45,166 nt of DNA from an uncultured Ectothiorhodospiraceae bacterium (GTDB lineage Bacteria > Pseudomonadota > Gammaproteobacteria > UBA9214). Both the position numbers and the translations under genes were made by a program. The stretch is from positions 1 to 45,166 of the forward strand of contig CAMYIX010000056.1 in assembly GCA_947258615.1 (NCBI GenBank), in the 5' to 3' direction. The notes below the pieces were generated by a model that saw nothing but the letters and a program-made list of their open reading frames with translations, searched no databases and had not been told where the DNA came from. Below are positions 1-45,166 of this stretch, piece by piece (the first letter of the stretch is position 1; every line of letters starts with the position of its first letter).

Positions 1-74
1 AATTGGTAGACGCGCTAGCTTCAGGTGCTAGTGGGGGTAACCCCGTGGAGGTTCAAGTCCTCTCCTCGGCACCA
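1..74 (+). tRNA. tRNA-Leu (anticodon CAG), 5' end cut by window edge
   Basis: The anticodon stem-loop is visible: arms ctagc and gctag enclose the loop TTCAGGT, so the anticodon is CAG, which reads leucine CUG. It is followed by a long class II variable arm (ggggg-taa-cccc type), a T-arm with the TTCAAGT loop, and an encoded 3' CCA at 72-74. The 3' acceptor strand is ctcggca. About a dozen bases of the 5' acceptor strand and D-stem lie outside the window. Confidence 0.95.
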
Positions 75-235
75 AATCTGTCGCCATACACGCGTATCGC
101 TTCCCGAGCCCTTGACCAGTTTCGGGTCCGTCTGCTGCCTTACCTTGAGTCAACTGCAGCTTGAGCTGACAGCGCTGCTTGCCCATCTGCCCCGAGAAGG
201 GAATTCAACAACCCGTGAATAAGCGCACTGCCCCG

Positions 236-919
236 TTAGTCAGCGTGCATTATGGCGTGGAGCCGGGATATGTCCCGCAAGGTGATCTTGCCACGTTTAA
301 GCTCGACGGCCCCCTGGGAAAGAAAATCACGCAGGGTGCGGCTGACGACCTCCCTGGCGGTGCCGATTTCTATCGCGATCTCCTCATGGGTCATGGCGAT
401 GGTCGGCGGCTCGGTGGCTGCCGCCTTGAAACGTGCAGCGAGAAAGTCCGCCAGCCGGATGTCAACACGCTTGAATACCAGTTCCTCGACCAGCGTGATA
501 ACGTCGACAAGCCGTTTACCCATCGCCTCGATGGTAAATTGCCGTACCACGGCTTCGGACTCGACCCAGCTGCGGAATTGCTCGGCCGGCAGGGTCACTG
601 CCTCCAGTGGTGCATCCACAACGGCCATGGCCGGTGTCGTCGTTCCCAGCAGCGCGCACATAATGTTGATCGGGCAGGTCCCGCCCTGGGTCACGTGATA
701 CAGGCTGATCTCGCGCCCGCTGTCGGCCAGGGAAAATATCCGGATATTACCCGAGCCGACCAGCACGACCTGCCGACAGACATCTCCCTTGCCGAACAGG
801 AAGTGCCCGGCAGGGGCGGACACCAGATTCCCCGCCGCGGCAATCTTCTCCTGCATCGGCGCGGATGCCTGGGAATAAAAGGGGTAGTTCTGCAGGATTC
901 TCTCGACCGTCAGACTCAT
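236..919 (-). CDS. Crp/Fnr-family transcriptional regulator with three cysteines
   Basis: This 227-residue protein has Crp/Fnr architecture. A cyclic-nucleotide-type beta-roll occupies about residues 15-125, then a long dimer helix (about 125-155, with the family's RLADFLAARF segment), and a winged helix-turn-helix at about 175-215. The recognition helix contains REVVSR, close to the E-x-x-S-R signature of Fnr-type readers. Cysteines lie at 48, 82 and 88. The pair in GGTCPINIMC sits where many Fnr-like proteins carry a Cys-x5-Cys, so redox or NO sensing is possible, but the canonical N-terminal Fnr iron-sulfur cysteines are absent. It lies upstream of a PilJ-domain protein on the same strand and close to hemN, a common Fnr/Dnr target. 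The ATG at 917-919 is the natural start. The effector is unknown. Confidence 0.85.
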   Translation of the reverse strand: MSLTVERILQNYPFYSQASAPMQEKIAAAGNLVSAPAGHFLFGKGDVCRQVVLVGSGNIRIFSLADSGREISLYHVTQGGTCPINIMCALLGTTTPAMAVVDAPLEAVTLPAEQFRSWVESEAVVRQFTIEAMGKRLVDVITLVEELVFKRVDIRLADFLAARFKAAATEPPTIAMTHEEIAIEIGTAREVVSRTLRDFLSQGAVELKRGKITLRDISRLHAIMHAD

Positions 920-1021
920 GGCTTCCGGACTTCCGGCAGCAAGGGTTTATCCAGCCCCGTCTCCCGCCTAGTTGTTTGCCATGCGCCGCATGCCAGCCAG
1001 CACAGGCCAGGCCAGGGCCGA

Positions 1022-1870
1022 TCAGTTTTCAGCATGCTCCAGCCCCCGGGCGACCGCCATTTCCTGGTACTGGTCTGTCAGCCGCTCCATCAGCAGCAAC
1101 ACCTTTTCACTCGCATCCTCAACAATCAGCGGGAAGAACGTGCCCTGTTCCACCGTGAGCGTAGCCTTCAACCAGCCCCATTGTTCCTGCACGCGGGCGA
1201 GATCACGCAGGGAGCGTGCATCATTTTCAGGCGCCGACTTGAGTATCGCAAGTGCGTGCTCGAATTCATTCTGCGCAATTTCGTACTCATCATGTATCGG
1301 TCCCTCGTTGAAACCCCAGGCATGCAGCATGTACAGCATGGCCAGCCGCTGTGAAAGCATGCGCTGACGGCCGGAAATGTTGACCATAAAACCGTAACGG
1401 GTATCTGACATGCCCTCAAGCAACTGGACGACTGCGTCGCTCGAATTCAGCAGGGTATTGCCCTGTTCGTACAGCTGCAGGGCATCACTGCGGCCGGGCG
1501 GGCGCATCAGTGCTGGCTTCATTGCCTGCCACTGCGATTCCACTGCGTCCAGCGCCTTGGCCACATCTCCGCCGAACGCGCTCTCCTGTAACTCGGCGAG
1601 TTGCGACTCGAACAGTGACATGGCGTCGCGCATCTCGTTACGGGCATGTGCCTGTCGTACATCCAGGCCAACTGCGCAGTAGGCCTTGACCATGCGCTGT
1701 GTCAGCATGCGCTGCCGTCCTGCCTTGTTGATCGCCGCCGACAGGGAAAGTGTGTCGGACTCTGCGGGGGCAAACCAGGCACTCAATGAAACAGCAAGCA
1801 CGGCAAGCAGTATCCGGACACGGTAACGCCGCCGCCAGGGTATCGCGAGTGACCTGACTGTGTTCACCAT
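1022..1870 (-). CDS. exported/membrane-anchored protein with two PilJ-type (NarX-like sensor) segments
   Basis: The protein has an N-terminal hydrophobic segment (about residues 16-34) followed by an all-helical region. The signature GRQRM[L]xQR occurs twice, at about residues 51-59 and 167-175. This motif is the nitrate-sensing P-box-like helix of the PilJ/NarX 'type IV pili methyl-accepting chemotaxis transducer N-term' family. No kinase, HAMP or MCP output domain follows, so it is a free-standing periplasmic sensor or binding domain. I prefer the ATG at 1868-1870 over a TTG at 1912, because the signal segment then begins close to the N-terminus. It lies between the Crp/Fnr gene and the divergent hemN, which suggests anaerobic or nitrogen-oxide sensing. 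The ligand is not determinable here. Confidence 0.75.
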   Translation of the reverse strand: MVNTVRSLAIPWRRRYRVRILLAVLAVSLSAWFAPAESDTLSLSAAINKAGRQRMLTQRMVKAYCAVGLDVRQAHARNEMRDAMSLFESQLAELQESAFGGDVAKALDAVESQWQAMKPALMRPPGRSDALQLYEQGNTLLNSSDAVVQLLEGMSDTRYGFMVNISGRQRMLSQRLAMLYMLHAWGFNEGPIHDEYEIAQNEFEHALAILKSAPENDARSLRDLARVQEQWGWLKATLTVEQGTFFPLIVEDASEKVLLLMERLTDQYQEMAVARGLEHAEN

Positions 1871-2216
1871 AAGCTCATCAATCCTGTTTATCGGTAGCTT
1901 CAGCAAATTCAAGTATACCCCCTGATGGCCTGTGGTGTTTACGCCGATCTTCTTGATGTCGGCAACAAATCAGCTATGCGCATATCCCGGTCAGCGGCGA
2001 ACCTGGCCTGCCAACACCCGGGGCTGTCGGTACCTCGACCGGCGCAATTCCGAAACCTGGACACGAGCCGGTTTACGGATACCGCATGGCTGGGAATCTG
2101 CGCGCAGGGGGTTATAATGTCAGTAATAGTTGCCCGGCAGACAGCCCACGTCTGTCCGCGGCCACGTTCACCCAGGCGCTCGATGCGACCGCGATTCCTT
2201 ACCAGGCAGCTGACCC
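1871..2216. promoter_or_regulatory. divergent intergenic region upstream of hemN
   Basis: This 346-base gap lies between the PilJ-domain gene and hemN. A perfect TATAAT is at 2113-2118 on the plus strand, about 95 bases before the hemN ATG, but no convincing -35 lies 16-18 bases upstream. I looked for an FNR/Dnr palindrome (TTGAT-N4-ATCAA) and found only a half-site near 1952. No gene is evident in the gap. Confidence 0.35.
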
Positions 2217-3608
2217 ATGGATCAATCACTCACCTTCGATGCGGATCTGATCCGCCGTTATGACAAGGCAGGACCTCGTTATACCTCGTACCCGACCGCC
2301 GTGCAGTTCCACGAAGGTTTCGGCGAAACCGACTACCGGAGCTGGGCAGAGAAGACCAACGCAGGACCGGCACCCCAGCCACTCTCACTGTATTTTCACA
2401 TCCCGTTCTGCGCCACCGTCTGCTATTACTGTGCCTGCAACAAGATTATCACCAAGAACCGCTCCCGCGCCGTACCCTATCTGGAACACCTCCACCAGGA
2501 GATAGCCATGCAGGGGGCGATGTTCAACCGGGACAGACAGGTCGAACAGTTGCACTGGGGGGGCGGCACACCCACCTTCATCAACCCGGGGCAGATGCGT
2601 GAGTTGATGAAGGTCACCGGTGAACACTTCAAGTTGCGCGATGACGACCTGGGTGAATATTCAATCGAGGTCGATCCCCGGGAGGCAGACGAGCAGACCA
2701 TAGCGCTGCTGCGGGAAATCGGCTTCAACCGACTCAGCATGGGCGTGCAGGACTTTGACCCCACGGTTCAGAAGGCCGTCAATCGCAATCAGTCCGAGGA
2801 GCAAACGCTACTTATACTGGAAGCCGCCCGGCAGCAGGGCTTCAAGTCCGTCAGCATGGACCTGATCTACGGACTGCCGTTCCAGAATGTCGACAGCTTC
2901 GCGCGGACGCTGGACAAGGTGATTGCCGCGGACCCGGATCGCCTGTCAGTGTTCAATTACGCACACCTGCCGGGCCTGTTCAAGACCCAGCGGCAGATCG
3001 ACGAGGCCGACCTGCCGGCGCCCGCAACCAAGCTGGAGATCCTGCAACACACCTTCGAACAACTGGGCGAGGCCGGCTATGTCTATATCGGCATGGACCA
3101 CTTCGCCCGCCCCGATGATGAACTCGCGCAGGCCCAGCGGGAGGGGACCCTCTACCGCAATTTTCAGGGCTATTCCACCCACGCGGACTGCGACCTGGTC
3201 GCCATGGGTGCGACTTCGATCAGCAAGGTGGGCGACAGTTACAGCCAGAATGAGAAGGGACTGGATGACTACTACGCCCGCCTCGACCGCGGCGAACTGC
3301 CGGTATTCCGCGGCATCGAGCTCAACCCCGACGATAAGTTGCGCCGCGAGATCATCACCCAGCTGATGTGCCATTTCAACCTGGACATCAAGGGACTCGA
3401 GGTAAATTGGGGCATCCGCTTTCCACAGTACTTCGGTGCGGAACAGGAGGAACTTCGGGTCATGCAGGCCGATGGCCTGCTGACGCTGGATGACACCCGT
3501 ATCGTGGTGCAGCCGGCCGGACGCCTGCTGGTGCGCAATATCTGTATGCTGTTCGACCGCTACCTGCGCGAGAAGACCGGCAGCCAGCGTTTCTCGCGGG
3601 TCATCTAG
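2217..3608 (+). CDS. hemN: oxygen-independent coproporphyrinogen III oxidase (radical SAM)
   Basis: HemN oxidatively decarboxylates coproporphyrinogen III to protoporphyrinogen IX in anaerobic heme synthesis, in the cytoplasm. The 463-residue length is typical for true HemN. The radical-SAM cluster ligands are Cys65, Cys69 and Cys72 (CATVCYYC). A fourth Cys74 follows, as in E. coli HemN, where the motif is CxxxCxxCxC. The GGGTP motif for SAM binding follows at about 115, and the N-terminal RYTSYPTA segment is characteristic of HemN rather than HemW. A heme-synthesis enzyme fits the heme demand of the cytochromes encoded downstream. Its 3' end overlaps the convergent gene at 3605 by four bases. 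Confidence 0.95.
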   Translation: MDQSLTFDADLIRRYDKAGPRYTSYPTAVQFHEGFGETDYRSWAEKTNAGPAPQPLSLYFHIPFCATVCYYCACNKIITKNRSRAVPYLEHLHQEIAMQGAMFNRDRQVEQLHWGGGTPTFINPGQMRELMKVTGEHFKLRDDDLGEYSIEVDPREADEQTIALLREIGFNRLSMGVQDFDPTVQKAVNRNQSEEQTLLILEAARQQGFKSVSMDLIYGLPFQNVDSFARTLDKVIAADPDRLSVFNYAHLPGLFKTQRQIDEADLPAPATKLEILQHTFEQLGEAGYVYIGMDHFARPDDELAQAQREGTLYRNFQGYSTHADCDLVAMGATSISKVGDSYSQNEKGLDDYYARLDRGELPVFRGIELNPDDKLRREIITQLMCHFNLDIKGLEVNWGIRFPQYFGAEQEELRVMQADGLLTLDDTRIVVQPAGRLLVRNICMLFDRYLREKTGSQRFSRVI

Positions 3609-4915
3609 CCGCCGTCAGCCCCTCCCAGCCCGCTGAGACGGGCAACCCCCCCGAAACTGCCCACCCACAGGCTGCCGTCCCGGGCGCTGTCCATAGAAAA
3701 GATATTGTTGGCGAACAGGCCATCGGCCGTGGTCAGTGTCTCCAGCACCTCGAAGGTCTTGCTATCGAAACGCGACAGGCCGTTACTGGTGCCGACCCAC
3801 AGCTTGCCATCACCGGCCCCTTCCAGCAGGAACACGTGGTTGGCCGGCAGGCCATCGACCACGGTGAAATTCCGGTAGGACGTCCCGTCGAACCGGGCCA
3901 GCCCTCCGCCCCAGGTCCCGACCCAGACGATACCGTCGTCATCCACATGCAGGGCCACGATGTAGTTCGGGTTATAGGCAATGTCCACGGCGCCGAGCCC
4001 CATTTCCACCTTCTGCCGGGCATGGTGGCTGGATTCCTTGGCCGGATCCCGGGTGAACTCGATCTGGTCCTTCACCAGCTCGTAGGCGGCACCCTGCCCG
4101 TCCTCATGCTTCCAGCTTTGCCACTTTTCGTCCTTGAAGCGTGCCAGTCCACCTTCGGTGGCGAACCAGACTTCGCCGTCCTTGCCTTCCGCAAGTCCGT
4201 AGACCCAGTCATTGGGCAGGCCGCCGTCGGTGTTCGCGACGGTATACAGGTCCCATTTTGAACGGTCGTTCAGGTCACCGCCGCGCACCCGGTTGGCACC
4301 CGACCAGGTGGCAATCCAGATATCCCCGTTCGGCAGACTCAGGAAATCATAAATGAAGGCGTCACCCAGGCCGTGCTGGATATTGAAGTGCTCCCACTTC
4401 TCGGTCTCGAGATCCAGCAGCGACAGACCACCGCCGTAGGTCCCGACCACCAGCCGGTCGTCCAGCTTGCTGAGGTGGAAGATGCCATTGGACAGCAGGC
4501 CACTGCGCACATCGAACACATCATGCTTGTCCGTGGTGATGTCGTAGCGGACGACGCCGTTGGAGGTACCCACCCACATGAGCTTGCCGTCCGAGAGGAT
4601 CGCCTTGACGTTGCTGTTGCCCACCCTGAAATGGTTGAACTTGATCTTGCCTTGCGCCGCCGGCACGCTGGTAGCGGGTTGCTGGCCGGGCGGCGTGAGC
4701 GGCCGGTGGCCGGGCGGCAGCTCGGCCCCGGGTGCCAGCGGTCCGGCCACCGGCGCCGCCGGCGCCGCCGGCGCGGTGACCGGAGTGGTCACTTCGGGTA
4801 CTGCCCGTGCCGTCTCTGGTTGCCCGGCCTGTTGCTTGCCCAGCAGGTAGGCACCGGTAATCAGCGCGATACCGATCACTGCGATTGCAGCCATTGATTT
4901 GGAATCTATTTGCAC
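3605..4915 (-). CDS. membrane-anchored Reg_prop (two-component-propeller) protein
   Basis: An N-terminal transmembrane or uncleaved signal segment (about residues 8-26) is followed by a Pro/Ala-rich linker (about 30-85). After that come repeated blades of the form GLxxNxxxxxxxxxDGxxWxGTxxGxxRxD, which is the Reg_prop (ligand-binding sensor) propeller repeat. Clear copies are IWIATWSGANR, VWFATEGGLAR, VWVGTWGGGLAR, LWVGTSNGLSR and LWVGSFGGVAR. Such blades normally form the periplasmic sensor of hybrid two-component kinases, but here no kinase is attached. The gene is probably co-transcribed with the paralogous lipoprotein upstream (gap 69 bases). The GTG at 4913-4915 follows a GGGG stretch; an ATG at 4894 is an alternative start. 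The partner is unknown; the adjacent histidine kinases are candidates. Confidence 0.75.
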   Translation of the reverse strand: MQIDSKSMAAIAVIGIALITGAYLLGKQQAGQPETARAVPEVTTPVTAPAAPAAPVAGPLAPGAELPPGHRPLTPPGQQPATSVPAAQGKIKFNHFRVGNSNVKAILSDGKLMWVGTSNGVVRYDITTDKHDVFDVRSGLLSNGIFHLSKLDDRLVVGTYGGGLSLLDLETEKWEHFNIQHGLGDAFIYDFLSLPNGDIWIATWSGANRVRGGDLNDRSKWDLYTVANTDGGLPNDWVYGLAEGKDGEVWFATEGGLARFKDEKWQSWKHEDGQGAAYELVKDQIEFTRDPAKESSHHARQKVEMGLGAVDIAYNPNYIVALHVDDDGIVWVGTWGGGLARFDGTSYRNFTVVDGLPANHVFLLEGAGDGKLWVGTSNGLSRFDSKTFEVLETLTTADGLFANNIFSMDSARDGSLWVGSFGGVARLSGLGGADGG

Positions 4916-4984
4916 CTTTTTCCCCCTGCTGTCCTGAATACCGATGAATTACTGAATGCCTTGCCTTCTACAGGCCGCTGACCG

Positions 4985-6139
4985 CTAGCGGCCGATACGC
5001 GCGACACCCCCGCGGGTGCCGGCCCAGATATCGCCGTCGGGAGCAACCGCAAGCGCGTAGACGTGCTCGTTCAAAAGGCCATGGTTGCGGTTATAAGTCT
5101 GCCAGGTCCGACCGTCATAGCGGGAGACGCCCCCCGCGGTGCCGAACCAGAACACGCCCTCGTCATCCTGCACGATGCTGTAGACGATATTGTTCGCCAG
5201 CCCTTCCGCGCGGCTGAAATTGGTCCACTTGTTCCCGTCGAAGTGGCCAACGCCCCCACCCCAGGTGCCGGCCCAAACGGTGTCGTCCTGCGCAACCAGC
5301 ACCGAGAAGACATAATTGGGATTGTAGGTCGGCAGGCCCCCGCGCATCATCCCCAGGTCATGGCGCGAACGGGTGCCGAGACCGGTATTCTTGCTCGCCG
5401 GCAGGTTCTGTTCGTTCGGTCCACCGAGGCCGTCATCATGGGTCCATTCATGCCAGGCCTCGCCATCGAACATGGATATGCCGCCCTCGGTCCCGAACCA
5501 GACACGGTCCCTGGAATCCACGTCCAGACCGTAGACCCACTCATTGACCAGTTCCTCGAGATACAGCGAGAAGGTACCGGTCTTCGAGTTATAGCTGTTG
5601 GCGCCGGCCCAGGTCCCGAGCCACAGGGTACCGTCTTCCTGCGTCGTGAAGGTGTAGACCCAGTAATCGGCCAGACCGTGCATGGGAAAGAAGGTCTTCC
5701 ACTCGCCATCCTTGTAGCGCGACACCCCGCCGGCGTTGGTCCCGAACCATTTGTAACCGTCGTGATCGATGCCGATCCCGAAGACATATTCATTCGCAAG
5801 CCCATGCTCGCGGGTAAAGGTGTTGCGCACCTCGCGGCTGGCCAGGTCGATTTCGTTAACGCCCACCGACGTGCCCACCCACAGGGTATTGGTTGCCGGC
5901 TCCACCGTCAGTGCCCGGACATAGACGTTTTCTCCTACTTCGAAGTTTTCCTGTACCCGCTGTAGCAGCTGCTCGGGTTGCGGGGCGGGTGCCTGGACCG
6001 CAGGGACAACAGCATCACCGGAAGGCACCGGCAGATCGGAATCCGAACAGCCTGCCAGCACGGTCAGGGACAGGAGCAGTACTAGCGGCAGACCGGCAGC
6101 CATCCGCCGGGCAACATCACGGCTTGAGGTGAAATACAT
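4985..6139 (-). CDS. lipoprotein with Reg_prop propeller repeats
   Basis: The N-terminus ends in a lipobox-like LTVLAGC at about residue 31, which predicts a lipid-anchored envelope protein. The remainder is a Reg_prop beta-propeller with blades such as LWVGTSVGVNEID, KWFGTNAGGVSRY, LWLGTWAGANSY, VWFGTEGGISMFD, VWAGTWGGGVGHFD, FWFGTAGGVSRYD and IWAGTRGGVARIG, about seven in all. It is paralogous to the next gene: both contain the insert with NPNY followed by a VxxDDxVWxGTWGGG blade. No output domain is attached. It lies downstream of the NtrC-type regulator operon on the same strand, so a sensory accessory role for the neighbouring kinases is an inference. A half-site TTCCCGA lies just upstream of the ATG (about 6148). 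Confidence 0.75.
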   Translation of the reverse strand: MYFTSSRDVARRMAAGLPLVLLLSLTVLAGCSDSDLPVPSGDAVVPAVQAPAPQPEQLLQRVQENFEVGENVYVRALTVEPATNTLWVGTSVGVNEIDLASREVRNTFTREHGLANEYVFGIGIDHDGYKWFGTNAGGVSRYKDGEWKTFFPMHGLADYWVYTFTTQEDGTLWLGTWAGANSYNSKTGTFSLYLEELVNEWVYGLDVDSRDRVWFGTEGGISMFDGEAWHEWTHDDGLGGPNEQNLPASKNTGLGTRSRHDLGMMRGGLPTYNPNYVFSVLVAQDDTVWAGTWGGGVGHFDGNKWTNFSRAEGLANNIVYSIVQDDEGVFWFGTAGGVSRYDGRTWQTYNRNHGLLNEHVYALAVAPDGDIWAGTRGGVARIGR

Positions 6140-6251
6140 GGGCTAGTTCCCGATAAGAAATTGACTATATTATCTTGATTCTATTAATGAACCCTGTGTC
6201 AGGGCATGCACCTTACCGCATCTCCCTATCAGGATCAATTTGCCGGACCGG

Positions 6252-6326
6252 CTAGACCCCTGCGGGCATGCCAAGAACCAGTGCAAGACCCAGTATCGTT
6301 GTGCGTGCCAGATGAAATTTTCGCAT
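6252..6326 (-). CDS. 24-residue signal-peptide-like small protein
   Basis: A very strong Shine-Dalgarno (GGAGGTGAT) precedes an ATG at 6324-6326 with about eight bases of spacing. The reading frame encodes MRKFHLARTTILGLALVLG plus MPAGV and then TAG. The product looks like a basic n-region plus hydrophobic core, which is a bare signal peptide or a single-span microprotein. It begins 43 bases after the NtrC-type regulator gene on the same strand and precedes the Reg_prop lipoprotein. It could be a genuine small membrane protein, a leader peptide, or the remnant of an exported protein truncated by the TAG. I see no obvious continuation in the other frames before 6140. Confidence 0.5.
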   Translation of the reverse strand: MRKFHLARTTILGLALVLGMPAGV

Positions 6327-6369
6327 ATCCATCACCTCCGTTTTTTTTGCTGCATTAAGCACTTGCTGT

Positions 6370-7761
6370 TCAGGCGGTTTCTGCCGTCTGTTTTTCCTGT
6401 TCTTCCTCGAGTTTCCGGTACAGGGTGGAGGTACCAATCCCCAGCCTTTTCGCGGCCTTTTGCCGGTCCCCGCCCATGTCATCGATGGCCTTGTGGATGG
6501 CCTTGAGTTCGTAGCGGCGCACCTGCTCGCGCAGGGTATCACCCACCCCGGCCATGTCGCCGGATGTCCCGTCCAGATTCGAATACTCCCTGAACCGGAA
6601 GGGCAGGTCATCGACCGTGATCACGTCACCTTCGGCAAGCAGGAGCACACGCTGGATCACGTTCTTCAACTCCCTGACATTGCCGGGCCAATCGTAGTCT
6701 AGGAAGGCCTCTTCGAATTCCGAATCCGTCACGAACTCCTTGTCCATCCCCAGCTGAGCGGCCTCGTGGGCCATGAAGAACTCCAACAGGGGGGGGATAT
6801 CCATCTTGCGTTCATGCAATGACGGGATATGAATCTGCAGCACGTTGATGCGGTAGTAGAGATCCTCCCGGAACTCGCCTTGTTTCACCATCTCCTCGAT
6901 ATCGCGGTTTGTCGCCGCGATGATACGCACATCCACCGTGCGCGCCTGCTCGCTACCGACCGCTCTGATCGACTGCTCTTCGATTGCATGCAACAGCTTG
7001 ACCTGCATGGACATTGGCAATTCGCCGATCTCGTCAAGAAACAGGGTGCCCCCATCGGCTTCCCGAAACAAGCCCTTCTTGGTGCGATCAGCCCCGGTGA
7101 AGGCCCCCTTCAAGTGGCCGAACAATTCACTCTCCAGCAGGTTCTCGGGTATTGCGCCGCAGTTCACCTGGATGAACGGGCGGTCACTGCGCGAGCTTCT
7201 CCGGTGCAAGGTGCGCGCAACCACCCCCTTGCCCGAACCGCTGCTCCCGGTTATCAGCACCGTACCCTTGGTGGCCGAGATCCTCGCAATCAGTTTCTCG
7301 ACCTTCTGCATGGCCGGGGAAGGCAGTTGACAGCATAAGCCGCCCTGCTGGTTCTCGACCTGGTCGCGCAGCCGGGCATTCTCATCCCGCAGCCGGATCA
7401 GGCTCTCGATCTTTTCCAGCCGCTGCAGGACATCCTCAGGCCGTACCGGCTTGGTGAGATACTCGAATGCACCGGCCTTCATGGCCTCGATGGCGGTATC
7501 CACAGAGGCAAAGGCGGTGATCATGACAAAGACCGTGTCGATACCCTCCGAACGAGTCTTTTCCACCACTTCGATACCCGTCATGCCAGGCATACGGATG
7601 TCGCACAGGGCCACGTCGACATCACCCTGCTTGAGTCGGGCCAGCGCCGCCGTGCCGCCATCGGCCTGGTCGACCTGGTGGCCGCCCTTGAGCAACTGCG
7701 CCGCCAGCACCTGCCGGATCGCCGGCTCGTCGTCAATAATCAGTACTTGCAGTGATCCCAT
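6370..7761 (-). CDS. NtrC-family sigma54-dependent response regulator
   Basis: The 463-residue protein has the classical three-domain layout. The receiver domain (about 1-120) has acidic residues DDE near position 10, phospho-acceptor Asp54 in CDIRMPG, and Lys104. The AAA+ sigma54-activation domain (about 145-380) has Walker A TGSSGSGKG at about 171-179, the sigma54-contacting GAFTGA loop at 219-224 and Walker B GGTLFLDEIG at about 237-246. A Fis-type helix-turn-helix lies at the C-terminus (about 418-455). A vicinal Cys142-Cys143 sits in the linker. It begins two bases after the histidine kinase gene, so the two form a cognate pair. I infer that it binds the TTCCC-N6-GGGAA palindromes at 11842 and 25863, each upstream of a sigma54-type promoter. 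Confidence 0.93.
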   Translation of the reverse strand: MGSLQVLIIDDEPAIRQVLAAQLLKGGHQVDQADGGTAALARLKQGDVDVALCDIRMPGMTGIEVVEKTRSEGIDTVFVMITAFASVDTAIEAMKAGAFEYLTKPVRPEDVLQRLEKIESLIRLRDENARLRDQVENQQGGLCCQLPSPAMQKVEKLIARISATKGTVLITGSSGSGKGVVARTLHRRSSRSDRPFIQVNCGAIPENLLESELFGHLKGAFTGADRTKKGLFREADGGTLFLDEIGELPMSMQVKLLHAIEEQSIRAVGSEQARTVDVRIIAATNRDIEEMVKQGEFREDLYYRINVLQIHIPSLHERKMDIPPLLEFFMAHEAAQLGMDKEFVTDSEFEEAFLDYDWPGNVRELKNVIQRVLLLAEGDVITVDDLPFRFREYSNLDGTSGDMAGVGDTLREQVRRYELKAIHKAIDDMGGDRQKAAKRLGIGTSTLYRKLEEEQEKQTAETA

Positions 7762-7763
7762 AA

Positions 7764-10043
7764 TCAGTTCACCTGTAATTCAACCTCCGCCTCAAGCGGC
7801 AGGTATATATCGATGGTTACGCCTTCTCCGGGAGCCACACCGATCCCCATGCGACCGCCGATGCGCTCCAGCATCGAGTTGCACAGCGACAACCCGAGGC
7901 CGCTGCCTGTGCCGGCTGCCTTGGTGGTGAAAAACGGGTCCAGTGCCTGGTTACGGGTTTTTTCATCCATGCCCTTGCCGTTGTCGGTGACACTTGCATG
8001 CAGGCTGCCATTCACAGTCTCCGTAAGCACCGTTACGACGGGCTTGTGGTCTTTGATCCCCTCGCAGGCATCCGCTGCATTCTTGAGCAGATTCATGAAC
8101 ACCTGTGTCAGCTGGTCGGGGATGGCTTTCACTGCAGGCAGCATCGGGTCCAGTTCGAGATTCAGGACGATATCCTTCCAGCGCGAATCAAATCTGACCA
8201 GGTTGCAGGTACTGCGGATAAGACCGTTCAAATCGAGCAGTTCCATCTGGCCGGGTCTGGGGGAGGCAAACTCACTGATCTGGCGCGTAAGGCTCGCCAG
8301 CCTTTCCGTCTGCTCGGCGATCATGTCCAGATTGTTCAACGTCTCCGCATCACGGGGACCTGTGCCGGGATCATAGCTGTCCCTGATATCGCGCACGGCA
8401 CCGGAGATGGCCGCAATCGGGTTGCCGACTTCATGAATGATCCCGGAGGCCAGCTGCCCGATATCGGCGATTTTTTCACGGTGAAAATATTTCTGCCAGG
8501 CCTCCTCCAGTTCCCGCTCGGCGCGTTTTTGTTCGGTCAGGTCGCGGATGACGGCAAGAAACTTGCGCTTGCCCGCCAGCAGCATTTCGTTGACCCAGAT
8601 CTCCAGCGGAAAGGTCGAACCGTCCTTGCGTTTTCCCTCGAACTCCCGGCCCCGCATGCCGAGCACCCTGTGCTGGCCGCTCTTGACAAAATGCTTCATG
8701 GCCTGGTCGTGCCGGTCCCGCAATTGTTCCGGCACCAGCACATTGACGTCCTGACCAATCAACTGGTTATGTACATAGCCGAACAGCTTTTCCGTGGCCG
8801 GATTGCAGCTCTCGATAATACCGTCCTCGTCACTCACGATAATGCTGTCCACGACGTTGTTCATGATGGTCAGGGAGCGGGTTTCACTTTCCTGCTGGGC
8901 TTCCAGTGCGCGCACGTGTTCGGTTATATCGTGGTTGGTCTCGACGATCCCCTGGATTTCACCTGCCTCGTCACGCAGCGGGGTTGCCATGACCTCGACC
9001 AGTCGAGGATCACCCTCTGTGTTGTAATGGGTATGGATCATGGTGACGGGCTTCAGTAATTCCAGCGCCTCGGCCATGGTACACGGGTGCTCCTGGCCAT
9101 TGCAGGGGGTATCGCGGTTATGTGAGAGCGCGTAGCAGAACACCGGTTCAGCGGGATCATGGCCGGCTGGCAGCAGCTTGCGTGCAGACTGGTTCATCGC
9201 AGTGACATGCAGGTCCTTGTCGATCACCATGATGGGGTCGTACACACCGTCGATGACCGATTGCAGAAATCGGCTGGATTTTGCCAGTTCCGCCGTGCGT
9301 TCATCGACGCGCTGCTCCAGCATCTCGTTTGCGTTCTCGACATTCTTCACATAGCGTTTGTTCGCTCTTTCTTGGGCCTGCAGTTGCAGATCCGTGCGTC
9401 TGAAATACAGCACCAGCATGATATAGAAGAGCCCCAGGATGGCGATTACACCCAGTACGACCTGTCGCTGCGTAACGTTGATATTCCCCAGCAGGGTCGT
9501 CACATCGGAGTAGACCTCGAATACGCCGACGATGCCGCCGGAGGCCATGTCGCGTATCGGAATGTAACTCTGGATCAGATCGGAATCTTCGATCACGTGG
9601 TCAAAGGCGTTGAAAGACTCCTTGTGCACGATACTGCTGACCGAGTGGCCAGAGCGCGCCCCGATGACGCCGCTGTTGCGCGTCTGCTGGACACCCACCT
9701 GATCAGGCTGGGTGGAGAACACCGTCAGTCCACCGGGCGTATAGATCTTGATCTTGGCGACCGTAAGCCCGCTGAGTTGTCCAACCAGGGCGTCGTGTAG
9801 TTCAGCCACGCCAGGCACCGCCCTCAAGGTGTCCGCATCGGCGCCCTGCTGGGGATTTAGCAAGGGGAAAACCATGTGCGACAAGGAGTTGGATAGCACC
9901 CGCGCGAGGGCCTCGTTCTGCTTTGCACTGGAATGCTTGAGGTCGTGCACGGCCATGCTGCGGTAGAAAAACGCCAGAAAGCAAGCGACCACTGCCGTGC
10001 CAAGGAAAGCTATGAAGGAGAAACGCCGCAGGGGTGTCGACAT
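7764..10043 (-). CDS. membrane sensor histidine kinase with periplasmic domain and two PAS domains
   Basis: The 759-residue kinase has a transmembrane helix at about 8-26, a periplasmic sensor of about 165 residues, and a second helix at about 197-215. A coiled-coil linker (ENANEMLEQRVDERT) is followed by PAS1 (about 258-372), PAS2 (about 385-510), HisKA and HATPase domains. The H-box is GIIHEVGNPIAA, the N-box NLLKNAADA, the G1 box DNGKGM and the G2 box GTGSGLGLSL. PAS1 carries the Cys/His-rich stretch CYALSHNRDTPC...HPC, a recurrent feature of some environmental kinases that might bind a metal or sense redox. It is the likely phosphodonor for the NtrC-type regulator encoded two bases downstream. 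The signal is unknown. Confidence 0.92.
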   Translation of the reverse strand: MSTPLRRFSFIAFLGTAVVACFLAFFYRSMAVHDLKHSSAKQNEALARVLSNSLSHMVFPLLNPQQGADADTLRAVPGVAELHDALVGQLSGLTVAKIKIYTPGGLTVFSTQPDQVGVQQTRNSGVIGARSGHSVSSIVHKESFNAFDHVIEDSDLIQSYIPIRDMASGGIVGVFEVYSDVTTLLGNINVTQRQVVLGVIAILGLFYIMLVLYFRRTDLQLQAQERANKRYVKNVENANEMLEQRVDERTAELAKSSRFLQSVIDGVYDPIMVIDKDLHVTAMNQSARKLLPAGHDPAEPVFCYALSHNRDTPCNGQEHPCTMAEALELLKPVTMIHTHYNTEGDPRLVEVMATPLRDEAGEIQGIVETNHDITEHVRALEAQQESETRSLTIMNNVVDSIIVSDEDGIIESCNPATEKLFGYVHNQLIGQDVNVLVPEQLRDRHDQAMKHFVKSGQHRVLGMRGREFEGKRKDGSTFPLEIWVNEMLLAGKRKFLAVIRDLTEQKRAERELEEAWQKYFHREKIADIGQLASGIIHEVGNPIAAISGAVRDIRDSYDPGTGPRDAETLNNLDMIAEQTERLASLTRQISEFASPRPGQMELLDLNGLIRSTCNLVRFDSRWKDIVLNLELDPMLPAVKAIPDQLTQVFMNLLKNAADACEGIKDHKPVVTVLTETVNGSLHASVTDNGKGMDEKTRNQALDPFFTTKAAGTGSGLGLSLCNSMLERIGGRMGIGVAPGEGVTIDIYLPLEAEVELQVN

Positions 10044-10096
10044 GAAGCTGTTTTTGGTTGCAACTCAGTACCATGAGCGTACCAAGTTACCCAGCA

Positions 10097-11569
10097 TCAC
10101 GTCAAAGCTGCAACTTGTAGGGTTTTCTCGCTCAGCGCCGGCAGCAGGATATGGACCGTGGTACCCACATCCGGTGTGGATTCCAGCTCGATGCCCCCTC
10201 CGTGTTCAGCGACAATCGACTGGCAAAGGTTCAACCCGAGGCCGCTGCCCTTGCCCTCGGTCTTGGACGTGTAGAAGGCATCAAATGCCAGGTTCAGCGT
10301 TTCGGCATCCATCCCGCAACCATTGTCCTGCACGGTCAATATCACCTGGTTGTCCACGGCGCGTGTATCGACCCGGATGGAGGGCACCCGATCGACGGAC
10401 TCCACCGCATCCAGTGCATTCATCAGCAGGCTGATAACGAGCTGGGTCAGCTGCTCCGCTCGCCCCCTGATGGCCGGGACATCAGGATCAAACTCGCGCA
10501 GGCACCCGGTCTTGGCCAGGCGCTTGTCAAACCGCAACAGCCGGCAGGCACTGTCCACCAGCTGATTGAAATCCAGCACCTCGGATTCCTGCGACAGGGG
10601 TGTGGTGTATTCGGACACGTCGCGCAGAATGGACGTAATACGGTCGAGTTGTTGCTGTATCAGATCGCAGCGCTGGTCGGGGCACTGCGCGCATCCGCTG
10701 GCTCCGTCCGTTGCTTTCATATCGTGCACCAGGGAGCCAATTGCCGCGGCCGGATTACCGATCTCATGCATGATCCCGTTCGCCAGCGTGCCGATTGCCG
10801 ACACCTTTTCCTGGTGCATGGAGCGCAGACGCTCGACCTCCTCGGCCTTTTCGCGTTCCTTCAGGGCGTGGGACATGTTGCGCATGGCATCGGAGAGCCG
10901 GCCCAGCTCATCCGAGCGCTTGACGGGGATATCGGCCCTGCCGACACGGTTTACAATATCGCTGGTCTTGGAACTGAGCAGCTCGAGGTCCCGGCTCATG
11001 CGCGTCAGGAAACGCCCGCCGCCGTAGCCGATGAGGGTGATCGCCAGGATGCCGGCCATCAGGGCCACCATCGCTACCGTGTTGCTACGTAACCTGAACC
11101 CGTCAACCATCTTGTCCTGGCGCTGTTCAAGGGCGTTCAGACGCGAACCAATGACCATTTGCGCGTCCATGAGCCGGTCACGCAATGTCCACCAGCCCGC
11201 CATCGAGGGCTTGACATAGACATCATCCAGTGCAGTCTGCAGGGCATGCAGGGCGGGTTCCGGTACGGGATAGCGCTCCGGCACGCCGGAGTACACCGCG
11301 CGCAGGACCGTGAGCTGGTTGCGCAGCGAATCCGGGGTGAGACTGTCGTCGTGCGCAGCGATCTGGGTGTGCAGGTTCTGCAACACCCGCAGCGTGGCCA
11401 GGTTCACTTGCTCCGAGAGGCCATCGCTGTCGTAACTCGACTGCAGCTGTTCGACCTTGTCGATAAGGAGCTGCTTCTCATGCAACACAAACGCAACCAG
11501 GCCGATCGCGTAGAACACGAGAACCGTGAAGGCCAGCAGACCCTTGGTGCGGATCGATGTTTCGGACAT
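10097..11569 (-). CDS. second membrane sensor histidine kinase with Cys-rich insert after the H-box
   Basis: This 490-residue kinase has TM1 at about 9-29, a helical periplasmic domain (about 30-160), TM2 at about 164-184, and a HAMP-like segment with ELGRLSDAMRNMSHAL. It ends in HisKA (His268 in GIMHEIGNPAAA) and HATPase (NALDAV; DNGCGMD; GKGSGLGLNL). A Cys-x2-Cys-x4-Cys trio (residues 293, 296 and 301) lies directly after the H-box helix, where the neighbouring kinase has no cysteine. A longer frame would start at a TTG at 11620, but that TTG is the -12 element of a sigma54-like promoter. I therefore choose the ATG at 11567-11569. The gene lies 53 bases upstream of the first kinase, so kinase-kinase-regulator form an operon. 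Confidence 0.9.
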   Translation of the reverse strand: MSETSIRTKGLLAFTVLVFYAIGLVAFVLHEKQLLIDKVEQLQSSYDSDGLSEQVNLATLRVLQNLHTQIAAHDDSLTPDSLRNQLTVLRAVYSGVPERYPVPEPALHALQTALDDVYVKPSMAGWWTLRDRLMDAQMVIGSRLNALEQRQDKMVDGFRLRSNTVAMVALMAGILAITLIGYGGGRFLTRMSRDLELLSSKTSDIVNRVGRADIPVKRSDELGRLSDAMRNMSHALKEREKAEEVERLRSMHQEKVSAIGTLANGIMHEIGNPAAAIGSLVHDMKATDGASGCAQCPDQRCDLIQQQLDRITSILRDVSEYTTPLSQESEVLDFNQLVDSACRLLRFDKRLAKTGCLREFDPDVPAIRGRAEQLTQLVISLLMNALDAVESVDRVPSIRVDTRAVDNQVILTVQDNGCGMDAETLNLAFDAFYTSKTEGKGSGLGLNLCQSIVAEHGGGIELESTPDVGTTVHILLPALSEKTLQVAALT

Positions 11570-11615
11570 AGCGGTTACGGCCTCACTGGCCGTGCTTGTT
11601 GACTGGCTATATCGC

Positions 11616-11631
11616 TGCAAGATTCACACCA
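11616..11631 (-). promoter_or_regulatory. sigma54-like promoter for the kinase/NtrC operon
   Basis: Read on the minus strand, the sequence is TGGTGTGAATCTTGCA. It has GG at -24 and GC at -12 separated by exactly ten bases, with the typical TTGCA at the -12 element. Transcription would begin near 11604, about 35 bases before the ATG at 11569. The -24 half (TGGTGTG) departs from the consensus TGGCACG. A matching activator-type palindrome lies upstream at 11842-11857. Confidence 0.6.
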
Positions 11632-11841
11632 GTTCTCTGGCGGCGATTGACCACCACTGTCGCGACAGGCGCAGCCGGGGACCCGGCAAGGACCTGCTAC
11701 CGGGGAGACTATATTTTTTTACATTTATTTACATTCAGTTACTAAGGATACCGCAAGGACGGGCGCGGCATCTTGTCCAGCGGGCGACGCAGGATTCCGT
11801 GAACGATGGGTAGCCGCGGGCGGCAAAGGAGGCAGCACCTT

Positions 11842-11857
11842 TTCCCGAATTCGGGAA
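11842..11857. promoter_or_regulatory. 16-bp perfect palindrome TTCCCGAATTCGGGAA, putative NtrC-type upstream activator site
   Basis: The perfect palindrome extends with flanking T/A bases to TTTTCCCGAATTCGGGAAAA. It is centred about 245 bases upstream of the predicted sigma54 start of the kinase operon. A 14/16 identical copy precedes the sigma54 promoter of the OmcE-like gene. The recurrence in front of two sigma54-type promoters supports an enhancer site for the regulator encoded at 6370-7761. It lies within the 308-base gap 11570-11877, which otherwise holds only the promoter and no gene. Confidence 0.6.
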
Positions 11858-11877
11858 AAGTGCATCGGAATTCCTGT

Positions 11878-12453
11878 TTACGGGTGTTCAGGGAACCCTG
11901 GACTCCCCCCCCATTCCCACAGGGCAGCCTCTGCCTTGCGCCGGTAGGGGTCGTCCTCGGCGGCGAGGTGGAGATAGGTACGCATGGCCCCGATGGCACC
12001 TTCCCGATCAGACAGCCCCTCGAGCGCTGCGCCCAGTCCGTAGTAGGCATTGACCTGCATCGGCCTGAGCGCCAGGGCCGACTGGAAGAAATCATGCGCC
12101 GCCTTGAACGCCTCCTGGCCGAGCAGCGCGAAGCCCATGTTGACATGGGCTTCGGGCAGGGTCGGCGCCAGCTCCAGCACCCGGTGCAGGGCGGCCACGG
12201 CGTAATCGTATTGCTTTGCATGCAGCATCAGTACCGCCTGGTGAAAGCGTTCCTCCACCTCCGCCGGCAGTGGCTGTCGGGCGTGTTCATAACTGCTGCC
12301 ACCGGCAGCAGCCGTGGTCGTGGAGGCATCGGGTCGCTTCACCTGGATCTCGACGCCGGAACCGGGAATTCGCTGCACCAGATAACCCAGGCCCGCAATC
12401 GCCGCAACCACCAGCAACACGGTCGCCAGTCTCGAGCCTGCCAGGGATGTCAT
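11878..12453 (-). CDS. membrane-anchored TPR protein
   Basis: The 191-residue protein has one N-terminal transmembrane segment (about residues 9-27) and a Ser/Ala/Gly linker. At least three tetratricopeptide-type helical pairs then follow from about 70 (KQYDYAVAALHRVLELAPTLPEAHVNMGFALL, FKAAHDFFQSALALRPMQVNAYYGLGAALEG and the next pair). It is the last gene of the long cytochrome run. Its ATG lies one base after the CcsA stop (TGAGATG), so translation is probably coupled. TPR proteins commonly accompany cytochrome maturation genes (CcmI/NrfG-like) and present apocytochrome to the ligase; that role is inferred here. Confidence 0.8.
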   Translation of the reverse strand: MTSLAGSRLATVLLVVAAIAGLGYLVQRIPGSGVEIQVKRPDASTTTAAAGGSSYEHARQPLPAEVEERFHQAVLMLHAKQYDYAVAALHRVLELAPTLPEAHVNMGFALLGQEAFKAAHDFFQSALALRPMQVNAYYGLGAALEGLSDREGAIGAMRTYLHLAAEDDPYRRKAEAALWEWGGSPGFPEHP

Positions 12454-12454
12454 C

Positions 12455-13264
12455 TCACAGCACCCCCTTGTGCGGCCCCAGGCTGCTGAAGGGCACACCG
12501 AAGAAGGTCAGGAACGCCAGACAGAAGACCACCAGGGTCAGCAGCCAGCCGGCCCACAGGGGGAGCTGCCAGGTGAGCCGGGCATGCAGGCTGAGCCCCA
12601 GCACCAGCCAGGTGATGAAGGCCCAGGTCTCCAGCGGGTCCCAGGTCCAGTAATGGCCCCAGGCGTCATGTGCCCAGACGGCACCGGCGATGAGCATGAG
12701 GCTCTGGAACACGAAAGCGACCGACATCAGGCGCCACACCGAGGCATCGAGTGTGGCAACGGAGGCCGGTCCGGTGAACCGATTGCCGGTTTTTAGCAGC
12801 CGGTTCAGCAGCAGGATCGCGGCCAGCCCCGTAGCGGCCAGGCACAGCCCCAGAAAGACCTTGCCGACGCCGACGTGGATCCACAACCAGACGGTCTCGT
12901 AGGTGGCCGGGAGTTGCCCCGGCTCCGCGGGGACGGTGGTGATCCAAACCCCCAGCAGCAAGAACACCGGCAACACGACCAGGGCGCCGGGACGGGCCAG
13001 GGGCATGCGCCAGAACACCAGCGCATAGATGAGACCGAGGCTGAACAGGTTGCTGAGCAGGACCTCGAACAGTGTCAGGAACGGCCCGTAGCCCGCGCGC
13101 GACCAGCGCATGCCAATGGCGATGGCCAGCACCGTCACCGCGGCCAGCAGAGCGGCCAGCACCAGCCGGTCATTCGGTCGTTGCCGCCAGGCCCCGTACC
13201 AGGCCGCCAGCGTCCCCGCCGAGTAGCCGGCGATCCCGCCGAGGACCCAGGGCATCTCAGACAT
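12455..13264 (-). CDS. ccsA: CcsA/ResC-type heme handling protein, System II cytochrome c biogenesis
   Basis: The 269-residue polytopic membrane protein carries the tryptophan-rich WWD motif (HDAWGHYWTWDPLETWAFITW, about residues 195-217). Flanking periplasmic/TM histidines lie in WIHVGVG and SLHARLTW, matching CcsA/ResC. The family moves heme across the inner membrane and, with ResB/CcsB, ligates it to CxxCH motifs. The start ATG at 13262-13264 overlaps the resB stop (ATGTCTGA), so I reject a longer upstream frame. It lies in an overlapping run with ResB and the 11-heme cytochrome, which implies a maturation role for the locally encoded cytochromes. Confidence 0.9.
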   Translation of the reverse strand: MSEMPWVLGGIAGYSAGTLAAWYGAWRQRPNDRLVLAALLAAVTVLAIAIGMRWSRAGYGPFLTLFEVLLSNLFSLGLIYALVFWRMPLARPGALVVLPVFLLLGVWITTVPAEPGQLPATYETVWLWIHVGVGKVFLGLCLAATGLAAILLLNRLLKTGNRFTGPASVATLDASVWRLMSVAFVFQSLMLIAGAVWAHDAWGHYWTWDPLETWAFITWLVLGLSLHARLTWQLPLWAGWLLTLVVFCLAFLTFFGVPFSSLGPHKGVL

Positions 13265-14261
13265 GTGCCGACAGAACCCCGCTGCCGGTCTCCTCCCCGC
13301 TGCGTGTGGCCGGGACCGGGGCACGGAACTTGGCCTGGAAATGCCAGCCCAGTCCCAGCACAGCGACCAGGGCGGCGGAGAACAGCCAGGGCAGGACCGG
13401 GTTGTAGGTGACCTCGTAACCCATCCACAGCCGGATGTCCTCGAAACGCACGCTACCGCCTGCGAGTGGCTGTTGTTCGCCCGGCTTCAGGACGACCGTT
13501 TCATCAGCCGCAGTCAGCTTCAACGATCCGCTGGCGCGGGCGCTTTCGAGCACCCAGTCGCGTGTTTCGGGAGGCGGCACCGGCAATTGCAATTCGAGAT
13601 CGATGCTCACCCCACCGGGACCCGTCCAGTGGTTGACCTGCTTCCAGTCATGAAACGGGTAGGAGGGGAAGTGGACCGCGCCGCGGTGCTCCCCTGTATC
13701 AGGGTCGGCCCGGGTGAGGACCGCCGAGTAACCCTTGTTGGAGGTGGTATGGAACCGGTAGCCGGCGACCTTGAGGGCGATATTGTCCCCGATCTCCACG
13801 GGGTAGGTTGCCGCACCGGGGAAATGGACTCGGCTGTGGGTCCGGCCGCGGCTGAGACCGGCGGCGTAGTGGACCTGCAGTGGTCCCTGCACAAAGTCCA
13901 CCGCCGCCAGCCGCCGCCAGGGATGCCAGGGCCCCTGTCGGACAACCGTGACGGCGTCGATGTCAAAAGTCTGTCCCTCGGTCAGCTCCACCCGCGCCTT
14001 CAGGGCCGTCATGTGGCCATAGGCGGCCAGCAGCACAACCGCCAACAGGCCCAGGTGGAAAATCAGGAGGCCGTGCTGGCGCCGGAAGCGGGGATTGAAC
14101 AGCAGGGCCGCGATGAGATTGACCGCCAGCAGCAGTAACGGCAGGACCAGCCAGGCGACCGTGGCATCCGGGTCCCGGTAGCTGACCAGTGCCCCGCCGC
14201 CCAGCAGCACCATCCCGGCGAGCGCCAGCCGGAGCGAGGACAGATGTTGCAACACACTCAC
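13257..14261 (-). CDS. resB: ResB/CcsB-family System II cytochrome c biogenesis protein
   Basis: The 334-residue protein has paired N-terminal helices starting VLQHLSSLRLALAGM, a second pair that includes LIFHLGLLAVVLLAAYG with a TM histidine, and a large periplasmic beta-rich domain (about 115-290). A C-terminal helix closes it (NPVLPWLFSAALVAVLGLGWHF). This matches ResB/CcsB, the partner of CcsA in reducing and ligating apocytochrome c. The start is the GTG at 14259-14261, which overlaps the stop of the 11-heme cytochrome (GTGA). The periplasmic motif HDWKQVNHW may hold heme-ligating histidines. It forms a tightly coupled operon with ccsA. Confidence 0.88.
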   Translation of the reverse strand: MSVLQHLSSLRLALAGMVLLGGGALVSYRDPDATVAWLVLPLLLLAVNLIAALLFNPRFRRQHGLLIFHLGLLAVVLLAAYGHMTALKARVELTEGQTFDIDAVTVVRQGPWHPWRRLAAVDFVQGPLQVHYAAGLSRGRTHSRVHFPGAATYPVEIGDNIALKVAGYRFHTTSNKGYSAVLTRADPDTGEHRGAVHFPSYPFHDWKQVNHWTGPGGVSIDLELQLPVPPPETRDWVLESARASGSLKLTAADETVVLKPGEQQPLAGGSVRFEDIRLWMGYEVTYNPVLPWLFSAALVAVLGLGWHFQAKFRAPVPATRSGEETGSGVLSAHV

Positions 14262-16690
14262 GGCGGAACCTCGCAGACGTTCTGCATCCAGTCCCGCCCG
14301 GTTCCCCCGGAACCGCTGGCCGAACCGCAGTTGCCCTCGGCCCAGGAACCGCTCGGGGCGAAGGTGAGCACCTTCAGCTTGGCATTGAAATAGTAGGGCT
14401 CCTGGTTGTAGACCTGCCCGGCACTGCCGATAGGCACCTCGGTACCGGCAGGCTGGCCGGCCTCGGGGCCGACGTCGTTGAGGTTCACCAGCAGGGCCTT
14501 GTTCTTCCAGCCGTGCGGTACGGCCACGTGGCACCACATGCAATGCATCCTTGCCATTCGGTCGGCATGGACGGCATGCAGGTTGTCCTCACCGCCGCCG
14601 CTGAAACCGCTGACATTACCGTTACCATCGCGTTCCGCATACGAATGGTAATCGTGGCATTTGAAACACAGGCCATTGTCGGGATCGGTAGCCGGTGGTC
14701 GGTCGCTTTCACCGCCCGTCTGGTCGTCCCAGGTCCCCTTGAGGATGAAATCATCGTTGGAGCCGTGCGGACCCCAGGGGCTGCCGTTCTCGCCCCCGTT
14801 GGGCACCACCGTGGTGTTGCCGGTCGTCGAACCATGGCAGTCTGAGCAGTACATGGTCTGGCTGCCGACGGCGGCGTTCCAGGGCGCCAGGAAGGCCCCG
14901 GCGCTCATGCCGCCGCGGGTGCCGGTGTCGCGATCGGTAATGTCGATGATCGGGTGCCAGGAACGGTGATTGTTTTCGATGTATCCGCTGCCGGCGCCCG
15001 AGTCCCCCGGATCGACGCCCGGCTGGCCCTGATGCCCGATGGGTGCCTGGAATTCGCGCGCCTGGTTGGTGTACTGGGTCAGGTCGTTGGTGCCGGGCGA
15101 GGTGCCACCGCCACCGATGCGCAGGTTCGGACGATTGCCTATGGGATAGACATTGTTGTCATCGTAGCCGTAATCGGAATGACACTTGAGGCAGATCTGG
15201 TACTCGCGGGTCACGTAGGTGTTGGTGACAGCCGTGGTCGCACCCGTGCCGCCATCGCCCTGCTTGACGTTGTAATTGCTCGGCAGGACATGGAAACTGG
15301 CGGAGCCGTACACCGGTTCCACGCCCCAGGCGCCGCGCAGCACCCCGGAAGCGATATTCGAGTGCCCCGCGGCATGGTTGTGGGTCCCCGCCGCGGTGTC
15401 ACCGCTGCCGTTGAACAGGCGGTTCTTCATCACCCGGTGGGGGTTGTGGCAATCGCTGCATTCCGCATGGCGATTGTCGAGGTTGCCGGTGCCCCCGGCA
15501 CCCAGCAGGGTGGCCGGCTCGGTCAGATCGGCATCGGTGACATTGTGCACCTCGGATGAGGCCAGCTGGTCGGCGGTGGTAATGGGCATGTGTCGCGAGA
15601 GCAGGAAATCGCTGCGGATGTTCGGCACCTCGGCGAGGGTGCTGAGGATGCTGTTGGCCCCATCGCTGTGGCACTGGTAGCAGGTCTCCTCCCCCGCCGG
15701 GCTGCCACCGGACTTGGGGGTGCCGAGGTCATCGGTGCCCTCGCGCAGCAGGCGGCGCGCGCCCTGCACGGTGTGGGAGTCGTGGCAATTGAGGCAGGCC
15801 GCCTCCCAGACCTGGATCCCGGTGGGAAAATCCCGCTGTTCCGCGTCCAGATCCAGGTAGATCTCATCGGCAACGGTGGGATCGGCGTGGGCCGAGAGGG
15901 CCCAGGCCTGGCCGAGCTTGTCGTGGCAGGCGAGACAGACGATGTCGTCGGCCGCGCTGAACGCCCCACCGGCCGGCAAGCTGACCTGGAACCGGTTCAG
16001 GCGCAGGAACTTGATATTCAGATCCGGGTTGGAGTCGCGGATATGGGGGTCATGGCAGCTGGTGCACTCCATCATGCCGCCCTCCAGCGGCACGACGGGT
16101 CGCACCCCCGGGCTGCGCTCGCCGATGTGGGCCTCCAGCGCGGGATCGCGCAGCTCGCCGTCGGCAATGGCCAGGGCGCTGTCGTAGGTGAACGAGATGG
16201 GGTGATCGTTGGTCAGGTCGACGCCCAGCTTGCGGGTGTAGCCGGACAGTTCCCCGTCCGGACCACCCGGCATCTCTCCCAGAGCACCCGTTCCGGTCAT
16301 GGTGATGGTGACCCCGGCCTGGCCATTGGCGACGTTCACGGCGCCCAGCGCCAGGGTGCCGTCATGGCACGAGAGACACAGCTTTGAGGTCCCACCCGGG
16401 TTGGCGGTGATATCGGTGGCGTCGATGGAATCGGACTGATAGGGGGTGTATTCGGCACCGGATTCGGCGCGATTCCAGAGTGGCGCACCGGGCAGGTTGG
16501 AGGCGCCATGCGGAGTATGGCAAAACACGCAGATCTGGCTTTCGCTCTCGGCCCTGACAGGACCGGGACCGCTCACCGAGAGGTTGTGCTTGGTACTGGC
16601 CACGTCCGAGACCGGCTCGGCAATTACCGACGACGCAGCACCGAGCAGCCAGGCGGCAAAAAACATGAGTCGGGTGGCAGCAAACCGCAT
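14258..16690 (-). CDS. exported 11-heme c-type cytochrome with OmcE-like N-terminal tetraheme part
   Basis: The 810-residue protein has a signal peptide ending near AxxSVIA (about residue 24) and eleven CxxCH motifs: CVFCH, CLSCH, CTSCH, CLACH, CLNCH, CYQCH, CSDCH, CLKCH, CSDCH, CFKCH and CMWCH. The first about 260 residues follow the plan of the tetraheme proteins at 24890 and 31299: KHNL at 34-37, CVFCHTPHG with APLWNR, CLSCHDGT, DLTNDHP, CTSCHDPH with FLR, and a fourth CxxCH. Seven more hemes with long loops occupy about 299-730. Two C-terminal cysteines (GNCGS, NVCEVPP) may form a disulfide. The start ATG overlaps the upstream NHL gene stop (TGATG). I infer an extracellular or outer-membrane electron-transfer protein. 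Confidence 0.9.
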   Translation of the reverse strand: MRFAATRLMFFAAWLLGAASSVIAEPVSDVASTKHNLSVSGPGPVRAESESQICVFCHTPHGASNLPGAPLWNRAESGAEYTPYQSDSIDATDITANPGGTSKLCLSCHDGTLALGAVNVANGQAGVTITMTGTGALGEMPGGPDGELSGYTRKLGVDLTNDHPISFTYDSALAIADGELRDPALEAHIGERSPGVRPVVPLEGGMMECTSCHDPHIRDSNPDLNIKFLRLNRFQVSLPAGGAFSAADDIVCLACHDKLGQAWALSAHADPTVADEIYLDLDAEQRDFPTGIQVWEAACLNCHDSHTVQGARRLLREGTDDLGTPKSGGSPAGEETCYQCHSDGANSILSTLAEVPNIRSDFLLSRHMPITTADQLASSEVHNVTDADLTEPATLLGAGGTGNLDNRHAECSDCHNPHRVMKNRLFNGSGDTAAGTHNHAAGHSNIASGVLRGAWGVEPVYGSASFHVLPSNYNVKQGDGGTGATTAVTNTYVTREYQICLKCHSDYGYDDNNVYPIGNRPNLRIGGGGTSPGTNDLTQYTNQAREFQAPIGHQGQPGVDPGDSGAGSGYIENNHRSWHPIIDITDRDTGTRGGMSAGAFLAPWNAAVGSQTMYCSDCHGSTTGNTTVVPNGGENGSPWGPHGSNDDFILKGTWDDQTGGESDRPPATDPDNGLCFKCHDYHSYAERDGNGNVSGFSGGGEDNLHAVHADRMARMHCMWCHVAVPHGWKNKALLVNLNDVGPEAGQPAGTEVPIGSAGQVYNQEPYYFNAKLKVLTFAPSGSWAEGNCGSASGSGGTGRDWMQNVCEVPP

Positions 16691-17772
16691 CAGGCACCTC
16701 CCAGGTATTGCAGGATGACCACCCGGCCGTTGAACATGTCCGCCACGTAGACCCGGTTGTGACGGTCGGTCCAGATCCCGGCCGGCAGGTAGAACTGGCC
16801 CGGCCGGTGGCCTGTCCCGCCAATGGGCAACAGATAGCGTCCCTGCTGATCAAAAATGAGCACGTAATCGTAGTAGGACTCAACCACGTAGATATTGCCC
16901 TCGTCATCGACCGCCACGCCCTTGGGCCGGGTGAGGTTGCCCACATAGAGCCCGCGCTGGCCGAACATCTCGAGCATGGCGCCATCCCGATCGAAGATCT
17001 GGATACGGGAGTTCAGGGTGTCGGTGACATAGAGACGGTCATGCGCGAAGCTGATGTAGGTCGGTGCATTGAGATCCCCCGGGCCGTCTCCGCGCGATCC
17101 GATGGTGTCCAGCAGCTGACCTTCGGCGTCGAAGACCTTGATGTCGTTGGCGCGGGTATCGGCGACGTAGATGGTACCGGTGGCGGGGTCCCGCGCGATC
17201 CCGGTGGGACGCACCAGGATCCCGTCACCGAAACTGCCCAGCGGCCGGCCATCCGGTCCCAGGCGCAGCACGGCGGCGAGTTCGGCATCGGCGACCAGTA
17301 CCTCGCCATTTGCATCGAGGGTGATCCCGATGGGCGCGATGAATCGCACACCCGGGCGGGCGTTCTCCCAGATCAGAAGTTCGCCGGCGACCTTGTCGAA
17401 CACGAACACCGCCTGCCGGCTCACGTCGGTGACATAGACCCTGCCCTGCTCGTCCACGGTCCCGCCCTGGGGTCGCTGCAAAACCCGTGGTTGTTTTTGT
17501 TCCAGACCCAGGCCCGCCACCCAGGCCAACACCTTGACCAGTCCGCTGCGTTTGGATTGCTCACGGGTGAAGTTCTCCTCGCCGGTGAGTTCGCCCGCAA
17601 ACAGGTAGCGCGGAACCGCCTGCTCCTTGCTGGGCCAGGATGGAGTATCCCGCTGCTCGAGGACCCCCTCAAGGTCCATGTCGAAGGTCTTTTTAGGTGT
17701 CTCGGCACAGGCGGTGAGCAGCAGCACCAACCAGAATCCTGTACCCCAGTGCAGTGTAGTATGGATACGCAT
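16690..17772 (-). CDS. NHL-repeat lipoprotein
   Basis: The 360-residue protein starts MRIHTTLHWG, has a hydrophobic signal and a lipobox LLLTAC (about residues 16-21), and so is probably a lipid-anchored envelope protein. From about residue 95 it consists of NHL-type propeller blades: GRVYVTDVSRQAVFVFD, GEVLVADAELAAVLRL, GTIYVADTRANDIKVFD, RLYVTDTLNSRIQIFD, GNIYVVESYYDYVLIFD and NRVYVADMFNGRVVIL. It is paralogous to the NHL lipoprotein at 28175. NHL proteins recur beside filament-forming cytochromes of the OmcS/OmcE type, where their role is unresolved. Its stop overlaps the start of the 11-heme gene, which suggests coordinated production. I take the ATG at 17770-17772 as the start, because the longer upstream frame lacks signal features. 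Confidence 0.82.
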   Translation of the reverse strand: MRIHTTLHWGTGFWLVLLLTACAETPKKTFDMDLEGVLEQRDTPSWPSKEQAVPRYLFAGELTGEENFTREQSKRSGLVKVLAWVAGLGLEQKQPRVLQRPQGGTVDEQGRVYVTDVSRQAVFVFDKVAGELLIWENARPGVRFIAPIGITLDANGEVLVADAELAAVLRLGPDGRPLGSFGDGILVRPTGIARDPATGTIYVADTRANDIKVFDAEGQLLDTIGSRGDGPGDLNAPTYISFAHDRLYVTDTLNSRIQIFDRDGAMLEMFGQRGLYVGNLTRPKGVAVDDEGNIYVVESYYDYVLIFDQQGRYLLPIGGTGHRPGQFYLPAGIWTDRHNRVYVADMFNGRVVILQYLGGA

Positions 17773-17786
17773 ACCCAGTTGCCCGG

Positions 17787-18215
17787 CTACCAGGCCCCCG
17801 GCCCGAGCGTCTCGTGACCGCCGACAATGCGGCTCTCCAGCCCGCGGCGCCCTGAATGGCATAGATCGCAATTCTCCACCGACCAGGCCACCTCGCCGTC
17901 GTGGCACATACCGCAGAACTTACCTTCGGTGATCTGCTCCATGGTCATGTCATTTGCACCGGCGCGCATCTCGAACCCGAGTTCATGATGACAGACCTTG
18001 CAGCGGAACCGGATGCGGTGAAACCAGTGCGGAAAGATAACCGGCCGCATGCCCTCGCGTTCCGAACGCTTATTGAGGATGACGTCGGCGTATTCAGCCT
18101 GCACGACAGGTGCCTCGACAAACAACAAGGCAACTATAACTGTCAACACAGCTGCCTGAATTGTCTGATGTATGGTTGCAATCATCCCGAGCAGTATTTT
18201 CATTGTAATCTTCAC
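17787..18215 (-). CDS. triheme c7-type cytochrome A2
   Basis: The 142-residue exported protein has a signal segment ending VVQAEYAD and three heme motifs: CKVCH, CGMCH and CDLCH. The pattern MRPVIFPHWFHRxRFRCKVCH, a GKFCGMCH and then SVENCDLCH is that of the c(7)-type triheme family. The His residues before the first motif are candidate distal ligands. It is about 60 percent identical by eye to the protein at 21212-21655 (A1). The GTG at 18213-18215 is supported by GAGG six bases upstream. It is probably a periplasmic electron shuttle to an outer-membrane conduit. Confidence 0.87.
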   Translation of the reverse strand: MKITMKILLGMIATIHQTIQAAVLTVIVALLFVEAPVVQAEYADVILNKRSEREGMRPVIFPHWFHRIRFRCKVCHHELGFEMRAGANDMTMEQITEGKFCGMCHDGEVAWSVENCDLCHSGRRGLESRIVGGHETLGPGAW

Positions 18216-18223
18216 GCGTCACC

Positions 18224-18769
18224 TCAGCGTGGCACTTTATTCCGGGGCACGCTGTGGCAACGTTTGCATTCGGTCAGCGGGAACGAAACGGCACCATGAC
18301 ACTGGCCGCAATACTCGCCCTGCAGGACCGCGAACATGTTGACCGGCGTCTCGCCGGCCTTTTGCTTGAAGATCTTGTCATGACAGTTGCTGCAATCCAG
18401 CCACTCAGTGTGCTGCCTGTGGGGAAATAGGACCAACGGCATCTCACTGGTCTCTGGCATGATGACATCCAGGTCAAGCACCTCGATCTTGGTCTCCGGC
18501 ATAATATTGGTGCGCGGATTGATATAACCTTCCTGCAGCGCTCGTACCCAATGCACCATGTTGCCTGCTGTATCATCCGGTAGTACGGACAGGGCCTCGC
18601 GGGGTTGCTGCAGGACCCGCACTGCCGGGCTTTCCGGGTCGTGGATGCCGTCCTTCTCCAGTGGGGTCCAGCTACCGGCAGCGAAAACCGATGTCGCCCA
18701 CAGCATCAAGATACCCAAGATCGAATACTTCAGACCAAGCCGGCGGCCGGTGTGCTTGTGCAGAACCAT
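18224..18769 (-). CDS. triheme c-type cytochrome B2
   Basis: The 181-residue protein has a signal peptide (ending ATSVFAAG), an about 80-residue heme-free region that begins KDGIHDPE, and a C-terminal triheme domain with CSNCH, CGQCH and CKRCH. The segment LFPHRQHTEWLDCSNCH places conserved histidines ahead of the first heme, as in c7-type domains. It is paralogous to B1 at 20620-21204 (shared KDGIHDP, LQQPREA, INPR, HTEWLDCSNCH). An AGGAG eight bases before the ATG at 18767-18769 supports this start. It lies between A2 and C2 on the same strand. The KDGIHDP domain is of unknown function. Confidence 0.87.
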   Translation of the reverse strand: MVLHKHTGRRLGLKYSILGILMLWATSVFAAGSWTPLEKDGIHDPESPAVRVLQQPREALSVLPDDTAGNMVHWVRALQEGYINPRTNIMPETKIEVLDLDVIMPETSEMPLVLFPHRQHTEWLDCSNCHDKIFKQKAGETPVNMFAVLQGEYCGQCHGAVSFPLTECKRCHSVPRNKVPR

Positions 18770-18797
18770 TTGATGGGCTCCTCTGTTAGTGAATTGC

Positions 18798-19688
18798 CTA
18801 GCCCGGTATGTAAACACCGGCCGCGCGGATGGCGCGCACCAGGTTCTGGGTGGATTCCTCGAGCGTCTCGATCGCTGCTTCGTAATCACCACTGGCGGCC
18901 TGGTGGTCAGCATCCTGGCGCAGCTCACTGGCCTGGTCGATGAAGCGCTGGACCATGCGGTCGGTATTGCCCTTGTCACGCAACAGGACGATGACCAGCA
19001 TCTTGTGGGTCTCGTTGCGATCCACCTCGTAGTCGTACTCCTCCTGCTTGCTCTCGAAATGCAGCGAGCGCACCAGGGTGTCGCCGCCGCGCTGTTCCTC
19101 GATCGAGGTCTTGGCCATTTCGTAGGCGCCATCCAGCACCCGCCGGCCTTCCTGGATACGGCCCTCATCGGCCAGCAGGTCGGCCTCGTTCACCAGTCTG
19201 CGGGTGAGCGCGATCTGCTGTGCCGTACTATCCCGGGTCCCCTTTTCATCGCCGATACGCTCCAGGGCCTTCAACAGCACATCCACGCTTTCCGCGCGGG
19301 CATCGAAGTCGCGGCGTTCCTTCTGCTCCGCCAGGCCGCCGGTCCCCGCGAGTTTCACGGCATCGAACAACACCACCGTGGTCTCGTGGAGCAGCTCGGA
19401 GGCGCGCGCGGCATCACCGCCGTCATATGCAGAGCGCGCCTGGCGATAGAGATCCCGTGCCTCCTCGAGGCGCGACTGGGCCGCCGGGTTGCCGCTGGCC
19501 TCGACCCGCTGCGCGCCGGATGACGATGTCACCAGCCGCGCCACATTCTCGAGGCGGTTTGCCAGTGTCTGCGGGTCCTGGTCCCGGGATGCCGCGGAAG
19601 GCTCGGCCGCCGGAACCGCTGCCGGCAGCAGCGCGAACACCAGGGCCAGGATGGTCAGGGACAGGGTAAAAGGGTGTCTTGTTGTCAC
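18798..19688 (-). CDS. exported all-helical protein C2 (unknown family)
   Basis: The 296-residue protein has a clear signal peptide (LALVFALLPAAVPAAEP, cleavage near 28) and a long helical, charged remainder without cysteines. The C-terminal third contains SxxxExKQEEYDYEVDRNETHKML and a closing GDYEAAIETLEESTQNLVRAIRAAGVYIPG. These align with the FRYEQERYRSHRML and GHYRAAIKTQEAATRHLVNALRRAGLFLP parts of C1 at 19709. I do not recognise a named domain. The helical pairs resemble TPR-like or coiled scaffolds. Its position between triheme cytochrome genes suggests an assembly or scaffolding protein for the periplasmic carriers. Confidence 0.75.
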   Translation of the reverse strand: MTTRHPFTLSLTILALVFALLPAAVPAAEPSAASRDQDPQTLANRLENVARLVTSSSGAQRVEASGNPAAQSRLEEARDLYRQARSAYDGGDAARASELLHETTVVLFDAVKLAGTGGLAEQKERRDFDARAESVDVLLKALERIGDEKGTRDSTAQQIALTRRLVNEADLLADEGRIQEGRRVLDGAYEMAKTSIEEQRGGDTLVRSLHFESKQEEYDYEVDRNETHKMLVIVLLRDKGNTDRMVQRFIDQASELRQDADHQAASGDYEAAIETLEESTQNLVRAIRAAGVYIPG

Positions 19689-19708
19689 GGTATCGTCCTC
19701 ATAAGGTA

Positions 19709-20617
19709 CTACGGTAAAAACAGACCTGCACGTCGCAGGGCATTGACCAGGTGCCGGGTTGCGGCCTCCTGCGTCTTGATGGCGGCACGGTAGTGGCCGG
19801 CAGCTGATTGTGTGCCGGCAGTTTGCAGAAGGTCACGTGAACGCCCCAACTCCGCCTCCATGTAGTTGCGCGCCTCGGGGCCCGGGTTGCGTTCCAGCAT
19901 GGCCATATCGTAGAGCATGCGATGGCTGCGGTAGCGCTCCTGCTCATAGCGGAATTCATCCTGGGGGGTGTCGAATACCAGCCGGTGCTCGAGGGTCTCG
20001 TTCGCGCGCACCCGGGCCAGGGCGACGGAGACCTGGTCGTAGACCAGCTGCAGGATATCATTGGCCTCCCGGTAGCGACCCTCGGAGACCTCGCGCTCGG
20101 CCCGGGTAACGGCCTGGTCGACGGCGTTGATATCCAGTTCGGACCGTGCGACGGCGCCCTTCTCCTCGACTACATCGGCAAAGGCGCTCCGGAATGCCAT
20201 GACTCCCGCCAGGCGTTCTTGATAGGCGGACCGCTGTTCGGCCGCGGACGGCGATTGCTTGCTGGCGCGCGCCAGCGCGGAGGCCTGCTCCAGCGCGGTA
20301 TTCACCGACACGGTGGCGGCGGCCATTTCATTGTTCCCGGAGGCAATACGTGCCTGCTCGAGTAAACCGCGTATCTGCATAATCGTATCTCCGCTTGCGG
20401 GCCGGGTAGCGGCTGCGCTTTTGTCCGCGCGCGCCAAGAGCATTTCCACCAGCCGTATCTTCTGTCCGAGCAACTGCTGCTCCTGTTGCCCCTTTGATAC
20501 CTGCGCGCCTTCCCGGTCCCCAGCGTCCGCTGCGCCGGTCAACAACGGCGCATCCTGCGCCATGGCCGTCTCAAGCAGGACCAGCAGGACGACAACACAG
20601 GAGGGCCCGGGGCGCAT
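19709..20617 (-). CDS. exported all-helical protein C1 (paralogue of C2)
   Basis: The 302-residue protein begins at the ATG 20615-20617, two bases after the stop of B1 (TGACGATG). It has a signal segment VVVLLVLLETAMAQ followed by an extended helical region. Repeated pairs of the form LLEQARIASGNNEMAAATVSVNTALEQA and EREVSEGRYREANDILQLVYDQV suggest TPR-like antiparallel helices. It has no cysteine in the mature part. The C-terminal 100 residues match C2. Function is unknown. The conserved C-terminal end (RRAGLFLP / RAAGVYIPG) suggests a specific docking or export feature. Confidence 0.75.
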   Translation of the reverse strand: MRPGPSCVVVLLVLLETAMAQDAPLLTGAADAGDREGAQVSKGQQEQQLLGQKIRLVEMLLARADKSAAATRPASGDTIMQIRGLLEQARIASGNNEMAAATVSVNTALEQASALARASKQSPSAAEQRSAYQERLAGVMAFRSAFADVVEEKGAVARSELDINAVDQAVTRAEREVSEGRYREANDILQLVYDQVSVALARVRANETLEHRLVFDTPQDEFRYEQERYRSHRMLYDMAMLERNPGPEARNYMEAELGRSRDLLQTAGTQSAAGHYRAAIKTQEAATRHLVNALRRAGLFLP

Positions 20618-20619
20618 CG

Positions 20620-21204
20620 TCACTTGGCGGCGGTATCCGTCTTCGTCTTGGCGTGGCATTTGCGGCAGTCGGACACCGGGAAGGCGACCTTGCCATGACA
20701 TACCCCGCACTTCTCGCCCAGCAGAATCGAGGCCATGCTGATTTGATTGGCTCCCTTCTGGGGAATGAAAATCGCGGGATGGCAGTTGGAACAGTCGAGC
20801 CACTCGGTGTGCTGCTTGTGCGGGTAGACCACATCCGGCATCGAACCCTTGACCTCGCGCACGATATTGAGGTCCATGATGATGGGTTCCTTGGCCGGGT
20901 CGAGGCGGTCATAGCGCGGATTGATCTTGTTCTCCTCGAGCGCCTTGACCCAGTCGATGCGGTTGCCCGAGTTGGCCTTGGGCATGGGTTCGAAGGCCTC
21001 CCGCGGCGGTTGCAGTATCCGGGTGCCGCTGTTGTCGGGATCGTGGATACCGTCCTTCATCGGCGGCGGGTTGCGCTCTTCCGGTGGCTTCATCAGGCGG
21101 TTGAAGGTATTGGCATTTTGCGCCGTTGCGACACCGCTGGCCAAATGCAAAACGATTGGCACAGTCAGTGCGATTATCGAAAATAACAGTCGTGATGATT
21201 TCAT
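20620..21204 (-). CDS. triheme c-type cytochrome B1
   Basis: The 194-residue exported cytochrome has a signal ending near GVATAQN, a heme-free front domain (MKDGIHDPDNSG ... LQPPREAF ... INPRYD), and a triheme C-terminus with CSNCH, CGVCH and CRKCH. The histidines in VVYPHKQHTEWLDC are probable axial ligands. It is paralogous to B2. The ATG at 21202-21204 follows A1 by seven bases. Translation continues directly into C1. It is probably periplasmic and, with A1, carries electrons from the inner membrane to the outer-membrane complex. Confidence 0.87.
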   Translation of the reverse strand: MKSSRLLFSIIALTVPIVLHLASGVATAQNANTFNRLMKPPEERNPPPMKDGIHDPDNSGTRILQPPREAFEPMPKANSGNRIDWVKALEENKINPRYDRLDPAKEPIIMDLNIVREVKGSMPDVVYPHKQHTEWLDCSNCHPAIFIPQKGANQISMASILLGEKCGVCHGKVAFPVSDCRKCHAKTKTDTAAK

Positions 21205-21211
21205 AGTGGCC

Positions 21212-21655
21212 TCACTTGTTGTTGTTACCGCCGGCACCACCTGCGCCGGCCACCGGGGCGACCAGCTGCTGCAGGGTGCTCTCGTGCACCTGGGTGGGCG
21301 TGCCGGGCTTGGCGGAATGGCACAAGTCACAGTTTTCCACCGACCAGGCGATGTCGCCGTTGTGGCAGGCACCGCAATACTCCCCATCGATGATCTTCAG
21401 CATGTTGATCTCGTTGCCACCGGCCTTGAACTTGAAGCCGAGGTCGGCGTGGCAGACCTTGCAGCGGAAACGTACCCGGTGGAACCAGTGCGGGAAGATG
21501 ACCGGGCGCATGCCGGCCTCGTCGGAGTAATTGTTCATCACGACATCACCGTATTCGGCCTTGGCCGGTTCGATGCCGGTAGCCATAAGCAGCAAGCCTG
21601 CGAGCAAACCCCACAATCCACCGATCGCGAGTTTCTTGATTGTTGTATCTGCCAT
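21212..21655 (-). CDS. triheme c7-type cytochrome A1
   Basis: The 147-residue exported protein has a signal ending GIEPAKAEYGD and three heme motifs (CKVCH, CGACH, CDLCH) in the c7-type spacing, with FPHWFHRVRFRC supplying likely ligand histidines. The C-terminal tail is low-complexity (AGAGGAGGNNNK) and differs from A2. It is the first cytochrome after the porin, separated by a 207-base gap (21656-21862) in which I see no clear promoter or terminator. A GAGG about ten bases upstream supports the ATG. Confidence 0.88.
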   Translation of the reverse strand: MADTTIKKLAIGGLWGLLAGLLLMATGIEPAKAEYGDVVMNNYSDEAGMRPVIFPHWFHRVRFRCKVCHADLGFKFKAGGNEINMLKIIDGEYCGACHNGDIAWSVENCDLCHSAKPGTPTQVHESTLQQLVAPVAGAGGAGGNNNK

Positions 21656-21862
21656 CGTGTTAATTCCTCGTTAATTCCTAAGAAAATAGTGTATCAGAGG
21701 TGTATACCCGCACCCGCCTGATTATGCGGCGCCCTGCTGTGTCTTAGAACATCCCTTATCGGCTTTGGTTCCTGTTCAACCGGCTCATCTTATTGAATAT
21801 ATGACAAAACCGGACAACAGGCTGGAATGACACATCCCGAACACGCCCGGTCGCGGCCATCT

Positions 21863-23632
21863 TCAAAAGATACCCCCGATATTCCTCACTACGGAAAACA
21901 GGACAAAATAATTCCGGTTACCACTGCCGCGTTCGGTGGCCACCGCCCTGAGCCGGAAACCGAGGCGGCCAAGGTTGTAGGTCAGCTCATTTTCCCACGC
22001 CTTTTCAGACAACAAGTCGCGGCCCGACACATCGCCCCGCCCCTCGCGCAGGGGATTCAGGCTGCTGGAATTCAGACTCAACTCGGACAGGAACTGCAGG
22101 CGCCGGACACCGAACAGGCGGCTGTTGCGATAGCTCAGATCCGCGCTGGAAAAATCGAAGGAACCGTCTTCGCGGTGTATGGATTGCAGTGTCAGGCCCG
22201 CACTCATGTTGATATGCCGCCCGATCCGGCGATTATGCAGCGCGCTCAGGTTGATACTCTGCAAGCTGCCCGTGTCGTCCGATCCCCCCAAGCTCCGGCT
22301 ATCGCTCGCGGTAACAACCAGTTGCGAGCTGCTCTGACCCAGGGCGCGCACCAGGCCAAGCGAGCCAAACGTGGTCAAACCCTGCGTGCTGTCCCCCGGG
22401 TCAGAATAAGTGGCCGACACGCTCTGGCTGAGGGCGAGATTCAGCACCGTCGGGCTGGGGCCAAAGGGCATGGACCGGTTCAGGCCGTGACTGAGTGTGA
22501 GACCCGCCGTGCGCGTGTCATCCCCTTCCGAGGAAAAAGCGTTGGTCGCGCTGGCGGCCGTAGACCAGCTGTAGCTGAAGCCGCGCACATCGAAAGGAGC
22601 CGGCGAGTAGCTGAGCGTCCCGGACTGGGAATGCGTGTCACTGTCGCTCTCGCCACGCCTGACGAAGGCGGATCTTAACCGACCCGATGCCCGCAGCTCC
22701 GGGGTCAGCTCGTAGTAGGCGGTCATGGACAGGTCGGTATCTTGGACCTCTTCCGTCACAGTCCCTGTCTCGGTCCGGCCACTGGAATAGCGTGCGTCCC
22801 CTGTCACACGCAGTGGACGCTGCCGTGAACGCCAGGCGGCGGCGCTGGACAGATCGAGCGCCTGGCGCTGGGTGCCGGCCAGTGCATTGCTGAGGTCGAA
22901 ATCGACAAAACTGGCATAATTCTGCAGGGAGAAATGGGAAGTGGGCCGGTAGCTGTGCCTGGCGTTCAGCAACAGGGTCTGCAACTCGGTATCGATCTCG
23001 CCTTCCCCAAGCCGGCGGTCATCGACCGACGCATTGAATGCGTAGCTATGCTTGCTGACCTGGTGAGAGGATTCCAGCTGGAGGCGATCACCCTCGTTGA
23101 TACCGCTCAATCGTTCGGTATCCTGGCTATCGTGCTCGTATCGGGCGAGATACCGGGAGTCGCCGGTGGTGGGCCTGTATTGCTGCTGCACACGGACAAG
23201 GGTGCTGCGCACGTCACCGCTGTCCCGGGTGATCCCGAAGGGATCGTCGACATCGGCGCGGGTGTCCGAGACATTTCCATAGACTTCGAACGGAAAGCGA
23301 CTGGTGGGAAACACCCGCAGCCGGGCATTAGCGGCCAGCAATTCGCTGGTGGCATCGGTCTCGCCCTCGGTCTGCGCCTGCGAAACGGTGAAACCTCCAT
23401 CGGTCGTCGCGAACCAGGGCTGCCAGATGTAGGTGTACAGGTTGAGGTTGGCGTCGTAGCGCTGCGATACGACGTCGTCCCCTTGCCCTGAGCGGCTCGC
23501 CTGGCTGGCCGTCGCTTGCAGGTAGCCGGAGTAGCGCACCGGCGGGAACTCCGCCCGGGCCCTACCCGGTAAGGCCAGCATGCTGGCCGCAAGCAGCAGC
23601 ATGACGACGCGGGGTGCCCATGGCCGGATCAT
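21863..23632 (-). CDS. outer-membrane beta-barrel protein (putative porin of a porin-cytochrome conduit)
   Basis: The 589-residue protein has a signal peptide (VVMLLLAASMLALPGRARA) followed by alternating amphipathic strands rich in Tyr, Ser, Thr and Gln. Typical turns include SGYLQATASQASRSGQGDD and HSYRPTSHFSLQNYASF, and the chain ends in phenylalanine (RNIGGIF), as expected for a Bam-inserted barrel. I count roughly 24 or more candidate strands, but cannot fix the number. It has no CxxCH. By context (a foldase upstream, triheme cytochromes downstream) it resembles the barrel of porin-cytochrome conduits or a dedicated export pore for the extracellular cytochrome. I do not recognise a specific MtrB/PioB signature, so that assignment is contextual. 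Confidence 0.72.
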   Translation of the reverse strand: MIRPWAPRVVMLLLAASMLALPGRARAEFPPVRYSGYLQATASQASRSGQGDDVVSQRYDANLNLYTYIWQPWFATTDGGFTVSQAQTEGETDATSELLAANARLRVFPTSRFPFEVYGNVSDTRADVDDPFGITRDSGDVRSTLVRVQQQYRPTTGDSRYLARYEHDSQDTERLSGINEGDRLQLESSHQVSKHSYAFNASVDDRRLGEGEIDTELQTLLLNARHSYRPTSHFSLQNYASFVDFDLSNALAGTQRQALDLSSAAAWRSRQRPLRVTGDARYSSGRTETGTVTEEVQDTDLSMTAYYELTPELRASGRLRSAFVRRGESDSDTHSQSGTLSYSPAPFDVRGFSYSWSTAASATNAFSSEGDDTRTAGLTLSHGLNRSMPFGPSPTVLNLALSQSVSATYSDPGDSTQGLTTFGSLGLVRALGQSSSQLVVTASDSRSLGGSDDTGSLQSINLSALHNRRIGRHINMSAGLTLQSIHREDGSFDFSSADLSYRNSRLFGVRRLQFLSELSLNSSSLNPLREGRGDVSGRDLLSEKAWENELTYNLGRLGFRLRAVATERGSGNRNYFVLFSVVRNIGGIF

Positions 23633-23682
23633 GGTGTCGCTGCACACGGATCAGGCACCATGGGGTCATGCTCCGCGCCCCG

Positions 23683-24738
23683 CTAGTTGGCGGGACTGGA
23701 GTCACTGTCTATCGGACCGCTCTGTTGATCCCTCGATGGAGCCGGCAGGGGTAGATAATGGTCTTCCCTGACCTCGATCGGTGTCGTGGCGCGCAGTTGT
23801 TCGTACAGATTCTGCCAGGCCTGGTCGCGCTGCTCCCGCAACCAGAGCTGGCCCACCCTTTCCTGTACCTCATCGAAGGTGTTCAGCCGCGCCTGCCGGC
23901 GCTCCTCGAGCCGGAAGATCGCGATCCCTTCCAGCAGCCGAAGCGGCGGGGTGATCTCCCCTGGCTGCAGGGCGGCCAGGGCCTCCTCGGCGACGCTGGC
24001 CAGCATGCCCTGGTGCAGGTAACCCATGTCCCCCCCCTGCTCGGCCGTCCGGTCACCGGAATGCCGGCGGGCCAGCTCGACGAAATCGGCGCCCTCGCGG
24101 AGCTGGCCAAACAGGTTTTCCGCCTCGCCCTGGGCCAGGTCCCAGACCTGGGTCGGGGACGAGGGATCGACCTTGAGCAGCAGAATGGAGGCCCGGTACT
24201 GCTCCGGTTCAGTAAACAGATCAGGATGCGCCCGGTAATAGTCCTGCGTCTGTTGCCGGTTGGGCTCGGGCACGCTGTCGCGGACCTGTTGTTCCAGGAT
24301 CTGCAGCTGGCTCTGTTTCTCCACCTCGAGGCGCAGCTCGGGGAGCAACTCCTCGCGCCGTGCAACCCAGTCGGGGTTGTCGGCCTTGCGCCGGTCGAAG
24401 GCCGTCAGCCGCTCTTCCACCCAGGCACCATCGGCTTCCAGTTTCCTGCGCGCCGCCTCCTGCAGCAGCAGGGTACGTCGGACAATGTCCTCGCCGATCT
24501 CGCGCTGATAGGAGGCCAGCGTCCCTTCCGGAACCTTGCCGTGATAGAAGCGCGTCCGCATCCCAGCCTGCAGGGCCGCCTGGTAGGCCTCCAGGGTAAT
24601 GGCCTGTTCGCCCACCCGGGCGAAGACGGAGGCCTCGTCGGCTGACATGGCCGGCTCGGCGGCCGACAGGCCCGTCGCCAGCAACAGCAGGGGTATGCAA
24701 ACCAGGTGCCGGATCATGGCGAAAGTTTGCATGGTCAT
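23683..24738 (-). CDS. periplasmic parvulin-type peptidyl-prolyl isomerase (SurA/PrsA-like)
   Basis: The 351-residue protein has a signal peptide (CIPLLLLATGLSAAEP), an N-terminal helical chaperone region (about 35-165), and one parvulin (rotamase) domain at about 175-285. The domain is recognised by EQYRASILLLKV, FVELARRHSGDRTAEQGGDMGYLHQGML and LQPGEITPPLRLLEGIAIFRL. SD-like AAGGAAG precedes the ATG at 24736-24738. It lies 50 bases upstream of the beta-barrel gene, so it may act as a client-specific foldase for the barrel or the cytochromes. PPIases also accompany OmcS/OmcE-type loci in Geobacter. Confidence 0.87.
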   Translation of the reverse strand: MTMQTFAMIRHLVCIPLLLLATGLSAAEPAMSADEASVFARVGEQAITLEAYQAALQAGMRTRFYHGKVPEGTLASYQREIGEDIVRRTLLLQEAARRKLEADGAWVEERLTAFDRRKADNPDWVARREELLPELRLEVEKQSQLQILEQQVRDSVPEPNRQQTQDYYRAHPDLFTEPEQYRASILLLKVDPSSPTQVWDLAQGEAENLFGQLREGADFVELARRHSGDRTAEQGGDMGYLHQGMLASVAEEALAALQPGEITPPLRLLEGIAIFRLEERRQARLNTFDEVQERVGQLWLREQRDQAWQNLYEQLRATTPIEVREDHYLPLPAPSRDQQSGPIDSDSSPAN

Positions 24739-24800
24739 TTCTTCCTTATCGTTGATACCTGAATGGCTCGCCATGGCCTCAAAAATCTAACATGCAGTAA

Positions 24801-24834
24801 ATAAAAAGCCAAGCGAGGTAACACCTCGCTTGGC
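24801..24834 (-). terminator. rho-independent terminator after the OmcE-like gene
   Basis: A perfect 12-bp stem (GCCAAGCGAGGT / ACCTCGCTTGGC) with a three-base loop is followed on the minus strand by TTTTTAT. It lies about 55 bases after the OmcE-like stop codon and 63 bases before the PPIase start. It would end the short omcE-like transcript and separate it from the downstream foldase/porin/cytochrome run. Confidence 0.9.
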
Positions 24835-24889
24835 AGTTGGGAGGACCCATCAAATTGTAGTGTTTAACTGCGCTATAAAGCGGTCTTAA

Positions 24890-25714
24890 CTACTTGGTGT
24901 GGCAAGTCAGGCAGACGTTGCTCTGCTCGTTGCTGATGCGCATGAAGGACACGGTGCCGCCGCCCTCGTGCGGATCATGGCAGGAGCCGCATTCCACCGA
25001 CGGGCCTGTGAGCGCACCACCCGAGAAGCTGCGCGTGTAGAGGATCATGTCCACCTTTTCGCGGTTAGTGCCAGCACCCGCTGTGGAATTGACCCAGTAG
25101 GCGGCGGCGCCGTTGATGACATCGAAGTTCGCGGTCGCGAAATCGGGGTCAACCGCGGTCGCCGCGCAGGTTCCCGCTCCGGTCGGCGCGGTGGCCGTAT
25201 TACAGGCGCCTGCGGCATACTCGATACCAATGGGATGATCGTTGGTCAGGTCACCCGTGCCACCGCCGATCGCCGCAATACCACCCATGAGTCCAGTGGA
25301 TCCAGTGTTGAGGTCCGTGCCACCAACCCCGGCGAGACCGGAACCGGGTGCGTTGATGACAACGTCCATGGCCTGGCTGCCGTCATGGCAGGAGAGGCAG
25401 GCCAGCGAGACGGAGCCCACCGCCAGCACCTCACCGTCGATGGTGCTGCTGTTCCCGTTGTCATAGGTGTCGAATCCGGCGGGATCCGCCAGGGTCTTGT
25501 TCCACAGCGGCGCCGCCGCGGCGGTGCTGGCCGCGTGTGGGGTATGACAGTACACGCAGATCTCGTTGGTGGCAGTCGGATTGCTGACCTGCGAGTTACC
25601 AGTAGGAGTGAGGTCGTGCTCGGAGCCGGTGATTGCCGCGGTGGCGCTGGTGCTGAAGGCCAATGCCCCTGCCAGCCCGGCGATGATTGTGAAGCGTGTT
25701 AATAGCCTGTTCAT
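24890..25714 (-). CDS. OmcE-like tetraheme c-type cytochrome (putative nanowire subunit)
   Basis: The 274-residue protein has a signal peptide ending STSATAA (about 27). Four heme motifs follow: CVYCH (53-57), CLSCH (106-110), CGSCH (242-246) and CLTCH (268-272). Invariant surroundings are EHDL at 32-35, CHTPHA...APLWNK, CLSCHDG, DLTNDHPIG, and CHDPHEG...FMR. This order and spacing match the short tetraheme OmcE family, which in Geobacter polymerises into extracellular filaments. There an N-terminal histidine ligates a heme of the neighbouring subunit; His33 is the candidate here. Two extra cysteines (171, 183) sit in the loop before heme 3. The ATG at 25712-25714 has a strong GGGAGGG. It has its own sigma54 promoter and terminator, consistent with high regulated expression. 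Confidence 0.85.
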   Translation of the reverse strand: MNRLLTRFTIIAGLAGALAFSTSATAAITGSEHDLTPTGNSQVSNPTATNEICVYCHTPHAASTAAAAPLWNKTLADPAGFDTYDNGNSSTIDGEVLAVGSVSLACLSCHDGSQAMDVVINAPGSGLAGVGGTDLNTGSTGLMGGIAAIGGGTGDLTNDHPIGIEYAAGACNTATAPTGAGTCAATAVDPDFATANFDVINGAAAYWVNSTAGAGTNREKVDMILYTRSFSGGALTGPSVECGSCHDPHEGGGTVSFMRISNEQSNVCLTCHTK

Positions 25715-25772
25715 GATGACCCTCCCGAGGATCTGGTTAATAAACGTTTTGTTGATTAGGCAATTATTCATA

Positions 25773-25789
25773 TGCAATCCGTGTGCCAA
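25773..25789 (-). promoter_or_regulatory. sigma54 promoter of the OmcE-like gene
   Basis: Read on the minus strand, the sequence is TTGGCACACGGATTGCA. It has the consensus -24 TGGCAC and -12 TTGCA, with exactly ten bases between GG and GC. Initiation is expected near 25762, about 48 bases before the ATG. It is the best sigma54 match I found in the window. Confidence 0.85.
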
Positions 25790-25862
25790 TGTAATTTGGT
25801 CCGATTCCGGCCCCTTAAGCACCGCTAACTGATTGTTTCACTGTTGACACCCGGCTACGTAG

Positions 25863-25878
25863 TTCCCACATTCGGGAA
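25863..25878. promoter_or_regulatory. putative NtrC-type upstream activator site TTCCCACATTCGGGAA
   Basis: It is identical at 14 of 16 positions to the perfect palindrome at 11842-11857, and the inverted TTCCC...GGGAA halves are retained. It is centred about 108 bases upstream of the predicted sigma54 start of the OmcE-like gene, a usual enhancer distance. It probably binds the regulator encoded at 6370-7761. Confidence 0.6.
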
Positions 25879-25924
25879 TCCGTCTCCCGCTTATAGGACA
25901 GGATGCACGGAACGGGGGGATTGC

Positions 25925-26962
25925 CTACGGTTGCGGGTATTCTTGGAGGGGATGGAAGGCGCGGTGGATATAAGCCGCGACGTCCTGGATCTCGGGCTCA
26001 CTGAGCACGCTCTTCCAGGCGGGCATGGAGGTCCCGGGGAGCCCATCGCGGATGACACCGACCAGGTGCGGGTGCGACATCCCGGCCATCGCCTCCGGGT
26101 TGGTGAGGTCGCGGGGGCGGGGTTCCATGAAACTGCCGATCCAGTTGCGCCCCGTGCCGTCGCCACCGTGGCAGAAAGCACAGTTGTCCAGGAACAGCTG
26201 GCCGCCCCGGGTCTCCTGTTGCGTAAGCACGTCGATCACCGGTAGCGCGTCGTGCAGGGCGTAGCTGGAGGCTGCCGAGACGCTGTCCGGCGGGTCCTTG
26301 TGCGAGTAGCCACCACGCGGGTAAGACAGGGCCTCGGCATCCCACAGTAATTCGCTGTCGCGCACGCGCCCCCGGTCATGACACGACAGGCAAGATGACA
26401 AAAACAACCGCTTCCCGGCCTGCAGGTTGGCCGTCAACTGCTCCCAGGGCGTATCCAGGGCGATCTCGCCGGCCGCGAAGGGCGCGGCCGGCGAGTCCGC
26501 CGGGTCCCCTTCCCAGCCGTTCTCGCGCGAGTGATAGCGGATATTACCGCCCTCACCGGCCATGAACGCCCGACGGATGAAGGCCACCACGGCCTCGATC
26601 TCGGCCGCGGTCAGCCGGTCCGCAAAGCCCTTCATGGCGGTGCCCGGCCGCCCGCTGCGGACCGCACGCTGCATGGCTTCTGCATCGAGGGCATCCAGTG
26701 CAGTGGCAGTGAAGTCCCGGGGCGAAGGGCTCAGGAAACTGCTGGCCAGTGTCTTTGCATCGCCGGCATAGCCGTGGCAGTAGTAGCAGTGGGCGTTGTA
26801 GAGCTGCCGGCCGGTGGTCAGTGTCACCGCTATATCATCGGACGCTGCTGGATTAGCCGGCGCCGGGTTGGCAGGCACGTTCCCCGCCATGGAGACTAAA
26901 ACGGGCAACAGCACGGCACCGGCCAGGGCCATGCCGAGCACCCGGTGAAGCAATGAGTTCAT
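25925..26962 (-). CDS. triheme cytochrome c (three class-I-like domains)
   Basis: The 345-residue protein has a signal peptide (VLGMALAGAVLLPVLVSMAG), a Pro/Ala-rich stretch, and three CxxCH motifs: CYYCH, CLSCH and CAFCH. Domains 1 and 3 are class I monoheme folds, with PRDFTATALDAL and SGRPGTAMKGF or DGLPGTSMPAW supplying Met ligands near their ends and helices AEIEAVVAFIRRAF and PEIQDVAAYIHRAF. The middle domain is diverged. It starts seven bases after the stop of the related triheme gene at 26970, so the two form an operon. Class I domains suggest a higher-potential periplasmic carrier or terminal donor. It ends about 210 bases before the OmcE-like ATG, with the sigma54 promoter in between. 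Confidence 0.85.
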   Translation of the reverse strand: MNSLLHRVLGMALAGAVLLPVLVSMAGNVPANPAPANPAASDDIAVTLTTGRQLYNAHCYYCHGYAGDAKTLASSFLSPSPRDFTATALDALDAEAMQRAVRSGRPGTAMKGFADRLTAAEIEAVVAFIRRAFMAGEGGNIRYHSRENGWEGDPADSPAAPFAAGEIALDTPWEQLTANLQAGKRLFLSSCLSCHDRGRVRDSELLWDAEALSYPRGGYSHKDPPDSVSAASSYALHDALPVIDVLTQQETRGGQLFLDNCAFCHGGDGTGRNWIGSFMEPRPRDLTNPEAMAGMSHPHLVGVIRDGLPGTSMPAWKSVLSEPEIQDVAAYIHRAFHPLQEYPQP

Positions 26963-26969
26963 GCGCGGT

Positions 26970-28004
26970 TCAGGAACCCGCCTTCTGCAAACGGATGAAG
27001 GTCTGGAACACGTACTCGGCGATGTCTGTCATGGTCTGCGCATCCAGCACCGTCTCCCAGGCGGGCATTTCCGCGCCCCGGCGACCCTTGGCAATGGCCT
27101 CGTAGAGTACCGGGCGGTTCAGGGTGGCGCGTGAGGCCTCCAGGGTAAAGTCACGCGGCTTGGGCAGAATGAAATAGGCCCGCGGACCCTGGCCGTCACC
27201 CCGCTCGCCGTGGCAGGCCACGCAATTCTGCAGGTAGAAGGCCTGGCCGCGCACGGGATCGCCGACCAGGCCGGAGGTAAATGGCAACTCCATGTCGATT
27301 CTAACAGGCGCCGCCTCGACCATGGACGAATCAGCGCCCTGCCCCATAAAGGCCGTGCGGATGTAATCCACCACCGCCTCGATCTGTGCAGGGGCAAGCT
27401 GGTCACGGAAACCGGCCATGGCAGTATCCGGCCGGCCAAAGGTGACCGATCGGACCATGCGCTCGCGGGTGAGTTCACTGGCGGCAAGCTCTGCCGTAAA
27501 GTCCCGCGGTGCCGGTTGCATGTTGTTCTCGGCCCAGACCGCGGTCCGCCCCTGGTCTCCGTGACACACCGAGCAGTTCTCTGCATACAACCGGGCCCCT
27601 TCACTGCCCTCTTCGCCGGCTACCGGCAGCATGAACCGCTCCCGGATGAAGTCGGTCACCGCCTCGATCTGCGTATCGCTGAGCTGGGTCTTCCAGGCGG
27701 TCATCGCGGTGCCCGGGCGACCTTCACGGATCGAGACCAGCATGCGTTCCCGGGTCAGTTCGAGCGCGGCCCCGGGCCGGGTGAAATCGGCGGGTGGCGG
27801 CTGCATGCTGCCCATGGCGCGGCTCCTGCCGTCGCCCCGGTCCCCGTGACAGACGGAGCAGTAGTCATGATAGATCTCGTCCAGCGGGACGGTTTCAGCG
27901 GCTTCGGCCTGCAGCAGGCCTGCCCAGGACATGCCATACAGCAACCCGATCAGCCACTGTATGGATTGGGCCGGGAATTTATTCATATGTTGCGTCATCA
28001 TCAT
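26970..28004 (-). CDS. triheme cytochrome c (three tandem class-I-like domains)
   Basis: The exported protein of about 344 residues has a signal around QWLIGLLYGMSWAGLLQAEAAE and three repeated domains. Each has a CxxCH (CSVCHGDRGDGR, CSVCHGDQGRT, CVACHGERGDGQ), then a PxPxDFT segment, a GRPGTAM-type Met-ligand loop and a final helix of the type QIEAVTDFIRERF. Domains 1 and 2 are the most similar, suggesting internal duplication. The start is uncertain: ATGATGATG at 27996-28004 and another ATG at 27986 both lack a good Shine-Dalgarno. It is divergent from the NHL-fccAB genes. It is probably a periplasmic carrier related to the next gene. Confidence 0.83.
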   Translation of the reverse strand: MMMTQHMNKFPAQSIQWLIGLLYGMSWAGLLQAEAAETVPLDEIYHDYCSVCHGDRGDGRSRAMGSMQPPPADFTRPGAALELTRERMLVSIREGRPGTAMTAWKTQLSDTQIEAVTDFIRERFMLPVAGEEGSEGARLYAENCSVCHGDQGRTAVWAENNMQPAPRDFTAELAASELTRERMVRSVTFGRPDTAMAGFRDQLAPAQIEAVVDYIRTAFMGQGADSSMVEAAPVRIDMELPFTSGLVGDPVRGQAFYLQNCVACHGERGDGQGPRAYFILPKPRDFTLEASRATLNRPVLYEAIAKGRRGAEMPAWETVLDAQTMTDIAEYVFQTFIRLQKAGS

Positions 28005-28174
28005 TAACAGAGTCGTCCGATAGAACCGGTAATGTGGAAGTGGATACCCCATTGTAACAGGCAGGCTGTCAGGGTAGGTGTCGAGTACATCGAACCCGTG
28101 TTCGAGAAGATGCAACGGTCCGGTGATTTTGTGTACTATATTGGCTTCCGTTCCATCCATGCAAGTACACACAC

Positions 28175-29314
28175 ATGACCATATCAAACACTCCCAGCCC
28201 GAGACCGGTGAGACGGCTGTCAGGATACCTGCTGCTCCTGCCGATACTTGGCCTTGCCGCCTGTGCCACACCCCCTGAACGGCCTGAACTGGCGCCGCTG
28301 ACCTTCCCTCCACCCCCGGAAACCGCGCGGTTCGTGTTCGAGCGGACACTCACGGGCTCGGCCGACATCGAGGAAGATGATAAAACCAGCCGGCTGCGCA
28401 GGCTGGCCACCGGCGCCGGGCGGACCAGTGTCGTCTTCAGCAAGCCCTTCGACGTGGTGGCCTGCAAGGGACGAATCTTTGTGACGGATACCGTCAAGCG
28501 CATGGTCATGGTATTCGATGCGCCCGGCCGGCGCTTCAATCAGATCGGAACCACCGAGCCTGGCGAACTAACAAAGCCCCTTGGATTGAATGTCGATGCC
28601 GAGTGCAATCTCTATGTCGTCGACAGTACCCTGAAGGTAGTCAAGGTCTACCGCGCGGACGGTACGTTCCTCAAGGCCTTCGGGGGGCGCGACTGGTTTG
28701 ACAGGCCCTCGCACATCGCCGTGACGGCCGACGGCAGCCGGGCCTTCGTGGTCGATACCGGCAGCGTGGACAACCAGAACCACCGCATCCGGGTTTTCGA
28801 TACCGGCAGCGGCGAGCACCTCTACGACATCGGCACCCGTGGATCGGAAGCCGGCCAGTTTAACCTGCCGCGCGATATCGAACTGGATGCCGATGGCCGT
28901 ATCCACGTCGTCGATGGCGCCAATTTCCGGGTACAGATCCTGGAACAGGACGGCACGCCGGTCAGCAGCTTTGGCGGCATCGGGCGCAAGTCGGGGCTGT
29001 TCTCGCGGCCCAAGGGGATCGGCATCGATCCCGCCGGCAACATCTATGTCAGCGACGCCGCCTTTGGCAACTACCAGATCTTCAATCCCGACGGCCAGTT
29101 GCTGCTGTTTGTCGGCAGCCGCGGCACCAAACCGGGGCGCGCGAAGTACATGCTCCCTTCGGGCCTGCATGTCGATGAAGACGGCCGCATCTATATGGTG
29201 GACCAGTTCTTCCGCAAGGTGGACATCTACCGGCCGGCCGGGCTGGCACAGGAGGAGGGCTACCTCGGGGTCTGGTACCGTGCACCCGATGCCAAAGAGG
29301 CCGCCAATAAGTAA
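28175..29314 (+). CDS. NHL-repeat lipoprotein upstream of fccAB
   Basis: The 379-residue protein has a hydrophobic signal and lipobox LGLAAC (about residues 26-31). After a Pro-rich linker it forms an NHL propeller with blades GRIFVTDTVKRMVMVFD, CNLYVVDSTLKVVKVY, RAFVVDTGS...HRIRVFD, GRIHVVDGANFRVQIL, GNIYVSDAAFGNYQIF and GRIYMVDQFFRKVDIY. It is paralogous to the lipoprotein at 16690-17772. Its stop overlaps the fccA start (TAATG). I infer an envelope-anchored propeller that supports cytochrome assembly or docking rather than catalysis. The ligand is unknown. Confidence 0.83.
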   Translation: MTISNTPSPRPVRRLSGYLLLLPILGLAACATPPERPELAPLTFPPPPETARFVFERTLTGSADIEEDDKTSRLRRLATGAGRTSVVFSKPFDVVACKGRIFVTDTVKRMVMVFDAPGRRFNQIGTTEPGELTKPLGLNVDAECNLYVVDSTLKVVKVYRADGTFLKAFGGRDWFDRPSHIAVTADGSRAFVVDTGSVDNQNHRIRVFDTGSGEHLYDIGTRGSEAGQFNLPRDIELDADGRIHVVDGANFRVQILEQDGTPVSSFGGIGRKSGLFSRPKGIGIDPAGNIYVSDAAFGNYQIFNPDGQLLLFVGSRGTKPGRAKYMLPSGLHVDEDGRIYMVDQFFRKVDIYRPAGLAQEEGYLGVWYRAPDAKEAANK

Positions 29315-29748
29315 TGGGTGCAGATACCGGCCAGACCCCCGGCGCGCCCGGGCCACGGTGGCAAAGACAGTCCCGGTGGTGTTGCCTGCTTGCAGTACTC
29401 GGCAGCCCGGCTGCTGTCGGGGCTGAAACCGGCGAGGCAAGCACCCGTTTCAACCTGGCCACCCATGGTATCGAGGAAACGCTATCAACGGAGGACAAGG
29501 TGGCCAATGTTCGGCTGCTGACCGCCTCCTGCGCGGCCTGTCACGGCACCAATGGCTACAGCGTGGGGATCACACCGGTACTGGCGGGACTCGGGCGCGA
29601 TTATTTCATCCAGCAGATGGTCGATTTTCGTTCCGGGGCGCGGCCGGGCACCGTCATGAACCACAATGCCTCCGCCTACACACCGGCCGAAATCGCGGCC
29701 ATGGCGGACTTCTTCGCGGCACTGCCGCGCACGGGCTGCGACCGGTGA
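29314..29748 (+). CDS. fccA: monoheme cytochrome subunit of flavocytochrome c sulfide dehydrogenase
   Basis: The 144-residue exported protein has one heme motif (CAACHGTNG) and a downstream Met in GTVMNHNA. It has the FccA-like segments LLTASCAACHG, PVLAGLGRDYFIQQM and FRSGARPGTVM. FccA takes electrons from the FAD subunit that oxidises sulfide in the periplasm. The classical Allochromatium subunit is diheme and larger; this is the shorter monoheme type. The ATG overlaps the NHL stop, and fccB follows 30 bases later, supporting a translationally linked sulfide-oxidation unit. Confidence 0.85.
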   Translation: MGADTGQTPGAPGPRWQRQSRWCCLLAVLGSPAAVGAETGEASTRFNLATHGIEETLSTEDKVANVRLLTASCAACHGTNGYSVGITPVLAGLGRDYFIQQMVDFRSGARPGTVMNHNASAYTPAEIAAMADFFAALPRTGCDR

Positions 29749-29778
29749 GCCGGGTATCCTGGCTGCAGAAGACCTGAC

Positions 29779-31038
29779 ATGCCGATCAAGCGACGCCGTT
29801 TCCTGCAAGCCCTGTCCGCCGGCGCGGGCCTGGCCACGCTCGGGCTGCCCGCTGTTCGTGCCGCCAAGGGGACGCGTATTGTCGTCATCGGCGGCGGTTT
29901 CGGCGGCGCCACGGCGGCCAAGTACCTGCGCCTGTGGGGGCCGGATCTCGAGGTCATCCTGATCGAGCGCAACCGGGATTTCATCTCCTGCCCGCAGAGC
30001 AACCTGGTGCTCGGCGGCAGCCGCACCCTCAAGGACCTGACCCTGGGCTACGAGACGCTGACCGCCCGACACGGGGTACAGCTGGTTCATGATGAAGTCA
30101 ATGGCATCGATCCCCAGCGCCAGACCCTCGCCCTGTCCGAAAAAGAAATCAGCTATGACCGCCTGGTCATCGCGCCCGGGATCGATTTCGTCTACGACGG
30201 CATCGCGGGACTGGAAGACCCGGCCGTTCGTGAAGCCATCCCGCACGCCTGGAAGGCCGGACCCCAGACGATCGCCCTGCGCCAGCAGCTCGAGGCCATG
30301 CCGAACGGCGGGCGCTTCCTGATGAGCATCCCCCGGATGCCCTATCGCTGCCCGCCCGGCCCCTATGAACGGGCCTGCCAGGTGGCGTTCTTCCTGCGCT
30401 ACAGTAAACCGAAGGCCCGGATCACGGTCCTGGATGCAAACCCCGGCATCGTCGCCAAGCAGGACCAGTTCCTCGAGGCCTGGGAGGAAAAATACCCTGG
30501 GATCATCGAATACCATCCGAATCAGGAAGTGACCGCCGTGGATTCGGCAACCCGCACGGTCACCACGGCGGCGGGCAAGTTCCGGGCCGACGTCATCAAC
30601 ATCATACCGCCACAGCGGGCGGCCGCAATCGCTCACAGCGCGGGCGTCGTCAACGTCGATGCACGCTGGTGCGATGTGGACTTCCTCAGTTACGAATCAA
30701 CCACCCGCAAGAACATCCACGTGATCGGCGATGCCATCGCCTCCACCCTACCGAAATCAGGGCACATGGCCAATGCCGAGGCCAAGGTGTGTGCCGCGGC
30801 GATTGTGGCAATGGCCACCGACCAGCGGCTGGTCGGTGGACCGGTGTTCGCCAATACCTGTTACAGCCATGTGAACGCCAGCGAGGCCATCCACATCTCC
30901 AACGTCTACCGTTATGACCCCGTCAGCCGCAGCATGCAGTCGGTACACGGCAACATGGTATCGGAACAAGCGACCCGGCTGGATGCCTATTACGCCCGCG
31001 CCTGGGCGATGAATATCTGGAGCGATGTCCTGGACTAG
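29779..31038 (+). CDS. fccB: flavocytochrome c sulfide dehydrogenase, FAD subunit
   Basis: The 419-residue protein has a Tat signal (KRRRFLQALSAGAG) and an N-terminal FAD-binding Rossmann motif VVIGGGFGGATAAKYL. ISCPQSN, with Cys at the position of the covalent FAD linkage in FccB, follows. Two further cysteines in the family's disulfide positions are in YRCPPGPYERAC and NTCYSHV. The C-terminal region matches the FccB/SoxF family. It oxidises sulfide to sulfur or polysulfide and passes electrons to FccA in the periplasm. It is the strongest metabolic marker of a sulfur oxidiser in this window. Confidence 0.93.
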   Translation: MPIKRRRFLQALSAGAGLATLGLPAVRAAKGTRIVVIGGGFGGATAAKYLRLWGPDLEVILIERNRDFISCPQSNLVLGGSRTLKDLTLGYETLTARHGVQLVHDEVNGIDPQRQTLALSEKEISYDRLVIAPGIDFVYDGIAGLEDPAVREAIPHAWKAGPQTIALRQQLEAMPNGGRFLMSIPRMPYRCPPGPYERACQVAFFLRYSKPKARITVLDANPGIVAKQDQFLEAWEEKYPGIIEYHPNQEVTAVDSATRTVTTAAGKFRADVINIIPPQRAAAIAHSAGVVNVDARWCDVDFLSYESTTRKNIHVIGDAIASTLPKSGHMANAEAKVCAAAIVAMATDQRLVGGPVFANTCYSHVNASEAIHISNVYRYDPVSRSMQSVHGNMVSEQATRLDAYYARAWAMNIWSDVLD

Positions 31039-31156
31039 CCGGGTTCGCCGGCAGGAGCTCAGGAATCCCTGGTTTATTGATCTGCAGTGTCAATGCAAGC
31101 GCAGGATGCATTATGTGCCGAGTCATTGCCTGCATATGGATGGATTGATGCGCCAC

Positions 31157-31240
31157 GTCTTTGCGAGTGCAGCGAAGCAAGCTCCTTGGTAGTCCAATCA
31201 ATAACTCGCAGATTGCTTAGTCGTGTCGCTCCTCGCAATG
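31157..31240. repeat. imperfect inverted-repeat element (TTGCGAG...GCGAAGCAA type)
   Basis: The left part (TTTGCGAGTGCAGCGAAGCAA) and the right part (GATTGCTTAGTCGTGTCGCTCCTCGCAATG) are imperfect reverse complements. They match the widely dispersed TTGCGAG/GCAATCT palindromic elements of many proteobacteria. It fills most of the 260-base gap between fccB and the convergent OmcE-like gene. No transposase is encoded. It may act as a bidirectional RNA hairpin. Confidence 0.65.
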
Positions 31241-31298
31241 GTGAGTTAATAAACCCGCCGATGACGAATTTTCCAGACTCTCCTTGGAAAATACATCT

Positions 31299-32279
31299 CT
31301 AGATATCGTGGCAGGCCATGCAGAGTGGCTCACGGGTACCAGATAGCCCGGCAGTGCGCAGGAACATCCTGTTTTCGGCGTGGGGATCATGGCAGGTCGA
31401 ACACTCGATATACGGTGCCGGCTGATTGTTTGCGCCATAGCGCGTATAGAGATGTACATCACTGCGCTGGCGACCCGGTTCACCAGTCTCCAGCCACCAT
31501 ACCTGTACCTGGTCGATTATGGCACTCTGGGTGGGTTTATATCCTGTCAGGGGGGGGTGTGCCGCTGCCGGATTCTCGCTTACATAGGGATTGACGGCTG
31601 TACCCACATCACCCGCCTGACTCTCATTCGCTGCGCCCCGGTAGGGGATGCCCACCGGGTGGTTGCCACTTTTGTCGGACTCGCAAATTCTCTTCCCGAG
31701 ACGCTTGCTGATTGGCTCGTACGTCAGTGTATCCTCCGGTGGCGTAGAGTAAATATCACCGGAGGCGACATACCCGTGGCCGGCGATGTTATGCGCCTGG
31801 GTTCCATCGTGACAGGACAGACAGGAGAGTGAAACAGATCCCGCCGAATCGATTCCAGGCTCTCTGGCATACCCGAAACTGTCATAGGTACGATATCCGG
31901 TCTTCGTGGCGGGATCGGAACCGATCCATTGCGGTACAGATTCACTATTGCCCTGGGGTGTATGGCAGAATACACACACCGCCTCACTGTCTTTGTCTGT
32001 AAACGATGCGGATTCCAGGCCTGTGAGGTTATGCAGGGTATTGACAATACCGGCCAACACCCCGGTTGCGGGGCAAAGCCATAGCGCCAGCAGGGCTGCA
32101 GCCAGTGTAAGACGCGATGTTTCTGCGGATCGCAGGCGTCTCTGCCGGTTATTTCCAGGCCGGAAGAGACTGGCGCGTGGCCGCCGCATCACGTAACGGT
32201 ATTCAGACGTGTTGATCCAACAACCCGTTTTGGCTGTTCGGCCTGAGGCCGGCCGATCTGTTGCAGTGCTTCTTTTCAT
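31299..32279 (-). CDS. second stand-alone OmcE-like tetraheme c-type cytochrome
   Basis: The 326-residue frame contains a hydrophobic export segment (LTLAAALLALWLCPATGVLAG) preceded by an unusually long basic leader. The mature part has LHNL, then CVFCHTPQG, CLSCHDGTQ, NHPVG, CSTCHDPH with MFLR, and the final CMACHDI: four hemes in the same order as the OmcE-like protein at 24890. The loop between hemes 2 and 3 differs. The start is uncertain. The ATG at 32277-32279 lacks a Shine-Dalgarno, while a perfect AAGGAGGTGA lies about 45 bases further upstream; an internal ATG 30 codons in is also possible. It is convergent with fccB and separated from it by a palindromic repeat. It may be an alternative filament subunit. 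Confidence 0.8.
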   Translation of the reverse strand: MKRSTATDRPASGRTAKTGCWINTSEYRYVMRRPRASLFRPGNNRQRRLRSAETSRLTLAAALLALWLCPATGVLAGIVNTLHNLTGLESASFTDKDSEAVCVFCHTPQGNSESVPQWIGSDPATKTGYRTYDSFGYAREPGIDSAGSVSLSCLSCHDGTQAHNIAGHGYVASGDIYSTPPEDTLTYEPISKRLGKRICESDKSGNHPVGIPYRGAANESQAGDVGTAVNPYVSENPAAAHPPLTGYKPTQSAIIDQVQVWWLETGEPGRQRSDVHLYTRYGANNQPAPYIECSTCHDPHAENRMFLRTAGLSGTREPLCMACHDI

Positions 32280-32375
32280 GACATTTATTACTGATTCTGC
32301 CAGGCCATAATCGGATGATTCACCTCCTTAACGACAGCAGCAAGAGCAGCGGTGCGAGTCTTAATACGATGACCT

Positions 32376-32393
32376 TTGGTAATATTATACCAA
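32376..32393 (-). promoter_or_regulatory. palindrome TTGGTATAATATTACCAA overlapping a -10 box
   Basis: On the minus strand the 18-bp palindrome (TTGGTA-N6-TACCAA) contains a perfect TATAAT (32384-32389). This could be the -10 of a promoter for the OmcE-like gene downstream; the -35 is weak (about TGATGA). Such an overlap suggests an operator. Transcription would start near 32377, leaving a leader of about 98 bases that holds the strong Shine-Dalgarno. Confidence 0.45.
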
Positions 32394-32399
32394 GTATCG

Positions 32400-32817
32400 T
32401 TGTCGCCTCATCAGTGGCCAGCAGGTAATGGCATTATTCCATCACTGTCTCTGCTGTCCTGGAATACCCCTCGGCCACGGGCCTGGCACGAACGTCAGGG
32501 CATACGGCGAAGACCAATTGTTCCTAAGCGTATGATTCACTGGACCCTATCCTCAGCTGTGGCGCACTCATACCGCCGCGGGTCGGTCAGGATCAGACAC
32601 ATCAAATCAGACACTTGTCCAGTTTGAGGCTACGACTTCGTCCCGCCACCAGGCAACCGTGAATTGTAAACAAGTGTGGATTGATCGTCTGTGACTTTCA
32701 CCCCGACCCTGGCAATTGGGTTGCCAGCGCATGATCAGGCAGTGAAAGAGATAAACCCGATCGTCGCCGTAAAACCAGCAGGCTGGCAGCAGCACAAGCG
32801 AGTCCTGGAGGGGCCTG
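32400..32817. other. intergenic stretch without a recognisable gene
   Basis: I see no supported coding sequence here. It contains the palindrome CTGGCAATTGGGTTGCCAG at 32709-32727, which fits the GG-N10-GC spacing of a sigma54 promoter in both orientations. It also contains TGGCACGAACG near 32495, which lacks a -12 partner. Neither is close to a start codon. Confidence 0.4.
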
Positions 32818-33405
32818 CTAGTGAGGCGGGAATTGCTCCAGCATATCGTGGACGGCCGTGTTGATCCTCTCGTTCCGGTCGCTGGCCGAATCGTAGTCAC
32901 TGTAATAACCCTGTGCATAGCCGCGCCACATGAGCTTGTCCTGCTTGCTGTGGACAATATCGACAACCATCCGCCCTTCCTTGTAGTCGAACACAATGGG
33001 TTCGGTTACCACCGTGGTATAAGGCATGCCGTGCCAGTAGTAGCCATGGTAATGACTGTAGCCGTGGTAGCGCTCCACGATCTGGATGTCGCGCACATCG
33101 CGCACACCCAGGTAATAAACCACGCGGAAATCAGCCTCCGACGGTGCCACCTTGCGGTATCCCTTACCAGACAGTTCGCTGTCAATGGCAGCACGGATCC
33201 TGGCATCGATTAGCGGTTCGGGCACCTGGATTTCAAAGTCCTTGCTGCCCACGGAAGCCGCATCGCGGGGATCGGTCAGCCAGCCGTAGGTCTTGAGGCT
33301 CGAAAAATCAGCCGCCGGATCGAAGTCCGAATCGATGGATACCGTGGCACACCCGCTAACCGAGACCACGAACAGGACGACCATCAGACAACGGAAATAC
33401 AACAT
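32818..33405 (-). CDS. DUF4136-type lipoprotein
   Basis: The 195-residue protein begins at the ATG 33403-33405, has a short signal and the lipobox VSVSGCA (about residue 18). Mature features are TVSIDSDFDPAADFSSLKTYGW, a central D-x-RIRAAIDSELSGKGY and the closing IVHSKQDKLMWRGYAQG. This is the pattern of the DUF4136 family of small envelope lipoproteins of unknown function. A Tyr/His-rich stretch (YHGYSHYHGYYWHGM) lies in the middle. It has no heme motif. Its link to the cytochrome genes is only positional. Confidence 0.75.
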   Translation of the reverse strand: MLYFRCLMVVLFVVSVSGCATVSIDSDFDPAADFSSLKTYGWLTDPRDAASVGSKDFEIQVPEPLIDARIRAAIDSELSGKGYRKVAPSEADFRVVYYLGVRDVRDIQIVERYHGYSHYHGYYWHGMPYTTVVTEPIVFDYKEGRMVVDIVHSKQDKLMWRGYAQGYYSDYDSASDRNERINTAVHDMLEQFPPH

Positions 33406-33656
33406 GTTATACAAGCCTGCTTTTTCAATGGACCCGGCTGATTGTCGCATCCTCAGCCTGGCCGTGACAATACACCCCCGGCTGACCGTTCATGGCGTGC
33501 CAAACGGTGCACCGCTTGCAGGTGACACTCAGGGATGCGGGGAACACCGCCACCCCCGGATACCGGTATGCGATAGATGGTTGCGCGATGCCCCTGACCA
33601 GCACAGGGAACGGCGCACGGCGGCACCCTGCCCTTTAATGCTTAATGACTTCCGGC

Positions 33657-34319
33657 CTACAGCTTCGATACACGACTGACACACGGACGATAGCGGGCGC
33701 GATACAGGACCGCCAGACCGGTCAGTACCGGCAGCCCGACCAGCCAGGGGAACAGCTCGACCGGGACCAGCATGAGCCTCGCGTGGTCCAGCGCGAGGCC
33801 GGCAATGAACACCACAATGCCCAGGCCACCCAAAGCCAGATTGCCGATCAGCAGATTGACCACTCTCCCGGCCGTTCCGCGCACCCACACCGCAGTCCAC
33901 CACAAGGCCCGCAGCAAGAGCAGCCAGGCCAGCAGGTAGCTCGCCGCACCGCCAACCGCCCAGGCGGAAGTCGCATGGAGTCCCGCCGCCAGCAACACCA
34001 GGCCGACCAGCATCAGGAAGTTGCTTAGCGCATACCAGGCGTACTCGACCGGTGAGCGGTTGAACCAGTTCGGCAGCCAGGTCAACAGGGCGCCGAACAG
34101 CACCGATCCGACCAGCCCGAACAAAGCCATAAACTCGATGACGGGGCCTTTCCGGGCCACCGGCTCCAGGCCCGCGCTGGTGATCAGAAAAATGATGACC
34201 ACGCCATGAATGATCGCACCCAACGAGAGCAGACGCAGCGGGCTGTGCGCCACCCGCTTCCAGTAGCGTGTCAGCCGTCCTTCAGGTTCCTGTTTTTCCG
34301 GGGCAATGGCAAAGCACAT
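33657..34319 (-). CDS. small polytopic membrane protein, NnrS-like
   Basis: The 220-residue protein has about six hydrophobic helices. The second helix contains GAIIHGVVIIF, and the next segment, LFGLVGSVLFGALLTWLPNWFNRSPVEY, resembles the NnrS signature LxGFxxxxxxGFLLTAxPNWTG. Full NnrS proteins (heme- and copper-containing, linked to NO metabolism) are about 400 residues with twelve helices, so this is about half-length. It may be a short family member or a truncation. It begins MCFAIAPEK and lies alone between the DUF4136 lipoprotein and the TPR membrane protein. The assignment is tentative. Confidence 0.5.
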   Translation of the reverse strand: MCFAIAPEKQEPEGRLTRYWKRVAHSPLRLLSLGAIIHGVVIIFLITSAGLEPVARKGPVIEFMALFGLVGSVLFGALLTWLPNWFNRSPVEYAWYALSNFLMLVGLVLLAAGLHATSAWAVGGAASYLLAWLLLLRALWWTAVWVRGTAGRVVNLLIGNLALGGLGIVVFIAGLALDHARLMLVPVELFPWLVGLPVLTGLAVLYRARYRPCVSRVSKL

Positions 34320-34434
34320 GTGAAAGTCCGGGGGTGCGGGTTGGCGATAATGACAAAGTTGCCATTGTGGTACGACGTTGCTGATATATCAGTAACTAAG
34401 TCACGCATGCAAAGCGTGCAATAGCTGCGCCAGA

Positions 34435-36543
34435 TCACCGGTCGACCGGCCGCGTGTTGCCCGGGTCCGGCTCCGGGGAAAGGCTTGCACACGCCGGTTC
34501 CCGGCCCAGCTCACAGGCCTGGCGCAGGTCATGCCTGGCACCGTTCACGTCGCCCCGTTCCAAGCCCAACAATCCCCTCTGCAACCAGAATTCACCATCG
34601 CGGGGGTTGAGTTGCAAGGCGCGCGACAGGTCCTGGTGGCCGCTCCCGGGGTCCCCCGCATGCCAGCCGGCGAGGCCCCGGTAATAGTAGGCGTCGGCAT
34701 CCTCCCCACCATAGGCCAGCGCGGCAGAAAAACTCTTGCCGGCGTCAGGGTACTGCTTGCGTTCAAGCTGGATGATACCCAGGTTGAACCAGGCCGATGC
34801 CAGCCCGGGGCGCAGACCGATGGCGTTTTTATAGGCCGCCACCGCCTCGTCGAGGCGGCCACTTTGCCGGTAAACGAGACCCAGCTGGTAATAGGCGACC
34901 GCGATATCGAATGCGTCCCTGCTACGGGCAGCGGCCGGGCGCTGGCGATAGGCCCGAATCGCCTTTTGGTAATCTGCGCTGGCGAGGCCGATGTGCCCCA
35001 GGCGTTTTTGTAATGTGCCGCGTCCGACCAGCGCCGTGATATTCCCGGGATCGAGTCGCAGGGCGTGGTTGAAGTCCGCGCGCGCCGCCTGCGCCCGTGC
35101 CGGATCCTCACTGTAGAGGGTGCCCCGGTTGGCGTAGGCCGTGGCCGAGTCCGGATCGAGCGCTATCGAACGGCTGAGCGCGCTTTCCGCCTTGTCCAGC
35201 TGGTCATCCTCCTGGTAGGCGATACCGAGGTTGAGCCAGGTGCGCGCGGAGGTGGACGCCACCCGGGCGGAATGCTCGCCCAGTGTAACCGCCGTTCTCC
35301 AAACCGGCAGACGCTGCTGGGTAAAGGCGGCAAGCACCAGCACCAGCCCCATGCCGGCCACCAGCACACCCAGCCTGGCCCGTGTGCCGGTACCCGCCAG
35401 CCAGCCGCAGGCCAGCGCCACCAGGCCCGCCAACCCGACCGTGGCCAGGTACATGCGGTGCTCGAAGACCATTTCCAGCGGGATCACGCTGCTCTCGATG
35501 ACCAGGGTGGCCGGTACCCACAGGATCAAAAAACCCGCGCCACGCAGCGCTTGACTGAACAGACACCACAGGCCCGCCGCGATCCACAGCACCAGACCCG
35601 CCAGCGCAACAGCCGTTGCAGGCGGGTCGAGCACACCCCGTGACAGCGCAATGTCATGCTCGAGGGAAAAGCGCCCCGGCAGCGGCCAGAATACCTGCCC
35701 CAGGTGAAACGCCAGCACCCGCGGCTGGGTCAGCAACCGCTCCTCCAGGGTAAAGTCCCGGCCGGCATAACCGGGCGTTGCCCAGCCGGAGAAGGGACCG
35801 CCCAGCAGCAGGTCCAGAACAACCCAGGCCAGCAACACAAACGGCAGCGCGATCACAACAGCATCCAGGCGTCCCCGCAGCAGTCGCAGGCCGTGCCTCA
35901 CCACGCCATACTCGGCCAGTATCCAGAGGAACGGGGCGATCAGGGCATTCTCCTTGGAGGCCACGGCAGCCACCAGGGACGACCACGTCAACAACCACCA
36001 CCCCAGGCCACGGGCGCCGCCGCTCTGCCGGGCGCGAACATAGGACCATACCGACAACAGGGTGAACAGCGCTGCCAGCAGCGCCATGCGCTGCACGATA
36101 TAGGTCACACCCTGAACCTGTATGGGGTGCAGCGCCCACCAGGCCGCTGCCAGCGGGGCCAGCCACAACAGCTCCCGCCGGGGCAGCATCTTCCCCAGCA
36201 CCTCGAACAGCAGCAGTCCGACCACCAGGGCGGCAGCCACATGAAGCATTCGGTTGGTCGCCTGAAAGACCTCTGGGCTCCCCTGCCCCCGCCACCAGTC
36301 AAAGGCAAAGCTTATGGAGGGCAGTGGACGGGACGGCAGAAACGCATCACGGCCGGCCTGCCACAGGCCGGACAGGGTCAGTTGCTCCAGCTGCACCGGT
36401 GTATGCTGGACGATATTGGGATAGTCATCGAAGTGAAAACCATTCTGGTCGCTGTCGCGGTAGGCAAACAGCAACACAGCCGACAGCACGATGACCAGCA
36501 GCAGGGACAATACACGCGATAAGGGTGAAACTAGCTGGCTCAT
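34435..36543 (-). CDS. GT-C-like membrane protein with C-terminal TPR repeats (paralogue 1)
   Basis: The protein of about 702 residues has a first TM helix followed by the loop GFHFDDYPNIVQ, in the position of the acidic first loop of GT-C glycosyltransferases. About ten hydrophobic helices follow (to about residue 410), with the conserved segments HPIQVQGVTYIVQRM, SKENALIAPFLW, FTLEERLLTQPRVLAFHL and ESSVIPLEMVFEHRMYL. About seven TPR units run to the C-terminus. The layout resembles TMTC/O-mannosyltransferase-like proteins. I suggest transfer of a sugar to exported proteins, not demonstrated. Two later paralogues lie on the opposite strand. An ATG twelve codons earlier (36579) is an alternative start. 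Confidence 0.8.
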   Translation of the reverse strand: MSQLVSPLSRVLSLLLVIVLSAVLLFAYRDSDQNGFHFDDYPNIVQHTPVQLEQLTLSGLWQAGRDAFLPSRPLPSISFAFDWWRGQGSPEVFQATNRMLHVAAALVVGLLLFEVLGKMLPRRELLWLAPLAAAWWALHPIQVQGVTYIVQRMALLAALFTLLSVWSYVRARQSGGARGLGWWLLTWSSLVAAVASKENALIAPFLWILAEYGVVRHGLRLLRGRLDAVVIALPFVLLAWVVLDLLLGGPFSGWATPGYAGRDFTLEERLLTQPRVLAFHLGQVFWPLPGRFSLEHDIALSRGVLDPPATAVALAGLVLWIAAGLWCLFSQALRGAGFLILWVPATLVIESSVIPLEMVFEHRMYLATVGLAGLVALACGWLAGTGTRARLGVLVAGMGLVLVLAAFTQQRLPVWRTAVTLGEHSARVASTSARTWLNLGIAYQEDDQLDKAESALSRSIALDPDSATAYANRGTLYSEDPARAQAARADFNHALRLDPGNITALVGRGTLQKRLGHIGLASADYQKAIRAYRQRPAAARSRDAFDIAVAYYQLGLVYRQSGRLDEAVAAYKNAIGLRPGLASAWFNLGIIQLERKQYPDAGKSFSAALAYGGEDADAYYYRGLAGWHAGDPGSGHQDLSRALQLNPRDGEFWLQRGLLGLERGDVNGARHDLRQACELGREPACASLSPEPDPGNTRPVDR

Positions 36544-36739
36544 GCGTGAAAATCGTTCCGGACAGGGCCGGCACAGCATAGCCAGCGGCGCGACCTGTCA
36601 CCATCGTTGCCACCCTGCTGCACTTTGATCATACTGCGAACACCCTCACAGACGTCTCCGTATGCATGTCCCAGTCCACGCTGCCACCACCGGGGTCGGT
36701 TCACCATACGACTGCCACCCACTGCTGTCCCACTTAATT

Positions 36740-36856
36740 CCTTCTCCCCTTTGGGGAGAAGGCCAGGATGAGGGGATTGCAACGCAGTTGCATAAAGAAG
36801 TGCTTATTTCATAGGGATTTTATCCCTCACCCTAACCCTCTCCGAAATTGGGAGAG
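36740..36856. repeat. MITE-like palindromic element
   Basis: It begins with a perfect 10-bp hairpin (CCTTCTCCCC-TTT-GGGGAGAAGG) followed by CCAGGATGAGGGGA. It ends with the imperfect reverse complement TCCCTCACCCTAACCCTCTCC and a second hairpin (CTCTCC...GGGAGAG). A small AGGGAT-TTT-ATCCCT hairpin lies inside. The sequence is of the widely dispersed 'CCCTCACCCTAACCCTCTCC' type and encodes nothing. It occupies the 399-base divergent gap (36544-36942) between TPR paralogues 1 and 2. I saw no clear promoter in the rest of that gap. Confidence 0.75.
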
Positions 36857-36942
36857 CGAATGTGTATTATATATCGCTCACGTTGAATTCATGTCTCATC
36901 AACCAAGAAATCAAGTTTAATTCTTAATTGATAGACTGTTTC

Positions 36943-38899
36943 ATGCATTCAGATTTTAACACCCGCCGCTCATTTCCTAATTGCCGTCAGTCTGCTGCTG
37001 GTCCTGGTCCTGCTCGGTTACCGCGGCATCACCGGTAACAGCTTCCAGTTCGATGACCTTGTCAACATTATCGAGGTGCCAGCCCTGCATATCGGGACCC
37101 TCGACTGGGACAGCCTGAAAAATGCCGCTGCAAACGGGTTGCTGACAACACGCATACTACCGAATATGAGTTTCGCCATCGACTGGTGGCGTGGCGACGG
37201 CAGTCCCGTTCCGTTCATGCAGACCAATCTGCTCATCCACTGCCTCAACAGTCTGCTGGTCCTGCTGTTCAGCCTGCAGGTCCTGCGTGCTTGGCGCCCC
37301 GGCCAGGCACTGCTCATGGCCTTTGCGGTCGCGGCACTGTGGGCCCTGCATCCGGTACAGGTACAGGCGGTCAGTTACGCGGTGCAGCGCATGACCTCCA
37401 TGGCGACATTTTTCATGCTGTTGTCGGTGATCGGCTACATCCAGGGACGACAGCCGGGCGCACACCGGTATGGCTGGTTTATCCTGTCCCTGCTGGCATT
37501 CATCTGCGGCGCGATCTCGAAGGAGATCGCCTGGATCACCCCGCTGCTGATCTGGCTGGTTGAATATGGGCTCATCCGTCAGGGCAGACCGTTGCTGGCA
37601 ACCCCGGCGGACCGGATACTGTTTGTTCTGCCGTTCATCGCCACCCTGCTGGTGACTTTGGATATCGCATCCGGTTCGGGACCGCTGTCGCAGCAGATTC
37701 TGCCGGGTTACGCGCACCGGGATTTCACCTTGGAAGAGCGCCTGCTCACCCAGCCGCGGGTGATCGCTTTGCACCTGTCACAATTGGTGTGGCCCATGCC
37801 CGGACGGTTCACCGTCGAACATGATGTGGCCACTTCCGTCGGCTTGCTCAACCCGCCGGCCACACTGGCGGCGCTGGCCAGCCTCATCCTGTGGTGCAGT
37901 GCGGGCCTGTGGGCGCTGTTGCGCAGCGACTACCGGCGCTATGGTTTCCTGCTGCTGTGGCCGGTAATCGGACTCGCAATCGAGAGCAGCTTCGTCCCGC
38001 TGGAGATGGCCTTCGAACACCGCATGTACCTGCCCTCCGTCACCCTGTTCTTGCTGGTGGTCATGGCCGCAACGCGCTGGATACCGGTGACCTGGATTCG
38101 GTTCGGCCTGCTGGCACTGGGCTGTCTATTGCTGGCCAGCGCCACCCAGATCCGCCTGCAGGACTGGCGCAGCGAGATCCTGCTCTACGAGAGCGCTACC
38201 CGCGTCGCCCCCGACAAGGCACGGGTGTGGAACAACCTCGGCAGCTACTACGCGCAGGTGCAACGCTATCCAGAAGCCCGGGAGGCCTTCGAAAGGGCGA
38301 TTGCACTGTCCGATACCTACCGTTCGCCGTTATTCAACCTGGCCAAATATCACCTGCAGGTCGAATACAATCCGGAAACAGCCCTCGACCTCCTGAACCG
38401 GGCCCTGACGATACCTGAAGAAATAGACCATGGTATTTTCAAACCGGTCGATGTCTACCTCGAGCGCGGCAATGCCTATTTCCGGCTCGGCCGACTGACC
38501 GAAGCGGCCAGCAACTACACTCGCGCCCTGGAACTGGAGCCGGACAATGTGAGGGTGATGAACAATCGCGGCGTCGCCTTCCTGAGACAGAAGGACTATC
38601 CAAATGCCCTTGCTGATTTCACCCGGGCCACAATCCTGCAGCCAAATGATGACCAGGGCCACCGACACCGGGCACTCGTTCACCTGGCCACGGGTGCCCC
38701 GACACAGGCCCTGCCTCATGCGCGCCGCGCCTTTCAACTGAATACAGGCGAATCGCTCAACGCCCTGTTGCTCAACGAGATCCTGGTTGAACTGGGCCAG
38801 AGATCCCCCGACCGGGAGCAACTGGCCCACGCCTGCCGCCAGGGATCATCCAAGGACTGCAAGGATCTGGCAGTCTTCCTGTCGCGGATGCAATATTGA
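36943..38899 (+). CDS. GT-C-like membrane protein with TPR repeats (paralogue 2), apparent frameshift near 36976
   Basis: From 37076 the frame is open to 38899 (607 codons), but homology with the paralogues starts earlier. The same frame upstream encodes LIAVSLLLVLVLL, GYRGITGNSFQFDDLVNIIE, matching the first TM helix and FDD loop. That frame has no ATG, GTG or TTG start after an upstream TAG. An ATG at 36943 gives MHSDFNTRRSF in the other frame, and removing one base at about 36976 (in TTTCC) joins the two. The rest has ESSFVPLEMAFEHRMYL, FTLEERLLTQPRV and about six TPR units ending in CRQGSSKDCKDLA. It could be a sequencing error, a pseudogene or a programmed shift. Confidence 0.7.
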
Positions 38900-38916
38900 C
38901 GGGCATTTAACAACAC

Positions 38917-40893
38917 ATGACAGAATCCAGTGACACTCACGTAAAACCACAGACACCACGGCCCGACCGTCTGTGGCTCTCACGGTTTCTGCTGCCGGGG
39001 GGTACGATTGCCCTGCTGATCGTCACCATCCTTGCCTATGTTGGCATAACAAATATCGGCTTTCATTTTGATGACTACCCCAACATCGTCAATAATGATT
39101 CCATTCAATTAAACCGGTTTTCCCTGGAAGGATTCAGGGATGCCGTCCTGTACGCGAAAATCCCCAGCCGGGCCGTTGCAAATGCAAGCTTCGCCCTCGA
39201 CTGGTGGCGCGGTAGCGGTCGCCCCGAGGCCTACCTCGAAACCAACCTCGTATTGCACCTCATCAATGCCTTGCTGGTCGGTGGACTGCTGTTACTCACA
39301 CTCTCCTATCGACAGCGAACGCTGCCCCTGCCCGTCATCTGGGGCTGTCTGGTCGGCGCCGCGTTCTGGGCGCTGCACCCCATCCAGGTCCAGGCGGTTG
39401 CCTATATCGTCCAGCGCATGGCCGAACTGGCCGCCCTGTTTTCGTTAACGGCCGTGATCGCCTACCTGCTGGGGCGCCGGAACGAGGGCCTCCGCCGCTG
39501 GTTGTTGTACACAGTGGCCCTGATCGCCTTCGCGATGGGCATCCTTTCCAAGGAGAATGCCTGGATCACACCGCTGCTGATCTGGCTTGCCGAGTTCGGC
39601 ATCTGCCGCCACCGCGAGCCACTGGTCCGCCACCCACTCGATCGCTTGCTGCTGGCGCTGCCCCTGCTGCTGTTCGGGTATGGCCTCTGGGACCTGCTGG
39701 TAGAAGGCCCGTTGTACCGGGCGTTCATCGGCGAGACCTATGCGTTGCGGGACTTCACCCTGCAGGAGCGCCTGCTGACGCAGCCACGGGTGATCCTGTT
39801 CCATCTCTCCCAGCTGATCTGGCCGCTACCGGAACGCTTTTCCCTCGAACATGATTTCCCGCTTTCGCAGGGCCTGCTGGAACCGCCGGCAACGCTGGCT
39901 GCCCTGCTGCTGGTGTTTGCCTGGTGTGCTGCCGGATTGACCATGCTGCTGATACGCACACGCCGGCTTACCGGCTTCTTCATGCTCTGGCCACCACTGA
40001 CCCTGTCGATCGAAAGCAGCGTCATACCTCTGGAAATGATCTTCGAGCACCGCCTCTACCTTCCCCTGGCCGGCTTTGCCGGACTCGTAGCGCTGGCCGT
40101 TACCAGCCTATTGCGTCGAAGCAAGCCAGGGCTCATCACCGGCACGCTGGTGCCAGTGCTTTTCATCACCGCCTTGGTGGTGGCGGTTCACCAGCGGGTG
40201 GCCCTGTGGGGCGACCCGATCCGTTTCTATCAGGACATCCTTCGTCACGTGCCCGACTCGTCTCGCGCCTGGAACGGCCTGGGGCTTGCGCATGCAAATG
40301 CGGAACAAAACTCCGAAGCCGAATCGGCATTCACACGCGCCATCAGGCTCAACCCGGCCAACCAGATGGCATGGGGCAACCGCGGTGCAGTCCGTTCGAA
40401 GATAAAGGGAAGGGAACAGGAGGGGTTCGCTGATCTGGAGCAGGCGCTGCTGCTGAATAGCGATGCCACGCGCAGCCTCGTGAATCGTGGCAACCTGCTG
40501 CGACGCATGGACCAGCCCTCTCTGGCATTGCGGGACTACAACCGGGCGATCGAGGTCAGCCCCCGCTATGCGCTCGCCTGGAATAACCGCGGCCTGCTGC
40601 GACTCTCGACGCGGGACCATGCCGGTGCCCTCGAGGATTTCCACCGGGCGCTCAGGATCGAACCGGAAAACCCCGAATTCCTGGCCAATCGCGGCAGTGC
40701 CTGGCTGCTGGCCGGGCAACCCGCCCGGGCGCTGGCCGACCTGGAAGCGGCCCTTGGCCTGCGTCCACAGGATGCCGCACTGCACCACAACCTCGGTCTG
40801 GCCCACCGGCGCCTCGGGCAACCGGCCGCCGCGCAGGAACACCATGATATCGCCTGCCGACTGGGTCTCGACCGGGCCTGTCGCACGGACTGA
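38917..40893 (+). CDS. GT-C-like membrane protein with TPR repeats (paralogue 3)
   Basis: The 658-residue protein has TM1 (TIALLIVTILAYVGI) followed by GFHFDDYPNIVNN, then a polytopic region with HPIQVQAVAYIVQRM, SKENAWITPLLIWLAEFGI, FTLQERLLTQPRVILFHL and ESSVIPLEMIFEHRLYLPL. About six TPR units follow from about residue 435 (AWNGLGLAHANAEQNSEAES onward). It ends CRLGLDRACRTD, similar to the tails of paralogues 1 and 2. The gene starts 17 bases after paralogue 2. The conserved FDD loop is the candidate catalytic acidic motif of a GT-C fold. Substrate and donor are unknown. Confidence 0.82.
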   Translation: MTESSDTHVKPQTPRPDRLWLSRFLLPGGTIALLIVTILAYVGITNIGFHFDDYPNIVNNDSIQLNRFSLEGFRDAVLYAKIPSRAVANASFALDWWRGSGRPEAYLETNLVLHLINALLVGGLLLLTLSYRQRTLPLPVIWGCLVGAAFWALHPIQVQAVAYIVQRMAELAALFSLTAVIAYLLGRRNEGLRRWLLYTVALIAFAMGILSKENAWITPLLIWLAEFGICRHREPLVRHPLDRLLLALPLLLFGYGLWDLLVEGPLYRAFIGETYALRDFTLQERLLTQPRVILFHLSQLIWPLPERFSLEHDFPLSQGLLEPPATLAALLLVFAWCAAGLTMLLIRTRRLTGFFMLWPPLTLSIESSVIPLEMIFEHRLYLPLAGFAGLVALAVTSLLRRSKPGLITGTLVPVLFITALVVAVHQRVALWGDPIRFYQDILRHVPDSSRAWNGLGLAHANAEQNSEAESAFTRAIRLNPANQMAWGNRGAVRSKIKGREQEGFADLEQALLLNSDATRSLVNRGNLLRRMDQPSLALRDYNRAIEVSPRYALAWNNRGLLRLSTRDHAGALEDFHRALRIEPENPEFLANRGSAWLLAGQPARALADLEAALGLRPQDAALHHNLGLAHRRLGQPAAAQEHHDIACRLGLDRACRTD

Positions 40894-41013
40894 CCAGTCA
40901 CCGCGGCCTCTATACGGCAGGCTCACGAATACGCTGTCAGCGCTGTCCGGCGCAAGCGGGGTTTGATTGGATGGTGATCGGGAGCGGTGCGGGTCACACC
41001 GCGCGGGATGAGG

Positions 41014-41049
41014 AAAAATCCCGCGGACCGCACTGGCGGTCCGCGGGAT
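41014..41049 (-). terminator. rho-independent terminator of the cytochrome c5 gene
   Basis: A 14-bp perfect stem (ATCCCGCGGACCGC / GCGGTCCGCGGGAT) with loop ACTG is followed on the minus strand by TTTTT. It lies just after the stop of the cytochrome gene. It may also block read-through from the convergent TPR gene. Confidence 0.9.
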
Positions 41050-41060
41050 CGGGTGCTGAC

Positions 41061-41366
41061 TTACTTGGACTCGGAGACCATGTATTCCATGGAGGCCTTG
41101 AGGTCGTCGTCAGAGCAATCGGCACAGGCGCCCTTCGGCGGCATGGCGTTCTTGCCGTTCATGACGCTGGCCATCATGGCATCGTTGCCGGCGGCGATGC
41201 GAGCCGCCCAGGCCTCCTTGTCGCCCAGCTTGGGAGCACCGGCGGCGCCGGTGGCGTGGCAGGAAGCGCACTTGGCATCATAGGTGGCCTTGCCGTCAGC
41301 CGCCTGCGCGGTGGCGCCCAGGGTCATCATCAGCCCGGTGATTACAGCGATACTCAGTTTGGTCAT
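41061..41366 (-). CDS. cytochrome c5-type monoheme cytochrome
   Basis: The 101-residue protein has a signal peptide (ITGLMMTLGATAQAA), a single CASCH heme motif, a Met ligand in GKNAMPPKG, and the paired cysteines of CADCSDDD. That last disulfide-bearing turn is characteristic of the cytochrome c5 family. It is a small soluble periplasmic electron carrier, often a donor to terminal oxidases in gammaproteobacteria. The ATG is at 41364-41366 and the gene ends in a strong terminator, so it is monocistronic. It could link the periplasmic cytochrome pool to respiration. Confidence 0.92.
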   Translation of the reverse strand: MTKLSIAVITGLMMTLGATAQAADGKATYDAKCASCHATGAAGAPKLGDKEAWAARIAAGNDAMMASVMNGKNAMPPKGACADCSDDDLKASMEYMVSESK

Positions 41367-41696
41367 TGCAGTTACCTCTCGTTGGTCGGGAAGCCCCGTT
41401 CACCCGGGTTCCCCTTCAGTTAAGAAACCGGTCCGTAAAAAATTTCGCCACAGTCTATACCCGCCCCGTCGTGCCGTCTGTGACAAAGTCACGCACAGGC
41501 AGCCGCCGACAACGGCGACGCGGGGTGTGCGCATGGGGTGGCGTTAGATCCGAATCCGCGGATTTTGTCATCCGCGTATTATGGGAACTACGTATCCAAC
41601 TGATTGATAAGGGTGTATTCGGGCGGTAACACCCGTTGCAGAGGCGGATCAGCGTCCGGTCGCAAGGCCGGCGACCGGACGCGACCCGGGATGACT
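41367..41696. other. intergenic region with hairpins
   Basis: No gene is supported in these 330 bases. A strong 11-bp hairpin (GCGTCCGGTCG / CGACCGGACGC, 41652-41682) follows the hemerythrin-like gene and may end its transcript, although no T-run follows. A second small hairpin CGCGGAT-N6-ATCCGCG lies near 41560. No confident promoter was found for the cytochrome c5 gene. Confidence 0.5.
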
Positions 41697-42149
41697 TCAG
41701 GCGGCGGCGTGGTGCTGGTTACCGTTGATTTCGCGGATCAGCGGATAGAGCCTCTCGGTCTCATCCAGGATCCTGTCCAGGATCAGATGGAACATCTTCT
41801 CCGTATCATCCAGGAAACGGTCATGCTCGCCAATTGCCAGCGTCGGCGTCTTTTTCATCGGACACCACTCCTTGGAGTATTCGGCCATGATCTTCTTGAT
41901 CTCCTGCGAGCCGGACATGAAATTCCTGACCAGTTTCTGGATCTCGTGGTCGTCGTGCGTCAGCAGCTTGCTGATGAGGTCCCTGTCGACCAGATCGATG
42001 TGCTGCCTGACCTTGTCCATGTAGCGGTGGAAGAGCTCGCAACAGGCCCCGGTGTCGCACATGGTGCGTTCCTTGAACAGGTACAACAGCACGTTGGAGA
42101 GATCGGTGATATCGTGGTTCTGGGTGTGTAATTCTTCGTAAGTAATCAT
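41697..42149 (-). CDS. hemerythrin-like (HHE-type) helical protein
   Basis: The 150-residue cytoplasmic all-helical protein has spaced histidines and acidic residues. These include ELFHRYMDKVRQHIDLVDRDLI, LTHDDHEIQKLVRNF, GEHDRFLDDTEKMFH and the closing LDETERLYPLIREINGN, consistent with a hemerythrin four-helix bundle that binds a di-iron site. Three cysteines (MCDTGACC) lie near the N-terminus and one in EWCPMKK. Possible roles are oxygen or NO sensing or storage. The His/Asp assignment is by pattern only, so the family call is moderate. Direct repeats upstream (42241-42270) may control it. Confidence 0.6.
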   Translation of the reverse strand: MITYEELHTQNHDITDLSNVLLYLFKERTMCDTGACCELFHRYMDKVRQHIDLVDRDLISKLLTHDDHEIQKLVRNFMSGSQEIKKIMAEYSKEWCPMKKTPTLAIGEHDRFLDDTEKMFHLILDRILDETERLYPLIREINGNQHHAAA

Positions 42150-42240
42150 AACGGGCCCTTCGCTTTAAATTGTCACAGACAGCTGTTATATCGGAGTATA
42201 TCTGCATTGAGGCTAGGACGAAAATAAAGCCCTGTCAATG

Positions 42241-42270
42241 TACTGAATTATTTCAGTACCTACTGAATTA
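42241..42270. promoter_or_regulatory. direct repeat TACTGAATTA x2 with overlapping palindrome
   Basis: TACTGAATTA occurs at 42241-42250 and again at 42261-42270, exactly twenty bases apart, about two helical turns. The first copy also forms an imperfect palindrome GTACTGAATT/ATTTCAGTAC. It lies between the small exported protein gene and the hemerythrin-like gene. The spacing suggests a regulator binding site, though a weak terminator is possible. Confidence 0.4.
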
Positions 42271-42287
42271 ACAGCGGTCAAACGGCC

Positions 42288-42671
42288 TTATTTCAGGCAG
42301 TCAGGGACATGGAATTCGTCATCCAGGCCGTAGACCTCGTCGAACACCCCGTCGCAGTTGCTGTCGCGGATAACATAGTTGCGCAGGGCGGCTTCGTTAT
42401 CCCGCGTATTCAGGCTCCAGGCCCAGAGCCGCTCCTTGGTGGTAAAACTGACGATGCTGTCGCCATTGCCGTTCAGGTACTGCCCGATACGGGTCTCGTT
42501 GATCCCGTCGCCATCGCCGTCGCCGTCACGCTCGGCGTGCAGGTTGAAGCCCTCGAGATCGGGCGGGGTGAACTGGGCCGCCTCGAGCAGCGGGATTCCA
42601 TATATAAAGAGCGCCAGGCTGACTGACAGCCCCTTGAACCGGCGAACCCGGTTTCCGTTCTGAGATTTCAT
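42288..42671 (-). CDS. small exported protein with Asp/Gly-rich (calcium-type) loops
   Basis: The 127-residue protein has a signal segment (LSVSLALFIYGIPLLEAAQ). It contains the acidic loop ERDGDGDGDGINETRIGQYL followed by NGNGDSIVSF, and later RDSNCDGVFDEVYGLDDEF. These resemble EF-hand/dockerin-type calcium-binding loops with the D-x-[DN]-x-D-G pattern. The two cysteines (SNCDG, PDCLK) may form a disulfide. I do not recognise the family. It lies between the rhodanese gene and the hemerythrin-like gene. Confidence 0.65.
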   Translation of the reverse strand: MKSQNGNRVRRFKGLSVSLALFIYGIPLLEAAQFTPPDLEGFNLHAERDGDGDGDGINETRIGQYLNGNGDSIVSFTTKERLWAWSLNTRDNEAALRNYVIRDSNCDGVFDEVYGLDDEFHVPDCLK

Positions 42672-42690
42672 ATCACTGACTCCATCAATA

Positions 42691-42756
42691 AAGGTGTCAG
42701 GAACCTTTTCTCTTCAGAGTAACTGAACGTGCGTAAAAAAAGGTTCCTGACACCTT
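42691..42756. repeat. 19-bp perfect inverted repeat (AAGGTGTCAGGAACCTTTT)
   Basis: The left arm (42691-42709) and right arm (42738-42756) are perfect reverse complements separated by 28 bases. Each arm itself folds (AAGGT...ACCTT). On the minus strand the first arm is followed by a T-run, so it could terminate the rhodanese transcript. The motif resembles the dispersed 'GGTGTCAGG-ACC' elements seen in many proteobacteria. No transposase is present. Confidence 0.7.
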
Positions 42757-42761
42757 AGCCC

Positions 42762-43214
42762 CTACCAGCTGCTCTTTTTCACGCCGCCCTTTTCATAGGG
42801 GTGCTTGTCCCTCAACCAGGTCTGGAAAGACCCTTCGAGGTGATAGACATTGTCGATGTCATTGGCATAGAGCACCGGCTCGGCCTGCAGGGTGCGGGAG
42901 CCATTGATGCAGTAGATCAGTACACCGTTGTCGTGCCTGAATTCCTTCAGGCGCTCTTCAAGCTCTTCCAACGGTATGTTGACCGCACCGGGGATGTGCG
43001 CGATCCCGTATTCGGCTGGTGAGCGCAGGTCCACGACCAGCGGCGGTGCCTCTGTATCGAGTTTGGCCTGCAGCTCCGCCGGCGTCAGGCCGGGCGAGAG
43101 GTAATCGTCATTGGCCGCAACATTGAACGACAGCAGTGCCGCCAGCAGCAAATAATATCCCTGCTGCAGCAGGACCGAACCTGTAGCAAAATGTAGCATG
43201 CCCCCTGTTTTCAT
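42762..43214 (-). CDS. exported rhodanese-domain protein
   Basis: The 150-residue protein has an N-terminal hydrophobic segment (YYLLLAALLSFNVAAND) and a rhodanese fold. It contains VVDLRSPAEYGIAHIPGAVNIPLEEL and the active-site loop CINGSRT, with the catalytic cysteine at about residue 105. Such proteins move sulfane sulfur, which suits a sulfide-oxidising cell. The start MKTGG at 43212-43214 precedes the hydrophobic segment by about 15 residues. It is on the same strand as the foldase gene upstream (gap 29 bases), so the two may be co-transcribed. Confidence 0.87.
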   Translation of the reverse strand: MKTGGMLHFATGSVLLQQGYYLLLAALLSFNVAANDDYLSPGLTPAELQAKLDTEAPPLVVDLRSPAEYGIAHIPGAVNIPLEELEERLKEFRHDNGVLIYCINGSRTLQAEPVLYANDIDNVYHLEGSFQTWLRDKHPYEKGGVKKSSW

Positions 43215-43243
43215 TGTTCGCAGCCCCGTATAGCGGGTTACCT

Positions 43244-44791
43244 TCAGGGATTCAGCACTTCCTGCATTTCCTTGAGCCGCTGCTCGGTTACCGAACCGGG
43301 CTCCTCTGCCTTCTCGGCCAGTTGCTTGACCATGTCGGCCTCCTGCTGCGCCAGGCGCACGATCCGGTCTTCGTAGACCTCGACCGTGAAGTCATTTTTT
43401 CTCAGGTTGATCGTGTAGTCGTCCATTTCGGCATGGAGGTATTTGCGCCGGGCCTCCTTGCGGGTCGCCTCCTCATCGAGGTTCTCGCGCTGTGCCGCAC
43501 GCACGTCCTGTACCGTCATCAGGTGCCAGACCTCGCCGACCTGCACCGGCCCGCCGATCTCGCCCGGCCCCAGGGAAAAGACCACCTCTTCCAGACCCGG
43601 CAGCACCTTGCCCTTCTGTACCCAGCCGATCTCGCCCAGGTCCTTCTTGGCATCGGGCGCAATCGAGTGGCGCGATACCGCTTCGAATATGGTCAGCTCG
43701 CCCGCCCCTATCCTGCGCTTGATGTCCTTCGCCTCCGCCTCGGTCGCCAGCACCACCATCTGCACCCTGCGGAACTCGGGGATGGTGATCGTGTGCTTGT
43801 TTGCCTTGAAGAATTCCTCAAGCTGGGCATCCGAGGGCGCCATCTCGCGGGCCAGGTTGGCCCGGTGGATATTGATGAGACGGGTCTTTTTGTACTCATT
43901 CACACGGGCCTGATAGACCCTGTCCTGCTCCAGACCGGCTGAGCGTGCCTTTTGTGCCATCAGGCGGGTATCGATCTCCCGCTGCAGGGCCTTCAGGCGT
44001 GCGTCGACCACCATGGCAAGCGGGTCCCTGTGGGTTGCGGCGATGCCGGCCGCCGTGAGGATGCCCCGGGTCTCACCCCAGCTGATTGTTTCACCGCCCA
44101 CCTCGGCCACCGGAACAGCGTCACTGCGCCCGTCATCGCCAGCCGGATCAAAATTTTTCTGATAGACCGTGATCTCATAACCCTCGCGCAGCTGGTTGCG
44201 CTGGTTTATCCGCCGATCCTCGATTTTTTGCTTACCCAGTGCCGCCTTGATCTGCATGCGCGCCTCTTCGCTGAATTCCGTCCCGGGCACAACCGCTTCC
44301 TTGAAATAGGTCTCGACTTCCTCATCGCTCACCGAGACATCGCCCAGCGCATGCTTCACATACTGCTCTGACAGCATCCCGTGGGTAAAACGCTGCAAAT
44401 CGCGCTGGTACTGCGGATCCTTGTCCACGCCCTTGCGCAGGGCATCCAGGTAGATCAGGTTGGCGTCGATTATCTTGTCCAGCAGTGTGATGCGCACCAT
44501 ATCCCGCGCGGGCGTACCCAGGGCGGGGATGGAGAGGCCCACCACGGCGGCGCTGTTGAGCATGACGTTGATTTCGCCAAAGGTGATGGCCTCATCGCCG
44601 ACACGGGCAATGACATCACCCCGTTCAGCCCCGCCGGTCTTCGCGGCTTGTCCGCTACTGGCGCTGTCCGCCTGAGGCGTCTGTTGAGTGCCAGCCACGG
44701 CCGACCGGGGTGCATCGCTGCTGGCGGCCAGTACCAGCATGCCGGACAACAAGGGGGGAAGCAGTACAACCATTCGTAATAATCGATTCAT
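43244..44791 (-). CDS. large periplasmic parvulin-type peptidyl-prolyl isomerase
   Basis: The 515-residue protein begins MNRLLRMVVLLPPLLSGMLVLAASS (export signal) and has a long SurA/PrsA-like helical chaperone region. VGDEAITFGEINVMLNSA is repeated in diverged form as VGGETISWGETRGILTAAG, suggesting two chaperone units. One parvulin domain at about 325-425 contains RVQMVVLATEAEAKDI, AVSRHSIAPDAKKDLGEIGWVQKG and LGPGEIGGPVQVGEVWHLMTV. I take the ATG at 44789-44791, giving a standard signal. It is longer than typical PrsA. It may fold the secreted cytochromes or barrel proteins. Confidence 0.83.
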   Translation of the reverse strand: MNRLLRMVVLLPPLLSGMLVLAASSDAPRSAVAGTQQTPQADSASSGQAAKTGGAERGDVIARVGDEAITFGEINVMLNSAAVVGLSIPALGTPARDMVRITLLDKIIDANLIYLDALRKGVDKDPQYQRDLQRFTHGMLSEQYVKHALGDVSVSDEEVETYFKEAVVPGTEFSEEARMQIKAALGKQKIEDRRINQRNQLREGYEITVYQKNFDPAGDDGRSDAVPVAEVGGETISWGETRGILTAAGIAATHRDPLAMVVDARLKALQREIDTRLMAQKARSAGLEQDRVYQARVNEYKKTRLINIHRANLAREMAPSDAQLEEFFKANKHTITIPEFRRVQMVVLATEAEAKDIKRRIGAGELTIFEAVSRHSIAPDAKKDLGEIGWVQKGKVLPGLEEVVFSLGPGEIGGPVQVGEVWHLMTVQDVRAAQRENLDEEATRKEARRKYLHAEMDDYTINLRKNDFTVEVYEDRIVRLAQQEADMVKQLAEKAEEPGSVTEQRLKEMQEVLNP

Positions 44792-45166
44792 TGTAATTAT
44801 CTCGTAATCATGAAACACGTAACCAACCCGGTATCTCGCAACGATTGACGCGCTGGAGAGCGAGGTATTCTTAATATTACCATGGCAACATAACTATTCA
44901 CGCCGATCGGTCGCGCCCTGGAGGATTCGCCTGCACCGGACCTGTTTAGCAGCAGGAGCGGCGTGCGTGCTGCGACCGGCCCCAACTTGATTGACCCTGA
45001 GGTCCACAAGTTGTGTAGGTTGGGCAAAGGAGCGCAGCGACGTGCCCAACAGAACAGTCCTTAATTATTGGGCACGCTGCGCTTTGCCCATATATGGTCT
45101 CCTCCCGTTTTGCAAGATTTTGCCTGGGCGGTGACAGGGACAGGATTGCTCTCATATATCCGGCCT
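44792..45166. other. gene-free end of window
   Basis: Apart from the inverted repeat at 45020-45090, I see no supported coding sequence or clear promoter in these 375 bases. The region may continue into a gene outside the window. Confidence 0.4.
45020..45090. repeat. inverted-repeat element (TTGGGCA...GCGCAGCG...TGCCCAA type)
   Basis: The left arm TTGGGCAAAGGAGCGCAGCG-ACGTGCCCAA (45020-45049) is matched in reverse by TTGGGCACGCTGCGCTTTGCCCA (45068-45090), with two 2-base insertions in the left arm. The elements resemble the dispersed 'GTTGGGC...GCGCAGCG' repeats of environmental proteobacteria. No transposase is encoded. Confidence 0.7.

Follow-up and report, generated by a model that had tools for sequence, protein, structure and literature searches.

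The Undecaheme Cytochrome UetJ Joins an OmcE-Type Tetraheme Unit to a Heptaheme Module

Cytochrome Filaments and the Uet Pathway

In the filaments built from OmcE and OmcS, one subunit provides a histidine ligand for a heme in the adjacent subunit, and the hemes of successive OmcE subunits form one line (PMC9473688), in which the last heme of one subunit is followed by the first heme of the next (PMC11936953). The omcS gene of Geobacter has its own companions, encoded in the osc (omcS companion) operon, for which a role in folding and secretion was proposed (PMC13194489).

The other closely related system is the Uet pathway. An undecaheme cytochrome forms its core, and UetA is described as a distinct cytochrome outside the cell (PMC10734462). 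The 2017 paper on Tenderia lists three trihemes (Tel_16515, Tel_16520 and Tel_16530), a TPR protein (Tel_16525) and the undecaheme Tel_16545 (PMC5371394). UetJ of the published pathway is known from Tenderiales and Gallionella, and was reported in Leptothrix as well (PMC13386937). The published context suggests that carriers of the pathway take up electrons from cathodes or Fe(II).

The Uet Gene Cluster of an Uncultured Ectothiorhodospiraceae Bacterium

The DNA analysed here, referred to as the window, is a stretch of 45,166 nucleotides from an uncultured Ectothiorhodospiraceae bacterium. On its minus strand, an open reading frame with an ATG start (14258–16690) encodes a protein of 810 amino acids. 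Exactly 11 CxxCH motifs were counted in it, which agrees with the heme number given in the original prediction. Residues 1–24 (16619–16690) read as an apparent signal peptide without a lipobox cysteine, and export is therefore expected. They are followed by an N-domain with hemes 1–4 (residues 25–258; 15917–16618) and a C-domain with hemes 5–11 (residues 259–810; 14258–15916). By its heme count and gene cluster, compared with the published description (PMC10734462), the product is identified as UetJ, the undecaheme subunit of the Uet pathway, with 11 CxxCH motifs as in Ca. Tenderia electrophaga (Tel_16545), Gallionella and Leptothrix. The gene thus belongs to a known family, and the earlier statement that no protein of such an arrangement had been described was wrong at the gene level, as UetJ had already been named in other bacteria.

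The cluster is encoded on the minus strand, and its order begins with a stand-alone OmcE-like tetraheme subunit, UetA (24890–25714; phmmer against 9yuq, E = 1.3e-22, and against 7tfs, E = 1.8e-21). A PpiC-type peptidyl-prolyl isomerase (PPIase) at the UetB position (23683–24774; Pfam Rotamase) and a candidate outer-membrane β-barrel at the UetC position (21863–23632) come next. The latter has no Pfam match and was assigned by position and synteny, its syntenic relatives being 23–31% identical. Two triheme c7 cytochromes at the UetD (21212–21655) and UetE (20620–21207) positions, both recognised by TIGR04257, precede two open reading frames without Pfam matches: protein F, possibly at the UetF position by synteny (19709–20668), and ORF X (18798–19688); in many loci, this position is taken by a relative of its translation. 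A further triheme c7 cytochrome at the UetG position (18224–18943, start approximate; PF14522, TIGR04257) and a fourth one (17787–18203; TIGR04257) are followed by an NHL-repeat β-propeller at the UetH/I position (16690–17775; Pfam NHL), directly upstream of uetJ. An NHL gene beside J is conserved in distant phyla as well. The window has another NHL gene, at 28175–29314 on the opposite strand.

Beyond uetJ, the same strand carries a ResB-like cytochrome c biogenesis protein (13257–14200, the listed open reading frame reaching upstream to 14543; Pfam ResB, barely over the cut-off), a CcsA-type cytochrome c assembly protein (12455–13324; Pfam Cytochrom_C_asm) and a TPR protein (11878–12498) that is conserved after ccsA; in many loci, ccsA comes after the J or heptaheme gene. 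The tetraheme, PPIase, barrel candidate, trihemes and NHL gene stand in the same order as in the Uet cluster. However, the window has four trihemes and one NHL gene by J, while the published set comprises three trihemes (UetDEG) and UetHI. In one other genome (G242, locus L053), the order of the genes and their position are as expected for the Tenderia Uet cluster. The PPIase and the NHL propeller can be likened to the proposed folding and secretion companions of the osc operon.

Some match to UetJ was found in 53 of the 369 sampled genomes of the window's class. Its roughly 20 closest orthologues are 54–64% identical over most of their length. The distribution is patchy, as the gene is missing from three genomes of the same genus or family. 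Named records place the long form in Burkholderiales, Rhodocyclaceae, Aromatoleum, Dechloromonas, Gallionella, Motiliproteus, Magnetococcales and others; cultured carriers of an orthologue include Aromatoleum tolulyticum ATCC 51758 (L084), Aromatoleum evansii KB740 (L078) and Motiliproteus sp. SC1-56 (L089). More distant relatives, of about 24–31% identity, come from MAGs with the labels Campylobacterota, Persephonella, Nitrospirae, Elusimicrobia, Myxococcales, Planctomycetota and more. Nearly every complete orthologue has 11 CxxCH motifs, and the 11 hemes are kept across many phyla.

The N-Domain Is Related to the OmcE Filament Subunit

A phmmer search of the PDB aligned residues 21–224 of UetJ with OmcE of Geobacter sulfurreducens (7tfs, E = 8.4e-22) and residues 16–217 with the putative multiheme cytochrome c 9yuq (E = 5.6e-18); up to E = 1, the search returned no matches beyond these two. 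The latter is a tetraheme relative of the N-domain, although it is a stand-alone protein of 218 residues, with 16 chains in the entry, and UetJ is fused. When a profile was made from 50 UetJ orthologues, OmcE was matched over profile positions 20–258 with E = 4e-49. OmcS gave no match to the N-domain among the searches run.

Shuffles that keep CxxCH in place were used as the control. The z scores of the N-domain were 18.9 with the tetraheme at 24890–25714, 12.8 with that at 31299–32279 and 18.0 with OmcE (7tfs), but lay between −1.4 and 1.1 for other multihemes of the window (two triheme c7 proteins and two triple class-I cytochromes c) and for the C-terminal part of UetJ itself. The resemblance therefore far exceeds what shared heme motifs produce, and the alignment proposed in the original prediction, of the N-terminus with both tetrahemes of the window, came out clearly above that with unrelated multihemes, which was about zero.

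An AlphaFold2 model (pLDDT 73, pTM 0.79) had 7tfs as its sole Foldseek match in the PDB (E = 2e-6). A VIA comparison of model residues 34–257 with 7tfs gave Z 10.9, with 3.3 Å over 180 residues. The predicted models of UetJ contain no heme, and the ligation of heme by histidine is not readable from them. In sequence, histidine pattern and predicted fold, residues 34–257 are homologous to the OmcE filament subunit. All eight histidines of the stand-alone subunits are kept in the N-domain. OmcE stops two residues past heme 4, whereas UetJ adds seven more hemes.

The N-domain contains the landmarks KHNL, CVFCHTPHG/APLWNR, CLSCHDGT, DLTNDHP, CTSCHDPH/FLR and CLACH. It had been predicted that these are shared with both tetrahemes of the window. 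This holds fully for the protein at 24890–25714, but not for the second stand-alone tetraheme (31299–32279, minus strand), a divergent member of the OmcE family according to the tree and the shuffle z, which reads CVFCHTPQ, VPQWIG and GNHPVG where UetJ-type landmarks read TPH, APLWN and NDHP. In the tree, the N-domains of 35 undecahemes group together as a single clade (99/92) that is separate from the stand-alone subunits, and their mean identity is 39% to OmcE versus 33% to UetA of the same clusters. A deeper tree with many divergent sequences left the J clade unresolved. The smaller tree was relied on because the deep one, which included distant phyla and proteins of 16–75 hemes, suffered from long branches and wrongly extracted rows.

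The Heptaheme Domain Is a Separate Module

The seven C-terminal heme motifs and the candidate distal histidines are conserved in both the long (~800–960 aa) and the short (~570–640 aa) forms. Most short forms examined have an extra CX3CH site near the C terminus, which probably binds a twelfth heme. As stated in the original prediction, the C-terminal part has no counterpart in the two tetrahemes of the window, but stand-alone relatives exist elsewhere: exported 7- to 9-heme proteins that consist of the C-domain without the N-domain are encoded in L105, L109, L113, L121 and L126. On a Zixibacteria contig (L134), the gene directly after that of an exported tetraheme encodes a separate exported heptaheme; the pair comes right after an NHL gene, and another OmcE-like gene lies ~4 kb upstream. 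These two genes are the same two modules as in UetJ, unfused. The reading of UetJ as a fusion of an OmcE-type tetraheme (by sequence, predicted fold and tree) with a separate seven-heme module is supported.

All 33 stand-alone subunits examined terminate exactly two residues past heme 4, and every UetJ runs on from the same point, via a short linker, to a conserved histidine ten to fourteen residues past heme 4 (His268 in the window protein). This leading histidine column is invariant in 75 of 75 aligned C-domains, and the stand-alone heptaheme proteins have the equivalent residue right after the signal peptide.

Modelled alone, the C-domain reached pLDDT 91.6 and pTM 0.93. Foldseek found no match for this model in the PDB at E ≤ 10, and a BFVD search found none either. 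VIA gave Z scores of 3.4 for OmcS, 2.9 for 6qvm (183 residues) and 2.0 for NrfA, which are too weak to claim kinship. Of these, 6qvm, the S-layer cytochrome of Carboxydothermus ferrireducens, has eleven hemes as UetJ does, but no sequence match to it in the searches run. The PDB sequence search with the C-domain alone returned weak motif-level matches only, and Pfam and NCBIfam gave generic doubled-CXXCH matches for UetJ. Two decaheme families were rejected: OmcA/MtrC (20.8 bits against a TIGR03507 cut-off of 209.3) and DmsE/MtrA (38 bits against a TIGR03508 cut-off of 192.2). As to whether the C-terminal part falls in a known family that includes the N-terminus, the whole protein does belong to the UetJ family, but the C-module also occurs without this N-terminus.

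In L113, L118 and L121, a relative of the C-domain lies just downstream of a 5–6-heme protein, and a profile of these neighbours aligned with the greater part of OmcS (E = 7e-18). Taken singly, the neighbours matched OmcS with E values of 8.8e-6 (L118) and 0.0026 (L113), or not at all (L121). The fold resemblance of OmcS to the UetJ C-domain is weak, as the Z score indicates. The gene at L109:3577–4641, which also adjoins a heptaheme, was not convincingly OmcE-like or OmcS-like.

The Fused Form Co-Occurs with Stand-Alone Subunits

Whole genomes were searched with a profile of the stand-alone subunits (A4), and the matches were sorted by open-frame size. The counts were tallied by hand, and the p-values ignore kinship, as related genomes are not independent. 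A stand-alone OmcE-like gene was present in 29 of 30 genomes with the fused J and in none of eight with the heptaheme only (Fisher p = 1.8e-7). The sample of another class contained both forms in 14 genomes, the fused form only in three, the subunit only in three and neither in 77 (p = 1.5e-11). Among the matches listed for the window's class, 52 of 369 genomes were positive and about 49 of the 52 show both forms; the exceptions (G087, G099 and G285) lie at contig ends or are incomplete. The association persists in distant phyla with little else of the operon recognisable, and is near-obligate. In the literature covered, which does not extend to the founding Uet paper (mSphere 2022), this co-occurrence was not found stated, and neither were the OmcE homology of the UetJ N-terminus or the separate heptaheme module, whether alone, split or beside OmcS-like genes.

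Possible Roles of UetJ

The architecture of UetJ suggests a protein that ends or anchors an electron-carrying protein wire between the cell and its surroundings. Because the subunits end past heme 4 and UetJ continues to a conserved histidine, we infer that the heptaheme substitutes for the subunit that would follow. With its leading His268, it would occupy, in cis, the place of that subunit at the heme-4 end of the tetraheme, under an assumed pairing of histidines with hemes. The N-terminal heme-1 face would be left free and could dock a UetA subunit by the heme-4 end of the latter, provided that UetA polymerises and that docking takes place end to end with this polarity. With the heptaheme at one end and a free face at the other, UetJ would be an end piece for UetA: it would terminate, nucleate or anchor the filament. 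Electrons would pass between the wire and the heptaheme, which would face the cell surface or the barrel, or else a partner outside.

We give this reading a probability of about one half. The OmcE-like N-domain, the eight histidines, the exact end point, the leading histidine, the clade of undecaheme N-domains, the co-occurrence, the split pair in L134, the heptahemes adjacent to OmcS-like genes and the PPIase and NHL propeller of the cluster count for it. The greater similarity of the N-domain to OmcE (39%) than to UetA of its own cluster (33%) counts against it, as do three genomes of one class with the fused J and no stand-alone subunit detected, and the failure of the deeper tree to resolve the J clade. 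The idea of a cap or anchor, raised in the original prediction, is a plausible one, to which the co-occurrence data add weight. A more far-reaching version, which we hold tentatively and with somewhat less confidence, is that UetJ is a dedicated, covalently built terminus of OmcE-type nanowires, its heme-4 face permanently capped by the heptaheme, which would connect the wire to the cell or to its target. In this version, the heptaheme would accompany cytochrome filaments in general, as its relatives are also found beside OmcS-like genes.

The same OmcE-type fold could have been kept as a plain heme scaffold. UetJ would then be a free-standing undecaheme terminal oxidase or reductase of the outer surface, which co-occurs with UetA because the operon is inherited as a whole. 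Such a role would fit the published view of the undecaheme at the centre and UetA as a separate cytochrome (PMC10734462), the clade formed by the J N-domains and the heptahemes that lack an OmcE unit in other genomes. Against it stand the co-occurrence in distant phyla where little of the remaining operon can be recognised, and the retention of every filament-type histidine and of the precise point at which subunits end; we regard this role as rather unlikely.

It is more doubtful still that UetJ is a conduit across the outer membrane, with its hemes running through the UetC barrel as those of MtrA do through MtrB, and linking the periplasmic trihemes to UetA. A candidate barrel is encoded in the cluster, whose cytochromes did not include a decaheme of the MtrA/DmsE type; a conduit would also agree with the anchor model. 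On the other hand, the heptaheme, which uses 550 residues for its 7 hemes, is bulky and unlike a thin wire, Foldseek found no MtrA-like match in the PDB and the barrel is assigned by position only. As UetJ contains a complete OmcE unit, it might also polymerise by itself or insert along the UetA filament instead of at one end. This is very improbable, since the heptaheme is covalently attached at its heme-4 end and would add bulk at each step. Chance resemblance and a chimeric assembly deserve practically no credence given the shuffle controls and the full-length orthologues at 54–64% identity in dozens of other genomes, which rule out an assembly chimera.

Significance

To our knowledge, there is no answer to how cytochrome nanowires start, end and connect to the cell envelope. 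The architecture of UetJ leads to a well-defined hypothesis on the ending of OmcE-type wires, and one that can be tested. Should UetJ hold one end of such a filament, the question of wire termination could be addressed by genetics and cryo-EM through a single conserved protein, and such tests would reach cultured strains and many uncultured lineages. The little-studied Uet pathway would then become a nanowire system rather than a set of surface cytochromes, and the combination of an OmcE unit with a heptaheme would serve as a sequence marker for such nanowire systems across phyla.

Variation among Undecaheme Relatives

Most of the short-form undecaheme proteins (about 570-640 aa; relatives at loci L033-L040 in other genomes, e.g., L035:11953-13713) carry an additional conserved CX3CH, followed by xxH, close to the C terminus. 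This motif is probably a twelfth heme site, which the CX3CH spacing would cause to be overlooked when CxxCH alone is counted. At four other loci (L078, L080, L088 and L117), a single cluster holds two undecaheme genes close to each other.

The heptaheme module also occurs in other contexts. Nine-heme relatives of the C-domain are encoded directly downstream of OmcS-like genes (L113:6457-9350, L118:8052-10834 and L121:8408-11227), and at L118 and L121 proteins with 26 and 16 hemes are encoded nearby. A Zixibacteria MAG (L134:634-2395) encodes the heptaheme and tetraheme modules side by side, as two separate exported proteins.

Genes Surrounding the Cluster and Distribution

The second OmcE-family tetraheme of the window (31299-32279) is divergent: it lacks the second His of CxxCHTPH, which reads TPQ, and the NDHP motif, and its heme ligation is possibly altered. 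Two adjoining proteins (25925-28349) have three CxxCH apiece in class-I cytochrome c domains, and a flavocytochrome c sulfide dehydrogenase flavoprotein is encoded beside the cluster on the plus strand (29779-31038). Three membrane proteins with TPR-like repeats at the C-terminal end (34435-36579, 37076-38899 and 38917-40893) flank the cluster and, judged by eye, are similar to one another in sequence.

The system is missing from the near-complete genomes G360, G153 and G264, which belong to the genus or family of the window organism. Its distribution is therefore patchy, possibly through transfer.

The genes at 3605-11620 code for a pair of propeller proteins, a regulator of the NtrC type and two sensor kinases. 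Relatives of some of these recur near the Uet cluster at several loci (L070, L071, L095 and L101), which suggests that this extracellular electron transfer cluster is under dedicated regulation.

Follow-up and report, generated by a model that had tools for sequence, protein, structure and literature searches.

The window analyzed here comprises 45,166 nucleotides from an uncultured Ectothiorhodospiraceae bacterium (GCA_947258615.1, contig CAMYIX010000056.1), and its features are collected in Table 1. The genes found here make up a complete uet (undecaheme electron transfer) cluster, a system that has already been published. The uetABCDEFGHIJ cluster was described for Tenderiales and Gallionella (PMC10734462, PMC12575090), where it consists of an extracellular tetraheme cytochrome (UetA), an isomerase (UetB), a barrel (UetC), triheme cytochromes (UetDEG), NHL proteins (UetHI), and the undecaheme UetJ (PMC10734462; PMC12575090); the triheme, TPR, and undecaheme genes of Tenderia were also reported (PMC5371394). 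The window has the same order as Uet of Candidatus Tenderia electrophaga and Gallionella, running from the A tetraheme, the B peptidyl-prolyl isomerase, and the C barrel through the D/E/G trihemes, the F TPR protein, and the H/I NHL proteins to the J undecaheme, a match that rests on gene order and content compared with the published naming. It differs from the published system in that the triheme and TPR genes are duplicated and only one NHL gene precedes uetJ. In addition, fccAB is inserted nearby, and there is an OmcE-like paralogue that lacks one histidine, here called the donor.

Table 1. Features of the uet locus and its surroundings, with positions in the window.
Feature	Position	Strand	Basis or remark
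Two Reg_prop propeller proteins, sigma-54 response regulator, two histidine kinases	3605-11620	minus	recurrent uet neighbours
ResB and CcsA, system II cytochrome c maturation	12455-14543	minus	after uetJ
uetJ, undecaheme cytochrome	14258-16690	minus	11 CxxCH; OmcE-like domain at residues 21-224
NHL-repeat protein, uetH/I-like	16690-17772	minus	1-base overlap with uetJ start
Triheme cytochrome, uetD-like	17787-18215	minus
Triheme cytochrome, uetE/G-like	18224-18769	minus
uetF-like TPR-type protein 2	18798-19688	minus
uetF-like TPR-type protein 1	19709-20617	minus
uetE, triheme cytochrome	20620-21204	minus
uetD, triheme c7-type cytochrome	21212-21655	minus	TIGR04257 nanowire_3heme
uetC, barrel-like outer-membrane protein	21863-23647	minus	594 aa, C-terminal Phe; putative barrel
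uetB, SurA/PpiC-type peptidyl-prolyl isomerase	23683-24774	minus	present in 44/47 loci
Intrinsic terminator-like hairpin between uetA and uetB	24808-24834	minus	sequence; 12 pairs and a T run
uetA, OmcE-type secreted tetraheme cytochrome (the main finding)	24890-25714	minus	phmmer; CxxCH and His counts
Sigma-54 promoter match TGGCACACGGATTGCA, 5' of uetA	25773-25788	minus	motif match, 0 mismatches
Three-domain class I cytochrome c	25925-26962	minus	recurrent uet neighbour
Second three-domain class I cytochrome c	26970-27986	minus	recurrent uet neighbour
NHL lipoprotein	28175-29314	plus	recurrent uet neighbour
fccA and fccB	29314-29748 and 29779-31038	plus	monoheme FccA; FCSD domains in FccB
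OmcE-like paralogue, CHTPQ for CHTPH (donor-less, possible cap)	31299-32279	minus	phmmer 7TFS E 3.8e-16

The initial annotation of this DNA had surrounded the tetraheme gene with a barrel, foldases, NHL proteins, and triheme carriers. A barrel-like protein, NHL proteins, and triheme cytochromes (four, c7-type) were indeed found there; the plural 'foldases' stands only in part, with a single peptidyl-prolyl isomerase (UetB) inside the cluster and a second foldase at 43244. Two more OmcE-like proteins of the window, the 31299-32279 product and the N-terminus of UetJ, were absent from that annotation. UetC has no match in Pfam and is similar only to proteins at the same position in other loci. 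The ResB and CcsA genes also follow uetJ at two other loci (L082 and L086).

The same locus recurs in deposited genomes. A genome scan identified 47 uetA loci, mainly in Beta-, Alpha-, and Gammaproteobacteria, the last being where the initial annotation had suggested looking, and in Magnetococcales. Of the 31 loci with at least 9.5 kb of downstream sequence, every one has UetB, UetD, UetE, and a TPR protein, 28 have NHL proteins, and UetC and UetJ each occur in 26 (presence taken at blastp E 1e-5). Recurring genes upstream encode class I three-domain cytochromes, an NHL lipoprotein, two regulator propellers, histidine kinases, and a sigma-54 response regulator. The OmcE wire family occurs in some form in 45 of 369 sampled genomes of the class. 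The gammaproteobacterial origin given in the initial annotation is supported, the genome of locus L003, a named Gammaproteobacteria MAG, being counted in the same class. Carriers of uet in culture include Sedimenticola hydrogenitrophicus SN1189, Ferrimonas sediminicola, and Aromatoleum tolulyticum. In three Kiloniellaceae loci (L007, L014, L047) uetA is duplicated in tandem, and both copies keep the donor histidine. The uetA of a Caldilineales MAG, on a contig labelled Chloroflexota (L025), groups inside the gammaproteobacterial UetA clade, probably through mis-binning or recent transfer. A uet-like arrangement exists outside Proteobacteria: in Planctomycetota, mostly Phycisphaerae (L055-L064), OmcE-like tetrahemes are accompanied by NHL proteins and 11- to 13-heme cytochromes.

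UetA and the OmcE family

The uetA reading frame encodes 274 amino acids, starting with the Sec signal peptide MNRLLTRFTIIAGLAGALAFSTSATAA, and its product is predicted to be secreted to the outside of the cell. The motifs from which the initial annotation had recognized the OmcE plan in a tetraheme protein are all present (EHDL, CVYCHTPH, APLWNK, CLSCHDG, DLTNDHP, CGSCHDPH, FMR, and CLTCH), and the four CxxCH sites are CVYCH, CLSCH, CGSCH, and CLTCH. The similarity to OmcE proposed there is significant in phmmer searches of the PDB: OmcE of Geobacter sulfurreducens (7TFS) is matched at E 1.8e-21, with N- and C-terminal parts both aligning, and 9YUQ at E 1.3e-22. Domain searches in Pfam and NCBIfam returned generic doubled-CXXCH domains only. 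On these matches, with homology far above chance, UetA is a member of the OmcE family. It is a further member within a known system, which varies here in having a donor-less paralogue and a local fccAB. The OmcE wire family is thereby connected to the Uet clusters proposed for electron uptake in cathode and iron bacteria.

UetA and OmcE agree in the motifs that contain their four CxxCH sites, in four distal histidines at corresponding positions, and in the Sec signal; its precursor is about 40 residues longer, and the filament is known for OmcE whereas UetA is known here from sequence. The closest solved chain by E-value is 9YUQ, a putative multiheme cytochrome c with 16 chains and the same eight ligand positions. 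In total, the UetA precursor contains eight histidines (33, 57, 60, 110, 160, 246, 249, and 272); none is spare, and each is conserved without exception across 35 aligned relatives. Four of them lie in the CxxCH sites; the other four correspond to the non-CxxCH histidines conserved in OmcE (HDL, CHTPH, NDHP, and DPH). By this count, all four hemes of UetA are set up for bis-histidine ligation. AlphaFold models of UetA were weak, with pLDDT 48.6 from 35 sequences and 65.5 from 101 sequences, the latter still with values below 50 in parts of the region around the first two hemes. A Foldseek search of the PDB with the weak model of pLDDT 65.5 gave no match below E 0.001, a result of little weight, since cytochromes of this kind are poor in secondary structure; published Foldseek runs on such cytochromes also retrieved close homologues only (PMC9473688).

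Signals around the gene look like separate transcriptional control of uetA. Upstream sigma-54 matches of at least 9/11 were seen at 26 of 72 loci compared with 6.7% of random windows, and terminators at 18 of 47 A-B gaps but at none of the 32 B-C and 25 C-D gaps (0/57 together), counts that include related loci and are not independent. At many gammaproteobacterial loci the A-B terminator is absent and the A-B gap very short. With its own sigma-54 site and a terminator following it, uetA shows the pattern that would be expected of a subunit made in excess over uetB-J.

The donor histidine and the ends of a possible wire

Wang et al. reportedly assigned, in 2019, the inter-subunit ligand of OmcS to His16, and residue 16 of the 6EF8 sequence is the second His of CEGCHTMH. 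OmcS is hexaheme and overall sequence similarity to UetA is absent, yet the two are alike in this element, CHTMH at the heme-1 site of OmcS with His16 at the position of the inter-subunit ligand. In OmcS as in OmcE, the adjacent subunit supplies a histidine ligand to one heme (PMC9473688, PMC12954529; for OmcS also PMC6584659), and the four hemes of OmcE with their distal histidines superimpose on the first four of OmcS (PMC9473688). Together, His16 and this superposition make the second His of CHTPH the likely inter-subunit donor in OmcE and in UetA, where it is present at the OmcS His16 position and its role is assigned by analogy. Our literature search found no paper stating which histidine crosses the OmcE or OmcS interface.

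An alignment of OmcE-like domains, among them residues 21-224 of UetJ (E 8.4e-22 to 7TFS, phmmer), sets this position apart. Seven of the eight ligand columns are His in 130 of 130 rows; the remaining column, that of the second His in CHTPH, keeps it in 116 and has lost it in 14. Among the rows that keep it are OmcE, 9YUQ, every clustered UetA, and the N-terminal domain of every UetJ; those that lack it are the 31299-32279 protein and 13 counterparts, in which it is replaced by Q, P, R, S, T, A, E, M, or D (nine residues). In a tree made by a quick method without bootstrap, this site takes four changes, and no fewer than three separate losses are required by the strongly supported branches; the donor-less proteins fall into a clade of eight (including the 31299-32279 protein), a second clade of four pentaheme proteins, and two isolated cases. 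By analogy, a protein that lost this histidine alone would keep its own hemes and be unable to ligate that of a neighbour. Donor-less paralogues were found in 7 of the 28 genomes searched whole and are accessory, and most of the 14 genes adjoin class I cytochrome and NHL genes. That the 31299-32279 gene is an ordinary duplicate was considered and set aside, the loss being confined to one ligand and repeated.

Two pentaheme lineages were also noted. Four donor-less relatives (L080:4227-4973, L081:4369-5307, L123:3292-4035, and L124:3853-4698, with CHIPP, CHVPP, or CHLPD) lie between class I cytochrome and NHL genes and belong to a lineage separate from the 31299-32279 paralogue. Another family (L118:3312-4643, L119:3311-4234, L120:3375-4331, L125:3668-4660, L126:4242-5219, L129:3509-4492, and L130:12673-13590) keeps CHTPH, has an additional CxxCH ahead of the CHDPH heme, and stands at another locus, usually adjoining an NHL lipoprotein gene of its own; it is possibly another wire type.

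These findings point towards UetA as the subunit of a filament, a reading to which we assign a probability of roughly 60%. It is favoured by the homology to OmcE and 9YUQ, by eight invariant histidines with none to spare, by the conserved donor histidine, and by the separate promoter and terminator, as well as by the recurrent uetA-J order and the OmcE-like domain of UetJ. UetA would be exported via Sec and polymerize outside the cell as OmcE does, each subunit supplying its neighbour's last heme with the second His of CHTPH. The chain of hemes would extend outward from a conduit of the UetC barrel, the triheme cytochromes, and UetJ, whose OmcE-like N-terminal domain is the probable docking site. 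It is rather unlikely that UetA instead stays a monomer, one per conduit, capping UetC and UetJ as MtrC caps MtrAB, its likeness to OmcE reflecting fold and heme packing only. In the accessible part of the uet literature UetA is called simply an extracellular tetraheme cytochrome (PMC10734462), and the weak models (pLDDT 48.6 and 65.5) bring no support for a multimer. However, if the second His of CHTPH pointed outward from a monomer, one heme would be left five-coordinate, yet this histidine is invariant in all UetA examined; the terminator and promoter specific to uetA likewise point to its excess over uetB-J.

The filament reading can be extended to the ends of the wire, which the OmcZ paper touches on in setting possible tip proteins aside (PMC9473688). 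A cytochrome wire has a start at the membrane and an end, and the locus offers candidates for both. UetJ might start the wire, with UetA repeating and the donor-less 31299-32279 paralogue ending it. The OmcE-like domain of UetJ keeps the donor histidine and at its far end continues into a part with seven further hemes, so that it might nucleate the wire at the outer membrane; the paralogue could receive a ligand and could not give one. More generally, wires of the OmcE family might be equipped with specific end pieces whose genes lie next to that of the repeating subunit, UetJ nucleating the wire and donor-less paralogues terminating it. We regard both the local proposal and its generalization as speculative and, on balance, improbable. 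The pattern of at least 3 to 4 separate losses at one column, with the other seven at 100%, is consistent with such end pieces, as are the shared class I cytochrome and NHL neighbours and the retention of the donor by every UetJ N-terminal domain. The limited occurrence of the paralogue, however, means that a cap would not be universal; donor-less proteins might also be monomers or act elsewhere, and the interface histidine itself is assigned by analogy. If the proposal were true, wire polarity and length control would follow from heme-ligand exchange, and because the proposed cap is without one known ligand residue, the question is reachable by point mutation.

In the literature searched, with the primary Tenderiales paper lying outside it, there was no link between UetA and OmcE and no donor-less paralogue; the UetA-OmcE link may already be published. 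New here are the OmcE-like N-terminus of UetJ, the repeated loss of a single ligand in paralogues, and the separate promoter and terminator of uetA.

fccAB and the direction of electron flow

By their domains, fccAB are a real sulfide dehydrogenase pair: like flavocytochrome c sulfide dehydrogenase, FccB has the FCSD central and flavin-binding domains (5N1T, E 6.9e-106), and FccA of the window is a single-heme cytochrome. The initial annotation had placed a sulfide-oxidation pair beside the tetraheme gene, and the pair is genuine, but it lies about 3.6 kb away on the opposite strand with three genes between. Its position beside uet was seen only in this genome, and FccB is present in none of the 28 uet loci having 7.5 kb upstream, which led us to reject fccAB as part of a conserved uet module; the pair is a local insertion or neighbour outside conserved uet. 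In the family at large, 15 of 23 genomes carry fccB at some location. A second copy in this genome, which scores better, lies on contig 86 (G000:C86:14735-21246), about 5 kb from heme-copper oxidase subunit I.

Electron export during sulfide oxidation, as the initial annotation had envisaged, was not borne out by this distribution or by the published proposals for uet, which concern electron uptake (PMC10734462, PMC12575090). A dedicated pathway in which FccAB feeds the Uet conduit for export would draw on the probable cotranscription of fccAB with the uet-linked NHL lipoprotein gene, which fccA overlaps by 1 base and with fccB starting 30 bases after fccA. Against it stand not only the comparable loci without FccB and the published direction, but also the commonness of fccB in the family and the other copy here, close to a heme-copper oxidase, and we consider such a pathway very improbable.

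The opposite direction, which is compatible with a filament, has a chance somewhat short of even. Electrons would then pass from iron minerals, electrodes, or partner cells through UetA and UetJ to oxygen. The published setting agrees with this, being Tenderia on cathodes and iron-oxidizing Gallionella (PMC5371394, PMC10734462, PMC12575090), as do the heme-copper oxidases present in this genome. However, undecaheme cytochromes are also cited for manganese reduction, and a heme wire can conduct in either direction. The MAG, which is 65% complete, yielded no RuBisCO or dsrA, and the genome itself therefore clearly favours neither electron export nor uptake.

Further along the window, three paralogous membrane proteins with C-terminal TPR repeats are encoded at 34435-36579 (minus), 37076-38899 (plus), and 38917-40893 (plus), with TPR as their only Pfam match. 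We take them to resemble TMTC-type glycosyltransferases. OmcE wires are glycosylated, so a link between the wires and these TMTC-like proteins is conceivable.
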